From Luzula sylvatica (taxonomy: Eukaryota; Streptophyta; Magnoliopsida; Poales; Juncaceae): a DNA stretch of 64,000 bases. The notes beneath the pieces are model-generated. The model made no database searches, was not told the DNA's origin, and saw only the letters and a list, made by a program, of their open reading frames with translations. Where the stretch lies: positions 6,034,501-6,098,500 of the forward strand of contig OX326959.1 in assembly GCA_946800325.1 (NCBI GenBank). The letters are read 5' to 3'. Below, piece after piece: positions 1 through 64,000 of this stretch. Each line of letters starts with the position of its first letter. Positions within the stretch are counted from its first letter, which is position 1. The position numbers and the translations under genes are program-made.

Positions 1-520
1 TCATATATTCTGTCAAATTTAATCATATATTATGTTAAATTTAATCATATATTCTGTTAAATTTAATCGTATATTTTGTTAAATTCAATAATATATTTTG
101 CTGAATTATATCAAATTAATCATCATGTTCATCAGATAATTAACTATATTTTGCTAAATTCAATCGTATATTTTGCTAAATTTAATTATATATTCTGTTA
201 AATTCAATCATATATTCTGTTAAATTTAATCACATATTCTGAAAAATTTAATCATATATTCTGTTAAATTTAATCGTATATTCTGATAAATTTAATCATA
301 TATTATGTTAAATTCAATCATATATTCTGTTAAATTCAATCATATATTATGTTAAATTTAATCGTATATTTTGCTGAATTATTTGAAATTAATGATCGTG
401 TTCATCGGATAATTAACTATATTTTAGAAAATTCAATCATATATTCTGTTAAATTTAATCGTATATTTTGCTAAATTCAATCATATATTCTGTTAAATTT
501 AATCGTATATTTTGCAAAAT
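1..520. repeat. AT-rich tandem repeat array (about 22-bp unit)
   Basis: A unit close to TTAAATTTAATCATATATTCTG recurs almost without break, with variants (TCGTATATTTTGC, TTCAATC). Two spots carry a longer interruption (around 105-145 and 380-420) that are alike, which suggests a higher-order period of roughly 270 bases. The array runs off the left edge of the window, so its true size is unknown. No coding potential is seen. Confidence 0.85.
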
Positions 521-900
521 CATACCCTGCACTTAACAGTTTCGAGGATTTGACAGGAACTTGAATTGGTATAATACAAACTTGCATTTCATTCATAAAA
601 CATTATTCAATTTGTCTCAGAATTGGATTACATAATTCATATACATATCCATACAAAAAATATCATACACAAATCACAATTCCATAAACCTAACACTAAG
701 CCCTAAATGAATTTCTAATTCGAACTTCTGTACAGCCAATTTACAGCCCTAAATGAATAACGTGCCTCTATTTTCACCATATGAGACGGTCCTTACATGC
801 CAACTCTGCGTTAAACATCCCCACTTTTGTGTCGTTATTCACCACAAAATGGAGGAATGAGAAAATGGAGGCATGAGAAATTTTTGGTTTGTGTCGTTAC
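521..900. other. No gene recognised
   Basis: AT-rich sequence between the tandem array and the dehydrogenase exons. The part next to 900 would be intron of the minus-strand dehydrogenase gene if that gene continues to the left. Nothing else is recognised. Confidence 0.4.
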
Positions 901-1329
901 ATGAGGAGGTTGAGGGGGAGACGGAGAGAGAGGAATCGGGACTCGAAAGACCGGACGGAGGACAAGGAGCTGAGGTCGAGAGGGAGAACGATAATGTCCG
1001 AGAAAGGAAATTCCGATAGGATTCTGGACATGGTTTCCTCCGCCGCTTTGAGACTCCGAGCTGGCAAAACCAATCTCGCTCCTCGTTTTGCGAGAACTCG
1101 TGCTGTCTCTGCTCCTATTCCTGACGTCGCCCCTGCAAAAAGTCGGTACCAATTGAATGGGATGTATGGGGGAGGTAAATACGGTACATGTACAGGAGAA
1201 ACTCGTACCGGTGATAATGGCGGTGACGGAAGTGAGGTCTGGAGAAGAGGCAGTGACCACTTCGGCTGTGGATTTGGAACCGAATCCACTCGGACCGGTC
1301 GAACCGAGAAGATACTTAACTGCTTCGAA
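901..1329 (-). CDS. Short-chain dehydrogenase/reductase, TIC32/retinol-dehydrogenase-like, 5' part only
   Basis: Two minus-strand exons join cleanly: exon 1 at 1209-1329 and exon 2 at 901-1132, with a GT donor at 1208-1207 and an AG acceptor at 1134-1133. The joined product carries GPSGFGSKSTAE, then TGATSGIGAETARVLAKRGA, the Rossmann TGxxxGIG cofactor motif of classical SDRs, then LDLSSLSSVRSF and LPLNLL. Exon 2 ends at a plausible GT donor (900-899) just before the point where the family normally continues with NNAG. Later exons carrying the catalytic YxxxK are not in the window. They would lie to the left, or they are lost. No in-frame ATG is seen at the expected start: the codon where the family usually has Met reads TTC at 1329-1327, which hints at a broken gene. 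The family assignment is firm; function and activity are not. Confidence 0.7.
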
Positions 1330-1379
1330 TTTTGGCTCTGAATCCAATAATAAACGAAAATTAGGCTTAATTGAGTCAT

Positions 1380-1560
1380 AAACAGAAATTCAAATTGACT
1401 ACAGAAAAATCAGTCCCAAATCAACGAAAGCAGTCCCAATTCGGCCAAAATCAGTCCCAATTCGGCCAAAATCAGTCCCAATTCACGAAAATCAGCTCCA
1501 AATCGGGTTGAAATCAGGATCTCATTCGACAGAAGGGTAAAAAAGAGTGAGAAATATTAA
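1380..1560. repeat. Short tandem repeat, about 20-bp unit
   Basis: The phrase AATCAGTCCCAATTCGGCCA and close variants occur about four times in a row between 1405 and 1505, upstream of the dehydrogenase exon 1. It may be 5' flank or leader of that gene. Confidence 0.6.
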
Positions 1561-2049
1561 CTTGTGCTTGGAGCGGATGCGCGATACAGTGGCTTTCAAA
1601 ATCTAGGGTTTGGAGAAAGATTGGGCCAGTTCCTCTCTGAATCGTTCCGGAGTTCGTTAAAAAGGAGGGCAGAGCATAGTTCCCTTAGAATCGTTCCGGA
1701 GTTCGCTAAAAAATCGCGCACAAATATAGCGAGGGGATCAGGCTTGTCGTCGGAGAAGTCGCCAGTCGGGGAGAGCGAGAGTGCGAGAGAGAGAGACAGC
1801 GTGAGGGAAGAGAGAGAGAAAGAGCAAGCGCGAGAGATAAAAGAGGGGTTATGTTATTTACATTTTGGTCCCTCCGTCTTTCCAATCTTTGCATTATTAT
1901 GAAAACACCCTTCCGCTTATATATGTATTTATTTTTAGGTCCTTGGATTCGTTTTGTGGATTCTTTTTGTGGATTCTATTTAGCATTTCTCTATATACAT
2001 ATATATACATAATGGTTATGTATATTTAAATCCATCGGGATTTGTATTG
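1561..2049. other. Non-coding flank with a short internal duplication
   Basis: A phrase GAATCGTTCCGGAGTTCG followed by YTAAAAA occurs twice (around 1640 and 1690), then a purine-rich GAGAGA tract near 1780-1830. The open frame across it (1564-1902) has low-complexity composition and no recognisable domain, so no gene is called. Confidence 0.35.
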
Positions 2050-3819
2050 ATAGCGGTGAAGTTTATCCTTGAATACTTTGCGAAAGAATTCAGGATTTTA
2101 TTTTATCTATAATGGTGTGGAGGACGTGTTGGTTATAAAGAGTTATAACAACAACAGTTTCCAAATATGGCACGTCCAAATATGTAGCACGACTTTCGAT
2201 CACAAAGTGTGTACATGTTTTGCTTAAACGAAAACACGATTATGTGGAAAGATTCCACAAGACCAGTAATTTATGATTCTATTTAAGGAGGCGAGTATAT
2301 TGTGGTTATTAATCACAAAAGGAAGCGGTATGGATCAAGGATACATGACCAAACTCGAGTAGTCACGAGTTATCGGATTTATGGTTGTGTATTGCGTGAG
2401 ACGCAATAGTACAAGTCAAAAATGCCGAGGTCACAACCACTTCTAGCCAATACTCAGAAAATTTCATTTGATCCGTGAAATTTTGTGAAAAGATGTGATC
2501 ATAGGTATATGGAAATGTTCCAAACCTTACGAAGATTAACACTAGCGGCAACGTGCGGACCCGTTTACAAAACCGCTCTCTCTAGTCGCGCGTGATTGTC
2601 ATGCGATGACTATGGGTATGAGATACCTAGAGGAGGAAGAAGAGAGTAGAGTGTAGTTATCTAATATGATAGTCCTCGCAGTTTGTGGGTATGGAGATAC
2701 CCATAGGTAAACGTTGTATCACCCAATACTTAATCCATATGAGTGCATTTTAAAAATTTTGTTTATTTAAATTTTTATGCATTCACCTTATATGAAAACT
2801 GTGTGCGGGTTGTGTAATTTGATTACATGAACCCTGATTTGAACTTGTGTGGACGTCGACATAGTTGAGGACTATGTGCAGCGAAACCGTCACACTTAAA
2901 GTTTCATTTCTAAAATTCTTAGTCATGATTCAGTTTGCTTAAGAGTGAAGCATTTACATTATCAGATAATAGACTGAACATGTACACTAGTACGTTAGCC
3001 GAGGATATGATTATGTTTTGCTAATCATAGGACAAAGGTGTTTGTCGAATCGGAAACGTAGATATATGCTAGGTGACATATATTGGATATGACCGAAGCC
3101 ACGAGACCATGACATGGTTTAGTCATTATGGATGGACTCGCGACGAGTAGGGTATTAGGTTCTTCATACTTGAGGGGACCATTGATTGCGTTACGTGCGT
3201 AACACAATGCTTTGATATGACTATACGCTCACCGTAACAGGGAGTTAAAACGATCATCATTGGGTATATTGTCCGAAATACGGAATTCTATATGAGTCTC
3301 CAAGATAGGAATTATTTATTCCGAAAGGAAGAGATATCTCTTTGGCCACTCGATGAATTGATTAACGAAAACCATGGCCATGGTCAATGATATTAACGGT
3401 TAATATCGATTGAATTTGTTAAATCAGTTCGGAAACGAGGAATAAGTATAGTTAATCAAAATATAAGAATGACTACCACCATGTCTTTTGATTAACGGAT
3501 ATCGCTAACAAGAGAACTAATGACCGCTATTCGAGATAGGCACAATGATCACAATCATTTTTCGTGTTAACATGGGTAGCCATGATGGAGTGACTAGATC
3601 CCGCTCATGGGCTTGTAGTGCTTTGGAAACAGCCTACTGCCATCGTTAACCGAACCTACCTGGTCACACAACGAGTCGTACTAAGTCGGGCTTGATTATA
3701 AAGTTGGCACATAAGATGTGCATAGCTTGGTATTTGATACGCGAGCTATATTCTCTAAAATCGTGCATATTGGATATGCATGAGTACCTTTTAGGTAGAT
3801 CTGAAATTGAGTGGGAGAC
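2050..3819 (+). mobile_element. Probable internal 3' region of a copia-like LTR retrotransposon
   Basis: This stretch has no long open frame and sits directly left of an LTR. It ends in GAGTGGGAGAC immediately before the LTR start at 3820. That string resembles the polypurine tract commonly found at the 3' LTR boundary of plant Ty1/copia elements. No gag or pol domain is visible, so only the non-coding 3' end would remain. A similar phrase (GATGATTATGTTTTRTTAATCAT-like) occurs near 56680, again left of a related LTR. Copia assignment is inference. Confidence 0.4.
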
Positions 3820-4872
3820 TGAAGGAAATACAGTTTCAGGATCAACCGTAAAAGTGTACACAAGGATAAACGAATGTAGGCGTACATTCGTGGTCATATC
3901 TTTCAGTAGGAAAATCCAATTTTAATGGTTCAAATTGGGTTAGATAGATAATAAGATTATCTACAACCTTCATATAGAAATATATTTCATATGAACGAAG
4001 TATCAGTGTCGTTTATATGAAATACCGAAAGGGTGCAACAGTATGACATACAGTTAGTAAAACAGTCATAACTGTTGCATACGAACTCCAATTGGTACAG
4101 GCCAAATTGGGTTGGGTAGATAATAAGATTATCTACAACTTTCGTGTAGGTTGATTTTCTGTCAGAGGAATTTACCAATTTCGTATGGACAGAATACTGG
4201 ACAGATTCATGCAACTTTCTATGTGAAAGAGTGTATATTGGATATACATGTGTTTTGGCCAATCCTAATCCTATATAATATAAATAGGATGTTTCTCTCT
4301 CTTCAGTTATGTGAATTCATTCAGAATATTTAGAATATTCCAGAAATATTGAGAATATTCCAGAAATATTGAGAGACATCTTTCTATTGAGTGAAAGGGT
4401 GTAAAGAGAGAAAACCGAGAAAAACAGTTTTTCCGGAGAAGAGAATCAATCGATCAAGTAAGTTCGCCGGTGCATCGTCTAGGCAGGTGCATCCGCGACC
4501 GACGAACTCCGACTCACGGTGGATACAAGTAGAGGAGCGACACTTGTGGCTCTTCGATTGTGATCAACTCGAGGGAGAGAAAGAATGGTCAAAGACGGTG
4601 GAAGTGCTTGGACGTGGAACGCACGGAAACAACCGGATGAGCGTCAAGACGGTGGGAGACGTGTGGTATGGGACGTACGTGCTAGTCACCAACGTGACCG
4701 GAGAAAGAAGGAAGAGCGTTCGACCCTTCGTGCGTGATCAATTTCACGCTGGTAATCGTCTATCCTTCTATTGCATCGTACCCTCGAAGTCATGGCGTGA
4801 TCTTGGATTTAGGGAACCGGACCGGGCCTTCATATCCGCTGCGCGGGCCCGGGGTCGGGTGAATTCCCAACA
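3820..4872 (+). repeat. LTR, copy 1 of a three-copy family
   Basis: It starts TGAAGGAAATACAG and ends GAATTCCCAACA. It matches the copy at 59909-60980 along its length and the copy at 57425-58301 more loosely. A TATA-like stretch (TATAATATAAATAGGATG) lies near 4275-4290, followed by a pyrimidine-rich start region, as expected for U3-R. The five bases on either side (GAGAC and TCACC) do not match. With the purine tract upstream this fits a 3' LTR of a truncated element better than a solo LTR. Confidence 0.65.
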
Positions 4873-5029
4873 TCACCAGGGTATTTTGGAAATTTGTTGT
4901 TAATTAGATATTTTCAATTAAATTAGTTTCCTATTCGAGCATTGCATTAATTATTATTTAAACTAGGGAATTGAAAAATACCCAAATACCCATGTTAATT
5001 TGTATAAGAATTAAAAAAAAGGTCCTACC
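4873..5029. other. Short AT-rich gap between LTR and LINE
   Basis: No feature recognised; presumably host intron DNA between two insertions. Confidence 0.3.
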
Positions 5030-6200
5030 ATAGAATCACCCAAAAGGAAATAATTGAATTGAAAGAATCAGTAAACTTACAAAATAGCTTAAGCTTACTC
5101 CAGCATTTATCTGATATGGCAATCTCTCAATTGCAACAAATTGAATCAATGCTAGCAAATATTACCCCAAATTTATCTTCCGCAGACAACATTCTCTGGA
5201 AATGGTCCTCAAAAGAGTTATATTCTTGCAAAAATGCATATACCCAATTAGTAAATGGGGTCTCTGAGAGATATATTCTATATAAAATTTGGAAGTTGAA
5301 AATTCCCTTGAAAATTAAGATATTTATTTGGCTTTCAGAGCGAAATATATTACATACCTTGGATAATTTGAGAAAAAAAGACAGGATAATCCCTAACAGA
5401 TTTCCAATGTGTTGTACGGATGAGGAGTCGGTTTTGCATCTATTTTGTGATTGCAAAATTGCAAAAGAGATTTGGAGTAAACTTCATGCGTTACTTGGTT
5501 TACAAATTAAACCTGAAAAAAACCATTCAAACTATTGAAATTAGATTCAATAGACAACAATTACATGTGTTTAATTGCTATCTATATATACCAAATCTGG
5601 TGTGAGAGGTGTAGAAGGGTGTTTTTTGAAGAAAGTAAGAGAGTTTGGGGAATAATTGATCTAATTCTAACGGAGAACAATTTATATAGAAAGATCTATA
5701 GTAAAGAGCTTACTACTCAGGATGAAGATGTGGATGAGGCGAACAAGTTCTAACATGAATACTCTTAAATCAATCAAATGCTTTGCCTTGTGTGGTGGAA
5801 AGCTTGCTTCTTATCGATCGAGATTGGAGAAAAAGGATAAAATTCACTGTTCTTACAAAGCTCAGTTAAGGGAGCGTAAAATAAAGACGATGCTTGGTCG
5901 GAAGAAAAAAGAAAGAGAAGAAAGAGAAGAACAGGGGGCTTTATGCAAAAATTACCAGGTCATGGTCTAAAAAAACGGGGATTTATTTTTCTTATTTTCT
6001 TTTTCCTGGTTTTTTGTGTATTGTTCAGGGTGTATTTTTTTTGGAGTGAGATATTAGTCTTAGTTTATACTCAAAGACATAGAGCTCCATTATTTGGAAC
6101 TCTTATCTTTTCATAGAGGCTGTAATTTTTTTTCCTTTTAATATAAGCAACGGACGGAGGACTTTGAGCCTTCTCTGTTTTTTCAAAAATAAAAAACATT
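5030..6200 (+). mobile_element. 5'-truncated LINE (L1-type) with A-rich tail
   Basis: The coding remnant at 5059-5753 is the C-terminal end of a LINE ORF2, followed by an untranslated tail. The tail ends in an A-rich stretch (about 6184-6200) directly next to sequence homologous to intron 1 of the FAR genes. That is the layout of a 5'-truncated target-primed insertion. Target-site repeats were not found with certainty, so the left boundary is approximate. Confidence 0.65.
5059..5753 (+). pseudogene. LINE ORF2 C-terminal fragment with zinc-binding RT-associated domain
   Basis: The translation contains WKWSSKELYSCKNAYTQLV, then IWKLKIPLKIKIFIWLS and a CCTDEESVLHLFCDC cluster. This is the pattern of the zf-RVT domain that follows the reverse transcriptase in plant L1-type LINEs. 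The first frame runs 5059-5538; it then shifts to another frame (5535-5753) that continues with WCERCRRVFFEE, so the gene is broken. The reverse transcriptase and endonuclease domains are absent. No function is expected. Confidence 0.75.
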
Positions 6201-6262
6201 TAATACACATACTCAACGCATAGTAAATAGTATAGAGAGAGATTATTTATCTGAAGATGCAC
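6201..6262 (-). other. Intron 1 remnant of FAR relic D
   Basis: The sequence is alignable with FAR A 24208-24264 and FAR B 49221-49272 (shared phrase ATAGTAAATA and TTATTTATCT), which shows the exon next to it belongs to the same gene family. Confidence 0.6.
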
Positions 6263-6350
6263 TCTTGCCAAGAAAACTAGGAGATCCAGTGACGAGAATG
6301 GTTTTTCCTTTGAAGTATCCGGCTATTCTACTCATTCCTTCCATTTTCAT
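6263..6350 (-). pseudogene. FAR: Isolated FAR exon 1 (relic D)
   Basis: This 88-base exon has exactly the length and end phase of exon 1 in FAR A and B. It encodes [20 protein letters not shown] followed by TGSPSFLGK. A usable GT donor follows. The nucleotide-binding motif, TGSTGFLG in copies A and B, reads TGSPSFLG here, with the second Gly replaced by Ser. No further FAR exons were found between 1 and 6200. A LINE has landed in what was intron 1 and an LTR element lies beyond it, so the gene is a remnant. Its promoter side is cut by the badnavirus about 120 bases upstream of the ATG. Confidence 0.8.
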
Positions 6351-6443
6351 CTTTATTTTGATTGATTGATTGTGCGCGCACGTGCGTGCGCACGTGCGTG
6401 CGTGCGTGTTATATAGAAATAGAGCTATCAAGAACTGGAGCTC

Positions 6444-6451
6444 ATTATATA
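6444..6451 (-). promoter_or_regulatory. TATA box of FAR relic D
   Basis: TATATAAT on the minus strand, about 95-100 bases upstream of the relic D ATG. The same box within a similar context (TATAT...GGAGTATTC) is found upstream of FAR A and FAR B. The longer spacing here comes from a GTGCGTGCG-type simple repeat between box and ATG. Confidence 0.55.
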
Positions 6452-6473
6452 GTGGAGTATTCCTATCCTACAG

Positions 6474-6782
6474 TGGACCAGAACACACACAATAAATATT
6501 TAACTACTAATTTATGTTTTACATACGTATAGGCGATAAAGCGGGAAAAAGTACGCTGAGACGGAAAAAGTACCATTACTTTCGTAATACGTGAAGAAAG
6601 AAAACTTAGATAAATGAAGAGATTCATACGAAAATATAAAATAGAGTAAACTATTTTAATAACCACTTGGTATATACAAACGAACAATACTATTGGCAAA
6701 CTTATAGGTAAACGGACCTTGTGAGAAATTGGCTCGGTGAAATTACCAATAAGAAAGCTTTAGTATTTCAGTTTTTGTATGT
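6474..6782 (+). promoter_or_regulatory. Viral leader, 3' part, upstream of ORF1
   Basis: A non-coding AT-rich stretch between the end of FAR promoter homology and the ORF1 ATG. By the permuted-genome reading it is the ORF1-proximal half of the long pregenomic RNA leader, with the other half at 13581-13873. No direct sequence signature proves this; position is the argument. Confidence 0.45.
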
Positions 6783-7085
6783 ATGTCCAATAGGTTTGAA
6801 AAGTCCATAGAAGACTGGTACAATAGAGCAAGAACAGCTGATCTAGCTTATTTAGATCTAGCAGAAAATCCAACAAATAAAGACTATCTAATAACCATTT
6901 GTAATAATACCTCAGTGATTTTTGATAAGACTTGCTTATTATCAAAAGTTGCTCTTAAACACTTCCATAAATTGGAAGAGCAAAATAAGGAGTTAGCCAA
7001 CACTGTTCAGTCTCTAGAAAAGAGACTCGAATATCTTGAACAAACAATAGTCCAAAAGCTTAACGAACTAAAAACCCTTATATGA
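6783..7085 (+). CDS. Badnavirus ORF1 protein
   Basis: A 100-aa protein beginning MSNRFEKSIEDWYNRARTAD, with the N-terminal pattern of badnavirus ORF1 proteins (the DUF1319-type family, virion-associated, function poorly known). The C-terminal third (about residues 62-95) is Leu/Glu/Lys-rich and likely a coiled coil. The ATG at 6783 is chosen because it gives the family's N-terminus and is preceded only by leader. The stop TGA overlaps the ORF2 ATG in an ATGA at 7082-7085, the usual badnavirus junction. No internal stop or frameshift is present. Confidence 0.88.
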   Translation: MSNRFEKSIEDWYNRARTADLAYLDLAENPTNKDYLITICNNTSVIFDKTCLLSKVALKHFHKLEEQNKELANTVQSLEKRLEYLEQTIVQKLNELKTLI

Positions 7086-7483
7086 GTGATTGGCGGTTAG
7101 GTGCTGAGAGTTCAACCTATAGAGACGCACTGAGAGCAGTAGAATCAATTGAACCACCGGCAATCGGTTTCATAAGACCCAGAGAAGTAACTGAAAAGTT
7201 ATCTTCTACACAAATAAAGCAAAACAACACAATTATACAATTGTTAATTAAGATTTCAGAAAATCTTGACGATATAAAGATAGCAGTCAAGAGAATCGAG
7301 GCGAAAGAAACCCAAGCCAAACCAGAGGACCTCACGTCGGCAATAGACGACCTCCAGAAGCAACTCCAAGGGTTAGACCTCGGAACGAGCAAGCCTATTA
7401 AGGCTACGAAGGGGCGATTGTACGTATTTAAGAATCCGCAAGATATCTTCGACGAAGAAAAACGAAAAGCGAGACTACAATGA
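7082..7483 (+). CDS. Badnavirus ORF2 protein (virion-associated, nucleic-acid-binding type)
   Basis: 133 aa. The sequence has an N-terminal Ala/Glu-rich stretch with ATTENTION-free motif PPAIGFIRPREV, a central predicted coiled coil (about residues 50-105) and a basic tail (EEKRKARLQ). Size, place and the ATGA overlaps at both ends match ORF2 of badnaviruses, whose product is associated with particles and binds nucleic acid non-specifically through a basic C-terminus. The start at 7082 is set by the stop-start overlap with ORF1; the end overlaps the ORF3a start at 7480-7483. Function is by family analogy; the frame is fully open. Confidence 0.85.
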   Translation: MSDWRLGAESSTYRDALRAVESIEPPAIGFIRPREVTEKLSSTQIKQNNTIIQLLIKISENLDDIKIAVKRIEAKETQAKPEDLTSAIDDLQKQLQGLDLGTSKPIKATKGRLYVFKNPQDIFDEEKRKARLQ

Positions 7484-10092
7484 GTACAACCAGAACCGAA
7501 ACAGCCCGACCATCGGTCACCAGAGAAGCAGTAGAGAGACGACCAACAATCGATGACCAGATCAGAGGTTATCGGTTAGGAAGCCGTCTACGGTTCGAAG
7601 CACAAAGACGACTGACCGGGAATAACCCCCGGTACCAGCGAAGTCTAGAATCACAACTCAGCCCCGAGGCCGAATTGGACATTTCTCAATATAGACGAGC
7701 CCAACAAGTTCCTGCGGAAACGCTTTACCAAGCAGGATGGTTCGAAAGACAGCATCGAGTTTATCAACACTACTCTGACGAACGAACGTTGGTAACCGAG
7801 GGCATGCAAGTAGAGTTGCCGTTTATTACGGATGCAAGTTACCAGTTATTGGTGAGAGAAGGGTTGCAGCACTTACATATCGGCATGATAATGGTGCGGC
7901 TCTATACCCTACATCGGCGAAACGCCGGTACGAATGCGTTGATCCTAATACGAGATACGCGATGGAGTGATGACAGGAGTGTCATAAGCTCTATGGAGAT
8001 AGACTTATCAAGCGGGTCGCAGTTAGCTTATACTGCACCAAATATGACAATTAGTATCCATGATTTTAGGAACCATATTCAACTGGTTCTACAAACTCAT
8101 GGCTATGACGGATGGCAAGGAGGAGAAAGTAATTTGTTACTTTCCCGGTCGTTGATTGGAAGATTATCAAATACCAGCCATACGAACTTCAGGTACAATG
8201 TGCAGAACGTAGCAGATCATTTGACAAGTCGAGGTGTTCAGGCAATCCCTGGACATGCACACACGACAACGGAGTTACAAGGGCGGCAGTGGATCATAAG
8301 ACCACCTACGAATACAGCTCCGCGAGTACCTCAACAGGCCAGAGTACGATCCCGGACAGATGGATCACTGACCATAGCATTTGCAGATTATGCTGTAAAT
8401 GCCCCGGCGAAAGAAGAAAACAGAGGAACAAATGATGAGGAAACGTTAGAAGAAACTATCCTCTTACTAACTGAGGATGAGGATGACGAAGAAGATGAGT
8501 TTGCGACTTTACGAGTCTTGATGGCTCAAGCAAACGACGTAGCACCCGTGTGGGATCATTACGAAGAATCGGAAGAAGAATTTATCAATCCCTTCGGAAA
8601 CGATGGTGGGAGAATCGAAAACGTGATGGCTGCGAGTGAAATGGATTATCCCATGCTAAGGGAATTAATGTCGGAAACAGCATTCTCGACTGGAGAATCA
8701 TCGCTCTCGAGACAAAATGAACCCATAATGGGACCAGCCAATTACCCTCCAGCAAGAGGAGGGCAATCATTCGACATACCTGAGATTAAGGCTCGGGTAC
8801 AGAATTTTAGAGGCGGTTTTGCTCAACAAAACAACGGAAGGTTTAATTTACCTTCAGCACAAGCAGGCCAAGGCGCAATTCTTATATTGCCCGACGACAT
8901 CGGTCAATATGCAGAAATAATTGCTAGATGGGAATCTATAACCCTGAACCTGGTTAATGAACGAAACTGGGAAAATAATAAGGCAAAAGTCATCTACATC
9001 GAGAACTTACTCGGTGATCTGGAAAAGAAGCTATGGACACAATGGAGAATGGCTTTTCCAACGGAGTACGAAGAAATCGTTAATATAGCCGATGACCCGC
9101 AGAATGTTTTATCCCAAATCAGGCGGGTAATTCTCTTAGAAGACCCGGCAACAGGATCAACTGAAGAACAAGATAGGGCATATAACGACCTGGAAAGGTC
9201 GTCATGCTACGACATGAAAAACTTGTTTGATTACATCAATGACTATAAGATCTTAGCAATAAGGTCTGGTAGATTGTATGTATCCCCGGAACTTTCAATG
9301 AAGTTTTTCCGGAAGATGCCACCGCTAATTGGTAAAGAGTTGGACAACGCATTTCAAACCAAGCACCCTGGGAACACCCTTGGGGTCTTACCAAGAATTC
9401 ACTTCACCTACCAATATCTTGCTGAAATGTGTAAAAAGGCGGCATTACAACGGAGTCTGAAGGACTTGTCCTTCTGTGGACGAATTCCTATCCCAGGTTA
9501 TTATCAAAAACAAAAGAAATATGGTTTGCGTAAAGCGCAATCATACAAAGGAAAACCACATGACTCACATATCCGAGTATTCAAGAAAAAGTATTCGGAT
9601 CGAACCCGAAAATGCAAATGCTTTATCTGTGGTGAAGAAGGGCATTTTGCGCGGGAATGCCGAAAGAAAACCGGCAACCTGGCTAGGGCAGCAATAATTG
9701 AAAACCTAGACCTAGCAGAAGACTGGGATGTACTCTCAGTCGACATAGGAGAATCCGACAGCGATGCGATATGCTCGTTCTCGGAAGGAGAAACCGGTGC
9801 CAACCAAGTTACCATGAACTTGGATGAACTTCCATACGAAGAAGTTTTAATGCTAACAACCGAGTCGACGGGGTGGCGACAACAAATTACGCTACCAGAG
9901 GCAATGAGAAATTGTATACACCAATGGTTGGATAATGCGGAAGTTGAAACCGGTGAGGAAAGATGTACTTGTTGTAAAGAAATAACAAGTAACATGTTTA
10001 GGAGTCATTGTAACCAATGCAAAATGACCACCTGTCCAATGTGTTCGAGATTTATCTCGGAAGGAAAATCCAGAAGAAACAACAGCCTATGA
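7480..10092 (+). CDS. Badnavirus ORF3a: movement protein plus coat protein with two cysteine motifs
   Basis: 870 aa. Residues about 100-270 resemble the viral movement protein domain (around LHIGMIMVRLYTLHRR and THGYDGWQGGESNLLLSRS). An acidic stretch (about 325-340, DEDDEEDEF) precedes the coat region, which runs roughly 440-690. A CCHC knuckle, C-x-C-x2-C-x4-H-x4-C, lies at residues 712-727. A second motif, C-x2-C-x11-C-x2-C-x4-C-x2-C, lies at residues 829-855; this pattern is characteristic of the genus Badnavirus. In most badnaviruses this region continues in frame into the protease and polymerase. Here it stops at TGA 10090-10092, and the next ORF begins inside that stop. The start at 7480 is fixed by the ATGA overlap with ORF2. 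Confidence 0.9.
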   Translation: MSTTRTETARPSVTREAVERRPTIDDQIRGYRLGSRLRFEAQRRLTGNNPRYQRSLESQLSPEAELDISQYRRAQQVPAETLYQAGWFERQHRVYQHYSDERTLVTEGMQVELPFITDASYQLLVREGLQHLHIGMIMVRLYTLHRRNAGTNALILIRDTRWSDDRSVISSMEIDLSSGSQLAYTAPNMTISIHDFRNHIQLVLQTHGYDGWQGGESNLLLSRSLIGRLSNTSHTNFRYNVQNVADHLTSRGVQAIPGHAHTTTELQGRQWIIRPPTNTAPRVPQQARVRSRTDGSLTIAFADYAVNAPAKEENRGTNDEETLEETILLLTEDEDDEEDEFATLRVLMAQANDVAPVWDHYEESEEEFINPFGNDGGRIENVMAASEMDYPMLRELMSETAFSTGESSLSRQNEPIMGPANYPPARGGQSFDIPEIKARVQNFRGGFAQQNNGRFNLPSAQAGQGAILILPDDIGQYAEIIARWESITLNLVNERNWENNKAKVIYIENLLGDLEKKLWTQWRMAFPTEYEEIVNIADDPQNVLSQIRRVILLEDPATGSTEEQDRAYNDLERSSCYDMKNLFDYINDYKILAIRSGRLYVSPELSMKFFRKMPPLIGKELDNAFQTKHPGNTLGVLPRIHFTYQYLAEMCKKAALQRSLKDLSFCGRIPIPGYYQKQKKYGLRKAQSYKGKPHDSHIRVFKKKYSDRTRKCKCFICGEEGHFARECRKKTGNLARAAIIENLDLAEDWDVLSVDIGESDSDAICSFSEGETGANQVTMNLDELPYEEVLMLTTESTGWRQQITLPEAMRNCIHQWLDNAEVETGEERCTCCKEITSNMFRSHCNQCKMTTCPMCSRFISEGKSRRNNSL

Positions 10093-12554
10093 GGCCATAC
10101 GAGCGGAGAGAAACTTTAGTACAGGAACTATTATCGTATATTAGTTACCTACTAGAAGAAAACGACAAACTCAAAGAAGAACTCCTTGAGTTAGAGCTCA
10201 AACTGGATGAGCAAGCCCTAAAAACTCCTACACAAGAATCAAAAGGAAAAGGTGTTTTTGAAGACGAAGATTGTATGAAGGAGTTTCAAGAAAGACTACC
10301 AGGAGGGGTAGTTATTCGAGAGCATGCCAACATGCTAGAGGAAGATCTTCATACGACTGTGCCTGACCCGTTAAGAGGAAGAAGAGTTGTCAACATGTTA
10401 TATAACCTAGAGATAACAATGGAAATACCAGGCATACCTGTATTCAAGGTACAAGCGATACTTGATACTGGCGCAACAGTTTGTTGTGTAAATGAAGAAG
10501 TTATTCCCAAGGAAGCACTCGAACCAAGTGCTTACCCTATCCAGATTAATGGGGTAAATTCACAGCAGATTGTGAATAAAAAGTTGAAAGGGGGGAATAT
10601 GGCGATAGAGGAAAATCGATTCCGAATCCCTTTCACTTACGCCTTCCCTATGGGAAAAAGAGAGGGTATCCAGATGCTCATAGGATGCAATTTCATTCGA
10701 GCGATGCAAGGAGGGCTACGAATAGAAGGACAAGTGGTCACATTCTACAAAAATGTGACTACTATCAACACGAGAGAGGATATACTTGCTAATGTAATGG
10801 ATACGGACCTGACAGACCTCGAGCTAATAGAAATCCAGCAGCTTGTTGCGTATAACTGTGGAGAAGAGTCTGAAGGATTTAAACTAAGGTTTAGCCAGGT
10901 CTTCAAACGACTCAAGCACCTGGGTTATATCGGTGAAAACCCAGTCAAACATTGGGTTAATAACAAGATCACCTGTAAACTCGAGATTATAAACTCGGAC
11001 CTTACAATCCAGGATAAACCATTGAAACATGTCACGCCGGCGATGAAAGAGCAATTCGACAGGCACACGCAAGCCTTGCTCAAGCTAGGAGTAATACGAC
11101 CTAGTACTAGTCGCCATAGAACTATGGCAATAATGGTTAACTCGGGCACCTCAATTGACCCAACAACAAAGAAAGAGGTGAAAGGCAAAGAAAGGATGGT
11201 ATTTAATTACCGGACGCTAAACGATAATACTCATAAAGACCAGTATAGCCTACCCGGAATAAATACTATTCTCAAGAAGATCGGAAAAAGTAAGATTTAC
11301 TCGAAATTCGATCTAAAGAGCGGGTTCCACCAAGTCGCCATGGACCCAGATTCAATACCCTGGACAGCTTTTGTAGTTCCAGGAGGATTATATGAATGGT
11401 TAGTGATGCCTTTCGGCTTAAAAAATGCACCAGCGATATTCCAACGAAAAATGGACAATTGTTTCCGCGGAACTGAGGAGTTTATAGCGGTTTATATCGA
11501 TGATATACTAGTATTCTCAGAAAGTGAACGAGAACATGCGGAACACCTGTCGAAAATGCTGGGAATATGTGAGAAGGAGGGTCTAATACTCTCCCCGACA
11601 AAGATGAAGATTGCGGTCCAAGAAGTTGAGTTCCTTGGAGCTGTAATCGGTAACAGGCGTATCAAGCTTCAACCTCATGTAATAAAGAAGATTATTGAGT
11701 TTGATGAGGAGAAATTGAAGGAGAAAGCAGGGCTCCGAGCATGGTTGGGAATTCTCAACTATGCAAGATCGTATATACCAAAGCTAGGTACCCTTTTGGG
11801 TCCTTTGTATTCAAAAACCAGCCCTCATGGAGATAAACGCCTAAAAGGTTCTGATCTCGAACTTATTAAAACCATTAAGAAGGAAGTCCAGCATCTTCCA
11901 GACTTGGAACTCCCACCCACGGGCGCATATATCATCCTAGAAACCGACGGATGTATGGAGGGATGGGGAGGAGTCTGTAAATGGAAACCGATGAAAAACG
12001 ACCCACGAAGCGTTGAACGGGTCTGTGCATATGCTTCGGGAAAATTCCCGGTTATTAAATCCACTATTGATGCAGAAATATATGCCTGTATGGAAACATT
12101 GAAGGCATTGAAAATCCATTATCTTGACCAGAAGGAAATAACCCTCCGAACGGACTGCCAAGCTATTATTAGTTTCTATAACAAGACGGCCGTGAATAAA
12201 CCTTCGAGAGTAAGATGGATAAATTTTGTGGATTTTATTACAGGAACAGGAGTACAAATAAATTTCGAGCAAATAGAAGGAAAAAACAATGTGCTCGCCG
12301 ACTCATTATCCAGGCTTGCAGCGAGGATGATGGTAGTAAATACAGACTACCACAGCTTGGAAAAAGTGGAGAAATTGGAGCAAGTACTAGAAGAAGTACG
12401 ACATGCTCCAACTGAGATCGTAAACTCCGTTTCTATTATTATTAACGGCATAATTCAAGAAATCGACGGCGGAGATGACCCGCCTTACCAACGATCGACG
12501 GAAAAAGGGTACCGTATGTCAAAAGCCCTTGGCGGAAAGAGTAACCGCGCTTAA
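10089..12554 (+). CDS. Badnavirus ORF3b: aspartic protease, reverse transcriptase, RNase H
   Basis: 821 aa if started at the ATG 10089-10091, which shares an ATGA with the ORF3a stop. The frame is also open from an earlier ATG at 10017 (845 aa). The later start repeats the spacing of the other two viral junctions, so it is preferred. Numbering from 10089: a coiled-coil N-terminus; retroviral-type protease DTGAT at residue 126; reverse transcriptase with FDLKSGFHQV, MPFGLKNAPAIFQ and catalytic YIDD at 469; RNase H acidic residues in ETDG (Asp 620), AEIYACME (Glu 663), RTDC (Asp 689) and ADSLSR (Asp 738). All catalytic residues are present and the frame is uninterrupted. It would copy pregenomic RNA into DNA and process the virion proteins. 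Confidence 0.9.
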   Translation: MRPYERRETLVQELLSYISYLLEENDKLKEELLELELKLDEQALKTPTQESKGKGVFEDEDCMKEFQERLPGGVVIREHANMLEEDLHTTVPDPLRGRRVVNMLYNLEITMEIPGIPVFKVQAILDTGATVCCVNEEVIPKEALEPSAYPIQINGVNSQQIVNKKLKGGNMAIEENRFRIPFTYAFPMGKREGIQMLIGCNFIRAMQGGLRIEGQVVTFYKNVTTINTREDILANVMDTDLTDLELIEIQQLVAYNCGEESEGFKLRFSQVFKRLKHLGYIGENPVKHWVNNKITCKLEIINSDLTIQDKPLKHVTPAMKEQFDRHTQALLKLGVIRPSTSRHRTMAIMVNSGTSIDPTTKKEVKGKERMVFNYRTLNDNTHKDQYSLPGINTILKKIGKSKIYSKFDLKSGFHQVAMDPDSIPWTAFVVPGGLYEWLVMPFGLKNAPAIFQRKMDNCFRGTEEFIAVYIDDILVFSESEREHAEHLSKMLGICEKEGLILSPTKMKIAVQEVEFLGAVIGNRRIKLQPHVIKKIIEFDEEKLKEKAGLRAWLGILNYARSYIPKLGTLLGPLYSKTSPHGDKRLKGSDLELIKTIKKEVQHLPDLELPPTGAYIILETDGCMEGWGGVCKWKPMKNDPRSVERVCAYASGKFPVIKSTIDAEIYACMETLKALKIHYLDQKEITLRTDCQAIISFYNKTAVNKPSRVRWINFVDFITGTGVQINFEQIEGKNNVLADSLSRLAARMMVVNTDYHSLEKVEKLEQVLEEVRHAPTEIVNSVSIIINGIIQEIDGGDDPPYQRSTEKGYRMSKALGGKSNRA

Positions 12555-12714
12555 CAAATCACTCTAAAAATGCGAAAGTGGTGGACCGCACTAAAACAAT
12601 AACCACAAGTATCTAATATGTAAGAAATGTATATGAACAGTTTGTTAATTTTCTTTGTGTTGTAAAGGATGTTTAATTTAATCCGAGCACGCTTGCAACA
12701 AAACCACCGAACCC
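12555..12714 (+). other. Gap between viral ORF3b and ORF4
   Basis: 160 bases with stops in all forward frames. No promoter or shine-like motif is recognised. How ORF4 would be translated is not evident from the sequence. Confidence 0.5.
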
Positions 12715-13095
12715 ATGGAGCGTTTCGAAGGGAAGTTCGAATGTCCCTCCCGCAATGCAGAATTATGGGGAACTCTTGGGGACCCGAATGAAGAAAGCCT
12801 GGTGGAGACAATCATGATAACTGAGGATCTGTTATTCAACTATCCTAGAACGATTCAGGCGGAGACGGACCAAAGAAGAAGGGCGTCCGAGATACACCGG
12901 GAGCAGGTAGTAAAAACCTGTATGGACTGTGAAGTACTCCTTTCCTTGTGCTATCTTCAGAAGGCTCGACTCGAGGACCAGGCCTCCAACGACAATTGGG
13001 CCAGAGATGCATTAGGCCCAGTATCCAGACACATCCAGGTGCTAGAAGAATGCCATCGACATATCAACAGCATTCACCAAAGTCCTTATTACTAA
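12715..13095 (+). CDS. Viral ORF4, small protein of unknown function
   Basis: 126 aa, starting MERFEGKFECPSRNAELWG. It is not recognised as any known domain. It looks alpha-helical, with charged stretches (ETDQRRRASEIHREQ), two clustered cysteines (CMDCEVLLSLC) and a His-rich end (CHRHINSIHQ). Codon composition is like the other viral ORFs and unlike the AT-rich host flank, and the frame is fully open. It lies between the polymerase ORF and the promoter region. A few badnavirus-like genomes carry an extra ORF here, including, from memory, sweet potato pakakuy virus, which also has a split ORF3. Confidence 0.65.
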   Translation: MERFEGKFECPSRNAELWGTLGDPNEESLVETIMITEDLLFNYPRTIQAETDQRRRASEIHREQVVKTCMDCEVLLSLCYLQKARLEDQASNDNWARDALGPVSRHIQVLEECHRHINSIHQSPYY

Positions 13096-13105
13096 AGCGT
13101 GGAAT

Positions 13106-13184
13106 CTTATCTTTTGAGTAGTGCACATGGGTGCAGCTCACTTTCTTATCTTTTTGAGTAGTGCACATGGGTGCAGCTCACTTT
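13106..13184 (+). repeat. Tandem direct repeat (39 bp, two copies) in the viral promoter region
   Basis: A block containing GAGTAGTGCACATGGGTGCA is present twice head to tail (13106-13144 and 13145-13184), differing by one T. It lies about 155-235 bases upstream of the TATA box, in the position of caulimovirid enhancer elements. Each copy contains the near-palindrome TGCACATGGGTGCA. Confidence 0.8.
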
Positions 13185-13338
13185 CTTTACTTTTTGGGCA
13201 ATTATTTGTACTAGATGCCCACTTTTTGTGTGTAAAGGACATCCCACTTGTGGACAGCCTTTAGTTTAGTGGACGATGGGGCCCAGTGAGCACCCGCACT
13301 GAATTATTGAGCTTCTTCGGGAGTGTTCCGTAGTAGTC

Positions 13339-13345
13339 TATATAA
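13339..13345 (+). promoter_or_regulatory. TATA box of the viral pregenomic RNA promoter
   Basis: TATATAA followed by GGAAGAGAAG, the arrangement seen in badnavirus and caulimovirus promoters, with a pyrimidine-rich CATCTCCCTCCACTCTC about 25-40 bases further on as a likely start region (near 13370). It lies downstream of the last ORF and upstream of the primer-site-like sequence, as in badnavirus genomes. Confidence 0.75.
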
Positions 13346-13559
13346 GGAAGAGAAGATCACTTGTAAGGATCATCTCCCTCCACTCTCATTTCTCTACAAC
13401 TCTTGTAAACCACTATTATTAGAAAATATTTCCGCTGTGCTGCTCTACCTATTTGATTAATTTATCAATTGAAGAAATCCAAGACTTCTTATCAGCACAT
13501 ATTCAATTACAAAACATTGTCAATTTTCTATGTATAAGAAGTTTTTAAGAACAACTAGT

Positions 13560-13580
13560 TGGTATCCTCGCTCCGTTTCG
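13560..13580 (+). promoter_or_regulatory. Diverged tRNA-Met primer-binding-site-like sequence
   Basis: TGGTATC followed by CTCGCTCC and GTTTCG. The canonical caulimovirid site is complementary to the 3' end of plant initiator tRNA-Met. Here the first seven bases (TGGTATC) and a distal six (GTTTCG) fit that complement, while the middle does not; I count 15 of 21 positions. It lies about 190 bases after the presumed transcript start, inside the leader, where the site is expected. It may be decayed or a real variant. Confidence 0.5.
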
Positions 13581-13873
13581 GAAAAAACACTAAATAGAGA
13601 ATCTGTGAGGCAAATCATTAGTTTTCTTTCTTTGATAGTTTGTATTTTAGAAAATTATAAAAAAAATTGTGTCTTTTATTTTTGTTATGGAATTATAAAA
13701 TGATCATGATGTGTATTTTACATTTTATAGGAAATAAATTTTATTTTGATCATTGTGACTTGTGAGGTTACTAAGAATTTTTGGTTAATATTTTGTTATA
13801 AGTTTTATAATGATACACATGACACATTATACTATACATGTGCTATTATTATTTTATTTTACCTAACAATATT
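13581..13873 (+). other. Viral leader, 5' part, to the right junction (inferred)
   Basis: AT-rich, non-coding. It ends where homology between the two segmental duplications begins. Added to 6474-6782 it gives about 600 bases between primer site and ORF1, a normal badnavirus leader length. An AATAAA occurs near 13734. Part could be host DNA; the junction is not directly visible. Confidence 0.4.
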
Positions 13874-14853
13874 ATATATACATTATTTCATGGATAAGAA
13901 TGAGTATTTTTTTTCAAATAGAGCTAACTTGTTAATTTCCATGTAAATATTTTAAAATGAAATATATCATTTAATTTTTTTTAAAACGAAATAAAAATAT
14001 ATTTATTTTTTATTTCCTCTTTCATTGGAGCATAAATACCTTTCTAGAATTGTGTAAACATAGCACTGTGAATTTATTAATATATATATTAAAATAAGTA
14101 TTATTATGAATTTCTTAGGTATTAATATAATATTAAGATATAATATGAATTTATTTTTATATTAAAATAAGTATTAACATGAATTTATTTATATATTTAA
14201 ATAGTATATGAATTTATTTACATATTCTTAGTGCATTCATTTTATTTGTCCAATATTATTGTGTCTCGTTACACGATTAACTACAAAAATTATGCAACGC
14301 TAAATCTTGCTCATTATTGTGACTCATTACACGATTGGCAGCAAAAATTATAAAACATAAAATAAAAAGTACACGTGTCATGTTGTTCGTTTGGCATTAT
14401 TGAGACTCGTTACACGATTGGCTACACAAATTATGAAACATCAATTCTTACTCATTATTCTCACTCGTTACACGATTAGCTCCAAAATTATTTATACATA
14501 AAATCTAAAAAATGAACATGTGTCGCCATCTCATGCATTTGAAATTTTTTAATATACTGTAGTATTATCCCTGTATAATTTGGGCTGTTACTACATTATA
14601 GCATTATAAAGAATAATTATTGGATAGGATTTTTTTCTAAATTTTTATTCAAATTAGAAAAGATATTTTGAATATTTTTCAATCATCCATTTCAATTCAT
14701 AATCAACGCAGTACTTGAATAGAAAATCACACATATGGAACAATTCCATGTATTTTGCCTTCTTTTTATTCTATTCGATTGCTTCTTGCCAGAAATTGTA
14801 TTTATATTTTATTAGAAATTGTAATGATTAAATTTTTCATCGTTGATTTCCTC

Positions 14854-15362
14854 TGTTGCGTGGATACTTCAAAAATCAAGTAATACCGTATCGGATACCG
14901 TATCGGATACCGATACTCGTCGGATAATCGTCGAATAATCGTTGGATACGTATCAGATACTCCACGCCGTGACGTATCCGAATATGTTATTTCAAAATAA
15001 TAACATATACTTCTTGGATACGTCCGGATACTTCAAAATAATAACGTGGTGTATCCGGATAGTTCTAACGTATATAAAATGTACTTGAAAATAAAATAAA
15101 AATTTGAAATCGAAATAAATGGATAATACAAATAAGTAAATAAAATAAATATTTACTTAATATGAAGTTATTTACGTAAAAATAATGTTTTTAGTATTCA
15201 AATATATAATATATAAAATTATTAAATATATAAATTATAATTAGTAAAAACAATAAAATATTATATATAATAGCGTATTGCATTATATGTTTTTTGAAAA
15301 TTGTTGAATTATCGTATTTATATCGTGTCGGATACGATACCCGTATTCGTATTCGTGCAACA
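14854..15362. mobile_element. MITE-like element with GGATAC/GTATCC-rich termini
   Basis: The ends read TGTTGCGTGGATAC and, inverted, TGTTGCACGAATAC. The flanks share TTGATTTC, a possible target duplication. The left part holds a run of GTATCGGATACC-like palindromes. A second copy sits at the matching place in duplication B (about 39020-39522). Superfamily is not clear. Confidence 0.5.
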
Positions 15363-15629
15363 TAATTGATTTCTGAGTCGGTCATAGACTCATAGACTAT
15401 GCAAGTAAACTCAATAGTTTCAATTAACATTCAAGGATCATAAAATTTCAAGCTTGAGGGGCTAATTTGAATATTATGTGCTTTCTTCTTCGGTCGGTAC
15501 CATTTAATAAAGAGGGTCGTCGCATCATTATCAAAATGTCCTATGAATAGTCAATTTAGCTTGCTGGCTTCTTTACCGCCCAACATATTGTTGGTATTTT
15601 CTTTCATCTTTCTGCATTTATTTTCATTA

Positions 15630-16623
15630 CTAGGAAAATATCCCGCGCTTCGCTGCGGGATATATTATTTGATAAGAAATAATATAATAAGCAAAAGTAA
15701 TTATTTGATATATTATTTGATATATTATTTCGCTGCGGGATATATTATTTGATAAGAAAATAAAAATATTTCTCGCGTTTCGCTGCGATTTTTCAAAATC
15801 TGTTATGATCATAAAATAATAATTTTATCTAAAACGTTACAAGTGCAAATCAAAAGTAATCTTCATAAATGTTAATTTAAAAAAAAGTCTGATATTAAAT
15901 AGTCTCACAAATATTATGCAATAAATATAAATTTTTTTCCTCCTCAAAATATATCATATGTTTCAAAAGAAAAATTGAAATGTTTTATTTATAATACAAA
16001 ACATGTCAAATAAAATAAAATTCTGAAAATGACAACAAAAAAAAAAACATAAAAGACGCAGTTTGGTACCAATCAAAAATATTATAATAAACACAAAAAA
16101 ACGCAGCTAGGTACCAATCAAAACTGTTATAATAAGCAAAAAAAAAAAATACCAGCTCAGGCTAACAAAAAGTATTTGTGTGAATAGTATTTTGTTAACA
16201 GTAAAATTATAGTATACAAATTATATTTATTAATAGGATGAAAAATTAAAATATTTTATTTAGAACACAAGACATATGTCAATTATATTTATTAATACGA
16301 TGAAAAATTCAAATATTTTATTTAGAACACAAGATTTATGTCAATTATATTTATTAATACGATGCAAAATTCAAATATTTTATTTAGAACACAACACATA
16401 TGTCAAATAAAATAAAATTCCCAAAAAAAAAAACGATGAACGGTAATATACGATGAAAAATTCAAATATTTTACTTAGAACACAACACATATGTCAAATA
16501 AAATAAAATTCCCAAAAAAAAAAAAAAAAAAAAAAAAACGATGAACAGTAACCGTGATGAACAGTATTTAGTGATGTGGCCTCACCATAGCTCTTGTATT
16601 CAAAAATTAATGGGAGGGGAGAA
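15630..16623 (-). mobile_element. Non-autonomous Helitron, present only in duplication A
   Basis: On the minus strand the element ends with the hairpin CCCGCAGCGAAGCGCGGG, an AT-rich spacer, then CTAG followed by T, the Helitron 3' signature. Its 5' end reads TTCTCC on the minus strand, one base off the usual TC start. Duplication B holds the empty site (TCATTATTGGTTGAAG around 40519-40534), which shows a precise insertion between A and T without target duplication. About 990 bases, no coding capacity. A repeated CGCTGCGGGATATATTATTTG block lies at 15651-15760. Confidence 0.85.
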
Positions 16624-16809
16624 TTGGTCGAAGTACCAATTAAAGAACTTTGTCCATAATTTGAACTTTCAAAAATATTTTTTCCACTGTTTTTTTGTTT
16701 CTTTCAGGGAATTGATGTTCGAACTACCAATTAAAGTTTTTCTAAAAAATACCAATTAAAAGGTGTATCTACTTTATTCCAAAAAAATTAATGTGTCTTA
16801 AAAAAAAAA

Positions 16810-17504
16810 TTCTTCAAAAATCCCTTAACTTTTTTGGGATTCCTCAAAAACCCCGTAACTTTTTAATTATTTGAAAACCCGGTATAAATTGAATTTAATT
16901 CTTAAAAAAACCCCTACAAAGGTTAACCTTAACATTCCATCCAATTTTTATTTTTTGGGACAAAAATACCCTTCTTGATTTTCTTTTTATAAATTCTTTT
17001 ATTCAATATAAATTAATAAATACATAAATAAATTTAATATTTCATGATAAATATTTCACGTTGTTATAATTAAAAATAATTTATGATAATATTTTACAAC
17101 TCGCTATTTTATTTTACTATTTATAATATATGTATAAAGTATTACTTTATTAAATAAATATTATTTCACATTACATTTTTAATTTTTACATGAAAATAAT
17201 TTTATATAAAAATCATATAATAAATTATAGAATAGTATAATAAATATCATCATATAATATTATGAAATATTAAATTGTAAAATATTATTTATTTATTTGT
17301 TAATAGAATAAATTCAATTATAAAATAAATCATGAGGGTATTTTGGTCCAAAAAAGTATAATTTGGATGAAAAATGAAAGATAACACTAGTAAGGGATTT
17401 TTGAAGAATTAAACTCAATTTATAGAGGTTTTTTCAAATAATCTATAAGTTAGGGGGTTTTTGAGAAATTCCAAAAAAATTAGGGGATTTTTGAAGAATT
17501 CTCT
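16810..17504. mobile_element. Long-terminal-inverted-repeat MITE (copy A)
   Basis: The left end (TTCTTCAAAAATCCCTTAAC...) and the inverted right end (AATTCTTCAAAAATCCCCTAA...) match over more than 100 bases. The centre is AT-rich and non-coding. It is shared with duplication B (about 40711-41410), so it predates the duplication. Long inverted ends point to a Mutator-like family, but no target duplication was established. Confidence 0.65.
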
Positions 17505-18632
17505 TAAAAAAAGTACCAAATTATATCAGGTTCCTCAAATTCCTTTGAACACTTTTATATCACCGATTAGCAATTAATTAACATGATAATTACCAAATTA
17601 TACTTTATTAACGGTTAAGTGATATTGATTAAGAATTGTTAATTCATATGTATTTTAATTATGTATCAATTAATCGTTAATGGAGTGTCTTTTTGTTAAT
17701 CACTATGTTAATTAATCGGTGACATAGAGGTGTTGGGGTAAATTTAAGAAGCACCATATATGACCTATTAAAATATTATCCATCAATTAGACGAATTTGT
17801 TGGTGTTCTTTTTCAATCTATTCTAACAACAAGCCCGTTTTCATTCTTGTCGTTATTTCTCATATATTAGCATAGTATATGAAATCCATATCAATCTCGC
17901 ATTTTTTTTTTCTAATTTTGAGTTTCATGTTTAAATTGGGCAATATGGCAATTTTGGTTAAGAGAATTTCACTACCACTCTCGTTAACATCCTCAATTAC
18001 TAATTAGTTTTTTTTTTTAATTTCCGCATTAGCTTCGTTTTATTGGTCCCAGTACCCGGTCCAAGTAGTACTGAATTTGTTATTAATGATGGTGTTATGT
18101 TACTCCAAATTAATTTGTAATTTATTATTCACTACATAATCGTATTTCCATTTTATTTCAAAATTTTCATTTCAACCCCTTCAATTTTTTTAATTTCCCA
18201 ACAACATTAAAAAACTCTTTTAATCAGTGCCACTACTACAAAACATAATATTAACTACAACAATTTTTTCGTCTCCAATACTATTATTAGTTACCATATT
18301 CCACAATAGCTACAAGAAGTCGTCTCCAATAATGTACAGCCAATAATTGATATATTAAAATATTATTGGCTACGAAGGTCGTCTCCAATATTATTATTGG
18401 CGACGGCATGTACTGTGGTAGTTAATAATAGTATTGGCTACCATCTTTTAGGGTCATAGACAATAATTTATTGGTTGTTCCGTAATTATAAGTTTATAAA
18501 ATTACTGGAATCATAATAATCATAATACATTTGTTCATTGAAATTACAATACAAATCAAACATATATATGAAAAATCACAACTTATCAACCTTATAGATA
18601 AAATCACATTACTCTAATAATTCTTCGTGGGA

Positions 18633-18635
<3 letters not shown>
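17505..18635. other. 3' flank of FAR A with a CACTA-like terminal tract
   Basis: No gene is seen. The part 18231-18440 begins CACTACTACAAAAC and carries repeated TAACTAC, TTGGCTAC and GTCTCCAATA motifs, which resembles the subterminal repeats of CACTA elements or a derived MITE. An AT-rich stretch rich in TTAATTAACG-like motifs (17560-17700) looks like another small MITE. All of it is shared with duplication B. Confidence 0.4.

Positions 18636-18720
<85 letters not shown>
18636..18720. repeat. Compound (AT)n(AG)n microsatellite in the FAR A 3' region
   Basis: About 19 AT units followed by about 24 AG units, 38 bases beyond the FAR A stop codon, so probably in the 3' UTR. The same locus in duplication B has about 35 AT and 12 AG units. 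Confidence 0.9.
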
Positions 18721-18724
<4 letters not shown>

Positions 18725-18757
18725 TATAAATACATTTTTGCTTGTTTGATCGTAAAT

Positions 18758-21700
18758 TCACTTCGAGAGATACTTTATGACTCCGGGAATGTGAATTCTG
18801 TAAAAATATTCGTCCCAATCAATTGTTTTTGGGTCAAAATTGAACATTTTTGCTTCGATTTGGTCTTCTTTTGCTACTTTCTGCCTCAGTCTTTGCAAGT
18901 TCATATCATCGAAACTTCACAAAAAATAAAATAAAATAACTATATGGTAAGTATAGATATTATAACCTTATCATAATTAGGGAGGAGAAACTAAGAGGAA
19001 AGCATACCGGCCTTTGAAAAAACCATAAGGGGCATAGAGATCCAGAAGATGAACAAGAAACCGGTATTGTCTATTTAATTCATCATATCGATGCGAAAAC
19101 AGACCACATAATAGCAAGTTTATCATATGCAATAACTGTAAATACAAATACGAAATATTTTTTAAATCGGAAAAGAACAACTATAAATATATTCATATTA
19201 AACATAACAAAGGGGAATTTATGATGTGGGCCAGAAAAAATGACAAAAAAATTCAATTTTTCTTCTTCTTACTTTTTTTTTAATTTTTTAATTTCTAGTT
19301 TCATATATGTCAATACATAGAAAGCGAAGAGAAATACTTGGAAAAAACCATGGTTCTGAATATCGGACTCGGACTCGGACTCGGCCGGCCCCGTTGACTC
19401 GGGACTCGGATGACTCGGACCAGACAGAAAAAAAAATCGGACTGTTAGTAAAAAATATCGGGAAAATAGAAAAAAATTATAAAAATATATTTAAAAAATT
19501 GAAAAACATTATATAAACAAATTCAAGTAATAAAAAACTCAAACTAGGACATAGCATAGTACAATGCATAGTCTTGATACTTGGAATCGAGTTCGAAAAT
19601 TATTTTAGAACAAAATTGAACACAAATAAATAAATTTGTGTAAAAAATATTATATTTAATGATAGAATAGTCTATAAATATTTGCATTTGAATGTGTGTA
19701 TTGTATTTAAAAAATTGGATTTTGATAAAAAAATGTTATAAAATAAAATAATATACAAAACATTTTTTTGAAAATGATAATAATTAATATTATGATATGA
19801 GATTTATAATAACTAAAATATATTGAAAAAAAAAGTCAACTAAAACTATCCTCATTATAGTAATTATAATAACTAAAAAAATGTCATCTAACAATAATTA
19901 TAATTTTCTATATTATTATAATATATACATAACTTTATTAAGTTCTTAGTTTTATAAATGTTGAATGTATTTTATGTTCTTTTTAAATAAAACTCTTCTA
20001 TAAGATAAATAATAACTAGTAATATGATAGAGCTTTTAACTTCAATACAAACCGTACATGTACAGAAATAATTAATGTTCAATGTACTTTTTATAAAAAG
20101 ATGCTTAATAGTCTCCTAGAGTTTTTATGAGTAATGATAGGGATCATGAATTTTTACCCACGAATTTTCCTCACCTGTCACGTGACAGGTGACAATTGGC
20201 TCATTAAAAGTTGTGCAAAAATGCAACCAATTGCCACCTGCCACGTGGCAGGTGAGGACAATTCGTGAGTACAAATTCATGGTCCCTATCATTATTCAGT
20301 TTTTATAAACGTTGTACTTTTTTTTTCTTTTCTGAGAGGACATTAGTCATCTTCTCCTCTTTCAAACACATTTCTCCATTGTTACACTCTTTGTTTCCAT
20401 ACCCAAAATACAAGAAAAATATTAGATCAATTATCTCCATTATTTTGCGACCTCAGACCAAGATCTTATAATCTCGATGCATGAATTAAAAAAAAAAAAA
20501 AAATCGGTGACTCGGGTTTGACATTATCGGGGGAGACTCGTTTCGGTTGCCACCGAGTACGATATACTCGGCCGAGTTTTTTTTAACTCGGCCGATATTA
20601 CGAACCATGGAAATAACGATTTATTTGTTTATAAACAAATATTTAGAAAAATATTCTTTAGTCATCTCCAATTTTTTTCTAAAAAAATAAATGAACAAAA
20701 AAGAGAGAAAGAGATTAACCTCTAAAGGAAATTTGAAACAAAGAATCATGTACACTCTAAAACTCCTCATTGAACTGAAGAAATAAATTTTTGTAAATGG
20801 CATGATCTTGCCATCTTTTGCGGTACGAGGATTCTCTCTGAAATAACGATACCCACTCTGTTCAAATGTAGAAAATGGTACTGGATTTCTGAGAGAAGAA
20901 CTAGTGTGGTATATAATCTCCACATCCTCCTCAGAATGCACTATCATTGCAGTCATCATTGCATTCACTACCATGTCTCCTGGTATCTACATTTCCAAAT
21001 AGAGTTAAATAATAGTACATTATAAACAAGGACTAATCTATATAGGAGAAGAGCGTTTTGGTTTCATTCTAGATTTTTGACGAACAATGTATATTGCAAG
21101 TGATTCAATGTATTTTATTAGTATAAAAATATAATTTTTATTGTTTGGTCGGTGCTTCCAAGTGTTTGTCGTTTGAATTCATTAAATATTTTTTACTTGA
21201 TTTCCCCAAGGAATCCTTCAATATCTTCTGCTCATCATGACAATTATCATTGCAAATGGGATCGAATTAAAGCCAAACAAAATGGGAACTAGTAATAATA
21301 GTTACCACGTCCATGATCTCGTTAAGATCGGCGAGGTAGCAAGAGAGACTCCCTTTCAAATATCCTAGTATAAAGCTGTCTATTGTCCTGTGAATTAATT
21401 TCACATTTTAATTTACATAAAACTTCAATTTTATTTAATAGGACGTAGCCTACAGGCCCTTGCAAATTTGGTAATTTGGTAATTTACATAAAGTATTTAC
21501 CGGGTGCCTTCCATCCATCCAGGAAGGGGGTCTTTGTGCAGACTAGTGATGATAGTAGGCCTCATGATAACAAGTGGTATGTTTCCTCTCATCTCACCTA
21601 AAATCATCTCCCCCATAGCTTTTGTGAATACATATGTGTTTGGCCACCCAAAATATCTTGCCCTTAATTTCATCAAAAATACAGAAAAAATCAATAACTA

Positions 21701-24352
21701 TCATCTTATACAATATATATTGCATATTAGAGACAATATCATCTGACAAAAGTCACAAAACTAATATTAACCTTTTTATGCCAAGTTCTTTCATGGCGGT
21801 TCGCTCGGCCTTTTCTGTATTTTTAAGCGAATCAGATTCGTGTAAATGGACCGATCTCTTTGTTTCGTCGGCCAATCGAACCTCCGACTCGATATCTAAG
21901 TTTGAGCATCCATTTAATGTTGAACCCATTTTAAGTGGTTTTTCTTGTATGAGCCCTTCTTGCAGCCCGGCTACATATGCTGTTCAAATATAATAACAAT
22001 TACATATAATATATATTTCATATTTGTATGTCAATGCATTTTATCAGGGGAGGAGAATAAGATGGCGGATCAACTTGCCAATTTATCGAGAATTATGGGA
22101 GTTTCATCTTCGGACAAATCTCTTCCTAAAATAGGGGTGTCTGAACATTCTCATTATTGAGCTTTTTAGACTTTGAGGTTAATTCAATTGAATGAAATAT
22201 AAAAATTGTTTGTTTGAATTTTATTTTAATTGTAATCTTGCGATTCCGGACGTTTTTTCTGTATTTTAATAAAAGTGCCTACGGGCTTGTTGCAAAAAAA
22301 AAAGAAAAAATGCTTTTATAACTTGCGCAGTAGAATGCATAATGCAATAAAACATATGCTATATGTTCCGTAAATATTAATACCAACTGATGAGTGAGAA
22401 ATAGTCTTCGCTGTTCAATAATTTATTTATTTTTCATAATTTTTATGGATCAATTATAATTATATTTTGTATACATACCAGTGGAAACATGTAGAAGCAT
22501 CTTCAAATTAACACATTTTTTTGCAAATTGTAATATGTGCTTAGCTCCGAGAGTATTCACATCCAATGAAACATCGTATCTACAATTATCAAATCATAAA
22601 TTAATATATTTTAATTAGGGATACTGTTGTCGCTGTTAAAAATATGTACATAGAATTAGTAGTTAATTCATTAACCTTTCGTAGAAATTCGTCGTTGCAG
22701 CGTTGTTGACAATAATGTTAACTTCATTGTACAAGTTTTCAATTTTAGAGCACTCAATTCCCAAATTTTCAAAAACGACGTCTCCGACAATCGCTGAAAT
22801 CTTTTCTTTCATGAAATTGTGATAATTTGCACCATGTTTCTCTTGCAGAACCTTGAAAATTTCTTTATTAATCACCTAAAATGAATTGCAAACTTTTTAT
22901 TACATACCAGTAACCCTAGTTAGTATTAATTACTTAAAATGTAGATACGTTGGAACAACAATAATAATAGATACCCAGATTTCGTACCTAGATTTGTTCC
23001 TAGAAACATACGTGACAGTCAAATTTAAAACTCCTAAAATTTTCATTGAAATGTTTGACGTAATTGCATTATGAATCATAATTTATGATTTGCCACGTAT
23101 GTTTCTAATTGCATTGTGATTTCGCACCTAGATTTCTGTGAAGTACTTATGTAAGTTAAGATTTTTTGATATGTTCATTTGCCTAGTACATATTAATTAT
23201 TTATATATCATATGTAAATTAACGTATCAATCCCAATTGTGAAAGTATTAACCAACTGAAGGTTGGCAGGTAGATCTATTATTTTCATAAACTGAGGCTA
23301 TTTAGTGTGTTTCCTTATTTTAACCCCACATCCTCTATTTCATTTATTAACGGTTAATTACACAAATGATTAATAAAAAAACACTCCATTAACGATTAAT
23401 TAATATATAATTAAAGTACATAAGCATTAAAAAATTCTTAATCAATATTCATTAATTGTTAATGAAATATTTTTTTTTAATCACTTGAATAATTAATAGT
23501 TAATCCTAGATATAAAGGATGTGATGGGAAAATGAGGAGGCAGATATAGTTTCCCTTGCATTAATAATCTGATACAAATTTTCAAGGTTGTAATCATTAT
23601 TTTTTAATATTTAATGTTCTTTATTTTTTTTGCTTTTTTGGATATAGTTTCCCTAATTGGATATTGCCATACTGGCACACAAAAAGTTCCTTAACCGGGC
23701 CCTATTTATTTCATATGTACTATATTGTACATCACATCTACCCAAAATGGATAATTAGTATGAAAAGTATACCTTCTATTTATAGAAACTTACAAACTTA
23801 ATATTTGCACTTTCTTCTAGTTATTATGTGTTGATGTCTATATACACACACATATTGTTTCTACATGGATAAGGAAATTACAAACCATAATTAAGTAATG
23901 ACAGAAAATATTAGGGACACGGTAGTACCTCAGATTCTACGCGCTGTTTTGCGGCCTCGTTGTTCTCGGCTCTGACAAGAAGAATGATCTTCTTCACTTG
24001 TGGCTCAACTCTTAATATTTTCTCCATCAAAACTGACAAAATATATATCAGCAACCAAATTTAGAGATACAAAAAAATGCAAAAAATATAATCACATGCA
24101 TAATTCATGTACTTAACAAATATTTAATTCATTCTATTGCCGTGATAATTTGGGTCAATAATTCATTTTTTTTTAATTTTAGTACAAATAGTAGTATGCA
24201 TTTGCCTACTTCTCCTTCAATGTATAGTAAATATTATAGATACATTATTTATCTAAAGACCTACTCTTGCCGAGGAAACCAGTAGATCCAGTGATGAGAA
24301 TGGTCTTTCCTTTGAAGTGTCCTGCTATTTTACTCACACCTTCCGTTTCCAT
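18758..24352 (-). CDS. FAR: Fatty acyl-CoA reductase (alcohol-forming), FAR copy A, intact
   Basis: Ten exons (minus strand): 24265-24352, 23929-24032, 22676-22875, 22479-22579, 21772-21979, 21501-21662, 21306-21387, 20720-20986, 19008-19135, 18758-18914. All introns have GT-AG ends, phases agree, and the 1497 bases encode 498 aa with no internal stop, a normal plant FAR length. The Rossmann motif TGSTGFLG is at residues 21-28. The catalytic YxxxK is YVFTK (Tyr 244, Lys 248). HVSTAYVAG and VNNAATTNF precede it, and the C-terminal FAR domain ends [11 protein letters not shown]. FARs reduce long-chain acyl-CoA with NADPH to primary alcohols for wax, suberin or pollen coat. No transit peptide is visible, so a membrane-associated rather than plastid enzyme is likely. 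Chain length cannot be read. The start is the ATG preceding the Rossmann fold, with a TATA box about 45 bases upstream. Confidence 0.92.
19349..20608. mobile_element. Mutator-like TIR element in FAR A intron 8
   Basis: The ends are CATGGTTCTGAATATCGG and, inverted, ATGGTTCGTAATATCGG. The flanks GGAAAAAAC and GGAAATAAC form a nine-base target duplication with one mismatch, typical of Mutator-like elements. Both ends are rich in GGACTCGG/CCGAGT motifs. It is non-coding, 1260 bases, and has the same length in duplication B (43265-44524). A related element sits at another place in FAR C. Confidence 0.75.
20131..20297. mobile_element. Small palindromic MITE nested in the Mutator-like element
   Basis: Two arms of about 70 bases (AATGATAGGGATCATGAATT... 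and its inverted counterpart, each with CACCTGYCACGTGRCAGGTG) face each other around a short centre. The CACGTG core is a G-box. The counterpart in duplication B is at 44042-44206. Confidence 0.7.
22045..22310 (+). mobile_element. 5'-truncated LINE in FAR A intron 4
   Basis: It carries the last codons of a LINE RNase H-like tail ([15 protein letters not shown]), a 3' UTR ending AAAAGTGCCTACGGGCTTGTTG, and a poly(A). It is flanked by TGCATTTTAT and TGCTTTTATA, a target duplication with changes. It is shared with duplication B (46214-46478) but absent from FAR C, so it inserted after C split off and before the A/B duplication. Confidence 0.8.
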
Positions 24353-24392
24353 CTTTGTTTTTTTGTGTGTGTGTGATTCAGGAAAGGAGTTA

Positions 24393-24400
24393 ATTATATA
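24393..24400 (-). promoter_or_regulatory. TATA box of FAR A
   Basis: TATATAAT on the minus strand, about 41-48 bases upstream of the FAR A ATG. The box and context are conserved in FAR B and relic D. Confidence 0.65.
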
Positions 24401-24757
24401 GGGGAGTATTCATGTCCTACAAAGTAGAGGGCCGGTCCCTTCAATATGGTTGCACCGGTGCTATTTCCGTACAAAGTTGTTGCCCTCCCAACCATAAGAT
24501 TGTTTATTCGAGCAATTTATTAATTGAACAAGTTCAATACTTCATATATGTTGTATTATTTCATTATAAATTTTTACTATCAATAATTTTCATGCATATA
24601 CTCTTTCTTTTTGACACATGTACATGTTCTAGATTCTATTGGTGACCTGTCATGCAACACCAATACAAAACTTGAAATACAAAAACAAAACGCATACAAA
24701 AAATCTAGAATACAAAAGCCATACCAGACGTATGGTCAAAAGTAACATTATTCTAGT

Positions 24758-27700
24758 CGATGTTTTTAAAACCGAACCCCCGGCTAAGTATCGAGTCACT
24801 GGTTCACCGGTTGCTAGCTGGTTTGCAAATGCAAAAAAAAATCATCCTATCTAATAACATAAATTCCAAATATCATAAATAAATATTTTAAATATTTCGA
24901 TCCAACTATTCAATTATAAGAAAATACGCAACTTTCGTACTCAATTAACATACACATACCAAATATAAAATTATGAAGTTCATTTAATTTAATTAGAAAA
25001 AAAACATAAAGTTCAATCAAAAGTCCGATTACATGGACATAAAAGATAATTACAAGGACATAAAAATCATTTGCATGGTCATAAAAGAAGGGCATAAAAT
25101 GATTAGAAGAATATAAATGTTATTTATAAAACACAGGGGTATAAATAATATTTTGCAGGTAAGTGATTTATTTGAGATTTATAAGAGGCATACGTGAAAT
25201 TTACAGAGGTAAAAGTGTTATTTTGAGATAATTTATAGGGTAAAAATGTTATTCTGTAGGGGGGCATACATGAAATTTCTTGAATCCGGTGAGAACTGGT
25301 TTCGTAATAATTCCTGAGTAAACAGATAATGTGAACTTGAGAATTTCGTGATATTATACAAGCGAAACTGCAAAAACTTGGAATACAAGAACGATTGCAA
25401 TAAACCGTTTCTCAGTGATATTGTACAAATTGAAATTGTTGGTAATACGGGATTCGAATATAGATTCAAATAATGATTTATAATAAACAAAATTCTCTCT
25501 TACAATTCTAATAATCTCTTACAAGTATTTCTCTCTTTTCTAATTAATATTTTATAATATATTCTTTTCAATTTGATTAATTGCTAAACATCTAAATCAT
25601 ATTTATAGGCTCACTAATCCTTGCACTACAGGGTATTAAAAACTTGTCCTATAATTGTTTCCTAAATTACTTTCCTGAGAATGAAACTTGCCCTATAATT
25701 ATTTCCTAAATTTCTTTCCATAAAATAACCTTTCCCTAAAATTATTTGGGCTAATTAAAGTTGATAATTATTAATTCGGGCTTGGGGCTTATCAACAGAA
25801 ATAAACTGAGAATTCGTAATAATAGTTTAACAAGGGCGATTGCAAAAATTAAGCACGATTTCGTAATTAACACGGATATAACAGTGATATAATTTAGAAT
25901 CAAAAGTATGCACGACTGTAATTTAACAAGGGCAATTCAACAGGGGTAACAGTGGCATACTTTAAAATAAAAAATTATATTGAAAAACCACAAAGAAACG
26001 TAGAATTTATCAAACAAACAACAAAATTACATATATTGGTTATTGAATAGTACATCATAGAAGAAGATCGCGTACAGTGGCGGATCCAAGAGAGGGCGAG
26101 GGGGAGGGCCCCCCCTATGATTTCAAAATTTTCATCAGTATTATTATATGTCATGCATGAGTACAAAGTCAAATATACTAATTTGTATATTTATTATTTG
26201 ACCGGTAAAAATAGTGGAGTTAATAATGCTACAGTTCTATCATCAAATATGATTGTTTTGTCTATTTACGTGTCAACAACAATACTGTAAAAATAAATAA
26301 ATAAATAAGTAAATGTGTCTATAATTGTTAGTTTATATAAATAATAATAAAAACCAATCCGAAGTTGATGCATCAAAAATGCATCAGAGTTCATTGCAAG
26401 ACTGGCAAAAAAATAATTTGAAAATCGACGTTCATCCGAACTCGGTTCGAAGATATCTCGAAAAAAACTAGTACGAAAACTGGGTCGAACCGAGCCACTT
26501 CGAGCTAAAGTCGAGCCAAGTTTGAACTGGGTCGAGCCAAGCCAACTCAAGTCAAAGTCGAGCCGATTTCGAACTGGGTCGAGTTCGGCTCGAACGACGT
26601 CAAATTTGAACAACTTTACATATAAACAAAAAAACACAATTTTTTTCGGGTCGAGTCGAGTCAATTCGAGTTTGATCCGAGCCGACTCGAGACGAGCTTG
26701 AACTGGAAACACAGTGTGTACCCTCAGAATGGTATGATATTTTATAATGGTTAAGAAAAGTTAAAAAATAAGAATACATCAATAACTAAACAAAAATATA
26801 ATTTTTATAGAAATAGTTCAAGCAATAATTCATAAAATTTAATAATGTACAATATCTATAATCTTAATTAAAGAAGTTCATAATAAACAACTCGAAGCCA
26901 ATAAAAATAAAATAAGTTAACATATTATTTATGTATTTTACGGTAATAAATTGAATTTTGTAACAAATTGGCCACTCTCACTTTTAGTTGTCCATTCTTG
27001 TTAATAAACTTAATTCCTAAACTCATAAATGGAAGACCAATACACACAAAATACGAAATTTCGAAGCTATTCCCAGAAGTACTGTTACTAAAGGCTAACA
27101 TAAAATAAGTTATTAAGTTTTTCCAAACATACTTATGAATGAAAAAATACTCAATTTTTAAGTTTTTCCCCAAAAAATTACCATAATTGAATGCTACTGC
27201 ATTTTTTTTATGTTCTGAAGACATGCGAAATACACAATTATAATTTTGTTTTGCCTCAACGGAAAAAATTCATCCAAACATAATCAAAATATTTGATAAC
27301 ATATGTAAAACACTCAATTATTTTAGTTTTGAAAGCTAATACGTACGCAATTGCTAATTTTGAAGTTTTTCCCAAAATATCGTAATAGAAGACTAACATG
27401 TGCAAAATATTATTTTCAATTCTTCAGAAAAAATGATAAAAGTAAAGGCTAGGACATGGAGAATAATTTATTCTAATTTTTATTTTTGCAAAATGACAAA
27501 ATAGAAGTTTTATATATACCAAATACCAACTTTTCAAAATTTCAAAGGTTAATACATAAAAAATAATACAATGTTCATTTTTTTTTTATCTCAAAATACC
27601 GTTATTAAAAATTAACAGGTACAAAATACTAAATTATTTTCCAAAACACGTAATTAGAACTCCCCAAACTCTAAATTTGTACGATCTGGGGCAAAATATA

Positions 27701-28080
27701 AATATAGTTAACGCTCATAATTTTGTAAATCGGGTGAAAGTTGGGCAGTGAAATTTTCTAACCAAATGTTTTCTAAAACAATTTGTCCAAGCAATAAATT
27801 GATTGTTAAGGCTAGCATTTGCCAAAATACAAACTTTCGTCAAGTTCGTTCGGTCACATGAAAATTTGTGTTGTAAGACTTCTTAACAATTTTTTTTGTA
27901 AAACACGTTATTCGGACTAACCAAGTTCTAAATATAAAGTAGCTTATCGGTTTCACCTGATGTGCATTTGATGTGCATTTGATGTTGAATGGAAAAAATA
28001 TATATTTATAAAAGCACATTCACAAAATTGAAAAGAGAGACAAAACACAAGAAAGGAGGAGAAAAAGAATAAAAAATGCG
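24758..28080. other. Unassigned intergenic DNA between FAR A and FAR C
   Basis: No gene is recognised. Visible pieces: 24765-25290 has a MITE-like look (AAAACCGAACCCCCGGC, GGTTCACCGGT) and repeated GGACATAAAA phrases; 26075-26110 carries ACAGTGGCGGATCCAAGAG, a hAT-type terminus without a clear partner; 26430-26700 is an array of GAACTGGGTCGAGCC motifs that creates a low-complexity minus-strand open frame; 26920-27700 is a degenerate tandem repeat with a period near 75-100 bases built on TTTTCCCAAAATA. None has a supported coding role. Confidence 0.45.
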
Positions 28081-28684
28081 GTTCCATAATTATAAGTTTA
28101 TAAAATTACACAATCATAAAAATCATAATACAACTTTTTCATTGAGATAATAATATAAGTCGAAAATATATATGAAAAATCATAGCCTATCAACCTTGTA
28201 TATAAAATCATAATACTGTATATAAAATCATAGCCCACATCCATGATCTCCTTAAGATCGATGAGGCAGCACGAGCGACCCCCTTTCAAATATCCTAGTA
28301 TAAAGCTATCTATCGTCCTATGAATTATTTTCACCTATTAATTTACTTAAAAATCCAGTTTTGTTTAATAGGATGTAGCCTATACGCCCCTGCAAATTTG
28401 ATAATTCACACAAAATACTCACAGGGTTCCTTCCGTCCAGCTAGGAAGGGGGTCTTTGTGTAGGTGATGAGATTGAGAATAGGCCCTGTGATAACAAGTG
28501 GTATGTTTCCTCTCATCTCACTTAGAATCATCTCCCCCATTGCTTTTGTGAATACATATGTGTTTATGCAGCCAAAATATCTTGCCCTTAATTTCATCAA
28601 AAATAAAAAATAAAACAATAACTATCATTTTATACATTACATTACATATTTAGACACAATATCATCTAATAAAATTAAGAAAAA

Positions 28685-29271
28685 AGCTCACTTTTGTCCC
28701 CTGAAGTGTTCAAAAAAGTACAACTTGCCCCCCAAACTACATAAATTTGTTATCGCAAATTTGTTTTCGTAAATTATCCAAACTACATAAATTTATCCAT
28801 ACTACATAAACATTATAAGTAAGCGGTATATTATATATTTGTCCATCATTATACACCCAATCTATATCTTCAAACACGAATGAACCATTATAAAAAACCC
28901 TCAAATTACAATCGGTACCTACAACAAAAAAAATGAAATTAGAAAAAAAAAAAAAAAAAAAAAAATCGCTGGACAGGGGCTGGACGGGGTTCGGTGACAA
29001 AAAAAAAAAAAATTTGAAACGACAAAATCGATATAACATACCTATCGATGATGAACCCTCCATCATCAATCGCTGAAAATTCCCGAAAAAAACCCTGAAA
29101 TTGGACAAAATAAACCCTAATTTGGTTAAAATATCTAAAATTGACCATAATTTCAGAAAATTGGCGAAAATAAAAACTAAATCGAGAGAAAGAGAGATGA
29201 ATCCAACTAAAATTAAGAAAGAGACCAACTAAATAGAGAGAAAAAACAAGTAATTTCAGAAATTTTCGAGA

Positions 29272-29304
<33 letters not shown>

Positions 29305-29784
29305 AACGAAAAAAAAAAGGAGCTAACCGGCGACGGAGAGGAGAGAGCTTGGCGACGGACCGGCGACCTTGGCGATTTTGGACGGAGCTTCAGGGGGCGA
29401 GTGAGAGAGGGGACGAGTGAGAGAGTTCACGTCGGTTTAATGGTGAGTGAAGAGGTCCTGGTGAGAGAGAGAGGGGGTTCAAATGGGTTTATTTGGTTAT
29501 TGGATTAATGGGTTAATGGATTTTCTTTGATGGGTTATTGGATTTATTTGTTAGTTATTGGATATGTAATTTTATAATATAAATTTTGCCACGTCAGCAG
29601 TACAATCATCAAAAAATTGCCAAGTCATCACAGCCACGTCATTAGTTAACTGCTGACTGGGCACTTAACTGATGGAGGAGACAAAAGTGAGCAAAAATGA
29701 GAGTTCAGGGAGCAAAATGAACAAAATTAGAGTTTGGGGGACAAGTTGCACTTTTTTGAACACTTCAGGGGGCAAAAGTGAGCT
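28685..29784. mobile_element. TIR transposon in FAR C intron 5
   Basis: The terminal inverted repeats, about 54 bases, start AGCTCACTTTTGYCCCCTGA and differ at about three positions. The flanks share AAATTAA-like sequence, a possible target duplication. The interior has a GC-rich block (29320-29460: GGCGACGGACCGGCGACC, GTGAGAGAGGGGACGAGTG) that looks like a captured gene 5' region, unlike the AT-rich surroundings. No transposase frame is present. Confidence 0.7.
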
Positions 29785-29967
29785 TTTTTTTTAAATTAAT
29801 TATAACCCTTTTAAGACAAGTTCTTTCATGGCAGTTCGCTCGGCCTTTTCAGTACTTTTGAGCGAATCGGATTCGTCTGAATGGACCTATCTCTTTGTTT
29901 GTTTGGCCAATCGAACCTCCGAGTTGATATCTAAGTTTGAGCATCCATGTAATAATGAACCCATTTA

Positions 29968-30360
29968 GGGGCCGTTTGGTTCGTGCTTTGACGAATGCCT
30001 TGGCATGAAGTATGCCAAGGAATCTCATGCCAAGACATATCATTCCATGTCATACTCTAATACCTTGTTTGGTTGGTGCGTTTATTTATTCCATGACATG
30101 CTCTAAAAATGTAAAAATTAGTTTATTTATAGAAACATTGAGATATTTATTTTTTGAAATTAAAATAAAATGTATTCCCTCCTCATGGGAATGGAGAAAA
30201 GTCACCAATTTTGGTGGTAATCCTATTCCCATCAACTATTCCCTAGGGAATGGAGTATGCCATTACTTTATTACCGAGCGTGTAAACCAAACGTGGAAAT
30301 GGAATCCATAAGAGAGTATTCCAAGGCATTCCAATTTCAAAGCTCCAACCAAACACCCCC
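29968..30360. mobile_element. PIF/Harbinger (Tourist-like) MITE 1 in FAR C exon 5
   Basis: The ends are GGGGCCGTTTGGTTCGTGCT and, inverted, GGGGGTGTTTGGTTGGAGCT, with TTA on both sides (29965-29967 and 30361-30363). The TTA target site and this terminus are typical of the family. 393 bases, non-coding. Confidence 0.85.
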
Positions 30361-30363
30361 TTA

Positions 30364-30931
30364 GGGTGTGTTCGGAGGCTCAGTTTTCAATCATGGTTTG
30401 AGTAGTAAACCAATTTGGGTGTTCGGTGCCCATTAAATCCCACGGGGCTCAAACTTAGGAAATGTGATTAAATTAAATTGGACCATTTTCAAAACTTATG
30501 TCTGAGGTCATTTTTAGCTAGGATTGGTGCAAGATATTATCACATGAAAATGAAAATGTGAGTAATTTCTTAAATAATGAATTTATTTAGTTACTTAATT
30601 TATTTATTCAATTAATTACCTAATTAAATTTACAAAGTAAACACAAAATATCGGATTAGAAATTAAAATATATTTAGAAATTAATAATGACAATAATAAC
30701 AAATTAATACATATTTAAAAATATATCCGAAAATTAATAACAATAATAACAGTAAATTAATATATAATAAAAATATATTTAGAAATTAATAATAATAATA
30801 ATACAAAATTAGAAATGTATTTAGAAACTAATAATAAAAATAAATTAATACATGATTAAAATGTATTTATAAATTAATAATAATAATAATAATAATAATA
30901 TCAAATTAATACATAATTAAAAATGTAGTTA

Positions 30932-31005
<74 letters not shown>

Positions 31006-31125
31006 GTTGTTGTTGTTGTTGTTGTTGTTGGTAATAATTAAAAATTAATACATGATTAAAATTATATCCGGAAATTAATAACAATAATAATAATAAATTA
31101 ATACGTAATATAAATATATTTAGAA

Positions 31126-31173
<48 letters not shown>

Positions 31174-31246
31174 TACAAAAGTAAAAATGATAATAATAAA
31201 TTAATGCATGATTAAATTGTATTTAGAAATTATTATTAATAATAAC

Positions 31247-31295
<49 letters not shown>

Positions 31296-31558
31296 TATTT
31301 AGAAATTCGAGCAGCCAATGAAGATCCTACTCCGCAGCAAGTAGTAGAAGAATTCGAGCAGCCTTCGATCATTGATCATATAATTATCACATGTATTTGA
31401 TATTAGTATGATTTAATTTTGTGTTTTTTCACATGATTTTTTTTATTCAATAAATTAATGACTTAATATAATTAAACCAAAAGCTCTGGTGTGCAATTGT
31501 ATATAAATGTATGTATCATTTAATTTAACGGTTGAAAATAATTTAAAATGTATTTAGA

Positions 31559-31647
<89 letters not shown>

Positions 31648-31802
31648 TAACAATCCTAGGTTTTCATCAAACACCTTTTAAACATCCTACACTCGCAGTT
31701 TTTGGATTTTCCTGCTACCATAGTTTCCTGATATTCATATATTGGTTTCCTGCAACTATGAGTTTCCTGCTGCTACACAAAACTGACCTAGCAAACACGC
31801 CC
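30364..31802. mobile_element. PIF/Harbinger-like element 2 with TAA microsatellites, adjacent to MITE 1
   Basis: The ends are GGGTGTGTTCGGAGGCTCAG and, inverted, GGGCGTGTTTGCTAGGTCAG, with TTA at 30361-30363 and 31803-31805. The interior has several long TAA/TTA runs (about 30785-31300 and 31558-31645, plus a GTT run near 31005-31030). It shares its left TTA with MITE 1, so one element inserted in the target duplication of the other. Confidence 0.8.
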
Positions 31803-31916
31803 TTAAGTGGTTTTTTTTTCTTCTAGTCCTTGCAAGCCCGGCTACATATGGCGCTGTTTAAATATAATGACAATTAGATAGAATTTATATTTCATATTTT
31901 TATGTCAATGCATTTA

Positions 31917-32185
31917 TAACTCAAATGGTAGAGGGAAATTATACTCTGCCATCAAATTACAACAAAAAACCTCTAATTCTTAATTAATCCATTTAATTAA
32001 CACCTCAATTAATAAGAAACATTGAATTAATAATATTTAAATATTAAATATTATTTATTAATCCAGATAGATGTTAATTAACACGTCAATCCATCCACAT
32101 GTATTAATTCATAAGTTAATTAACTGGATTAATTAGGAATTAATGATTTTTTGTTGCAATCTGATGGCACCATATATGTCCTCAA
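31917..32185. mobile_element. AT-rich MITE-like insertion in FAR C intron 4
   Basis: It is absent from the matching position of FAR A and B. It begins near GAGGGAAATTATACTCTGCCATC and ends near TTGCAATCTGATGGCACC, with AATTAATTAACACC repeats between. Boundaries and family are uncertain. Confidence 0.4.
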
Positions 32186-32317
32186 TAGTAGAATGCATAA
32201 TGCAATAAATCAGTTGTTATTGGTTCCGTTCTTATTAATACCTATTGATGAGTGAGAAATAGTCTTTGTTATTCAATCAGTTTTTTTTTTCATATTTTTA
32301 TGGATGATTTATAATTA

Positions 32318-32490
32318 ATGTTTTAAATTGTGATATATCGGTCGAAGAGTTTGGTTGTAATTAACATATGATTATCGTTACTGTGGATATTGCAACGTTA
32401 TTAGTAGGTTGCGGTATTGCGTTTTATAAATATTTATTGCAATTTACGCTATAGTGACGTTATTGCGTTGCTATTTAAATTAATAATTAT
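32318..32490. mobile_element. Small MITE (TTTAAATTGCGAT family), copy 1
   Basis: It begins TGTTTTAAATTGTGATATATCGGTC and ends GCGTTGCTATTTAAATTAAT, nearly inverted. A better preserved copy lies at 55600-55790. Confidence 0.55.
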
Positions 32491-33640
32491 AATTATAATT
32501 ATTTCTTGTATACATACCAGTGGAAACATGAAGAAGCATCATCAAATTAACACATTTTTTTTTTGAAAATTGTAATACGTTCTTAGCTCCCAGAGTATTC
32601 ACATCCAATGAAACATTATATTGACAATTATCAAATCATAAATTAATGTATTTCAATTTGGAACACTGTTGTCGCTGTTAAATATATGTGCATATAATTA
32701 GTAGTTAATTCATTACTCTTTCGCAGCGTTGTTGACATTGATGTGAACTTCATTGTACAAATTTTCAATTTTAGAGCACCCAATTCCCAAATTTTCAAAA
32801 ACGACGTTTCCGGCAATCGGGGAAATCTTGTCTTTCACGAAATTGTGATAATTTGCACCATGTTTCTCTTGTAAAACCTTGAAAATTTATTTATTTACAA
32901 CCCAAAATAAAGTGTACCCTAGTCAGCTCCAACGTGAGTAATATTAAGGAAAATTATACTACTCCCTCCAAATTCACCCACCAAATCGGGACATCATTTT
33001 GTCGTGTTTATCAATTCACCCACCTAATTTGTACCCAATTAATTAAGCTTTTAATTAACACCTAAATAAAATGCAACTAAAAATCTAATTAATTAACTTC
33101 TAATTAAACTAATCGATAGTCCAATGAATTAATTTTCAATTTAAATAATCAAATAAAAATTTACAAAATTAACTGGAGGACATTTTGGATGCAAATTGCA
33201 GCTCCTATGTAATCATGATATCAACAATACAATTTGATGGATAAAATATGAAGGCATGATAGAAAGCCTCTAATATTAATTACCAATGTAGATAGATGAT
33301 ACATTGGAAAACTAGTTTAAATAATTAGAATTCTAATATTGGCAGTCTGGCAGGTAGATATAATATTTGCATTAATACAACCTTTTGAGGCTGTAATTAT
33401 TTTTTAACAGTAAATACTTTTTTTTTTGCTTATTTTGGCTTCCAATTAAATACTGGCTCACAAAAGTTCCCTAACAATGACCTATTATTTTTTTATCTGT
33501 ACCATCTACCCAAAAATAAATAATTACTTCTATGAAAAATGTACCTTCTGTGCATGGAACCTTACAAACTTAACATTTACAGTTATATCAGTAAATCTCC
33601 TTATGAATTATAAAGTTATTAAAAAAAATGTAGACATATT

Positions 33641-34722
33641 CGTGGTTCTTAATATCGGTCGAGTAAAAAAAAAATTCGGCAGAGTCAATTCGGATTCGGT
33701 CGGTCCCGACCCGAGTTACGCCTGAAAATATCACCGGCCGAGTGCTGATTTTCCATCGACGAAGTCACTAATGTTTGTCAAAGAGAGAGGAAGACAAAGT
33801 CTTTTGAGTTGACAGGAGGGAGATGGCAAAGATTGTTGAGGCCATATAGTATACTGTATACCTTATGTTTTTTTTATCATTGTTGTTATCACACAACATA
33901 ATAATTTTGATAATTAGTGATTAATTAGTAATCCAATTAATATCAAATTTACATTAATTTTATATGTTAAAAATAATTAATAATTAATTAGCATTTATTT
34001 TTATTGGTACGTTGAAATTAATCATTTTGAAATTAATCATTAATTCGTTTTTGTGTGTTAATTTTGGGCAAAGTAAAATTTCCCAAGATTGTTTGTGGCT
34101 AATAACCTGTTAAGTATTGATATGTTTTTAGTAACTTTCATATTATTTTTTCATTTACACTCACAAACAATCCATTATATTGTTAAGGGCAGTATTAATA
34201 TTTTGTTTTACCATGATATATACTATTTTTTACAACTTAAAATGTATTCTTACGTGTCATGTATTAAGTGGTTGATATATTTTGTTCAAACAATAATATC
34301 ACCAATTAGTATATCGTTGTAAGATAACAAATATAGAAAATAATTCATAATCTAAAATATATTGAAAAATAATTAATCCTTTTTCTCACACTATAAAAAT
34401 ATTATTCTCTACTCATCCCATTTTCAATTATAATTTTTATTTTTTCAATATTGTTTCCAAAAATAATATATTTATATTTTCTAATAATTTTAATAATTTT
34501 TTCCAATATTTTTGGAAAATCATACTCGGCCTATTATGATTCTGATACCGATTCCGATACCGATTTCGTGCTTATAATGTTCATCCATTTTAAAAATATA
34601 TGTTTAATTTTTTGCCATTTTTTCCGATTTTTTCGACTCGGCCGAGTCTGGTCCGAGTCGACCGAGTCCCGAGTCGACGGGACCGTCCGAGCCCGAGTCC
34701 GAGTTCGATATTCATAACCATG
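33641..34722. mobile_element. Mutator-like TIR element in FAR C intron 2
   Basis: The ends are CGTGGTTCTTAATATCGG and, inverted, CATGGTTATGAATATCG, with GACTCGG/CCGAGTC-rich subterminal parts. It is the same family as the element in intron 8 of FAR A and B but in another intron, so an independent insertion. The flanks share ACATATT. About 1.08 kb, non-coding. Confidence 0.7.
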
Positions 34723-35045
34723 CACATATTGTCTCTATATATTTTCTAGCTAATCCCTCCAATATACAGATAGGAAGCAAACCATACTTAATTAATGGCA
34801 GAAAAGGTTAAGGGATATGGTAAGTACCTCAGATTCTACGTACTGTTTTGCGGACTCGTTGTTCTCGGCTCTGACAAGAAGAATGATCTTCTTCACTTGA
34901 GGCTCAACTCTTGTTATTTTCTCCATCAAAATTGACAAAATATATATCATCAATCCAATTGAAATTAGCTGAGAGATACAAAAATGCATTCATGTACTTG
35001 ACAAAATATTTAGTTCATTCTATCGCCGTGATGATTTGGGTCAAT

Positions 35046-35451
35046 TAAAAGGTCTGGTAAAATACTTTATTATTGGATTGCGTTGGATTGAGCGATTCTT
35101 GATTCTGAGAGGCGATCCTTTTATGGGAGATCTACCACCATTCATCTTACCGGAGAGGAAGGAGAAGAGCCGATCCATAGCCCCTTCGGGATTTAGCGGG
35201 ATCGGAGAAATTCAAAGGGAAGAACTAGAACCAGAATCACCTCGATAGAGAAGATTTTGATCTATACAACCCTCTAAACTTTCCATTCAACTCTTTCCTC
35301 AATTTTCTGATTGACGATCATGTAAACAAAGCAAACATATCTCCAAGCAGCTCTTAAAGATCTACCTTCAACTAGCAATGGTCGGACGGTAGCAAAATAT
35401 GGAAAGAAGATAAGGAATGGAAATTCTGTAAATTCAAGCTTACAATACCAA
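35046..35451. other. Unassigned sequence at the broken 5' side of FAR C
   Basis: FAR C intron 1 homology stops near 35045. The next 200 bases hold a 70-codon open frame (RGDPFMGDLPPFILPERKEK...) that I do not recognise. It has higher GC than its surroundings and could be organelle or LINE gag-derived. Confidence 0.3.
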
Positions 35452-35900
35452 TTGGCAAAGAACAGAATTTTCAAAAACAAATGTTACCGTTCTCCCTCAA
35501 ACACTCATTTCATTTCTGAGTGCAGAGAACCAATGAAGTGTTCGAGACGTGGGAAATTAGGACACAAACAAATAAATTGTAGAGTTAATCTCAAACCATT
35601 TTATACAAATTCAAATAATCAAGATAAAAAAAACTCTCAATAGAACTTCATCCTCACATTATAAACAAATTCCTTCATCTTCAATTCCAATTCCAATTCC
35701 TTCTCCTTCTATATATCCCTCTTCAATTCTTTCTCCTTCAACAAAGATTAATTCTGGTATTCTTAGAGTTCATATATCCTCTGGGAAAACATTGTCAAAT
35801 TACAATAAACAAACAATTATCACAGTTATCAACATACCTTCAAAATGGTCTAACTTGAAAGACCTTCTCTCCATCACTTCTGCCTTTGGCTTTCTTACCC
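35452..35900 (+). pseudogene. LINE/retroelement gag-like zinc-knuckle fragment
   Basis: The frame 35452-35643 contains ECREPMKCSRRGKLGHKQINC, a C-x2/4-C-x4-H-x4-C type knuckle with its second Cys altered, of the kind found in plant LINE ORF1 proteins. It ends at a stop. The following bases continue in a similar composition (Ser/Pro-rich when read on) up to a G-run at 35906. It is a fragment without a reverse transcriptase. Confidence 0.5.
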
Positions 35901-35905
35901 ACATA

Positions 35906-36004
35906 GGGGGGGGGGGGGGGGGGGGGGGGTTTAGGGTTTAGGGTTTAGGGTTTAGGGGGGGGGGGGGTTTAGGGTTTAGGGTTTAGGGTTTAGGGGGGGG
36001 GGGG
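35906..36004 (+). repeat. Interstitial telomere repeats TTTAGGG interleaved with G-tracts
   Basis: A run of about 24 G, then TTTAGGG four times, a run of about 13 G, TTTAGGG four more times, and a third G-run. TTTAGGG is the plant telomere unit. The block sits exactly at the junction between the LINE-like fragment and organelle-like DNA. Long G-runs are also a known source of sequencing or assembly error. Confidence 0.9.
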
Positions 36005-36659
36005 CTAGTACTTGCCAAATTCTGATCCTGATTTGATTAGGCAGAAAGCCGCTCTTCCAGAGTCTCGTCCATCGTCTGCATAGGCCACTATTTCATAGCA
36101 TTGGGATCTTCCACCAGTGAGTTAGGCCGAATACTCTACTATATAGATAGGCTAGGCTCCTTCCTCTTTTCTTTTTAATATACACTAAACCTCAAGTCTT
36201 GGTTTCCATGACTCCCCCCCCCCCAAGCCATGACCTATTTGATCCTTCAGAACCAGCTTCTTCAGCATTGAGTAAAGAACAGAAATAAGTTTTCCTTGCG
36301 GAGGGAAAAGCCAAATTCCTTTTGAACAGTTCATCCATATTGTCGAAATGCTAGAATGCACATGATGTCAATCCACAACTCAATATATTGTATATGAGCA
36401 TGCCGTCCTTTCTCGCTGAGTCTCAAGTACTAATGTCGGGAGCTATAGAAGCAAGGATGGACTTCTTTCTCTAACTATCTATAACTCCAATCTCTGGGGA
36501 GGCTCTTCGGCTAGTAAAGCACGCTTGGTCATTCACCCGAAAGCAAGTCGCGTAGTTAGTTTCGAGAACGAGGGGTATCAACTCAACTCTTTCTTTCTCT
36601 CTCGTATATCTTGGCTCTTTTTTTGATGAATCGGTCATACTTCGGCTAAGACAGAAGGC
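36005..36659. other. Possible mitochondrial-derived insert (NUMT-like)
   Basis: Base composition changes here from very AT-rich to near-balanced. Phrases such as TCTTCGGCTAAGACAGAAGG, CACCCGAAAGCAAGTCGCG and CCTTGCGGAGGGAAAAGCC have the look of plant mitochondrial intergenic DNA. No organelle gene was recognised, so this is an impression, not a match. Confidence 0.35.
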
Positions 36660-38030
36660 CAGGGCCGGCCCAGCAGGGTAGGCGGACTCGGCCAGCGCCG
36701 AGAGCCCAAAAATTCGGAAGGCCTACATATATTATATGTATACTATACAGTGTAATACTATTGAATAAACTGAGTACTTTAGGCAATTTCTGCCGTGTAA
36801 CATACCCAGATAAAATTTTCTTTATATGATTTCTTCACTTATTTTTTTTTCATGTTTAATTTGATTCATTTCCTTGTTTATATGCATGATATTCGTGATT
36901 ACCATCTAATTCCAATCATTTCTGCTTTTGAATCATTTCCATTTTCTAATTTCTCCAAAACCTGAAACATTTCTTTCAAAAACAAATCGGCAAGACTGCA
37001 ATAAATCTGCATGACATTTCTTTCAAAATAATTTTGATTCTATAAAAAATTATCTAGGAGACCCCCTTCGAAATTTCTCCAACAACTCTACAACAAATAT
37101 ACAACAGATTTCATCAAAAATAGTTTCGATTCTCCAACAAATCTTCCTGCAGTAGATCCTTTCGAAAGGTTTTCGACGATTATCGCATTAGTTTGAAGAT
37201 TTCTTAAGGTGTGCATCTTTCTTGCGCTCCCTTGTTGACTGACCGATGTGATTTCTGCAATTATTGGAACTAATTTTATTGCATTCAATTATCACAGAAA
37301 CTTGAAGCACGAATTTGATTATTATCGTACCCGTGTGACAATTTCTTTATATTCTACTCTCTCCAATTATCGCAGATTTTCTTATATGTTAACTGGTCAT
37401 TTTTTCCATTCATCATTTTTCAGGTCTTTTATGTGACTTAAATGACAATTTGATCTTAGTTTGACAATTTTACTAAGCAAATCTGATTTTGATCTCAATT
37501 TCCTTGTAGGTTAATATCTTATTTTATTCTCTCCAAGTATTTTTAATTTGACAATTTGACATCGCAAAATTAAAATTGTCACACCGACAAAGCAAATCTG
37601 ACTTTGATTAAAGACTCGGCAAATCGACAATCGGTACAACCGATTCATTTACATACTCTTCTCAAGATAGATTAAATGATTTGGCAATAATATCTATTGA
37701 ACATGATATATTATCAAATATTAAGTGTAAAACATTGATTGACGACTTTGCGTTCAAAAACACAAGAACACAATTAATATGATGAACTCATGTATTTTCA
37801 TTGCTTAGTTTTGCTCGAAATATACTCTTTTGTATCGAATATTGATTTGAATAATGGTATTATTTTTAATGCGGTGTGCTTCTCGAATGATATTTTATTT
37901 TGACAATTTATAAGAATTTTTATGTAATTTTATAAATAGTATAAAAAAATATTTTGTTAGATTCCATGAAGTAAAGAAAAGACCTTTTTTATTTTTGCCG
38001 AGAGCCTTCCGAAATCTTGAGCCGCCCCTG
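36660..38030. mobile_element. hAT element, non-autonomous, with perfect 8-bp target duplication
   Basis: It begins CAGGGCCGGCCC and ends with the inverted CAGGGGCGGCTC. The 8-base sequence CAGAAGGC stands on both sides (36652-36659 and 38031-38038). The subterminal GCCGAGAGCC motif is shared with the elements at 53202 and 53565. It has no transposase; the small open frames inside are not hAT-like. It lies directly left of segmental duplication B. Confidence 0.9.
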
Positions 38031-39674
38031 CAGAAGGCTATCTATATATACAGTATTTCATGGATAAGAATGAGTATTTTTTTCAAATAGAGCTAACTTG
38101 TTAATTTCCATGTAAAATTTTAAAATGAAATATATCATTTAATTTTTTTTAAAACGAAATAAAAATATATTTATTTTTTATTTCCTCTTTCATTGGAGCA
38201 TAAATACCTTTCTAGAATTGTGTAAACATTGCACTGTGAATTTATTAATATATATATTAAAATAAGTATTATTATGAATTTCTTAGGTATTAATATAATA
38301 TTAAGATATAATATGAATTTATTTATATATTAAAATAAGTATTAACATGAATTTATTTATATATTTAAATAGTATATGAATTTATTTACATATTCTTAGT
38401 GCATTCATTTTATTTGTCCAATATTATTGTGTCTCGTTACACGATTGACTACAAAAATTATGCAACGCTAAATCTTGCTCATTATTGTGACTCATTACAC
38501 GATTGGCAGCAAAAATTATAAAACATAAAATAAAAAGGACACGTGTCATGTTGTTCGTTTGACATTATTGGGACTCGTTACACGATTGGCTACACAAATT
38601 ATGAAACATCAATTCTTACTCGTTATTCTCACTCGTTACACGATTAGCTCCAAAATTATTTATACATAAAATCTAAAAAATGGACATTTGTCGCCATCTC
38701 ATGCATTTGAAATTTTTTAATATACTGTAGTATTATCCCTGTATAATTTGGGCTGTTACTACATTATAGCATTATAAAGAATAATTATAGGATAGGATTT
38801 TTTTCTAAATTTTTATTCAAATTAGAAAAGATATTTTGAATATTTTTCAATCATCCATTTCAATTCATAATCAACGCAGTACTTGAATAGAAAATCACAC
38901 ATATGGAACAATTCCATGTATTTTGCCTTCTTTTTATTCTATTCGATTGCTTCTTGCCAGAAATTGTATTTATATTTTATTAGAAATTGTAATGATTAAA
39001 TTTTTCATCGTTGATTTCCTCTGTTGCGTGGATACTTCAAAAATCAAGTAATACCGTATCGGATACCGATACTCGTCGGATAATCGTCGAATAATCGTTG
39101 GATACGTATCGGATACTCCACGCCGTGACGTATCCGAATATGTTATTTCAAAATAATAACATATACTTCTTGGATACGTCCGGATACTTCAAAATAATAA
39201 CGTGGTGTATCCGGATAGTTCTAACGTATATAAAATGTACTTGAAAATAAAATAAAAATTTGAAATCGAAATAAATGGATAATACAAATAAGTAAATAAA
39301 ATAAATATTAACTTAATAAGAAGTTATTTACGTAAAAATAATGTTTTTAGTATTCAAATATATAATATATAAAATTATTAAATATATAAATTATAATTAG
39401 TAAAAACAATAAAATATTATATATAATAGCGTATTGCATTATATGTTTTTTGAAAATTGTTGAATTATCGTATTTATATCGTGTCGGATACGATACCCGT
39501 ATTCGTATTCGTGCAACATAATTGATTTCTGAGTTAGGCTTACTCAGTCATAGACTCATAGACTATGCAAGTAAACTCAATAGTTTCAATTAACATTCAA
39601 GGATCATAAAATTTCAAGCTTGAGGGGCTAATTTGAATATTATGTGATTTCTTCTTCGGTCGGTACCATTTAAT

Positions 39675-40110
39675 CAGTGTTCTGGAAATCGGCCTTGGCG
39701 GCCGATTAATCACCGATTAATCGGTAGTTGAGGGTCCGCCGTCGAGATAAACTCTTGGCATTTTGTGCTTGGCGGATTTCCGCCAAGCGGCCGCCAAGGG
39801 TCCGCCAAGCCACCGCCGAGCCGATTTTTAGATGTGTACAGTTTTTTTTTTTTTTTTTTTTTTTGCAATTTTTTTTTTTTTTTTTTTTTTGAATTGCCAA
39901 CGGGTCCATAGTCTAGTTGGTTGAATGTGAAGCACAAAAAATCATATATTATGAGAGGTTGTGGGATACTATTCAAAATAATGATCGTTTTTATTATGGA
40001 TTGCCAATAGATTTTCATTGACATCAAAAAAATTAGACATCAATAATGAAAACGATCGTTTGGCAGATACTATTCAAAAAAATATATTTGGACTAAATTT
40101 TTTCATATTT

Positions 40111-40164
<54 letters not shown>

Positions 40165-40397
40165 ATTATTTGAGTTTATGTTAGTTTAGTGACGTAGTGT
40201 ATTTTGTTACTTAAATTATTTAAAACTTATTAAAAAAACTGAGATTTGTAATTTTGTTTAATTAATTTAAATATTAAATAAAAAAAATAAAAATCCGCCG
40301 AGGTCCGCCGAGATTCCCGATTAATCCCGATTAATCATCCTGGGCGCTTGATGGTCGTCTGCCGACCAACGAGCGCCGAGCGATTTCTGAAACATTG
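39675..40397. mobile_element. hAT MITE present only in duplication B
   Basis: The ends are CAGTGTTCTGGAAATCGGC and, inverted, CAATGTTTCAGAAATCGC. The 8-base target duplication CATTTAAT is at 39667-39674 and 40398-40405. Copy A holds the empty site with a single CATTTAAT (about 15503). The interior has poly(T) and (AT)n runs and GCCGCCAAG-type repeats, without coding capacity. Confidence 0.92.
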
Positions 40398-40710
40398 CAT
40401 TTAATAAAGAGGGTCGTCGCATCATTATCAAAATGTCCTATGAATAGTCAATTTAGCTTGCTGGCTTCTTTACCGCCCGACATATTGTTGGTATTTTCTT
40501 TCATCTTTCTGCACTTATTTTCATTATTGGTTGAAGTACCAATTAAAGAACTTTGTCCATAATTTGAACTTTCAAAAATATTTTTTCCACTGTTTTTTTG
40601 TTTCTTTCAGGGAATTGATGTTCGAACTACCAATTAAAGTTTTTCTAAAAAATACCAATTAAAAGGTGTATCTACTTTATTCCAAAATAATTAATGTGTG
40701 TCTTAAAAAA

Positions 40711-41410
40711 AAGAATTCTTCAAAAATCCCCTAACTTTTTTGGGATTCCTCAAAAACCCCATAACTTTTTAATTATTTGAAAACCCGGTATAAATTGAAT
40801 TTAATTCTTAAAAAACCCCCTACAAAGGTTAACCTTAACATTCCATCCAATTTTTATTTTTTGGGACAAAAATACCCTTCTTGATTTTCTTTTTATAAAT
40901 TATTTTATTCAATATAAATTAATAAATACATAAATAAATTTAATATTTCATGATAAATATTTCACGTTGATATAATTAAAAATAATTTATGATAATATTT
41001 TACAACTCGCTATTTTATTTTACTATTTATAATATATGTATAAAGTATTACTTTATTAAATAAATATTATTTCACATTACATTTTTAATTTTTACATGAA
41101 AATAATTTTATATAAAAATCATATAATAAATTATAGAATAGTATAATAAATATCATCATATAATATTATGAAATATTAAATTGTAAAATATTATTTATTT
41201 ATTTGTTAATAGAATAAATTCAATTATAAAATAAATTATGAGGGTATTTTGGTCCAAAAAAGTATAATTTGGATGAAAAATGAAAGATAACACTAGTAGG
41301 GGATTTTTGAAGAATTAAACTCAATTTATAGGGGGTTTTTCAAATAATCTATAAGTTAGGGGGTTTTTGAGAAATCCCAAAAAAATTAGGGGATTTTTGA
41401 AGAATTCTCT
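40711..41410. mobile_element. Long-terminal-inverted-repeat MITE (copy B)
   Basis: Counterpart of the element at 16810-17504, with the same ends and the same place in the duplication. Confidence 0.65.
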
Positions 41411-42538
41411 TAAAAAAAGTACCAAATTATATCAGGTTCCTCAAATTCATTTGAACACTTTTATATCACCGATTAGCAATTAATTAACATGATAATTAAC
41501 AAATTATACTTTATTAACGGTTAAGTGATATTGATTAAGAATTGTTAATTCATATGTATTTTAATTATGTATCAATTAATCGTTAATGGAGTGTCTTTTT
41601 GTTAATCACTATGTTAATTAATCGGTGACATAGAGGTGTTGGGATAAATTTGAGAAGCACCATATATGACCTATTAAAATATTATCCATCAATTAGACGA
41701 ATTTGTTGGTGTTCTTTTTCAATCTATCCTAACAACAAGCCCGTTTTCATTCTTGTCGTTATTTCTCATATATTAGCATAGTATATGAAATCCATATCAA
41801 TCTCGCATTTTTTTTTTTCTAATTTTGAGTTTCATGTTTAAATTGGGCAATACGGCAATTTTGGTTAAGAGAATTTCACTACCACTCTCGTTAACATCCT
41901 CAATTACTAATTAGTTTTTTTTTGAATTTCCGCATTAGCTTCGTTTTATTGGTCCCAGTACCCGGTCCAAGCAGTACTGGATTTGTTATTAATGATGGTG
42001 TTATGTTACTCCAAATTAATTTGTAATTTATTATTCATTACATAATCGTATTTCCATTTTATTTCAAAATTTTCATTTCAACCCCTTCAATTTTTTTAAT
42101 TTCCCAACAACATTAAAAAAACTCTTTTAATCAGTGCCACTACTACAAAACATAATATTAACTACAATAATTTTTTCGTCTCCAATACTATTATTAGTTA
42201 CCATATTCCACAATAGCTACAAGAAGTCGTCTCCAATAATGTACAGCCAATAATTGATATATTAAAATATTTTTGGCTACAAAGGTCGTCTCCAATATTA
42301 TTATTGGCGACGGCATGTACTGTGGTAGTTAATAATAGTATTGGCTACCATCTTTTAGGGTCATAGACAATAATTTATTGGTTTTTCCGTAATTATAATT
42401 AAGTTTATAACTGGAATCATAATAATCATAATACATTTGTTCATTGAAATTACAATACAAATCAAACATATATATGAAAAATCACAACTAATCAACCTTA
42501 TAGATAAAATCACATTACTCTAATAATTCTTCGTGGGA

Positions 42539-42541
<3 letters not shown>
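41411..42541. other. 3' flank of FAR B
   Basis: Counterpart of 17505-18635; no gene is seen. Confidence 0.4.

Positions 42542-42634
<93 letters not shown>
42542..42634. repeat. Compound (AT)n(AG)n microsatellite in the FAR B 3' region
   Basis: About 35 AT units then 12 AG units, about 40 bases beyond the FAR B stop codon. The allele differs from copy A in both parts. Confidence 0.9.
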
Positions 42635-42635
<1 letters not shown>

Positions 42636-42673
42636 TCATGTATAAATGCATTTTTGCTTGTTTGATCGTAAAT

Positions 42674-45600
42674 TCACTTCGAGAGATACTTTATGACTCC
42701 GGGAATGTGAATTCTGTAAAAATATTCGTCCCAATCAATTGTTTTTGGGTCAAAATTGAACATTTTTGCTTCGATTTGGTCTTCTTTTGCTATTTTCTGC
42801 CTCAGTCTTTGCAAGTTCATATCATCGAAACTTCACAAAAAATAAAATAAAATAACTATATGATAAGTATAGATATTATAACCTTATCATAATTAGGGAG
42901 GAGGAAGTAAGAGGAAAGCATACCGGCCTTTGAAAAAACCATAAGGGGCATAGAGATCCAGAAGATGAACAAGAAACCGGTATTGTCTATTTAATTCATC
43001 ATATCGATGCGAAAACAGACCACATAATAGCAAGTTTATCATATGCAATAACTGTAAATACAAATACGAAGTATTTTTTAAATCGGAAAAGAACAACTAT
43101 AAATATATTCATAGTAAACATAACAAAGGGGAATTTATGATGTGGGCCAGAAAAAATGACAAAAAAATTCAATTTTTCTTCTTCTCACTTTTTTTTTAAT
43201 TTTTTAATTTCTAGTTTCATATATGTCAATATATAGAAAGCGAAGAGAAATACTTGGAAATAACCATGGTTATCGGACTCGGACTCGGACTCGGCCGGCC
43301 CCGTTGACTCGGGACTCGGATGACTCGGACCAGACAGAAAAAAAAATCGGACTGTTAGTAAAAAAATATCGGGAAAATAGAAAAAAATTATAAAAATATA
43401 TTTAAAAAATTGAAAAACATTATATAAACAAATTCAAGTAATAAAAAACTCAAACTAGGACATAGCATAGTACAATGCATAGTCTTGATACTTGGAATCG
43501 AGTTCGAAAATTATTTTAGAACAAAATTGAACACAAATAAATAAATTTGTGTAAAAAATATTATATTTAATGATAGAATAGTCTATAAATATTTGCATTT
43601 GAATGTGTGTATTGTATTTAAAAAATTGGATTTTGATAAAAAAATGTTATAAAATAAAATAATATACAAAACATTTTTTTGAAAATGATAATAATTAATA
43701 TTATGATATGAGATTTATAATAACTAAAATATATTGAAAAAAAGTGTCATCTAAAACTATCCTCATTATAGTAATTATAATAACTAAAAAAATGTCATCT
43801 AACAATAATTATAATTTTCTATATTAATATAATATATACATAACTTTATTAAGTTCTTAGTTTTATAAATGTTGAATTATTTTATGTTCTTTTTAAATAA
43901 AACTCTTCTATAAGAAAAATAATAACTAGTAATATGATAGAGCTTTTAACTTCAATACAAACCGTACATGTACAGAAATAATTAATGTTCAATGTACTTT
44001 TTATAAAAAGATGCTTAATAGTCTCCTAGAGTTTTTATGAGTAATGATAGGGACCACGAATTTGTATCCACGAATTCTCCTCACATGTCACGTGGCAGAT
44101 GTCAATTGGCTGTATTAAAAGTTGTGCAAAAATGCAACCAATTGCCACCTGCCACGTGACAGGTGAGGACAATTCGTGGGTACAAATTCGTGATCCCTAT
44201 CATTATTCAGTTTTTATAAACGTTGTACTTTTTTTTTTTTTTTTCTGAGAGGACATTAGTCATCTTCTCCTCTTTCAAACACATTTCTCTATTGTTACAT
44301 TCTTTGTTTCCATACCCAAAATACAAGAAAAATATTACATCAATTATCTCCATTATTTTGCGACCTCAGACCAAGATCTTATAATCTCGATGCATGAATT
44401 AAAAAAAATAAAAAAAAATCGGTAACTCGGGTCCGACATTATCGGGGGAGACTCGTTTCGGTTGCCACCGAGTCCGATATAATCGGCCGAGTTTTTTTTT
44501 AACTCGGCCGATATTACGAACCATGGAAATAACGATTTATTTGTTTATAAACAAATATTTAGAAAAATATTCTTTAGTCATCTCCAATTTTTTTCTAAAA
44601 AAATAAATGAACAAAAAAGAGAGAAAGAGATTAACCTCTAAAGGAAATTTGAAACAAAGAATCATGTACACTCTAAAACTCCTCATTGAACTGAAGAAAT
44701 AAATTTTTGTAAATGGCATGATCTTGCCATCTTTTGCGGTACGAGGATTCTCTCTGAAATAACGATACCCACTCTGTTCAAATGTAGAAAATGGTACTGG
44801 ATTTCTGAGAGAAGAACTAGTGTGGTATATAATCTCCACGTCCTCCTCAGAATGCACTATCATTGCAGTCATCATTGCATTCACTACCATGTCTCCTGGT
44901 ATCTACATTTCCAAATAGAGTTAAATAATATTACATTATAAACAAGGACTAATCTATATAGGAGAAGAGCCTTTTGGTTTCATTCTAGATTTTTGACGAA
45001 CAATGTATATTGCAAGTGATTTAATGTATTTTATTAGTATAAAAATATAATTTTTATTGTTTGGTCGGTGCTTCCAACTGTTTGTCGTTTGAATTCATTA
45101 AATATTTTTTACTTGATTTCCCCAAGGAATCCTTCAATATCTTCTGCTCATCATGACAATTATCATTGCAAATGGGATCGAATTAAAGCCAAACAAAATG
45201 GGAACTAGTAATAATAGTTACCACGTCCATGATCTCGTTAAGATCGGCGAGGTAGCACGAGAGACTCCCTTTCAAATATCCTAGTATAAAGCTGTCTATT
45301 GTCCTGTGAGTTAATTTCACATGTTAATTTACATAAAACTTCAATTTTATTTAATAGGACGTAGCCTACAGGCCCTTGCAAATTTGGTAATTTACATGAA
45401 GTATTTACCGGGTGCCTTCCATCCATCCAGGAAGGGGGTCTTTTTGCAGACTAGTAATGATAGTAGGCCTTATGATAACAAGTGGTATGTTTCCTCTCAT
45501 CTCACCTAAAATCATCTCCCCCATAGCTTTTGTGAATACATATGTGTTTGGCCACCCAAAATATCTTGCCCTTAATTTCATCAAAAATACAGAAAAAATC

Positions 45601-48600
45601 AATAACTATCATCTTATACAATATATATTGCATATTAGAGACAATATCATCTGACAAAACTAATATTAACCTTTTTATGCCAAGTTCTTTCATGGCGGTT
45701 CGCTCGGCCTTTTCTGTATTTTTAAGCGAATCAGATTCGTGTAAATGGACCGATCTCTTTGTTTCGTTGGCCAATCGAACCTCCGACTCGATATCTAAGT
45801 TTGAGCATCCATTTAATGTTGAACCCATTTTAAGTGGTTTTTCTTGTATGAGCCCTTCTTGCAGCCCGGCTACATATGCTGTTCAAATATAATAACAATT
45901 ACATATAATATATATGGGGGCTTCTATCATATACCCATTTTCTTATCATACATCTATTTTCAAGGGTATTTGGAGTAATTATCCATTTATGAATATTTAA
46001 GGTAAGATATCAAATATATTTATCAATTAATATTTAACTAAATTGGAATTTTTTGTTGTTCATTTAAACAAAAATCTCCATAAAAGATTAATTTTATGAT
46101 ACATCCTTTTACAAATATTATTAATTGCTAAAATACCCAAAATACCCTTGTAAAAGGGTGTATGATAGAACTCCCCAATATATATTTCATATTTGTATGT
46201 CAATGCATTTTATCGGGGGAGGAGAATAAGATGGCGGATCAACTTGCCAATTTATCGAGAATTATGGGAATTTCATCTTCGGACAAATCTCTTCCTAAAA
46301 TAGGGGTGTCTGAACATTCTCATTATTGGGCTTTTTAGACTTTGAGGTTAATTAAATTGAATGAACTATAAAAATTGTTTGTTTGAATTTTATTTTAATT
46401 GTAATCTTGCAATTCCGGACGTTTTTTCTGTATTTTAATAAAAGTGCCTACGGGCTTGTTGCAAAAAAAAAGAAACAATGCTTTTATAACTTGCGCAGTA
46501 GAATGCATAATGCAATAAAACATATGCTATATGTTCCGTAAATATTAATACCAACTGATGAGTGAGAAATAGTCTTGGCTGTTCAATAATTTATTTATTT
46601 TTCATAATTTTTATGGATCAATTATAATTATTTTTTGTATACATACCAGTGGAAACATGTAGAAGCATCTTCAAATTAACACATTTTTTTGCAAATTGTA
46701 ATATGTGCTTAGCTCCGAGAGTATTCACATCCAACGAAACATCGTATCTACAATTATCAAATCATAAATTAATATATTTTAATTTGGAATACTGTTGTCG
46801 CTGTTAAATATATGTACATATAATTGGTAGTTAATTCATTAACCTTTCGTAGAAATTCGTCGTTGCAGCGTTGTTGACAATAATGTTAACTTCATTGTAC
46901 AAGTTTTCAATTTTAGAACATTCAATTCCCAAATTTTCAAAAACGACGTCTCCGACAATCGCTGAAATCTTTTCTTTCATGAAATTGTGATAATTTGCAC
47001 CATGTTTCTCTTGCAGAACCTTGAAAATTTCTTTATTTATCACCTAAAATGAATTGCAAACTTTTTATTACATACCAGTAACCCTAGTTAGTATTAATTA
47101 CTTAAAAAGTAGATACGTTGGAACAACAATAATAATAGATACCTAGATTTCGTATCTAGATTTGTTCCTAGAAACATACGCAACAGTCAAATTTAAAACT
47201 CCTAAAATTTTCATTTAAATGTTTGACATAATTACATTATGACTCATAATTTATGATTTGCCACTTATGTTTCTAATTGCATTGTGATTTCGCACCTAGA
47301 TTTCTGTGAAGTACTTATGTAAGTTAAGACTTTTTGATATATTTATTTGCCTAGTACATATTAATTATTTATATATCATATGTAAATTAACATGTCAATC
47401 CCAATTGTGAAAGCATTAACCAACTGAAGGGTGGCAGGTAGATCTATTATTTTCATAAACTGAGGCTATTTAGTGTGGTTCCTTATTTTAACCCCACATC
47501 CTCTATATCATTTATTAACGGTTAATTACACAAATGATTAATAAAAAAACATTCCATTAACGATTAATTAATATATAATTAAAGTACATATGCATTAAAA
47601 AAAATTCTTAATCAATATTCATTAATTGTTAATAAAATATTTTTTTGTTAATCACTTGAATAATTAACCGTTAATCCTAGATATAAAGGATGTGATGGGA
47701 AAATGAGGGGCAGATATAGTTTCCCTTGCATTAATAATCTGATACAAATTTTCAAGGTTATAATCATTACTTTTCAATAGTTAATGTTCTTTAATTTTTT
47801 TTGCTTATTTGGATATAGTTTCCCTAGTTGGATACTGCCATACTGGCACACAAAAAGTTCATTAACCGTGCCCTATTTTATTGGAAAATGTTGAACCTCC
47901 CCCTCTTCTGTCCCCCAGAGGAGTTGATGTGCTGGCACTTCGGGGTGTTAATCCATAACACCATTTTTTTTTGGGTGTTAATCCATAACACCGTTGACTT
48001 TGGGGGTGTTAATCCATAACACCGTGGCAGCTTCTGATTGGTTGGATCTTTTACACAACTTTAATGCAACCAATCAGAAGCTGTCACGTGGCATTCGTGG
48101 TTAATTCGCGGTTCGTATTATTACTCCCGCTGACTTTTCGGGTGTTAATCTATAAAACCATTGACTTTGGGGGATGTTAATCCATAAAACAATTTTGGGG
48201 TGTTAATCCATAACACCAATTGTTTTCCCCCTCCTATAAGGCAAATCGGACTTTTGGGCTTAACAGACTTTTCGGGTGTTAATCCATAATACCATTGACT
48301 TTGGGGGATGTTAATCCATAAAACAATTTTGGGGTGTTAATCCATAACACCAATTGTTTTCCCCCTCCTATAAGGCAAATCGGACTTTGGGCTTAACAGA
48401 CTTTTCGGGTGTTAATCAATAGTACCATTGACTTTGGGGGATGTTAATCCATAAAACAATTTTGGGGTGTTAATCCATAACAGCTTCTGATTGGTTGCAT
48501 TAAAGTTGTGTAAAAGATACAACCAATCAGAAGCTGCCACGGTGTTATGGATTAACACCTCCAAAGTCAACGGTGTTATGGATTAACACCTCAAAAAAAT

Positions 48601-49360
48601 TGGTGTTATGGATTAACGCCCCGAAGTGCCAGCACATCAAGCCCTCTGGAGGACAAAAGAGGGGTATGTACATCATCACTCTTATAGATTTCATAAGTAC
48701 TGTACTGTACATCACATCTTCCCAAAATGGATAATTCGTATGAAAAGTATACCTTCTATTTATTGAAACTTACAAACTTAATATTTGCACTTTCTTCTAG
48801 TTATTATGTGTTGGTGTCTATAATCTATATACATACACATATTGTTTCTACATATTTACTACTTGATAGCTAATCCGTCCAATACATGGATAAGGAAATT
48901 ACAAACCATAATTAAGTAATGACAGTAAATATTAGGGATACGGTAAGTACCTCAGATTCTACGCGCTGTTTTGCGGCCTCGTTGTTCTCGGCTCTGACAA
49001 GAAGAATGATCTTCTTCACTTGTGGCTCAACTCTTAATATTTTCTCCATCAAAACTGACAAAATATATATCAGCAACCAAGAGATTCAAAAAATGCAAAA
49101 ATTATAATGACATGCATAATTCTGTACTTGACAAATATTTAATTCATTCTATTCCCGTGACAATTTGGGTCAATAATTCATTTTTTTTATTTTAGTACAA
49201 ATAGTAGTATGCATTTGCCTACTTCTCCTTCAATGTATAGTAAATATATACATTATTTATCTAAAAACGTACTCTTTCCGAGGAAACCAGTAGATCCAGT
49301 GATGAGAATGGTCTTTCCTTTGAAGTATCCTGCTATTTTACTCAGTCCTTCCATTTCCAT
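42674..49360 (-). CDS. FAR: Fatty acyl-CoA reductase (alcohol-forming), FAR copy B, intact
   Basis: Ten exons (minus strand): 49273-49360, 48951-49054, 46844-47043, 46647-46747, 45671-45878, 45409-45570, 45222-45303, 44636-44902, 42924-43051, 42674-42830. Exon lengths and phases equal those of FAR A and give 498 aa without a stop. The TGSTGFLG cofactor motif and the YVFTK catalytic pair are retained. Visible differences from A include Thr3 to Met, Val6 to Leu and His12 to Tyr in exon 1, Asp to Asn in exon 5, Met to Ile and His to Gln in exon 6, and Val to Ile in exon 10. Introns 2 and 4 are enlarged by elements that A lacks, but splice sites are untouched. Role and caveats are as for copy A. 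Near identity implies recent duplication or gene conversion. Confidence 0.92.
43265..44524. mobile_element. Mutator-like TIR element in FAR B intron 8
   Basis: Flanked by a perfect nine-base duplication GGAAATAAC (43256-43264 and 44525-44533). Same 1260-base length as in FAR A. The left end has a short deletion relative to A (CATGGTTATCGG). Confidence 0.85.
45916..46176. mobile_element. Mutator-like MITE in FAR B intron 4 only
   Basis: 261 bases. The ends are GGGGGCTTCTATCATATACC and, inverted, GGGGAGTTCTATCATACACC (18 of the first 21 positions agree). A perfect nine-base duplication AATATATAT is at 45907-45915 and 46177-46185. Copy A shows the empty site near 22005-22018. Confidence 0.93.
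46214..46478 (+). mobile_element. 5'-truncated LINE in FAR B intron 4
   Basis: Counterpart of 22045-22310, with the same RNase H-like tail ([13 protein letters not shown]) and poly(A), flanked by TGCATTTTAT and TGCTTTTATA. Confidence 0.8.
47885..48692. mobile_element. Inverted-repeat (foldback-like) element in FAR B intron 2 only
   Basis: The two ends mirror each other for about 70 bases, from CCCCTCTTYTGTCC through GATGTGCTGGCACTTCGGGG to the first GTTAATCCATAACACC. Inside, the near-palindrome GGTGTTAATCCATAACACC recurs about ten times in both orientations, with a larger direct repeat of about 115 bases (48120-48480). A second inverted pair (CAGCTTCTGATTGGTTGCAT) is nested. Copy A lacks the whole block (break near 23705). 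Superfamily is unknown and the outer ends are approximate. Confidence 0.75.
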
Positions 49361-49428
49361 CTTTGTTTTGTTTGTGTGTGTTTGTGTGTGTGTGTGTGTG
49401 TGTTGTGATTTAGGAAAGGAGTTAATTA

Positions 49429-49436
49429 ATTATATA
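49429..49436 (-). promoter_or_regulatory. TATA box of FAR B
   Basis: TATATAAT on the minus strand, about 69-76 bases upstream of the ATG. A (TG)n simple repeat between box and ATG is longer than in FAR A and explains the greater spacing. Confidence 0.6.
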
Positions 49437-49796
49437 GGGGAGTATTCCTATCCTACCCGGCTATGTAGAGGGCTGGTCCCTTCAATATGATTGCACCGGT
49501 GCTATTTCCGTACAAAGTTGTTGCCCTCCCAACCATAAGATTATTTATTGGATCAATTTATTAATTGAAGAAATTCAATACTTCATATCTGTTGTATAAT
49601 TTCCTTATAATTTTTTACTGTCAATAATTTTCATGCATATACTCTTTCTTTGACACATGTACATGTTCTAAATTCTATTGGTGACATGTCACGCAACACC
49701 AATATAAAACTTGAAATACAAAAACAAAACGGATAAAAAAAATTTAGAATACAAAAGCTATACCAAACGTATGGTCAGAAGTAACATCATTCTAAT

Positions 49797-52136
49797 AATT
49801 TCTTATACAGATATGGTTTATACACATCATCAATTAACATAACTAGTACGTAGCATAGTATGATTAAAACGAATCATCTGAAAAAATTAATAAATATCAT
49901 GTTTTTTAGATTTTTCTTTTTTATTATAATCGTGGTATGTGATGAATCATTATATTACTCGTAAAATAGCCCGCGCTTCGCTGCGGATTTTCTGATTTAG
50001 TTATTGATGCAAATTTATTTAATTTTTTCTCTGTATGATTTGCTAATATTTTCTTGATAATCAAAATAATGAATACAGATTTAGTTTTTTTTTATAAAAG
50101 AAATTTACAATTATTGTATAGCCTAAATATAATGTAACAGAGGTTTTTCTTTATTATTTGTAAAGATATTAATCAAAACAATTAACATGACCATCATTAA
50201 TTATCAACAAAACAAAATACTACACTAAAATACAATATACCAAATTGCAAGTCTCAATTCCGGACCTTTTTATTTTTCAACGTGTGCAAATTGCACATTC
50301 TCACTAGGAGCCAAGTTAGTCCGGCACACATGCAAATATTTCGTGGTAAACCAAGTTACATTCGGAGCTTCAATCACGGGATAACTAAGGAACTTCATTT
50401 TTCCAAAATACGATAACTTGGAGTGAATATATGAATTAATAATGGTAGACCCAAAGGGTTACATTAAAAGAGGCAGAACAACATTTGTTGGAGACCTCGT
50501 TTAAATATAGAAATTAACAATGATCACTTGGAGTGTATGTCTACTTGTTAGATTCATACTTAAAAATAAAAATGAAAATTAATGAAGTAATTTTGTCAGT
50601 ATATTTATAGATACGTAGGAAGATTAAAAAAAAAGAGCCCATATATGGAACCCCCCAGATCCATCACACCATCAACGATGTGGGGGGGTCAATTCTCATT
50701 TCCCAAATTTGCACCAAAAATTATATTAATCGTTAATTAAAATTGTTAATTTTGATGCAATTGCATTAATCGGTAATCAACTTTGAATTAACTATTAATT
50801 AAAATTTGAATTAACAAACAATCGAAAATGTTGGATGCAAATTGGAGAGATTTATTGGTGCAAACATGGGTTTTTGTACGGATCGTGGATGGTTGAGTGA
50901 GTTTGAGAGGTATGGAACAATTGCCCAAAAAAAAACATGATTGACATGTGAATCAAACCCATACCGAAGTTGACAAGAGTACAAAGTATTGAATTTAATA
51001 TCAATAATAATAAACAAAATAAACAAATGCATGAATGTGGGAAGTGATGGGAAGGAGAACATGACATGACTTTATTTTGTTTTGAACAATTAAAGCATGA
51101 GCCTTCGGGCCTTTATCAAAAAAAAAAAAAAACAATCAAAGCATGGCCCGTACATGCATTGAAAGAGAAGTAAACATGAAAGCTATTAAAGTTTGTATAT
51201 TTAGTGTGAAAAATGAAACATAAAATCAATATAAAAAATGATAAAGAGGGAGGGATTAGTCCAAAATATTACTTGCAAAAATGTAATCTATAACAAAAAG
51301 GACACATTTATCCATTTGAATATATATAATACTCTTTTGTATGTGGTCACATTAATAAGACAATTTGGCATAGAAAATATAGTATTAAGTGAATGATAAA
51401 TATGTAAAAATACCTTACATTTTGGATCAGGAAAATTGTATCAATGACAAACTTGAAATTGAACTACAAAACCAACATCCCTTAAAAATAGTTTGATATA
51501 TCAAAAAAATATTGGTTTTAAAATATAGGGATTAAATTAGCCGAGGAAAACAAATTTGCAGGATCCTTGGTGTCTTTGCCTGAATTTAAACCAAAAAAAT
51601 TAGAAATTCGAACAAAAGAATTAGATATTCAAATTTAGAGAGCGCCTCCAATTGAGGAGCTTACTCGTCATGCACCGCTTATTCTGCCGCTGGCGAACAA
51701 ATCGAGGAACATCTCCGAAGCTCCTCGCAAAGGCAATTTTCTTAACTACGGACACGTCACTGCCTCCTTGATCGTCTTGATGAAAATGGTCAAATTGGCA
51801 TAAAATAGACATTAGTAAAGACATTTCCTTTATACCCCTTTTATGCCTCGTTACTATAACAAAATATTGAGCAAATTAAAGAATACAAATCCAAAAAATT
51901 CACTAATTATCACCAATAAAAAATCATAAAGAAATAAGAAATACTCTAGTGAAATAAGAACAACACAAGCACCTGAAACCCATGTGTTCTTTGCTCGAGA
52001 ATAGCTTGACTGTTCTTGGACCTGAAAAAGATACGTGAAATAAAAATATTTAGCTTTATTGTTCGAGAACAACTTTACTAATTTTGGTCCTTAATATCAA
52101 TTTTGAGGTACAATTACAAATCACCTTCTTCTCCAG
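49797..52136. other. Unassigned DNA right of duplication B, with transposon ends
   Basis: 49958-49990 (CTCGTAAAATAGCCCGCGCT then TCGCTGCGG) resembles the Helitron terminus at 15630 with the CTAG altered. 50640-50880 is AT-rich MITE-like DNA. 51090-51135 (GAGCCTTCGGGCCTTTATC plus poly(A)) looks like the 3' end of a LINE. 51630-51830 has a less AT-rich piece with a 67-codon minus-strand frame (DVPRFVRQRQNKRCMTSKLL) that I do not recognise. No gene is supported. Confidence 0.4.
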
Positions 52137-53097
52137 CAGGGCCGGTCCCGGATTTGGAAGGTCCCAAGGCCATTTTCGAAACAAGAACCCGCAAATTTTG
52201 TTATTTCTTATTAACTTCAAATAAAAAGTTTAGAAAACGCACTAATCACAATTAACTATGTACTAACCATAATTTTAATGACTGTACACTCACTTTATTA
52301 TGCTCCAATTATTAAACAATGACTAATTTATCTAAAATTTCAAACTCGATATACATCAACTGGTACGGTACCAACTAACTCAAAATTGAAATCGAATACC
52401 TCATGGTCATGACTAATCGAATTTGGGCAAAACTTCAATGCCAGATTAAAAAACACAAATAGAAAAACTGAAGTACAAGTGTACAACTATTACTATTCAT
52501 ATAAAATAAAAAGCCTTTAACTTTAAGGAACATTAAAATAGCTCATATAAACAACAATCAAACAATAATATTTAACCATCAGATGAAAAATTGAAAAACA
52601 AAGATCTCAAAAAAAGAGTCAATCAAATTTGAACCTACGTATAGGTCCAAAAATCTGTCTTATCCGAAGTCAATTGAAGAAAAATAAGATTTCTAATTAT
52701 TTTTGTGGGAACAATTATAGTTATTTATATTTAAAAATAGGGTTACGGTTTTTTAAGAGAAGGATTAAAGACAATTATAGGTTGAGAGGTGAGAGCGTGA
52801 GAGAAGTGAACAAGTCCCGTCGTTTAATTTATGTTTACATTTCTTTCGTCAATATCACAAAATCCCTTTCATTCTCAAATAACTATTATATTTTGCAGGT
52901 GGAAAGAAATAAAACAAGGCACATGCAGATTGTCTGATGAAAGTCAAAGAACCAGGTCAAAAATATAAAGAGGTTAATTTTTACAACCTAACTTTTGGAT
53001 AGTGACTATACTAATTAAATAAACATACAAACATGGCCCCTCTCCATTTTAGTCCCTAGGCCCAGGCCTTAAATTGATGCACATAGGGCCGGCCCTG
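52137..53097. mobile_element. hAT-like element with CAGGGCCGG termini
   Basis: It begins CAGGGCCGGTCCCGG and ends with the inverted CAGGGCCGGCCC. 961 bases, no transposase. The neighbouring 8 bases do not match well (TTCTCCAG and TTCGTTAC), so the target duplication is unconfirmed. Confidence 0.65.
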
Positions 53098-53564
53098 TTC
53101 GTTACCATGTTACGTATGTATGTATATATTTTATCTCTGCCTCCTTACTAGCTAATCTCTTCAATCAAGATGGATCTATGTAGCCTGTAGGGATCAGGAA
53201 ACAGGAACGGCCCACATATGTAGGCCACCTAGAAAGAAGTCGAGAGCCCGAAATTATTGAAGAGCGTTATTTATTTTTATTTTTTTGAAGCGGCACCCAA
53301 CAATCAATCTCTTTTCGTTATTAGTAACCGTATATTTTATAAATGACGTCGATGTGACTCGAACTAACCATTTCTCCAGCATATAATTTTATTGGGTCAT
53401 TCATTCAACCAACTGAATTATGAAACTATTGACATCATTGAAGACCTTTATATATGTATCTTATATATTGTATGTCGTGGTGTGTTTTAAGATAGTAAAT
53501 AATGGTTTTGAATTCTTTAAAGAGAATTCTTCATCTGTATCTTGAGTTTACGTCCATGTGACTC

Positions 53565-54010
53565 CAGAGCCAGCCCAAATAGGTAGGCTATCTAGGCCAT
53601 GGTCGAGAGCCCCAAAATTATACAAAGCTCCATATATAAATTATATACTATACATAATATATTACTAAAATTGAATTATTGTGCATTCTTATTTTGTTAA
53701 ATTTGCATGAATCAAGACATCAGATTTTCTTTTATATTCTCAATTTTCATCTTTCACACAATTCTGCATATGGGATTCTTGGTAAGTTTTTATTTATCAA
53801 TTAAATTTTTATTTTTGATTGATGTTGGTATCAAATGATATTTTGTTTATCAAATTGTTAGTGTATATTTTTTTTATTTAGTTTATATGCAAATGTTATT
53901 TCTTATATTTAATTAATTTATGTTATGATTTTTTTCGTTAGATTATATTGAAAAAAAAAAGCTTCTGTATATTTTTGCCGAGAGCCTTCGATGAGCTTGA
54001 GCCGTCCCTG
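53565..54010. mobile_element. hAT MITE nested in the outer hAT element
   Basis: It begins CAGAGCCAGCCCAAATAGG and ends with the inverted CAGGGACGGCTCAAGC. Target duplications TGTGACTC (53557-53564) and TGTGAGTC (54011-54018) agree at 7 of 8. 446 bases. Confidence 0.8.
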
Positions 54011-55599
54011 TGTGAGTCTTAATTGGAGATTACCAAATTTATTTGCTGGAAAGTGCTATATCTTTTAATATCGACACGTTTATTCTCCTCAAAATCGTCA
54101 ATCAATGGAAAGAAAAATCAGCAAATTCCATTTTTTTTTCCTTCTGAGTTTCGAAAAATTAACAAATCACTATGTCTAGATGCCCTGCCCTTTTCTCCTT
54201 AAATCAACAAATTAGTGAGTAAGTTGTACCAGTTTTGATTGATCGCAATTCAAACCCGAATTGTTTAAGTTAATTTGGACAATCAATAGAACTTTTTGGA
54301 CATAATTTCTTGGATAAATTATTCATTTTTAGCTCTTACTTGATTACTTCCTCTCTATTTTCCAACTTCACAAATAAAATCACTTTCTCTTCTTTTTAAC
54401 GAGTCGTTACATATTTGTCAGGTTCAGAAGGTTATTTGGAATTTATCAATTGTTCATATCTTAGGTTATGTTTTTTTATTGAATATTGTTTGAGAGGTAT
54501 GATCAAGTTTATTATTTTTTTAATTATAATTCAAGGTTTTGAATATTTGAGAAATTGCTAAATTTCTTTCAAATTTTTTGAAGATCAGTTATATATTTAG
54601 GAGATTTTAATCAAACTAATTATTTTTTTAATTCTAATCATTTGCAGATTTTGAATGTTGTAATTTTGAATTGGAGATCCTAGTCAAGCTCAGCTATTTC
54701 AGTAGTTTTTTCCGAGATTGAGTTTTTGAAAATTGGAATCTAGGTGTTTTTTCTATGATATTTCAATTTACTCCATTTTTAATTGCTTGGAAGGTTTCTT
54801 TTGTTTGAATTATTTGTGATCGTATCGAAGGATATTTTGTTCGTCAGCATATTTTATTTGGGTGATTTTATCGTAAAACTTTTCCATCTTTGAATGGACA
54901 AGATTAAATCATATAAATAAACTTAAGGGACGTGATTCAATAGGCTTAAGGCACCTTTGTTCAAAAGGATAAAATAGTAATTGTTTAATTTTCTCTCACA
55001 TGATACCTCCAATTATTTGTGTTGTTCCTCTCTCTCACCTTCTTCTTAGCAAGGCCTCACTTCTCCCTCTTCTTCCTCTCTCCTTTTACGCATCTTCCCA
55101 ATCTCTCTGTGATTTTCTTCGTCAGAAAAGATTTACATGGAAAACCTTCACGGGGAAAACCTCTCTCTTACTTTGTTCATAAGAAGAGATCTCTCTTATT
55201 TTATTTGTGATAGACTATGACTTCATTTGAGTTCACGCCTATCACAAATGTTTATTTTTTATTTCACGATTCTTTCACAGGACAAAAACAATTAAAAATA
55301 GCAAAATAATTCATACACAATTTTGATCTTGCCGTATAAAAAAAATCACGTGCATCATATTTCCGTAAAAACACTCTTATAAGTGAAATGTGTAATTAAT
55401 CTCCGTCTTTAAATTTCATTAGTTTATGATTTTTTTTTTTAAATATCATTACTTCACCATAAAATTATTGAATCTGCATATACTCACGTCTTAATTTTTC
55501 TCACGGCCAAGGACAAATGAATAATGGAGAGAGAGAACAAATCGGGGAGGAAATTAATAAAAAAGTGGAATTTACGGAAACACAAATGATTAATAATTA

Positions 55600-55790
55600 T
55601 CAATGTTTTAAATTGCGATATAGCGGTCCATTGCGCTTGAATAGTAATTTACACATGATCACCGATATTGCGTCATATTGCGTCATATTGCGGCGATATA
55701 TAGCAGGTTGCGGTGTTGCATTTTGTGAATATTTATTGAGATTTGCGCTATTGCGGCGCAAATTGCGTCGCAATTTAAATCATCGATAAT
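55600..55790. mobile_element. Small MITE (TTTAAATTGCGAT family), copy 2
   Basis: It begins TGTTTTAAATTGCGATATAGC and ends GCGTCGCAATTTAAATCAT; the ends are imperfect inverted repeats. The interior repeats ATTGCGTCATATTGCGKC. Related to 32318-32490. Confidence 0.65.
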
Positions 55791-56198
55791 TATCAATGAA
55801 TTGGAGAGCTCAAATAAACAAACAAATGTTAATTTTTTCATTCCCAAAATATCCTTTTAACTAATGTTAATTTTTTCATTCCCATTTTATTTAGAGATTT
55901 TTTTATGAAATGTTTCGCACATTTTTTCCTTCTGCCGAGAACCTTCCAATTGGTTGAACCGCCCTTGTCAGGGAAAGCCTTGGTCACCCGAATTTTTTTT
56001 TAAAACTATAATAAATTTCAAAATCATATGTATTTGTGTTTATTTGGCTCGCCAAATTTTTAACAAACCTAACAAGTAGGGGAAAAAATATTAACCTCCC
56101 CCCCAAACAACATTTATGACTAAGATCTGTCACTGCCTCCAATACATAGATAAGCAATTAATTAATGACGGCAGGTTAAGAAATACGGTTTTTAGTAC

Positions 56199-56301
56199 CT
56201 CAGATTCAACACGCTGTTTCGCGGACTCGTTGTCCTCGACTCTGACAAGAAGAATGATCTTCTTCACTTGCGGCTCAACTCATAATATTTTCTCCATCAA
56301 A
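56199..56301 (-). pseudogene. FAR: Isolated FAR exon 2 (relic E)
   Basis: It aligns over its length with FAR exon 2 and encodes [13 protein letters not shown] then [10 protein letters not shown], with AG acceptor and GT donor kept. One base is deleted near its start and an in-frame TGA replaces the Arg codon after EKIL. No exon 1 is found to its right and no exon 3 to its left within the window, so it is a fragment of a fifth FAR copy. Confidence 0.85.
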
Positions 56302-56339
56302 CTGACAAAATATATGTAACAATAACCAAAGTTAACAAT

Positions 56340-56760
56340 AATACAACAATGCGTTGCACTGGCCAAGGATCACACCCAAAATATAAAAGAAGAAACAATT
56401 CAATGGAACTTGAATTTTATTATCTAATATTTTAATATTTGATTAAAGATTCATTTAATACGTGTACTGGTTATTTAACATATTTAGGAATATGTGAATA
56501 ATCCATGAATTGTATCACTAGTTTGTACATCATCATAATATGTGATTATGATAGTAAAACTGTAAAATGAACGTAATACGATTATAAATGTCCCTGGTCA
56601 CATATATGATGTATATGGAGATATACAAGTCTAAGGAAATAGAATATATGTGTACACCAGTATATTCGCATATGAGATGATTATGTTTTATTAATCATGC
56701 ACATGAAAATACATGGAGATGCAGTGATGTCAAATATGAAATATAGATATGTATTAGAGA
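56340..56760. other. Unassigned AT-rich DNA
   Basis: No gene. A phrase near 56680 (GATGATTATGTTTTATTAATC) resembles one in the LTR-element internal region at about 3008, so part may be retrotransposon-derived. Confidence 0.3.
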
Positions 56761-56761
56761 C

Positions 56762-57010
56762 TCACTACGGAAAAACACTATGTTAGCTACGTCGGGAAAG
56801 TGTTGGCTACAACTCTGTAGCTAGCAATGGATCCTTAGCTACAGATCTGTCGCTAATATATGTTCCTTGCAGCTAATACACGACTTGTTAGCTACCCCCG
56901 TGTCGCCAGTACTTTCATGTAGCAAATGTTTTTGTTAGCTACAAATTTGCCCGTCGTTAACAAGTCTTGGTCCGATAGTATTATTGGCTACATAAATCTT
57001 TCTTAGCTAA
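56762..57010 (+). mobile_element. Probable 5' terminus of a CACTA (En/Spm) element
   Basis: It starts CACTACGGAAAAACACTATG, the CACTA signature. It is followed by about ten copies of TTAGCTAC, TTGGCTAC or GTAGCTA on both strands, the subterminal repeats that the element's TNPA-type protein would bind. A TNP2 transposase on the same strand begins about 4.3 kb downstream, or about 2.3 kb if the two nested solo LTRs are removed. The two are therefore likely the same element. Confidence 0.6.
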
Positions 57011-57229
57011 TATATTTTTACTATATTTAATTCCCCAAACGAAAAATGTGTTTGGAAAGGTGGGGTGGAATTTTTGTGCCAAGTATTGGCGACTGAACTT
57101 ATTAGACTATTGTCAACACCTAACGTCGAGCTTTCTGCTCTCCAGTTCAAGCACTACTGGGTGCCTCATGTTCTCTACTCGGTTTGGGCTTCTTCTTCGC
57201 TAACCCGCTAAGCACCATGCTTCTGAAAA

Positions 57230-57370
57230 TCAAACACTCGGCCCAGTTTCCTCTTGCACCCTGTCTGGCCCAGCTTCCTCTTGCACCTATCCGGCCCAGC
57301 TTCCTCTTGCATCCTGTCTGGACCAGATTCCTCTTGCACCTATCCGGCCCAAATTCCTCTTGCACCTACT
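57230..57370 (+). repeat. Short tandem repeat CCTCTTGCACC...CGGCCCAG
   Basis: A unit of about 23-24 bases around TTCCTCTTGCACCTATCCGG is repeated about five times inside the CACTA left part. It produces short open frames on both strands that carry no domain. Confidence 0.7.
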
Positions 57371-57424
57371 ACATAATAAGATTAATACAATGTCATATTC
57401 ATTTGGAGGGGGGGGGGGGGGGGG

Positions 57425-58301
57425 TGAAAGAAATGCAGTTTCAGGTCAACCGTAAAAGTGTACACAAGGACACACGAACGTACGCGTTCGAGAAGATGGA
57501 AGCATATACAATAAGATTGTGCAGAATTGGGCAAAGTAACACTGTGCATCATGACGCAACATATGGTGCGTCATGACGCACCTAGTGTGTTTAGTCTGCA
57601 ATGGTTGTGGACTTAGCCAAATTCAGGAAAAAATACCATTGTGCGTCATGACAGACAATATGGTGCGTCATGACGCTAGGATGCGTATTTTGTCCAGAAA
57701 CTTTTTGGCATCGTGCGTCATGACGGACCATATGGTGCGTCATGACGCACTGTGTTAAAAATCTATTTTCTGGCAGTTTTTGGTACACACAGTTTGGTGT
57801 GTTTAAAACGTGCCTTTTGGATGTCCTTATCCTATTTAGTATATATAGGATGATTCTCTCTCTCTCTCTTGTAAAAAAAAAGAAGAATTTGTCCAGATCA
57901 TTCTATTCCGAGAGAGTCACTTTTTCATAGAGTAAAAGGGTGCGAAGAAAGAGAGAAACGAGAAAAGGGATTTTTCTCGGTTTAGAGAATCCATTCAATC
58001 AAGCGAGTTTACTGGTATATCGTCTAGGCAAGTATACCCGTAACAGAGGTGCTACGACTCATGATGGATACGCGTAGAGGAGAGACACTTGTGGCTCTTC
58101 GTTGTGATCGAACCGAAGGAGCGAAAACTGTCAACGAAGCAGTGAGAGACGTGTGGGCATGGGACGCGCGTTTTGTTACCAACGTGACAAGGAGAAAGGA
58201 GGATAAACGATCAACCCTTCGAGCGTAATCAATTTCACGTCGGTAATTGACTATCCTACTTTGCATCGTACTCTCGATATCGACGGGGATAATTCCCTAC
58301 A
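57425..58301 (+). repeat. LTR copy 2, likely solo, in a G-tract
   Basis: It starts TGAAAGAAATGCAGTTTCAG, homologous to the starts at 3820 and 59909, and ends AATTCCCTACA. TATA-like TATATATAGGATG is near 57840. A run of about 19 G lies on the left and GGGGGG on the right, so a five-G target duplication is possible but ambiguous. It is more diverged and shorter than the other copies. Confidence 0.65.
57541..57750 (+). promoter_or_regulatory. Array of TGCGTCATGACGCA palindromes in the LTR
   Basis: Six GTCATGACG-type palindromes occur as three pairs, each pair separated by about 10-12 bases including ATATGG. Each contains TGACG on both strands, the core bound by plant TGA/bZIP factors. They lie 90-290 bases upstream of the LTR TATA box. 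The other two LTR copies lack them. Confidence 0.6.
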
Positions 58302-59903
58302 GGGGGGTTGCAAGGTCATTTTTTATACAAGCAACAAAAAGAAATCTTGTGACTCCATCTTTATTTTTGCTCAAATATAATGCTTCACAATTAAATACAA
58401 TTAATTGGTAATTGATATTACTTATTATATCAATTTAATAAAGGTTGCAGTAACAACAACATTGTGAATCCATCTGATAAAAAAAAAACAATATTGAATC
58501 AAGGTCAATGGCCAACAAAACAAAAACCCTAAAATCAGCAAAATAAACATAACAAAAGCTTAAAAAAAATACCAACTATATATATGTACAAAATGATAGA
58601 CCATAACATCGCAATGAAATATAATAAAATATACAAATAGCCGTGGATTTTATTATAATAAAATTTAATAAAATATACCATATTTTATATCTTAACTACA
58701 CAAGTTTATCAAAATCCACAAAAAACAACATATACAACATCATTATGAGTTCACAAATACAAATGGCCGTGGAGATGCAATTAAATACTTATTGAAGTTT
58801 TTACATACTTAGTTTCATAACTACGCCAGTGATTAATACATCCGGTCCAATGTGATCAATATAGTGCAATCAGATTGACAAATATCTCCAAATTACACAC
58901 AAATGGATCTAGAACATAAAATTTTTATTCAAATAACAAGGAATTTCATTACATTAAACCCATATTAATACTAGGCCAGTGATTAAAAAAATATTATATA
59001 TATCAACATCGAATTCTATTACATTAACATCGAATTTTATTACAATTGATTCTATTACATTAAATAGTAATATCGAATTCCATTACACTAACATTGAATT
59101 TTATTACAATAGTATGAACCCTTCCGAAGATGATTTCGAGAGGGGAGTACGAGACCAACTATCCTTCTAGGAATGGATGTGTCGCACGGATCTCCGGGCC
59201 AGACTGATCGTCCCTCTACTGTTGCGGTATTGTGCTCGTTCTCAATCTTTTGAATTTAATTAATATTATCAATTTGAGAGGGGAGTACGAGACCAACCCA
59301 CTATCACGTTCGTACTCTCGGACGATGAATAACCTTTGCAACCTTTGTTGTCCAATCGACTTGTAGATAAATAATATTATCAATTCGAAACCTTTGCAAC
59401 CCCTCAAAGAACAGAAAATTGCGAGCAACTTGGTTTTCTTCCTTTTTTTCCATACGACGATACAGTGTTAGAATCGAATATACTATGAAGTAATGCATTG
59501 TGGAATGAGAAGCCATTATGATTTGTAGAATGAGCTTGCGTTGATGGTGTATTTATATTGCAAAAAGTATTTTAGGAATGCAATTTTAGGGGGAATCGTA
59601 CGAATGGAAACGGATGTATTGATGAAACATGGGTCTGCTTAAAGAAGGGACCCCTCGACTTCGTATTTATCCTTCCCCTAGAACAAACACATAAAACTTT
59701 AATGTGGACCGTGCATGTTCATTAAAAAATATTATATCTACGGTTCTTGCATTTACTTGAAAGTCCACATTCATTCTTATTTTTACTTGAGCAGATGTGG
59801 ATCCACTTCCCTAGAGATGTCCGTGATGATGATATGAGAAGCCCATGGGGAGGTCATAGGAGAGACCGGGCCGGGAGATGCCGAAAGAGATTACTGTGAT
59901 GAT
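58302..59903. other. Inner part of the CACTA element, unassigned
   Basis: No gene. A phrase GAGGGGAGTACGAGACCAAC occurs twice (59140 and 59278). 58970-59110 has repeated TCGAATTYTATTACA units. Confidence 0.35.
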
Positions 59904-59908
59904 AATAT

Positions 59909-60980
59909 TGAAGGAAATACAGTTTCAGGATCAACCGTAAAAGTGTACACAAGGATAAACGAATGTAAGCGTACATTCGTGGTCATATCTTTCAGTAGGA
60001 AAATCCAATTTGAATGGTTCAAATTAGGTCAGATAGATAATAAGATTATCTACAACCTTCATGTAGAAATATATTTCATATGAACAAAGTATAAGTGTCG
60101 TTTCTATGAAATACCGAAAGGGTGCAACAGTATGACATATAGTTAGTAAAACAGTCATAACTTTTGCATACGAACTCCAATTGGGTCAGGACAAATTGGG
60201 TCGTGTAGGTAATACGATTATCTATATCTTTCGTGTTGGTTGATTTTCTGTCAGAGGAATTTACCAATTTCGTATGGACAGAATACTGGACAGATTCATG
60301 CAACTTTCTGTGTGAAAGAGTGTATATTGGATATACATGTCTTTTGGCCAATCATAATCCTATGTGATATAAATAGGATGTTTATCTCTCTCTTTGGTCA
60401 ATCCAAATGAAAATTAATTCAGAATATTCAGAATATTCCAAAAATATTGAGAGACATCTTTCTATTGAGTGAAAGGATGTAAAAAGAGAGAACCGAGAAA
60501 AATAGTTTTTCCGGAGAAGAGAATCAATCAATCGAGCAAGTTCGCCGGTGCTTCGTCTAGGCAGTTGTACCCGCGACCGACGTCTTACGAGTCAAGGTGG
60601 ATACAAGTAGAGGAGCAACATCTGGGGCTCTTTCGGTTGTGATCGATTCGGAGGAACGAAATCTGCCGGAGACGAAAACGAGCGAATCGAGTAACGGGCT
60701 GTGGAAGCATGCAGGCATGGAACGCACGAAGACAACCCGAGACGTGTCAAGACAGTGGGAGACGTGCGGTATGGGACGTACGGGCTAGTCACCAATGTGA
60801 CACCGAAGGAAGAGAAGGATGCGAGCGATCAACCCGTCGTGCGTGATCAATTTCACGCTGGTAATCGTGTATCCTATTTTGCATCGTACCCTCAAAGTCA
60901 TGGCGTGATCTTGGATTTAGGGAACCGGACCGGGCCTTCATATCCGCTGCGCGGGCCCGGGGTCGGGCGAATTCCCAACA
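59909..60980 (+). repeat. Solo LTR, copy 3, with 5-bp target duplication
   Basis: It begins TGAAGGAAATACAG and ends GAATTCCCAACA, 1072 bases, matching the LTR at 3820-4872. AATAT stands on both sides (59904-59908 and 60981-60985). A TATA-like GATATAAATAGGATG is near 60366. No internal retrotransposon sequence is attached, so it is a solo LTR left by recombination, inserted into the CACTA element upstream of TNP2. Confidence 0.88.
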
Positions 60981-61029
60981 AATATGACATAAATGGTAAG
61001 GGATGTAGCTAACAGAGACGTGAATTCGG

Positions 61030-62895
61030 AGGATTAAATGCTTAACTTGGAGAGTGCGGAATTTGTTAGGATGTTTGAAGCTGCTAATCAACGATTATGG
61101 GAAGGTCCTATAGTGTCTAGGGGGATGGTTTTGCAGGTCATCGGGTTATTGTTGAATCTTAAAATATAATACGAAATGACAAAAAATTGCTTCGATCGGA
61201 TGATGGTTATCATCAAGGATAACATAATTCCCGTGGATAATCCTAATATTCCCTCCAATATGTACGAATGTAAAAAGCTTGTCAAAGCATTAGGGTAGGG
61301 TTACCAAAAAATCGACGTGTGTCCCGATAATTGTATGTGTACTATGGTGAGCACGAAACGAAAGTTCGATGTGACAAGTGCGGGAAGTCCCATTATAAAC
61401 CTGTATCTGAAAGCATTTCTGGTGATAAACCAGTGTCTGAAAGCGTTCCTCGTGCTAAACCTGTTGTGGCGAAGGTTATGCGCTATCTTCCGTTGATACC
61501 TAGGTTAAAAAGACTTTATATGTCTCCGGCCATAGCCCATCACATGACTTGGCACAAGAAGGGTATTCGGTCTGATCCGAAGAAGACAAAACATCCTTCG
61601 GATGCCGAATCATGGAAGAATTTTAATTTAAAATATCCAAATTTTGATGCGGAGGGTCGAAATGTCCTTTTAGGACTATCAACGGATGGCTTCTCTCTGT
61701 TCCAAAGCATGCGTAATACATATTCTTGTTGGCCCGTATTCGTTGTCCCATATAACTTACCACCCGGTATTGCGTTAAAAGATGAATACGTTTTCCTCAC
61801 GGTGATTTGTCCCGGAGGAGAACATCCGGGAAAACATATCGATCTTTTTTTAACCCCTTTGATCGATGAACTTAAAACGTTGTGGATCGATGGGGTTCGA
61901 ACGTACGACTCTTTCAAGAAAGAAATTTTTACCATGAGAGATGCCTTACACTGGACCGTTAGTGACTTTCCGGCATACGGTTTGGTCTCGGGTTGGTCAA
62001 CGCATGGACGATTGGCATGCCCCATTTGTATGGAAAATACAAAGTCTTTCAATCTAAAAAATGGCAGGAAACCATCGTGGTTTGATACCCATAGGCAATT
62101 CTTACCGTGCGGGCATCGTTTTTGGAGTGAAAAGAGTATTTTTTCGGAAAAATTGTACTTAACACAATCCTCCACCTCGGCGCCGTTCGGGTGAGGAGAT
62201 TGAAGTCATGCTGAATGGATACAATGGACTACCCAGGGTTGAACGAAACGGTAACCTAGTTATTCCCAGATATGGGGAAGAACATAACTGGACTAAGAGG
62301 AGTATATTTTGGATTTGCCGTACAGGGGGACAAACTAAGTACGTCACAATTTAGATGTAATGCATATAGAACGAACGTTTTCGGTAACATATTCAACACC
62401 ATAATGAATTTGAAAAAGACGAAAGATAACGCAAAATGCTAAACTGGATGTAGAGCTATTGTGTAATAGACCAAGTCTACATTTCAATAAGTTGGGGACG
62501 GATGGGAAGTGGCGCAAGCTGAAATCGATGTATTGTTTGGGTGCTGCAGAGAGAAAACAAATATTAAGTTAAAAAACTTGAGGTTTCCGGATGGTTATGC
62601 GCCTAAATGGAAGCGAGTCGTGAATGTTGAAACGATGAAGGTCAGCGGGCTCAAAAATCATTATTGTCACATTTTTTTGCAAAGATTATCGCATGTGGCA
62701 TTTCGTGATTTTCTTCCCGATTTTATTTGGGAGCCTTCGTCGGAACTTAGTATTTTCTTTCGCGATTTATGTGCGAGTGAGTTGGACCCTTCCCATTTGA
62801 TAAGTATGGAGGAAAATATCGTGGTGACGCTCTGCAAGTTAGAGAAAAAATTTCCTCCATCTTTTTTCGATTCCACATGCATGTATAGATGCATG
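61030..62895 (+). pseudogene. TNP2: CACTA (En/Spm) transposase TNP2, decayed
   Basis: The best-preserved part is the open frame 61331-62194 (287 aa). It holds HHMTWHKKG, LGLSTDGFSLF, WPVFVVPYNLPPG, GGEHPGKHIDLFLTPLIDEL, DFPAYGLVSGWSTHGRLACP and a zinc-like CPIC. This is the Transposase_21 (TNP2-like) pattern. Upstream, 61030-61330 gives FVRMFEAANQRLWEG in another frame with a stop; downstream, 62509-62898 continues in a third frame (LRFPDGYAPKWKRVVNVE, SGLKNHYCHIFLQRL, CKLEKKFPPSFFD). Several frameshifts and stops separate these pieces. No active transposase is expected. The rest of the protein is cut off by the sequence at 62896. Confidence 0.88.
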
Positions 62896-63480
62896 TGATA
62901 ATAGAGGATCACACACAAAGATAGGTTTGGATTGGACACAGAAAATCAGATCAGCGTGAAGATGTGTAAACACTTTATGCAAAATGCATGTATGGATGCA
63001 TGTGATTAATAATCAGAACTAATTCATTTGAAAAAAAATAAAGATTTGGAAAACCTAGGATTTGCATTTTATTATAATGCTCACCAATCTCTTCATAAAA
63101 GTAATCAATCTTTTTAGTCAATATTCAGAATAGAGAGAAAGAGAGAATCCCTAGCCGTCAACCTAGTTTCTTGAGAAGAAAGCAAGAAGTGGCAGCAAAT
63201 TTTATGAAGGAAGGAAGAATCCGACTAGCATCGGAGTTCTTCACATACAGTCTAAACGAGTTGCGTGTGGACACCGATAGAGAGTGGTGCCGATTCGAGC
63301 ATCCTTAACGTGATCTCTGCAAGCTTCCTTCAACTAGAGTTTGATCTAAATCTGAGATAAAAAGTTTTGAAACTCTTCCTTCGTATCTAATTAGCAATAC
63401 ACAAATTCATTGCTTTAGGGGTTCGGATGAGTTCCGATGTGCAATAAGGTTGTCCGAAAACCTAACAACGCATTTCATTC
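62880..63480 (+). other. LTR-like sequence replacing the TNP2 3' part
   Basis: TNP2 similarity stops at FFD (about 62872). The next bases form the inverted repeat CACATGCATGTATAGATGCA with TGTG, repeated as TGCATGTATGGATGCATGTG near 62984. The block ends with GGTTGTCCGAAAACCTAACA, which looks like an LTR end. No target duplication was found, so this is tentative. Confidence 0.3.
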
Positions 63481-63642
63481 AACATAAACCGTGTATTTAT
63501 TTAAATCTCAAAAACTATAATGAACACCAACACTCCACCAAATAGAAAAAAAAAAATTAAACACTGCAAAAAAAGAAAAAAAAGAAAAAAAATAACAAAT
63601 TAGCATATCACAAAAAATATAATTAGATGCAAATTCGAAACA

Positions 63643-63672
63643 CCCGCACAATTGTGCGGGGGCAAATGCTAG
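63643..63672 (+). mobile_element. Helitron 3' terminus
   Basis: A perfect 18-base palindrome CCCGCACAATTGTGCGGG, then GGCAAATG and CTAG, then T. This is the hairpin plus CTRR end of Helitrons. The 5' TC end was not located; the element extends to the left. Confidence 0.75.
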
Positions 63673-64000
63673 TAGAGTCACGAAGAAAAGCAAGTCAGAA
63701 AAATGGCATGTAATTTCAGATACTTGAATATAAAATATTTATTGTTGTTCTAATATTTTTTTAAGAATAAATATATGATGCCTCCACAAACAATCATAAA
63801 ATTTCGTGATGCGTCAATCGAGAGAGTTTTATTGGATTGATTAGACTTCTTAATTGAATCAATCCAACTAAACTTGATTTAATTGCTAATCAATCCAAAA
63901 TACTATTATTAACCATTCTCGATTGACGCATCTAACACACATTTAGAGACATTGGGGGAGGCCATATATAACGTTTTTTTGAAATGATTAGATACACACC
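63673..64000. other. No feature recognised
   Basis: AT-rich DNA. It has an imperfect inverted repeat (GATGCGTCAATCGAGAGAG near 63810 and its reverse near 63920), possibly a small MITE with GCGTCAATCGAGA ends. Confidence 0.35.

What the first reader, a model, noticed from the sequence alone, without database searches (positions are those of the whole stretch)
6474..13873. Complete endogenous badnavirus with every ORF open
All five viral frames are free of stops and shifts, and the protease, reverse transcriptase and RNase H catalytic residues are all present. The span, about 7.4 kb, equals one genome, permuted within the leader. Most plant pararetrovirus integrants are rearranged and decayed, so an intact single unit suggests recent integration or a copy that could still be expressed. 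The left end abuts a FAR promoter; the right end abuts a segmental duplication.
Basis: partly seen in the sequence, partly recalled or inferred. Interest (0 to 1): 0.88.

Follow-up and report, generated by a model that had tools for sequence, protein, structure and literature searches.

The report
Near-complete but broken endogenous badnavirus
A plant chromosome, likely of a rush or sedge, carries one nearly genome-length copy of a badnavirus beside a fragment of a fatty acyl reductase gene; most of its genes are still open, but its main gene is split over two reading frames where close relatives have one, and its likely promoter points out of the copy, so it is predicted to be a young, silent viral fossil and not a working virus.

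Summary
The badnavirus is really there, but it is likely neither complete nor fully open. The left junction is sharp at 6471/6472: two paralogous FAR leader regions in the window stop matching there. By base composition the right junction lies near 13.61 kb (13582-13644), not at 13873, so the unit is about 7.1 kb and 13612-13872 is probably host DNA. ORF1 (DUF1319), ORF2, and the MP, CP, zinc knuckle, protease, RT and RNase H domains with their catalytic motifs are present. ORF3, however, lies in two overlapping frames (7480-10092 and 10017-12554). All 11 Rhynchospora relatives examined run through that point in one frame, and no slippery heptamer lies there, so ORF3 is most likely broken by a frameshift. 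The tRNA-Met primer site is degenerate. The likely promoter (TATA at 13339) reads outwards, so a lone unit would not yield a pregenomic RNA. ORF4 is supported: its C-terminal half is 43-49% identical to the ends of two R. tenuis proteins. Host FAR genes are closest to Juncus effusus, Rhynchospora and Carex. One lesion in about 6.2 kb of frames implies a young insertion, likely under about 1.6 million years. It is a new member of a known kind.

The parts
6213..6344 (-). Exon 1 and start of intron 1 of a FAR (fatty acyl-CoA reductase) gene fragment, 'FAR0'; start codon at 6344; the rest is cut off by a LINE whose 3' end lies near 6190
   Evidence: 83-84% identical to the 5' ends of FAR copies at 24217-24361 and 49237-49374; start codon read by eye
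6345..6471 (-). FAR0 5' leader/promoter, left host flank
   Evidence: 6437-6472 matches 24386-24421 (86%) and 6444-6471 matches 49429-49456 (27 of 28), ending at the junction
6472..6782 (+). 3' part of the viral leader, left end of the unit
   Evidence: No match to FAR paralogues; A-rich like the viral coding strand; more structured than shuffles, z = -3.05. Viral origin inferred from position
6783..7085 (+). ORF1, 100 aa, badnavirus DUF1319
   Evidence: PF07028 E 1e-08, 35.8 bits against cut-off 28.1; overlaps ORF2 by 4 bases
7082..7483 (+). ORF2, 133 aa
   Evidence: Open frame with 4-base overlaps on both sides; no Pfam family above cut-off; identity by position
7480..10092 (+). ORF3, first half (870 aa): movement protein, coat protein, zinc knuckle
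   Evidence: PF01107, PF22909 (E 2.2e-42), PF00098
10014..10092 (+). 79-base overlap in which ORF3 changes frame: the likely lesion
   Evidence: 11 of 11 Rhynchospora relatives compared are continuous across it; no XXXYYYZ heptamer in 10000-10092
10017..12554 (+). ORF3, second half (845 aa): aspartic protease, reverse transcriptase, RNase H
   Evidence: PF00077, PF02160, PF00078, PF17917; DTGA, YIDD and RNase H motifs; best relative 71% aa over 95%, 85% in RT-RNase H
12715..13095 (+). ORF4, 126 aa
   Evidence: C-terminal part 49% and 43% identical to the ends of R. tenuis proteins P0039 and P0015; no Pfam family
13339..13345 (+). TATA box of the likely pregenomic promoter, pointing right
   Evidence: TATATAA, the only match to TATA[AT]A[AT] between ORF4 and the PBS-like site; function inferred
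13560..13580 (+). Degenerate tRNA-Met primer-binding-like site
   Evidence: 15 of 21 matches to the recalled initiator tRNA-Met complement, the best in the unit (next 13); 9 of 12 to the core, a tie with 7790
13582..13644 (.). Zone of the right virus/host junction
   Evidence: Composition change-point 13612-13618, 2-lnL limits 13582-13644 over three spans
13612..13872 (.). Probable host DNA, right flank
   Evidence: 13611-13872 is 19.8% G+C, like 13873-14173 (15.9%) and unlike 6474-6783, 13096-13330 and 13331-13568 (31-46%)
13873..24755 (.). Segmental repeat carrying FAR copy F1 (minus strand); partner at 38043-49794
   Evidence: Self-comparison, about 97% identity over the main blocks, 87% at the right end

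Best explanation
This is a single, nearly genome-length endogenous badnavirus, likely about 7.1 kb, whose ORF3 lies in two frames where its closest relatives have one, so it is most likely a young but disabled fossil that would not make virus. It probably entered as a linear fragment opened in the leader and was joined by end-joining repair into the spacer of a tandem FAR gene cluster, losing some leader and some host sequence. Shown: the domains, the five frames, the left junction, the frame change and the continuity of 11 Rhynchospora proteins across it. Inferred: that the frame change is a mutation and not recoding, the exact right junction, the promoter function of the TATA site, the mode of entry and the age.
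For: Domains and catalytic motifs. Relatives: the best four hits are Rhynchospora proteins at 70-73% aa; the RT-RNase H quick tree puts the window with five R. pubera/R. breviuscula rows, SH-aLRT 96. ORF3: of 27 relatives chosen from 120 listed, 19 match both halves in one protein and 8 match the second half only; all 11 Rhynchospora ones pass the point with a single residue between the two matches, through a conserved cysteine motif (shown for 5 of them); no slippery heptamer there or in frame anywhere in the first half. Left junction: two FAR paralogues stop matching at 6471/6472 and continue with host DNA that is not found in 13560-14100. Right junction by composition. Likely promoter at the right end, pointing out. 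Young: one lesion in 6222 nt of frames gives d of 0.0010-0.0019, upper bound 0.0056-0.0107.
Against: Split ORF3 is natural in some badnaviruses: sweet potato pakakuy virus has ORF3a/3b (PMC7145414 passages), so a split alone does not prove a lesion. The Rhynchospora relatives are proteins annotated from plant genomes, and a gene model could hide a shift. A one-base assembly error would look the same. 13569-13610 is 43% G+C and A-rich, so the right end is fuzzy. The strand-pairing test does not decide the right end: 13372-13568, taken as viral, pairs with the left leader piece no better than chance either (z = -0.04). A second TATA-like match lies at 6635, before ORF1. The age rests on assumed indel ratios and a recalled substitution rate.
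Confidence: 0.78

Rival explanations
1. The two-frame ORF3 is the native state of this virus, as in sweet potato pakakuy virus, and the second half is made by recoding or from its own start; the unit is then functionally open.
For: SPPV-A and -B have ORF3a (MP, CP) and ORF3b (PR, RT, RH), ORF3b in a +1 frame and, when extended before its first ATG, overlapping by 12 and 21 nt; the paper also names jujube mosaic-associated virus. The same two domain sets are split here, and an ATG opens the second half.
Against: The break here lies inside a cysteine motif downstream of the coat domain; 11 of 11 Rhynchospora relatives compared read through it in one frame. The two sweet potato proteins first match at residues 132 (P0024) and 127 (P0030, which begins 39 residues earlier) of our second half. 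The second frame is -1 to the first here (coordinates), against +1 in SPPV. No slippery heptamer.
Confidence: 0.1
2. The frame change is a one-base error in the assembly, and the chromosome carries a continuous ORF3.
For: It is the only stop or shift seen in about 6.2 kb of frames.
Against: No long homopolymer at the site. No reads are available here to test it.
Confidence: 0.1
3. The unit runs to 13873 and is a full-length 7.4 kb genome permuted within the leader.
For: 311 bases left plus about 300 right would give a leader of ordinary badnavirus size (recalled). Homology to the second repeat copy starts at 13873.
Against: Composition changes at 13612-13618, not at 13873. 13611-13872 does not pair with the left leader piece (z = +2.55), but this weighs little, as the viral 13372-13568 does not either. 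The 13873 boundary can be explained on the other side: in copy 2 a different segment and a hAT-like element with an 8-bp target duplication sit just left of 38043.
Confidence: 0.15
4. Misassembly or contamination by free virus DNA.
For: No reads examined; only one assembly window.
Against: Left junction cuts host sequence that two paralogues continue; no second viral segment is seen in the self-comparison, and the unit lies inside an array of host genes.
Confidence: 0.04

Closest known systems
Badnavirus-like proteins annotated in Rhynchospora pubera, R. breviuscula and R. tenuis genomes (P0001-P0004, P0013, P0039 and others)
   Same: Closest by sequence: the best four are 70-73% aa to the protease-RT-RNase H half, up to 85% in RT-RNase H; ORF4-like ends in two R. 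tenuis proteins
   Different: Their ORF3 is continuous where this one changes frame (11 of 11 compared); 4 of 4 R. pubera proteins that cover the MP-coat spacer carry about 90 extra residues there
Sweet potato pakakuy virus (genus Badnavirus)
   Same: ORF3 in two frames, MP-CP and PR-RT-RH
   Different: Episomal, split at another place and in another frame relation, with a canonical TGGTATCAGAGC primer site; 62-63% aa in RT-RNase H (P0024, P0030)
Andraeanum bacilliform virus (P3b)
   Same: Badnavirus-type coat, protease, RT, RNase H in one protein
   Different: P3b joins coat and RT, so its split, judged by the name P3b, lies before the coat; 55% aa over the second half
Replication-competent endogenous banana streak viruses
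   Same: Endogenous badnaviruses
   Different: These carry complex rearrangements with duplicated viral pieces, and release of a genome by recombination is proposed (PMC10377300 passages); this is one likely disabled unit in the window, without a second copy there

Membership tests
Genus Badnavirus (endogenous copy) | Badnavirus-type ORF1 (DUF1319) and ORF2, chained by short overlaps | tested here: met
   PF07028 in ORF1; overlaps 7082-7085 and 7480-7483; ORF2 by position only
Genus Badnavirus (endogenous copy) | One large ORF3 with MP, CP, PR, RT, RNase H in this order | tested here: inconclusive
   All domains in order, but in two frames; the relatives compared have one; some accepted badnaviruses are split too
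Genus Badnavirus (endogenous copy) | RT-RNase H groups with badnaviruses | tested here: met
   Quick tree of 35 rows: sits with Rhynchospora rows (96), among rows that include named badnaviruses; no RTBV or other named genus was in the tree
Genus Badnavirus (endogenous copy) | tRNA-Met primer site TGGTATCAGAGC | tested here: inconclusive
   Core absent from the unit at up to 2 mismatches; the best 21-base match, 15 of 21, is at the expected place between promoter and junction; its core match, 9 of 12, ties with 7790. Decay or truncation at the junction would explain it
Integrated (endogenous) virus | Host DNA directly joined on both sides | tested here: met
   Left junction exact; right junction by composition, host repeat from 13873; no reads
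Complete, intact viral genome | All genes in frame and whole leader present | tested here: not met
   ORF3 changes frame; primer site degenerate and right end short by composition
Replication-competent endogenous caulimovirid | Tandem or rearranged copies that can yield a terminally redundant RNA or a recombined circle | tested here: inconclusive
   One unit in the window; no second viral segment at E 1e-10 and 100 bases or more; the rest of the genome could not be searched

The most novel reading that the evidence does not exclude
Rushes and sedges are host to an undescribed badnavirus lineage with a conserved fourth gene after ORF3 and an unusual primer site, recently infectious enough to have left a nearly whole copy in a chromosome.
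Probability: 0.45. Interest if true: 0.45.

Novelty: new member of a known kind. Interest (0 to 1): 0.3.

Why it matters
Near-complete, little-decayed single integrants date recent contact between a plant lineage and a badnavirus, here probably rushes or sedges. Four searches of the held library turned up no paper that, by title or the passages seen, describes a badnavirus integrant of this group; one lists 43,979 bp of pararetrovirus in Luzula sylvatica and one a Juncus effusus transcript with a movement-protein part. It also shows a trap: a long run of open frames can hide a broken polyprotein gene, because each half stays open on its own. The ORF4 match suggests a lineage-specific viral gene worth naming.

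Tried and rejected
Viral DNA relatives: two scans of viral contigs, with one RT piece and with alignment A1, gave no confirmed relative; the phage collection gave none. So the leader and both junctions could not be compared with related viral DNA.

Own assembly: the genome search 'own' failed as busy at all 8 attempts. Other copies in the genome are therefore untested.

Leader pairing between the two ends of the unit, as a test of permutation: no excess pairing for four right-hand pieces (z -0.42, -0.04, 0.06 and +2.55) nor for a host control piece (z -0.51). Since 13372-13568, taken as viral, scores -0.04, the test cannot tell viral from host here.

Programmed -1 frameshift: rejected as the main reading, since no XXXYYYZ heptamer lies in 10000-10092. 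Direct match of ORF4 in the protein database: 1 candidate, none at E <= 0.01, because only proteins of similar length are scored there; the match appeared at the ends of 2 of 120 longer relatives. Of 1000 mononucleotide shuffles of 12555-13340, 5 had an open frame as long as ORF4's.

A clean insertion of virus into the FAR leader: rejected, because the host sequence that follows in the paralogues is not found in 13560-14100.

Papers: PMC7145414, PMC10377300, PMC11538461 and PMC8346255 were seen as passages; all other papers only in search listings. Searches found none.

Full report
What is there. Between 6472 and about 13612 the window holds a badnavirus. Five ATG-started frames follow one another: 100, 133, 870, 845 and 126 aa. 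Searched in seven pieces against Pfam they give DUF1319 in ORF1; a movement protein, a caulimovirid coat domain (E 2.2e-42) and a zinc knuckle in the 870-aa frame; and retroviral/caulimovirid protease, reverse transcriptase and RNase H in the 845-aa frame; ORF2 and ORF4 match no family above its cut-off. The catalytic motifs DTGA, YIDD and those of RNase H are present. The self-comparison (E 1e-10, matches of 100 bases or more) shows no second viral segment in the window.

Relatives. With the protease-RT-RNase H half as query, 568 proteins scored E <= 1e-10 among the 7992 candidates scored; the best 120 are listed. The best four are Rhynchospora (sedge) proteins at 70-73% identity; named badnaviruses in the list (P0008, P0016, P0024, P0029, P0030) have 55-60%. 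In RT-RNase H the window is 85% identical to R. breviuscula P0002. A 35-row quick tree places it with five R. pubera/R. breviuscula rows (SH-aLRT 96). The 34 relatives were chosen by me from the 120, and no RTBV or other named genus was among them, so the tree tests placement among those hits only.

ORF3 is most likely broken. In most badnaviruses ORF3 is a single frame (PMC7145414 passages). Here it lies in two frames that overlap by 79 bases (10014-10092). I compared 27 of the 120 listed relatives with the two halves, kept apart. 19 of 27 match both halves in one protein and 8 of 27 match only the second half. All 11 Rhynchospora proteins among them pass from the first half to the second with one residue between the two matches; for the 5 of them printed, the point lies in a conserved cysteine motif. 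No XXXYYYZ slippery heptamer occurs in 10000-10092, nor in frame anywhere in the first half. The simplest reading is a frameshift in this copy. Intact relatives exist. Sweet potato pakakuy virus does have a natural split, but the two sweet potato proteins listed first match at residues 132 (P0024) and 127 (P0030, beginning 39 residues earlier) of our second half, so the split is elsewhere.

A second difference. Four of four R. pubera proteins that cover the spacer between movement and coat proteins (P0004, P0011, P0036, P0043) hold about 90 more residues of acidic sequence there. Whether this copy lost them or the relatives gained them is not known.

ORF4 is supported. The 126-aa frame has no Pfam family and no hit in the length-limited protein search. 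Its C-terminal part is 49% and 43% identical to the very ends of two R. tenuis proteins (E 1e-18 and 1e-14 for the single comparisons); these are 2 of 120 proteins compared. Five of 1000 mononucleotide shuffles had an open frame as long. In those R. tenuis models ORF4-like sequence follows a shortened RT region, probably through gene-model splicing. A phrase search for a badnavirus ORF4 downstream of ORF3 found no paper; that search was narrow.

Left junction. The flank is the 5' end of a FAR gene on the minus strand: 6213-6359 is 83% identical to 24217-24361, and the leader stretch 6444-6471 matches 49429-49456 at 27 of 28. Similarity stops at 6471 for one paralogue and 6472 for the other. 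The start codon of this FAR fragment is at 6344, 128 bases from the unit (read by eye). The paralogues continue with sequence shared by 24421-24755 and 49456-49794 that is not found in 13560-14100, so host DNA was lost or rearranged. This would fit end-joining capture of viral DNA as filler, a route proposed in a review (PMC10377300 passages).

Right junction. A two-part composition model of 13096-14230 breaks best at 13612 (lnL gain 36.2; 13873 gives 20.7); two other spans give 13617 and 13618, with 2-lnL limits of 13582-13644 over all three. 13611-13872 is 19.8% G+C, like the host DNA after 13873, while 13569-13610 is 43% and A-rich. A pairing test with the left leader piece did not help: 13611-13872 scored z = +2.55, but 13372-13568, taken as viral, scored -0.04. 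The sudden start of repeat homology at 13873/38043 can be explained from the other side: copy 2 carries unrelated DNA and a hAT-like element (36660-38030) between two copies of the 8-base site CAGAAGGC. This is good but indirect evidence that 13612-13872 is host.

Primer site and promoter. TGGTATCAGAGC, seen in pakakuy virus, has no match in the unit at up to 2 mismatches. The best 21-base match to the recalled tRNA-Met complement is at 13560, 15 of 21 (next 13); over the 12-base core it has 9, a tie with 7790. The likely TATA box, TATATAA at 13339, is 244 bases downstream of ORF4 and reads right, so in this linear copy all viral ORFs lie behind it. A second TATA-like match lies at 6635, 148 bases before ORF1; it sits in A+T-rich leader and is not where a badnavirus promoter is expected, but it is not excluded. 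The FAR fragment on the left reads left, away from the virus. In the review, release of endogenous petunia vein-clearing virus is tied to tandem arrays and that of banana streak virus to duplicated, rearranged pieces (PMC10377300 passages); neither is seen in this window.

Host. A composite of FAR exon pieces from copy F1 matched Juncus effusus best (80%), then R. tenuis and Carex rostrata (79%). NAD_binding_4 was found in 2 of 4 FAR pieces scanned. The host is therefore likely a rush or sedge; the species is not known, and its own proteins may be left out of the search. Luzula sylvatica has 43,979 bp of pararetrovirus sequence (PMC11538461, one passage), so such inserts are expected in this group.

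Age. 4.6% of substitutions in the 6222 nt of frames (overlaps counted twice) would create a stop. With assumed indel:substitution ratios of 0.05-0.15 and one lesion seen, d is 0.0010-0.0019 with an upper bound of 0.0056-0.0107. At a recalled grass rate of 6.5e-9 per site per year that is, by my arithmetic, about 0.16-0.30 million years, with an upper bound of about 0.9-1.6. If the lesion predates insertion or is an assembly error, the unit is younger still.

Verdict. A recent, near-complete but most likely disabled endogenous badnavirus in a likely rush or sedge: a new member of a known kind. The claim that it is complete with every ORF open does not hold.

Noticed in passing
36652-38038: hAT-like element (36660-38030) flanked by an exact 8-bp target-site duplication, CAGAAGGC; it sits at the left edge of the second repeat copy.
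   Followed up: partly
13873-24755 and 38043-49794: Two long repeat copies with FAR genes on the minus strand, about 97% identical in the main blocks and 87% at the right end; a third, more diverged FAR copy lies at about 28-35 kb.
   Followed up: partly
3820-6200 and 59909-60980: LINE-like sequence (zf-RVT at 5008-5535) whose 3' end near 6190 cuts the FAR0 fragment in intron 1; 3820-4872 is 87% identical to 59909-60980.
   Followed up: partly
61331-62191: Transposase_21 (tnp2) frame of a CACTA-type element (E 3.3e-70), followed by a DUF4218 match in 62491-62895.
   Followed up: no
13112-13187: Direct repeat of about 36 bases, spaced by 40, upstream of the likely viral promoter (read by eye); it could be a promoter element duplication.
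   Followed up: no
1-542: 22-bp-periodic tandem repeat at the left edge of the window.
   Followed up: no
35000-36651: Segment of higher G+C (39-41%) of unknown origin left of the hAT-like element.
   Followed up: no
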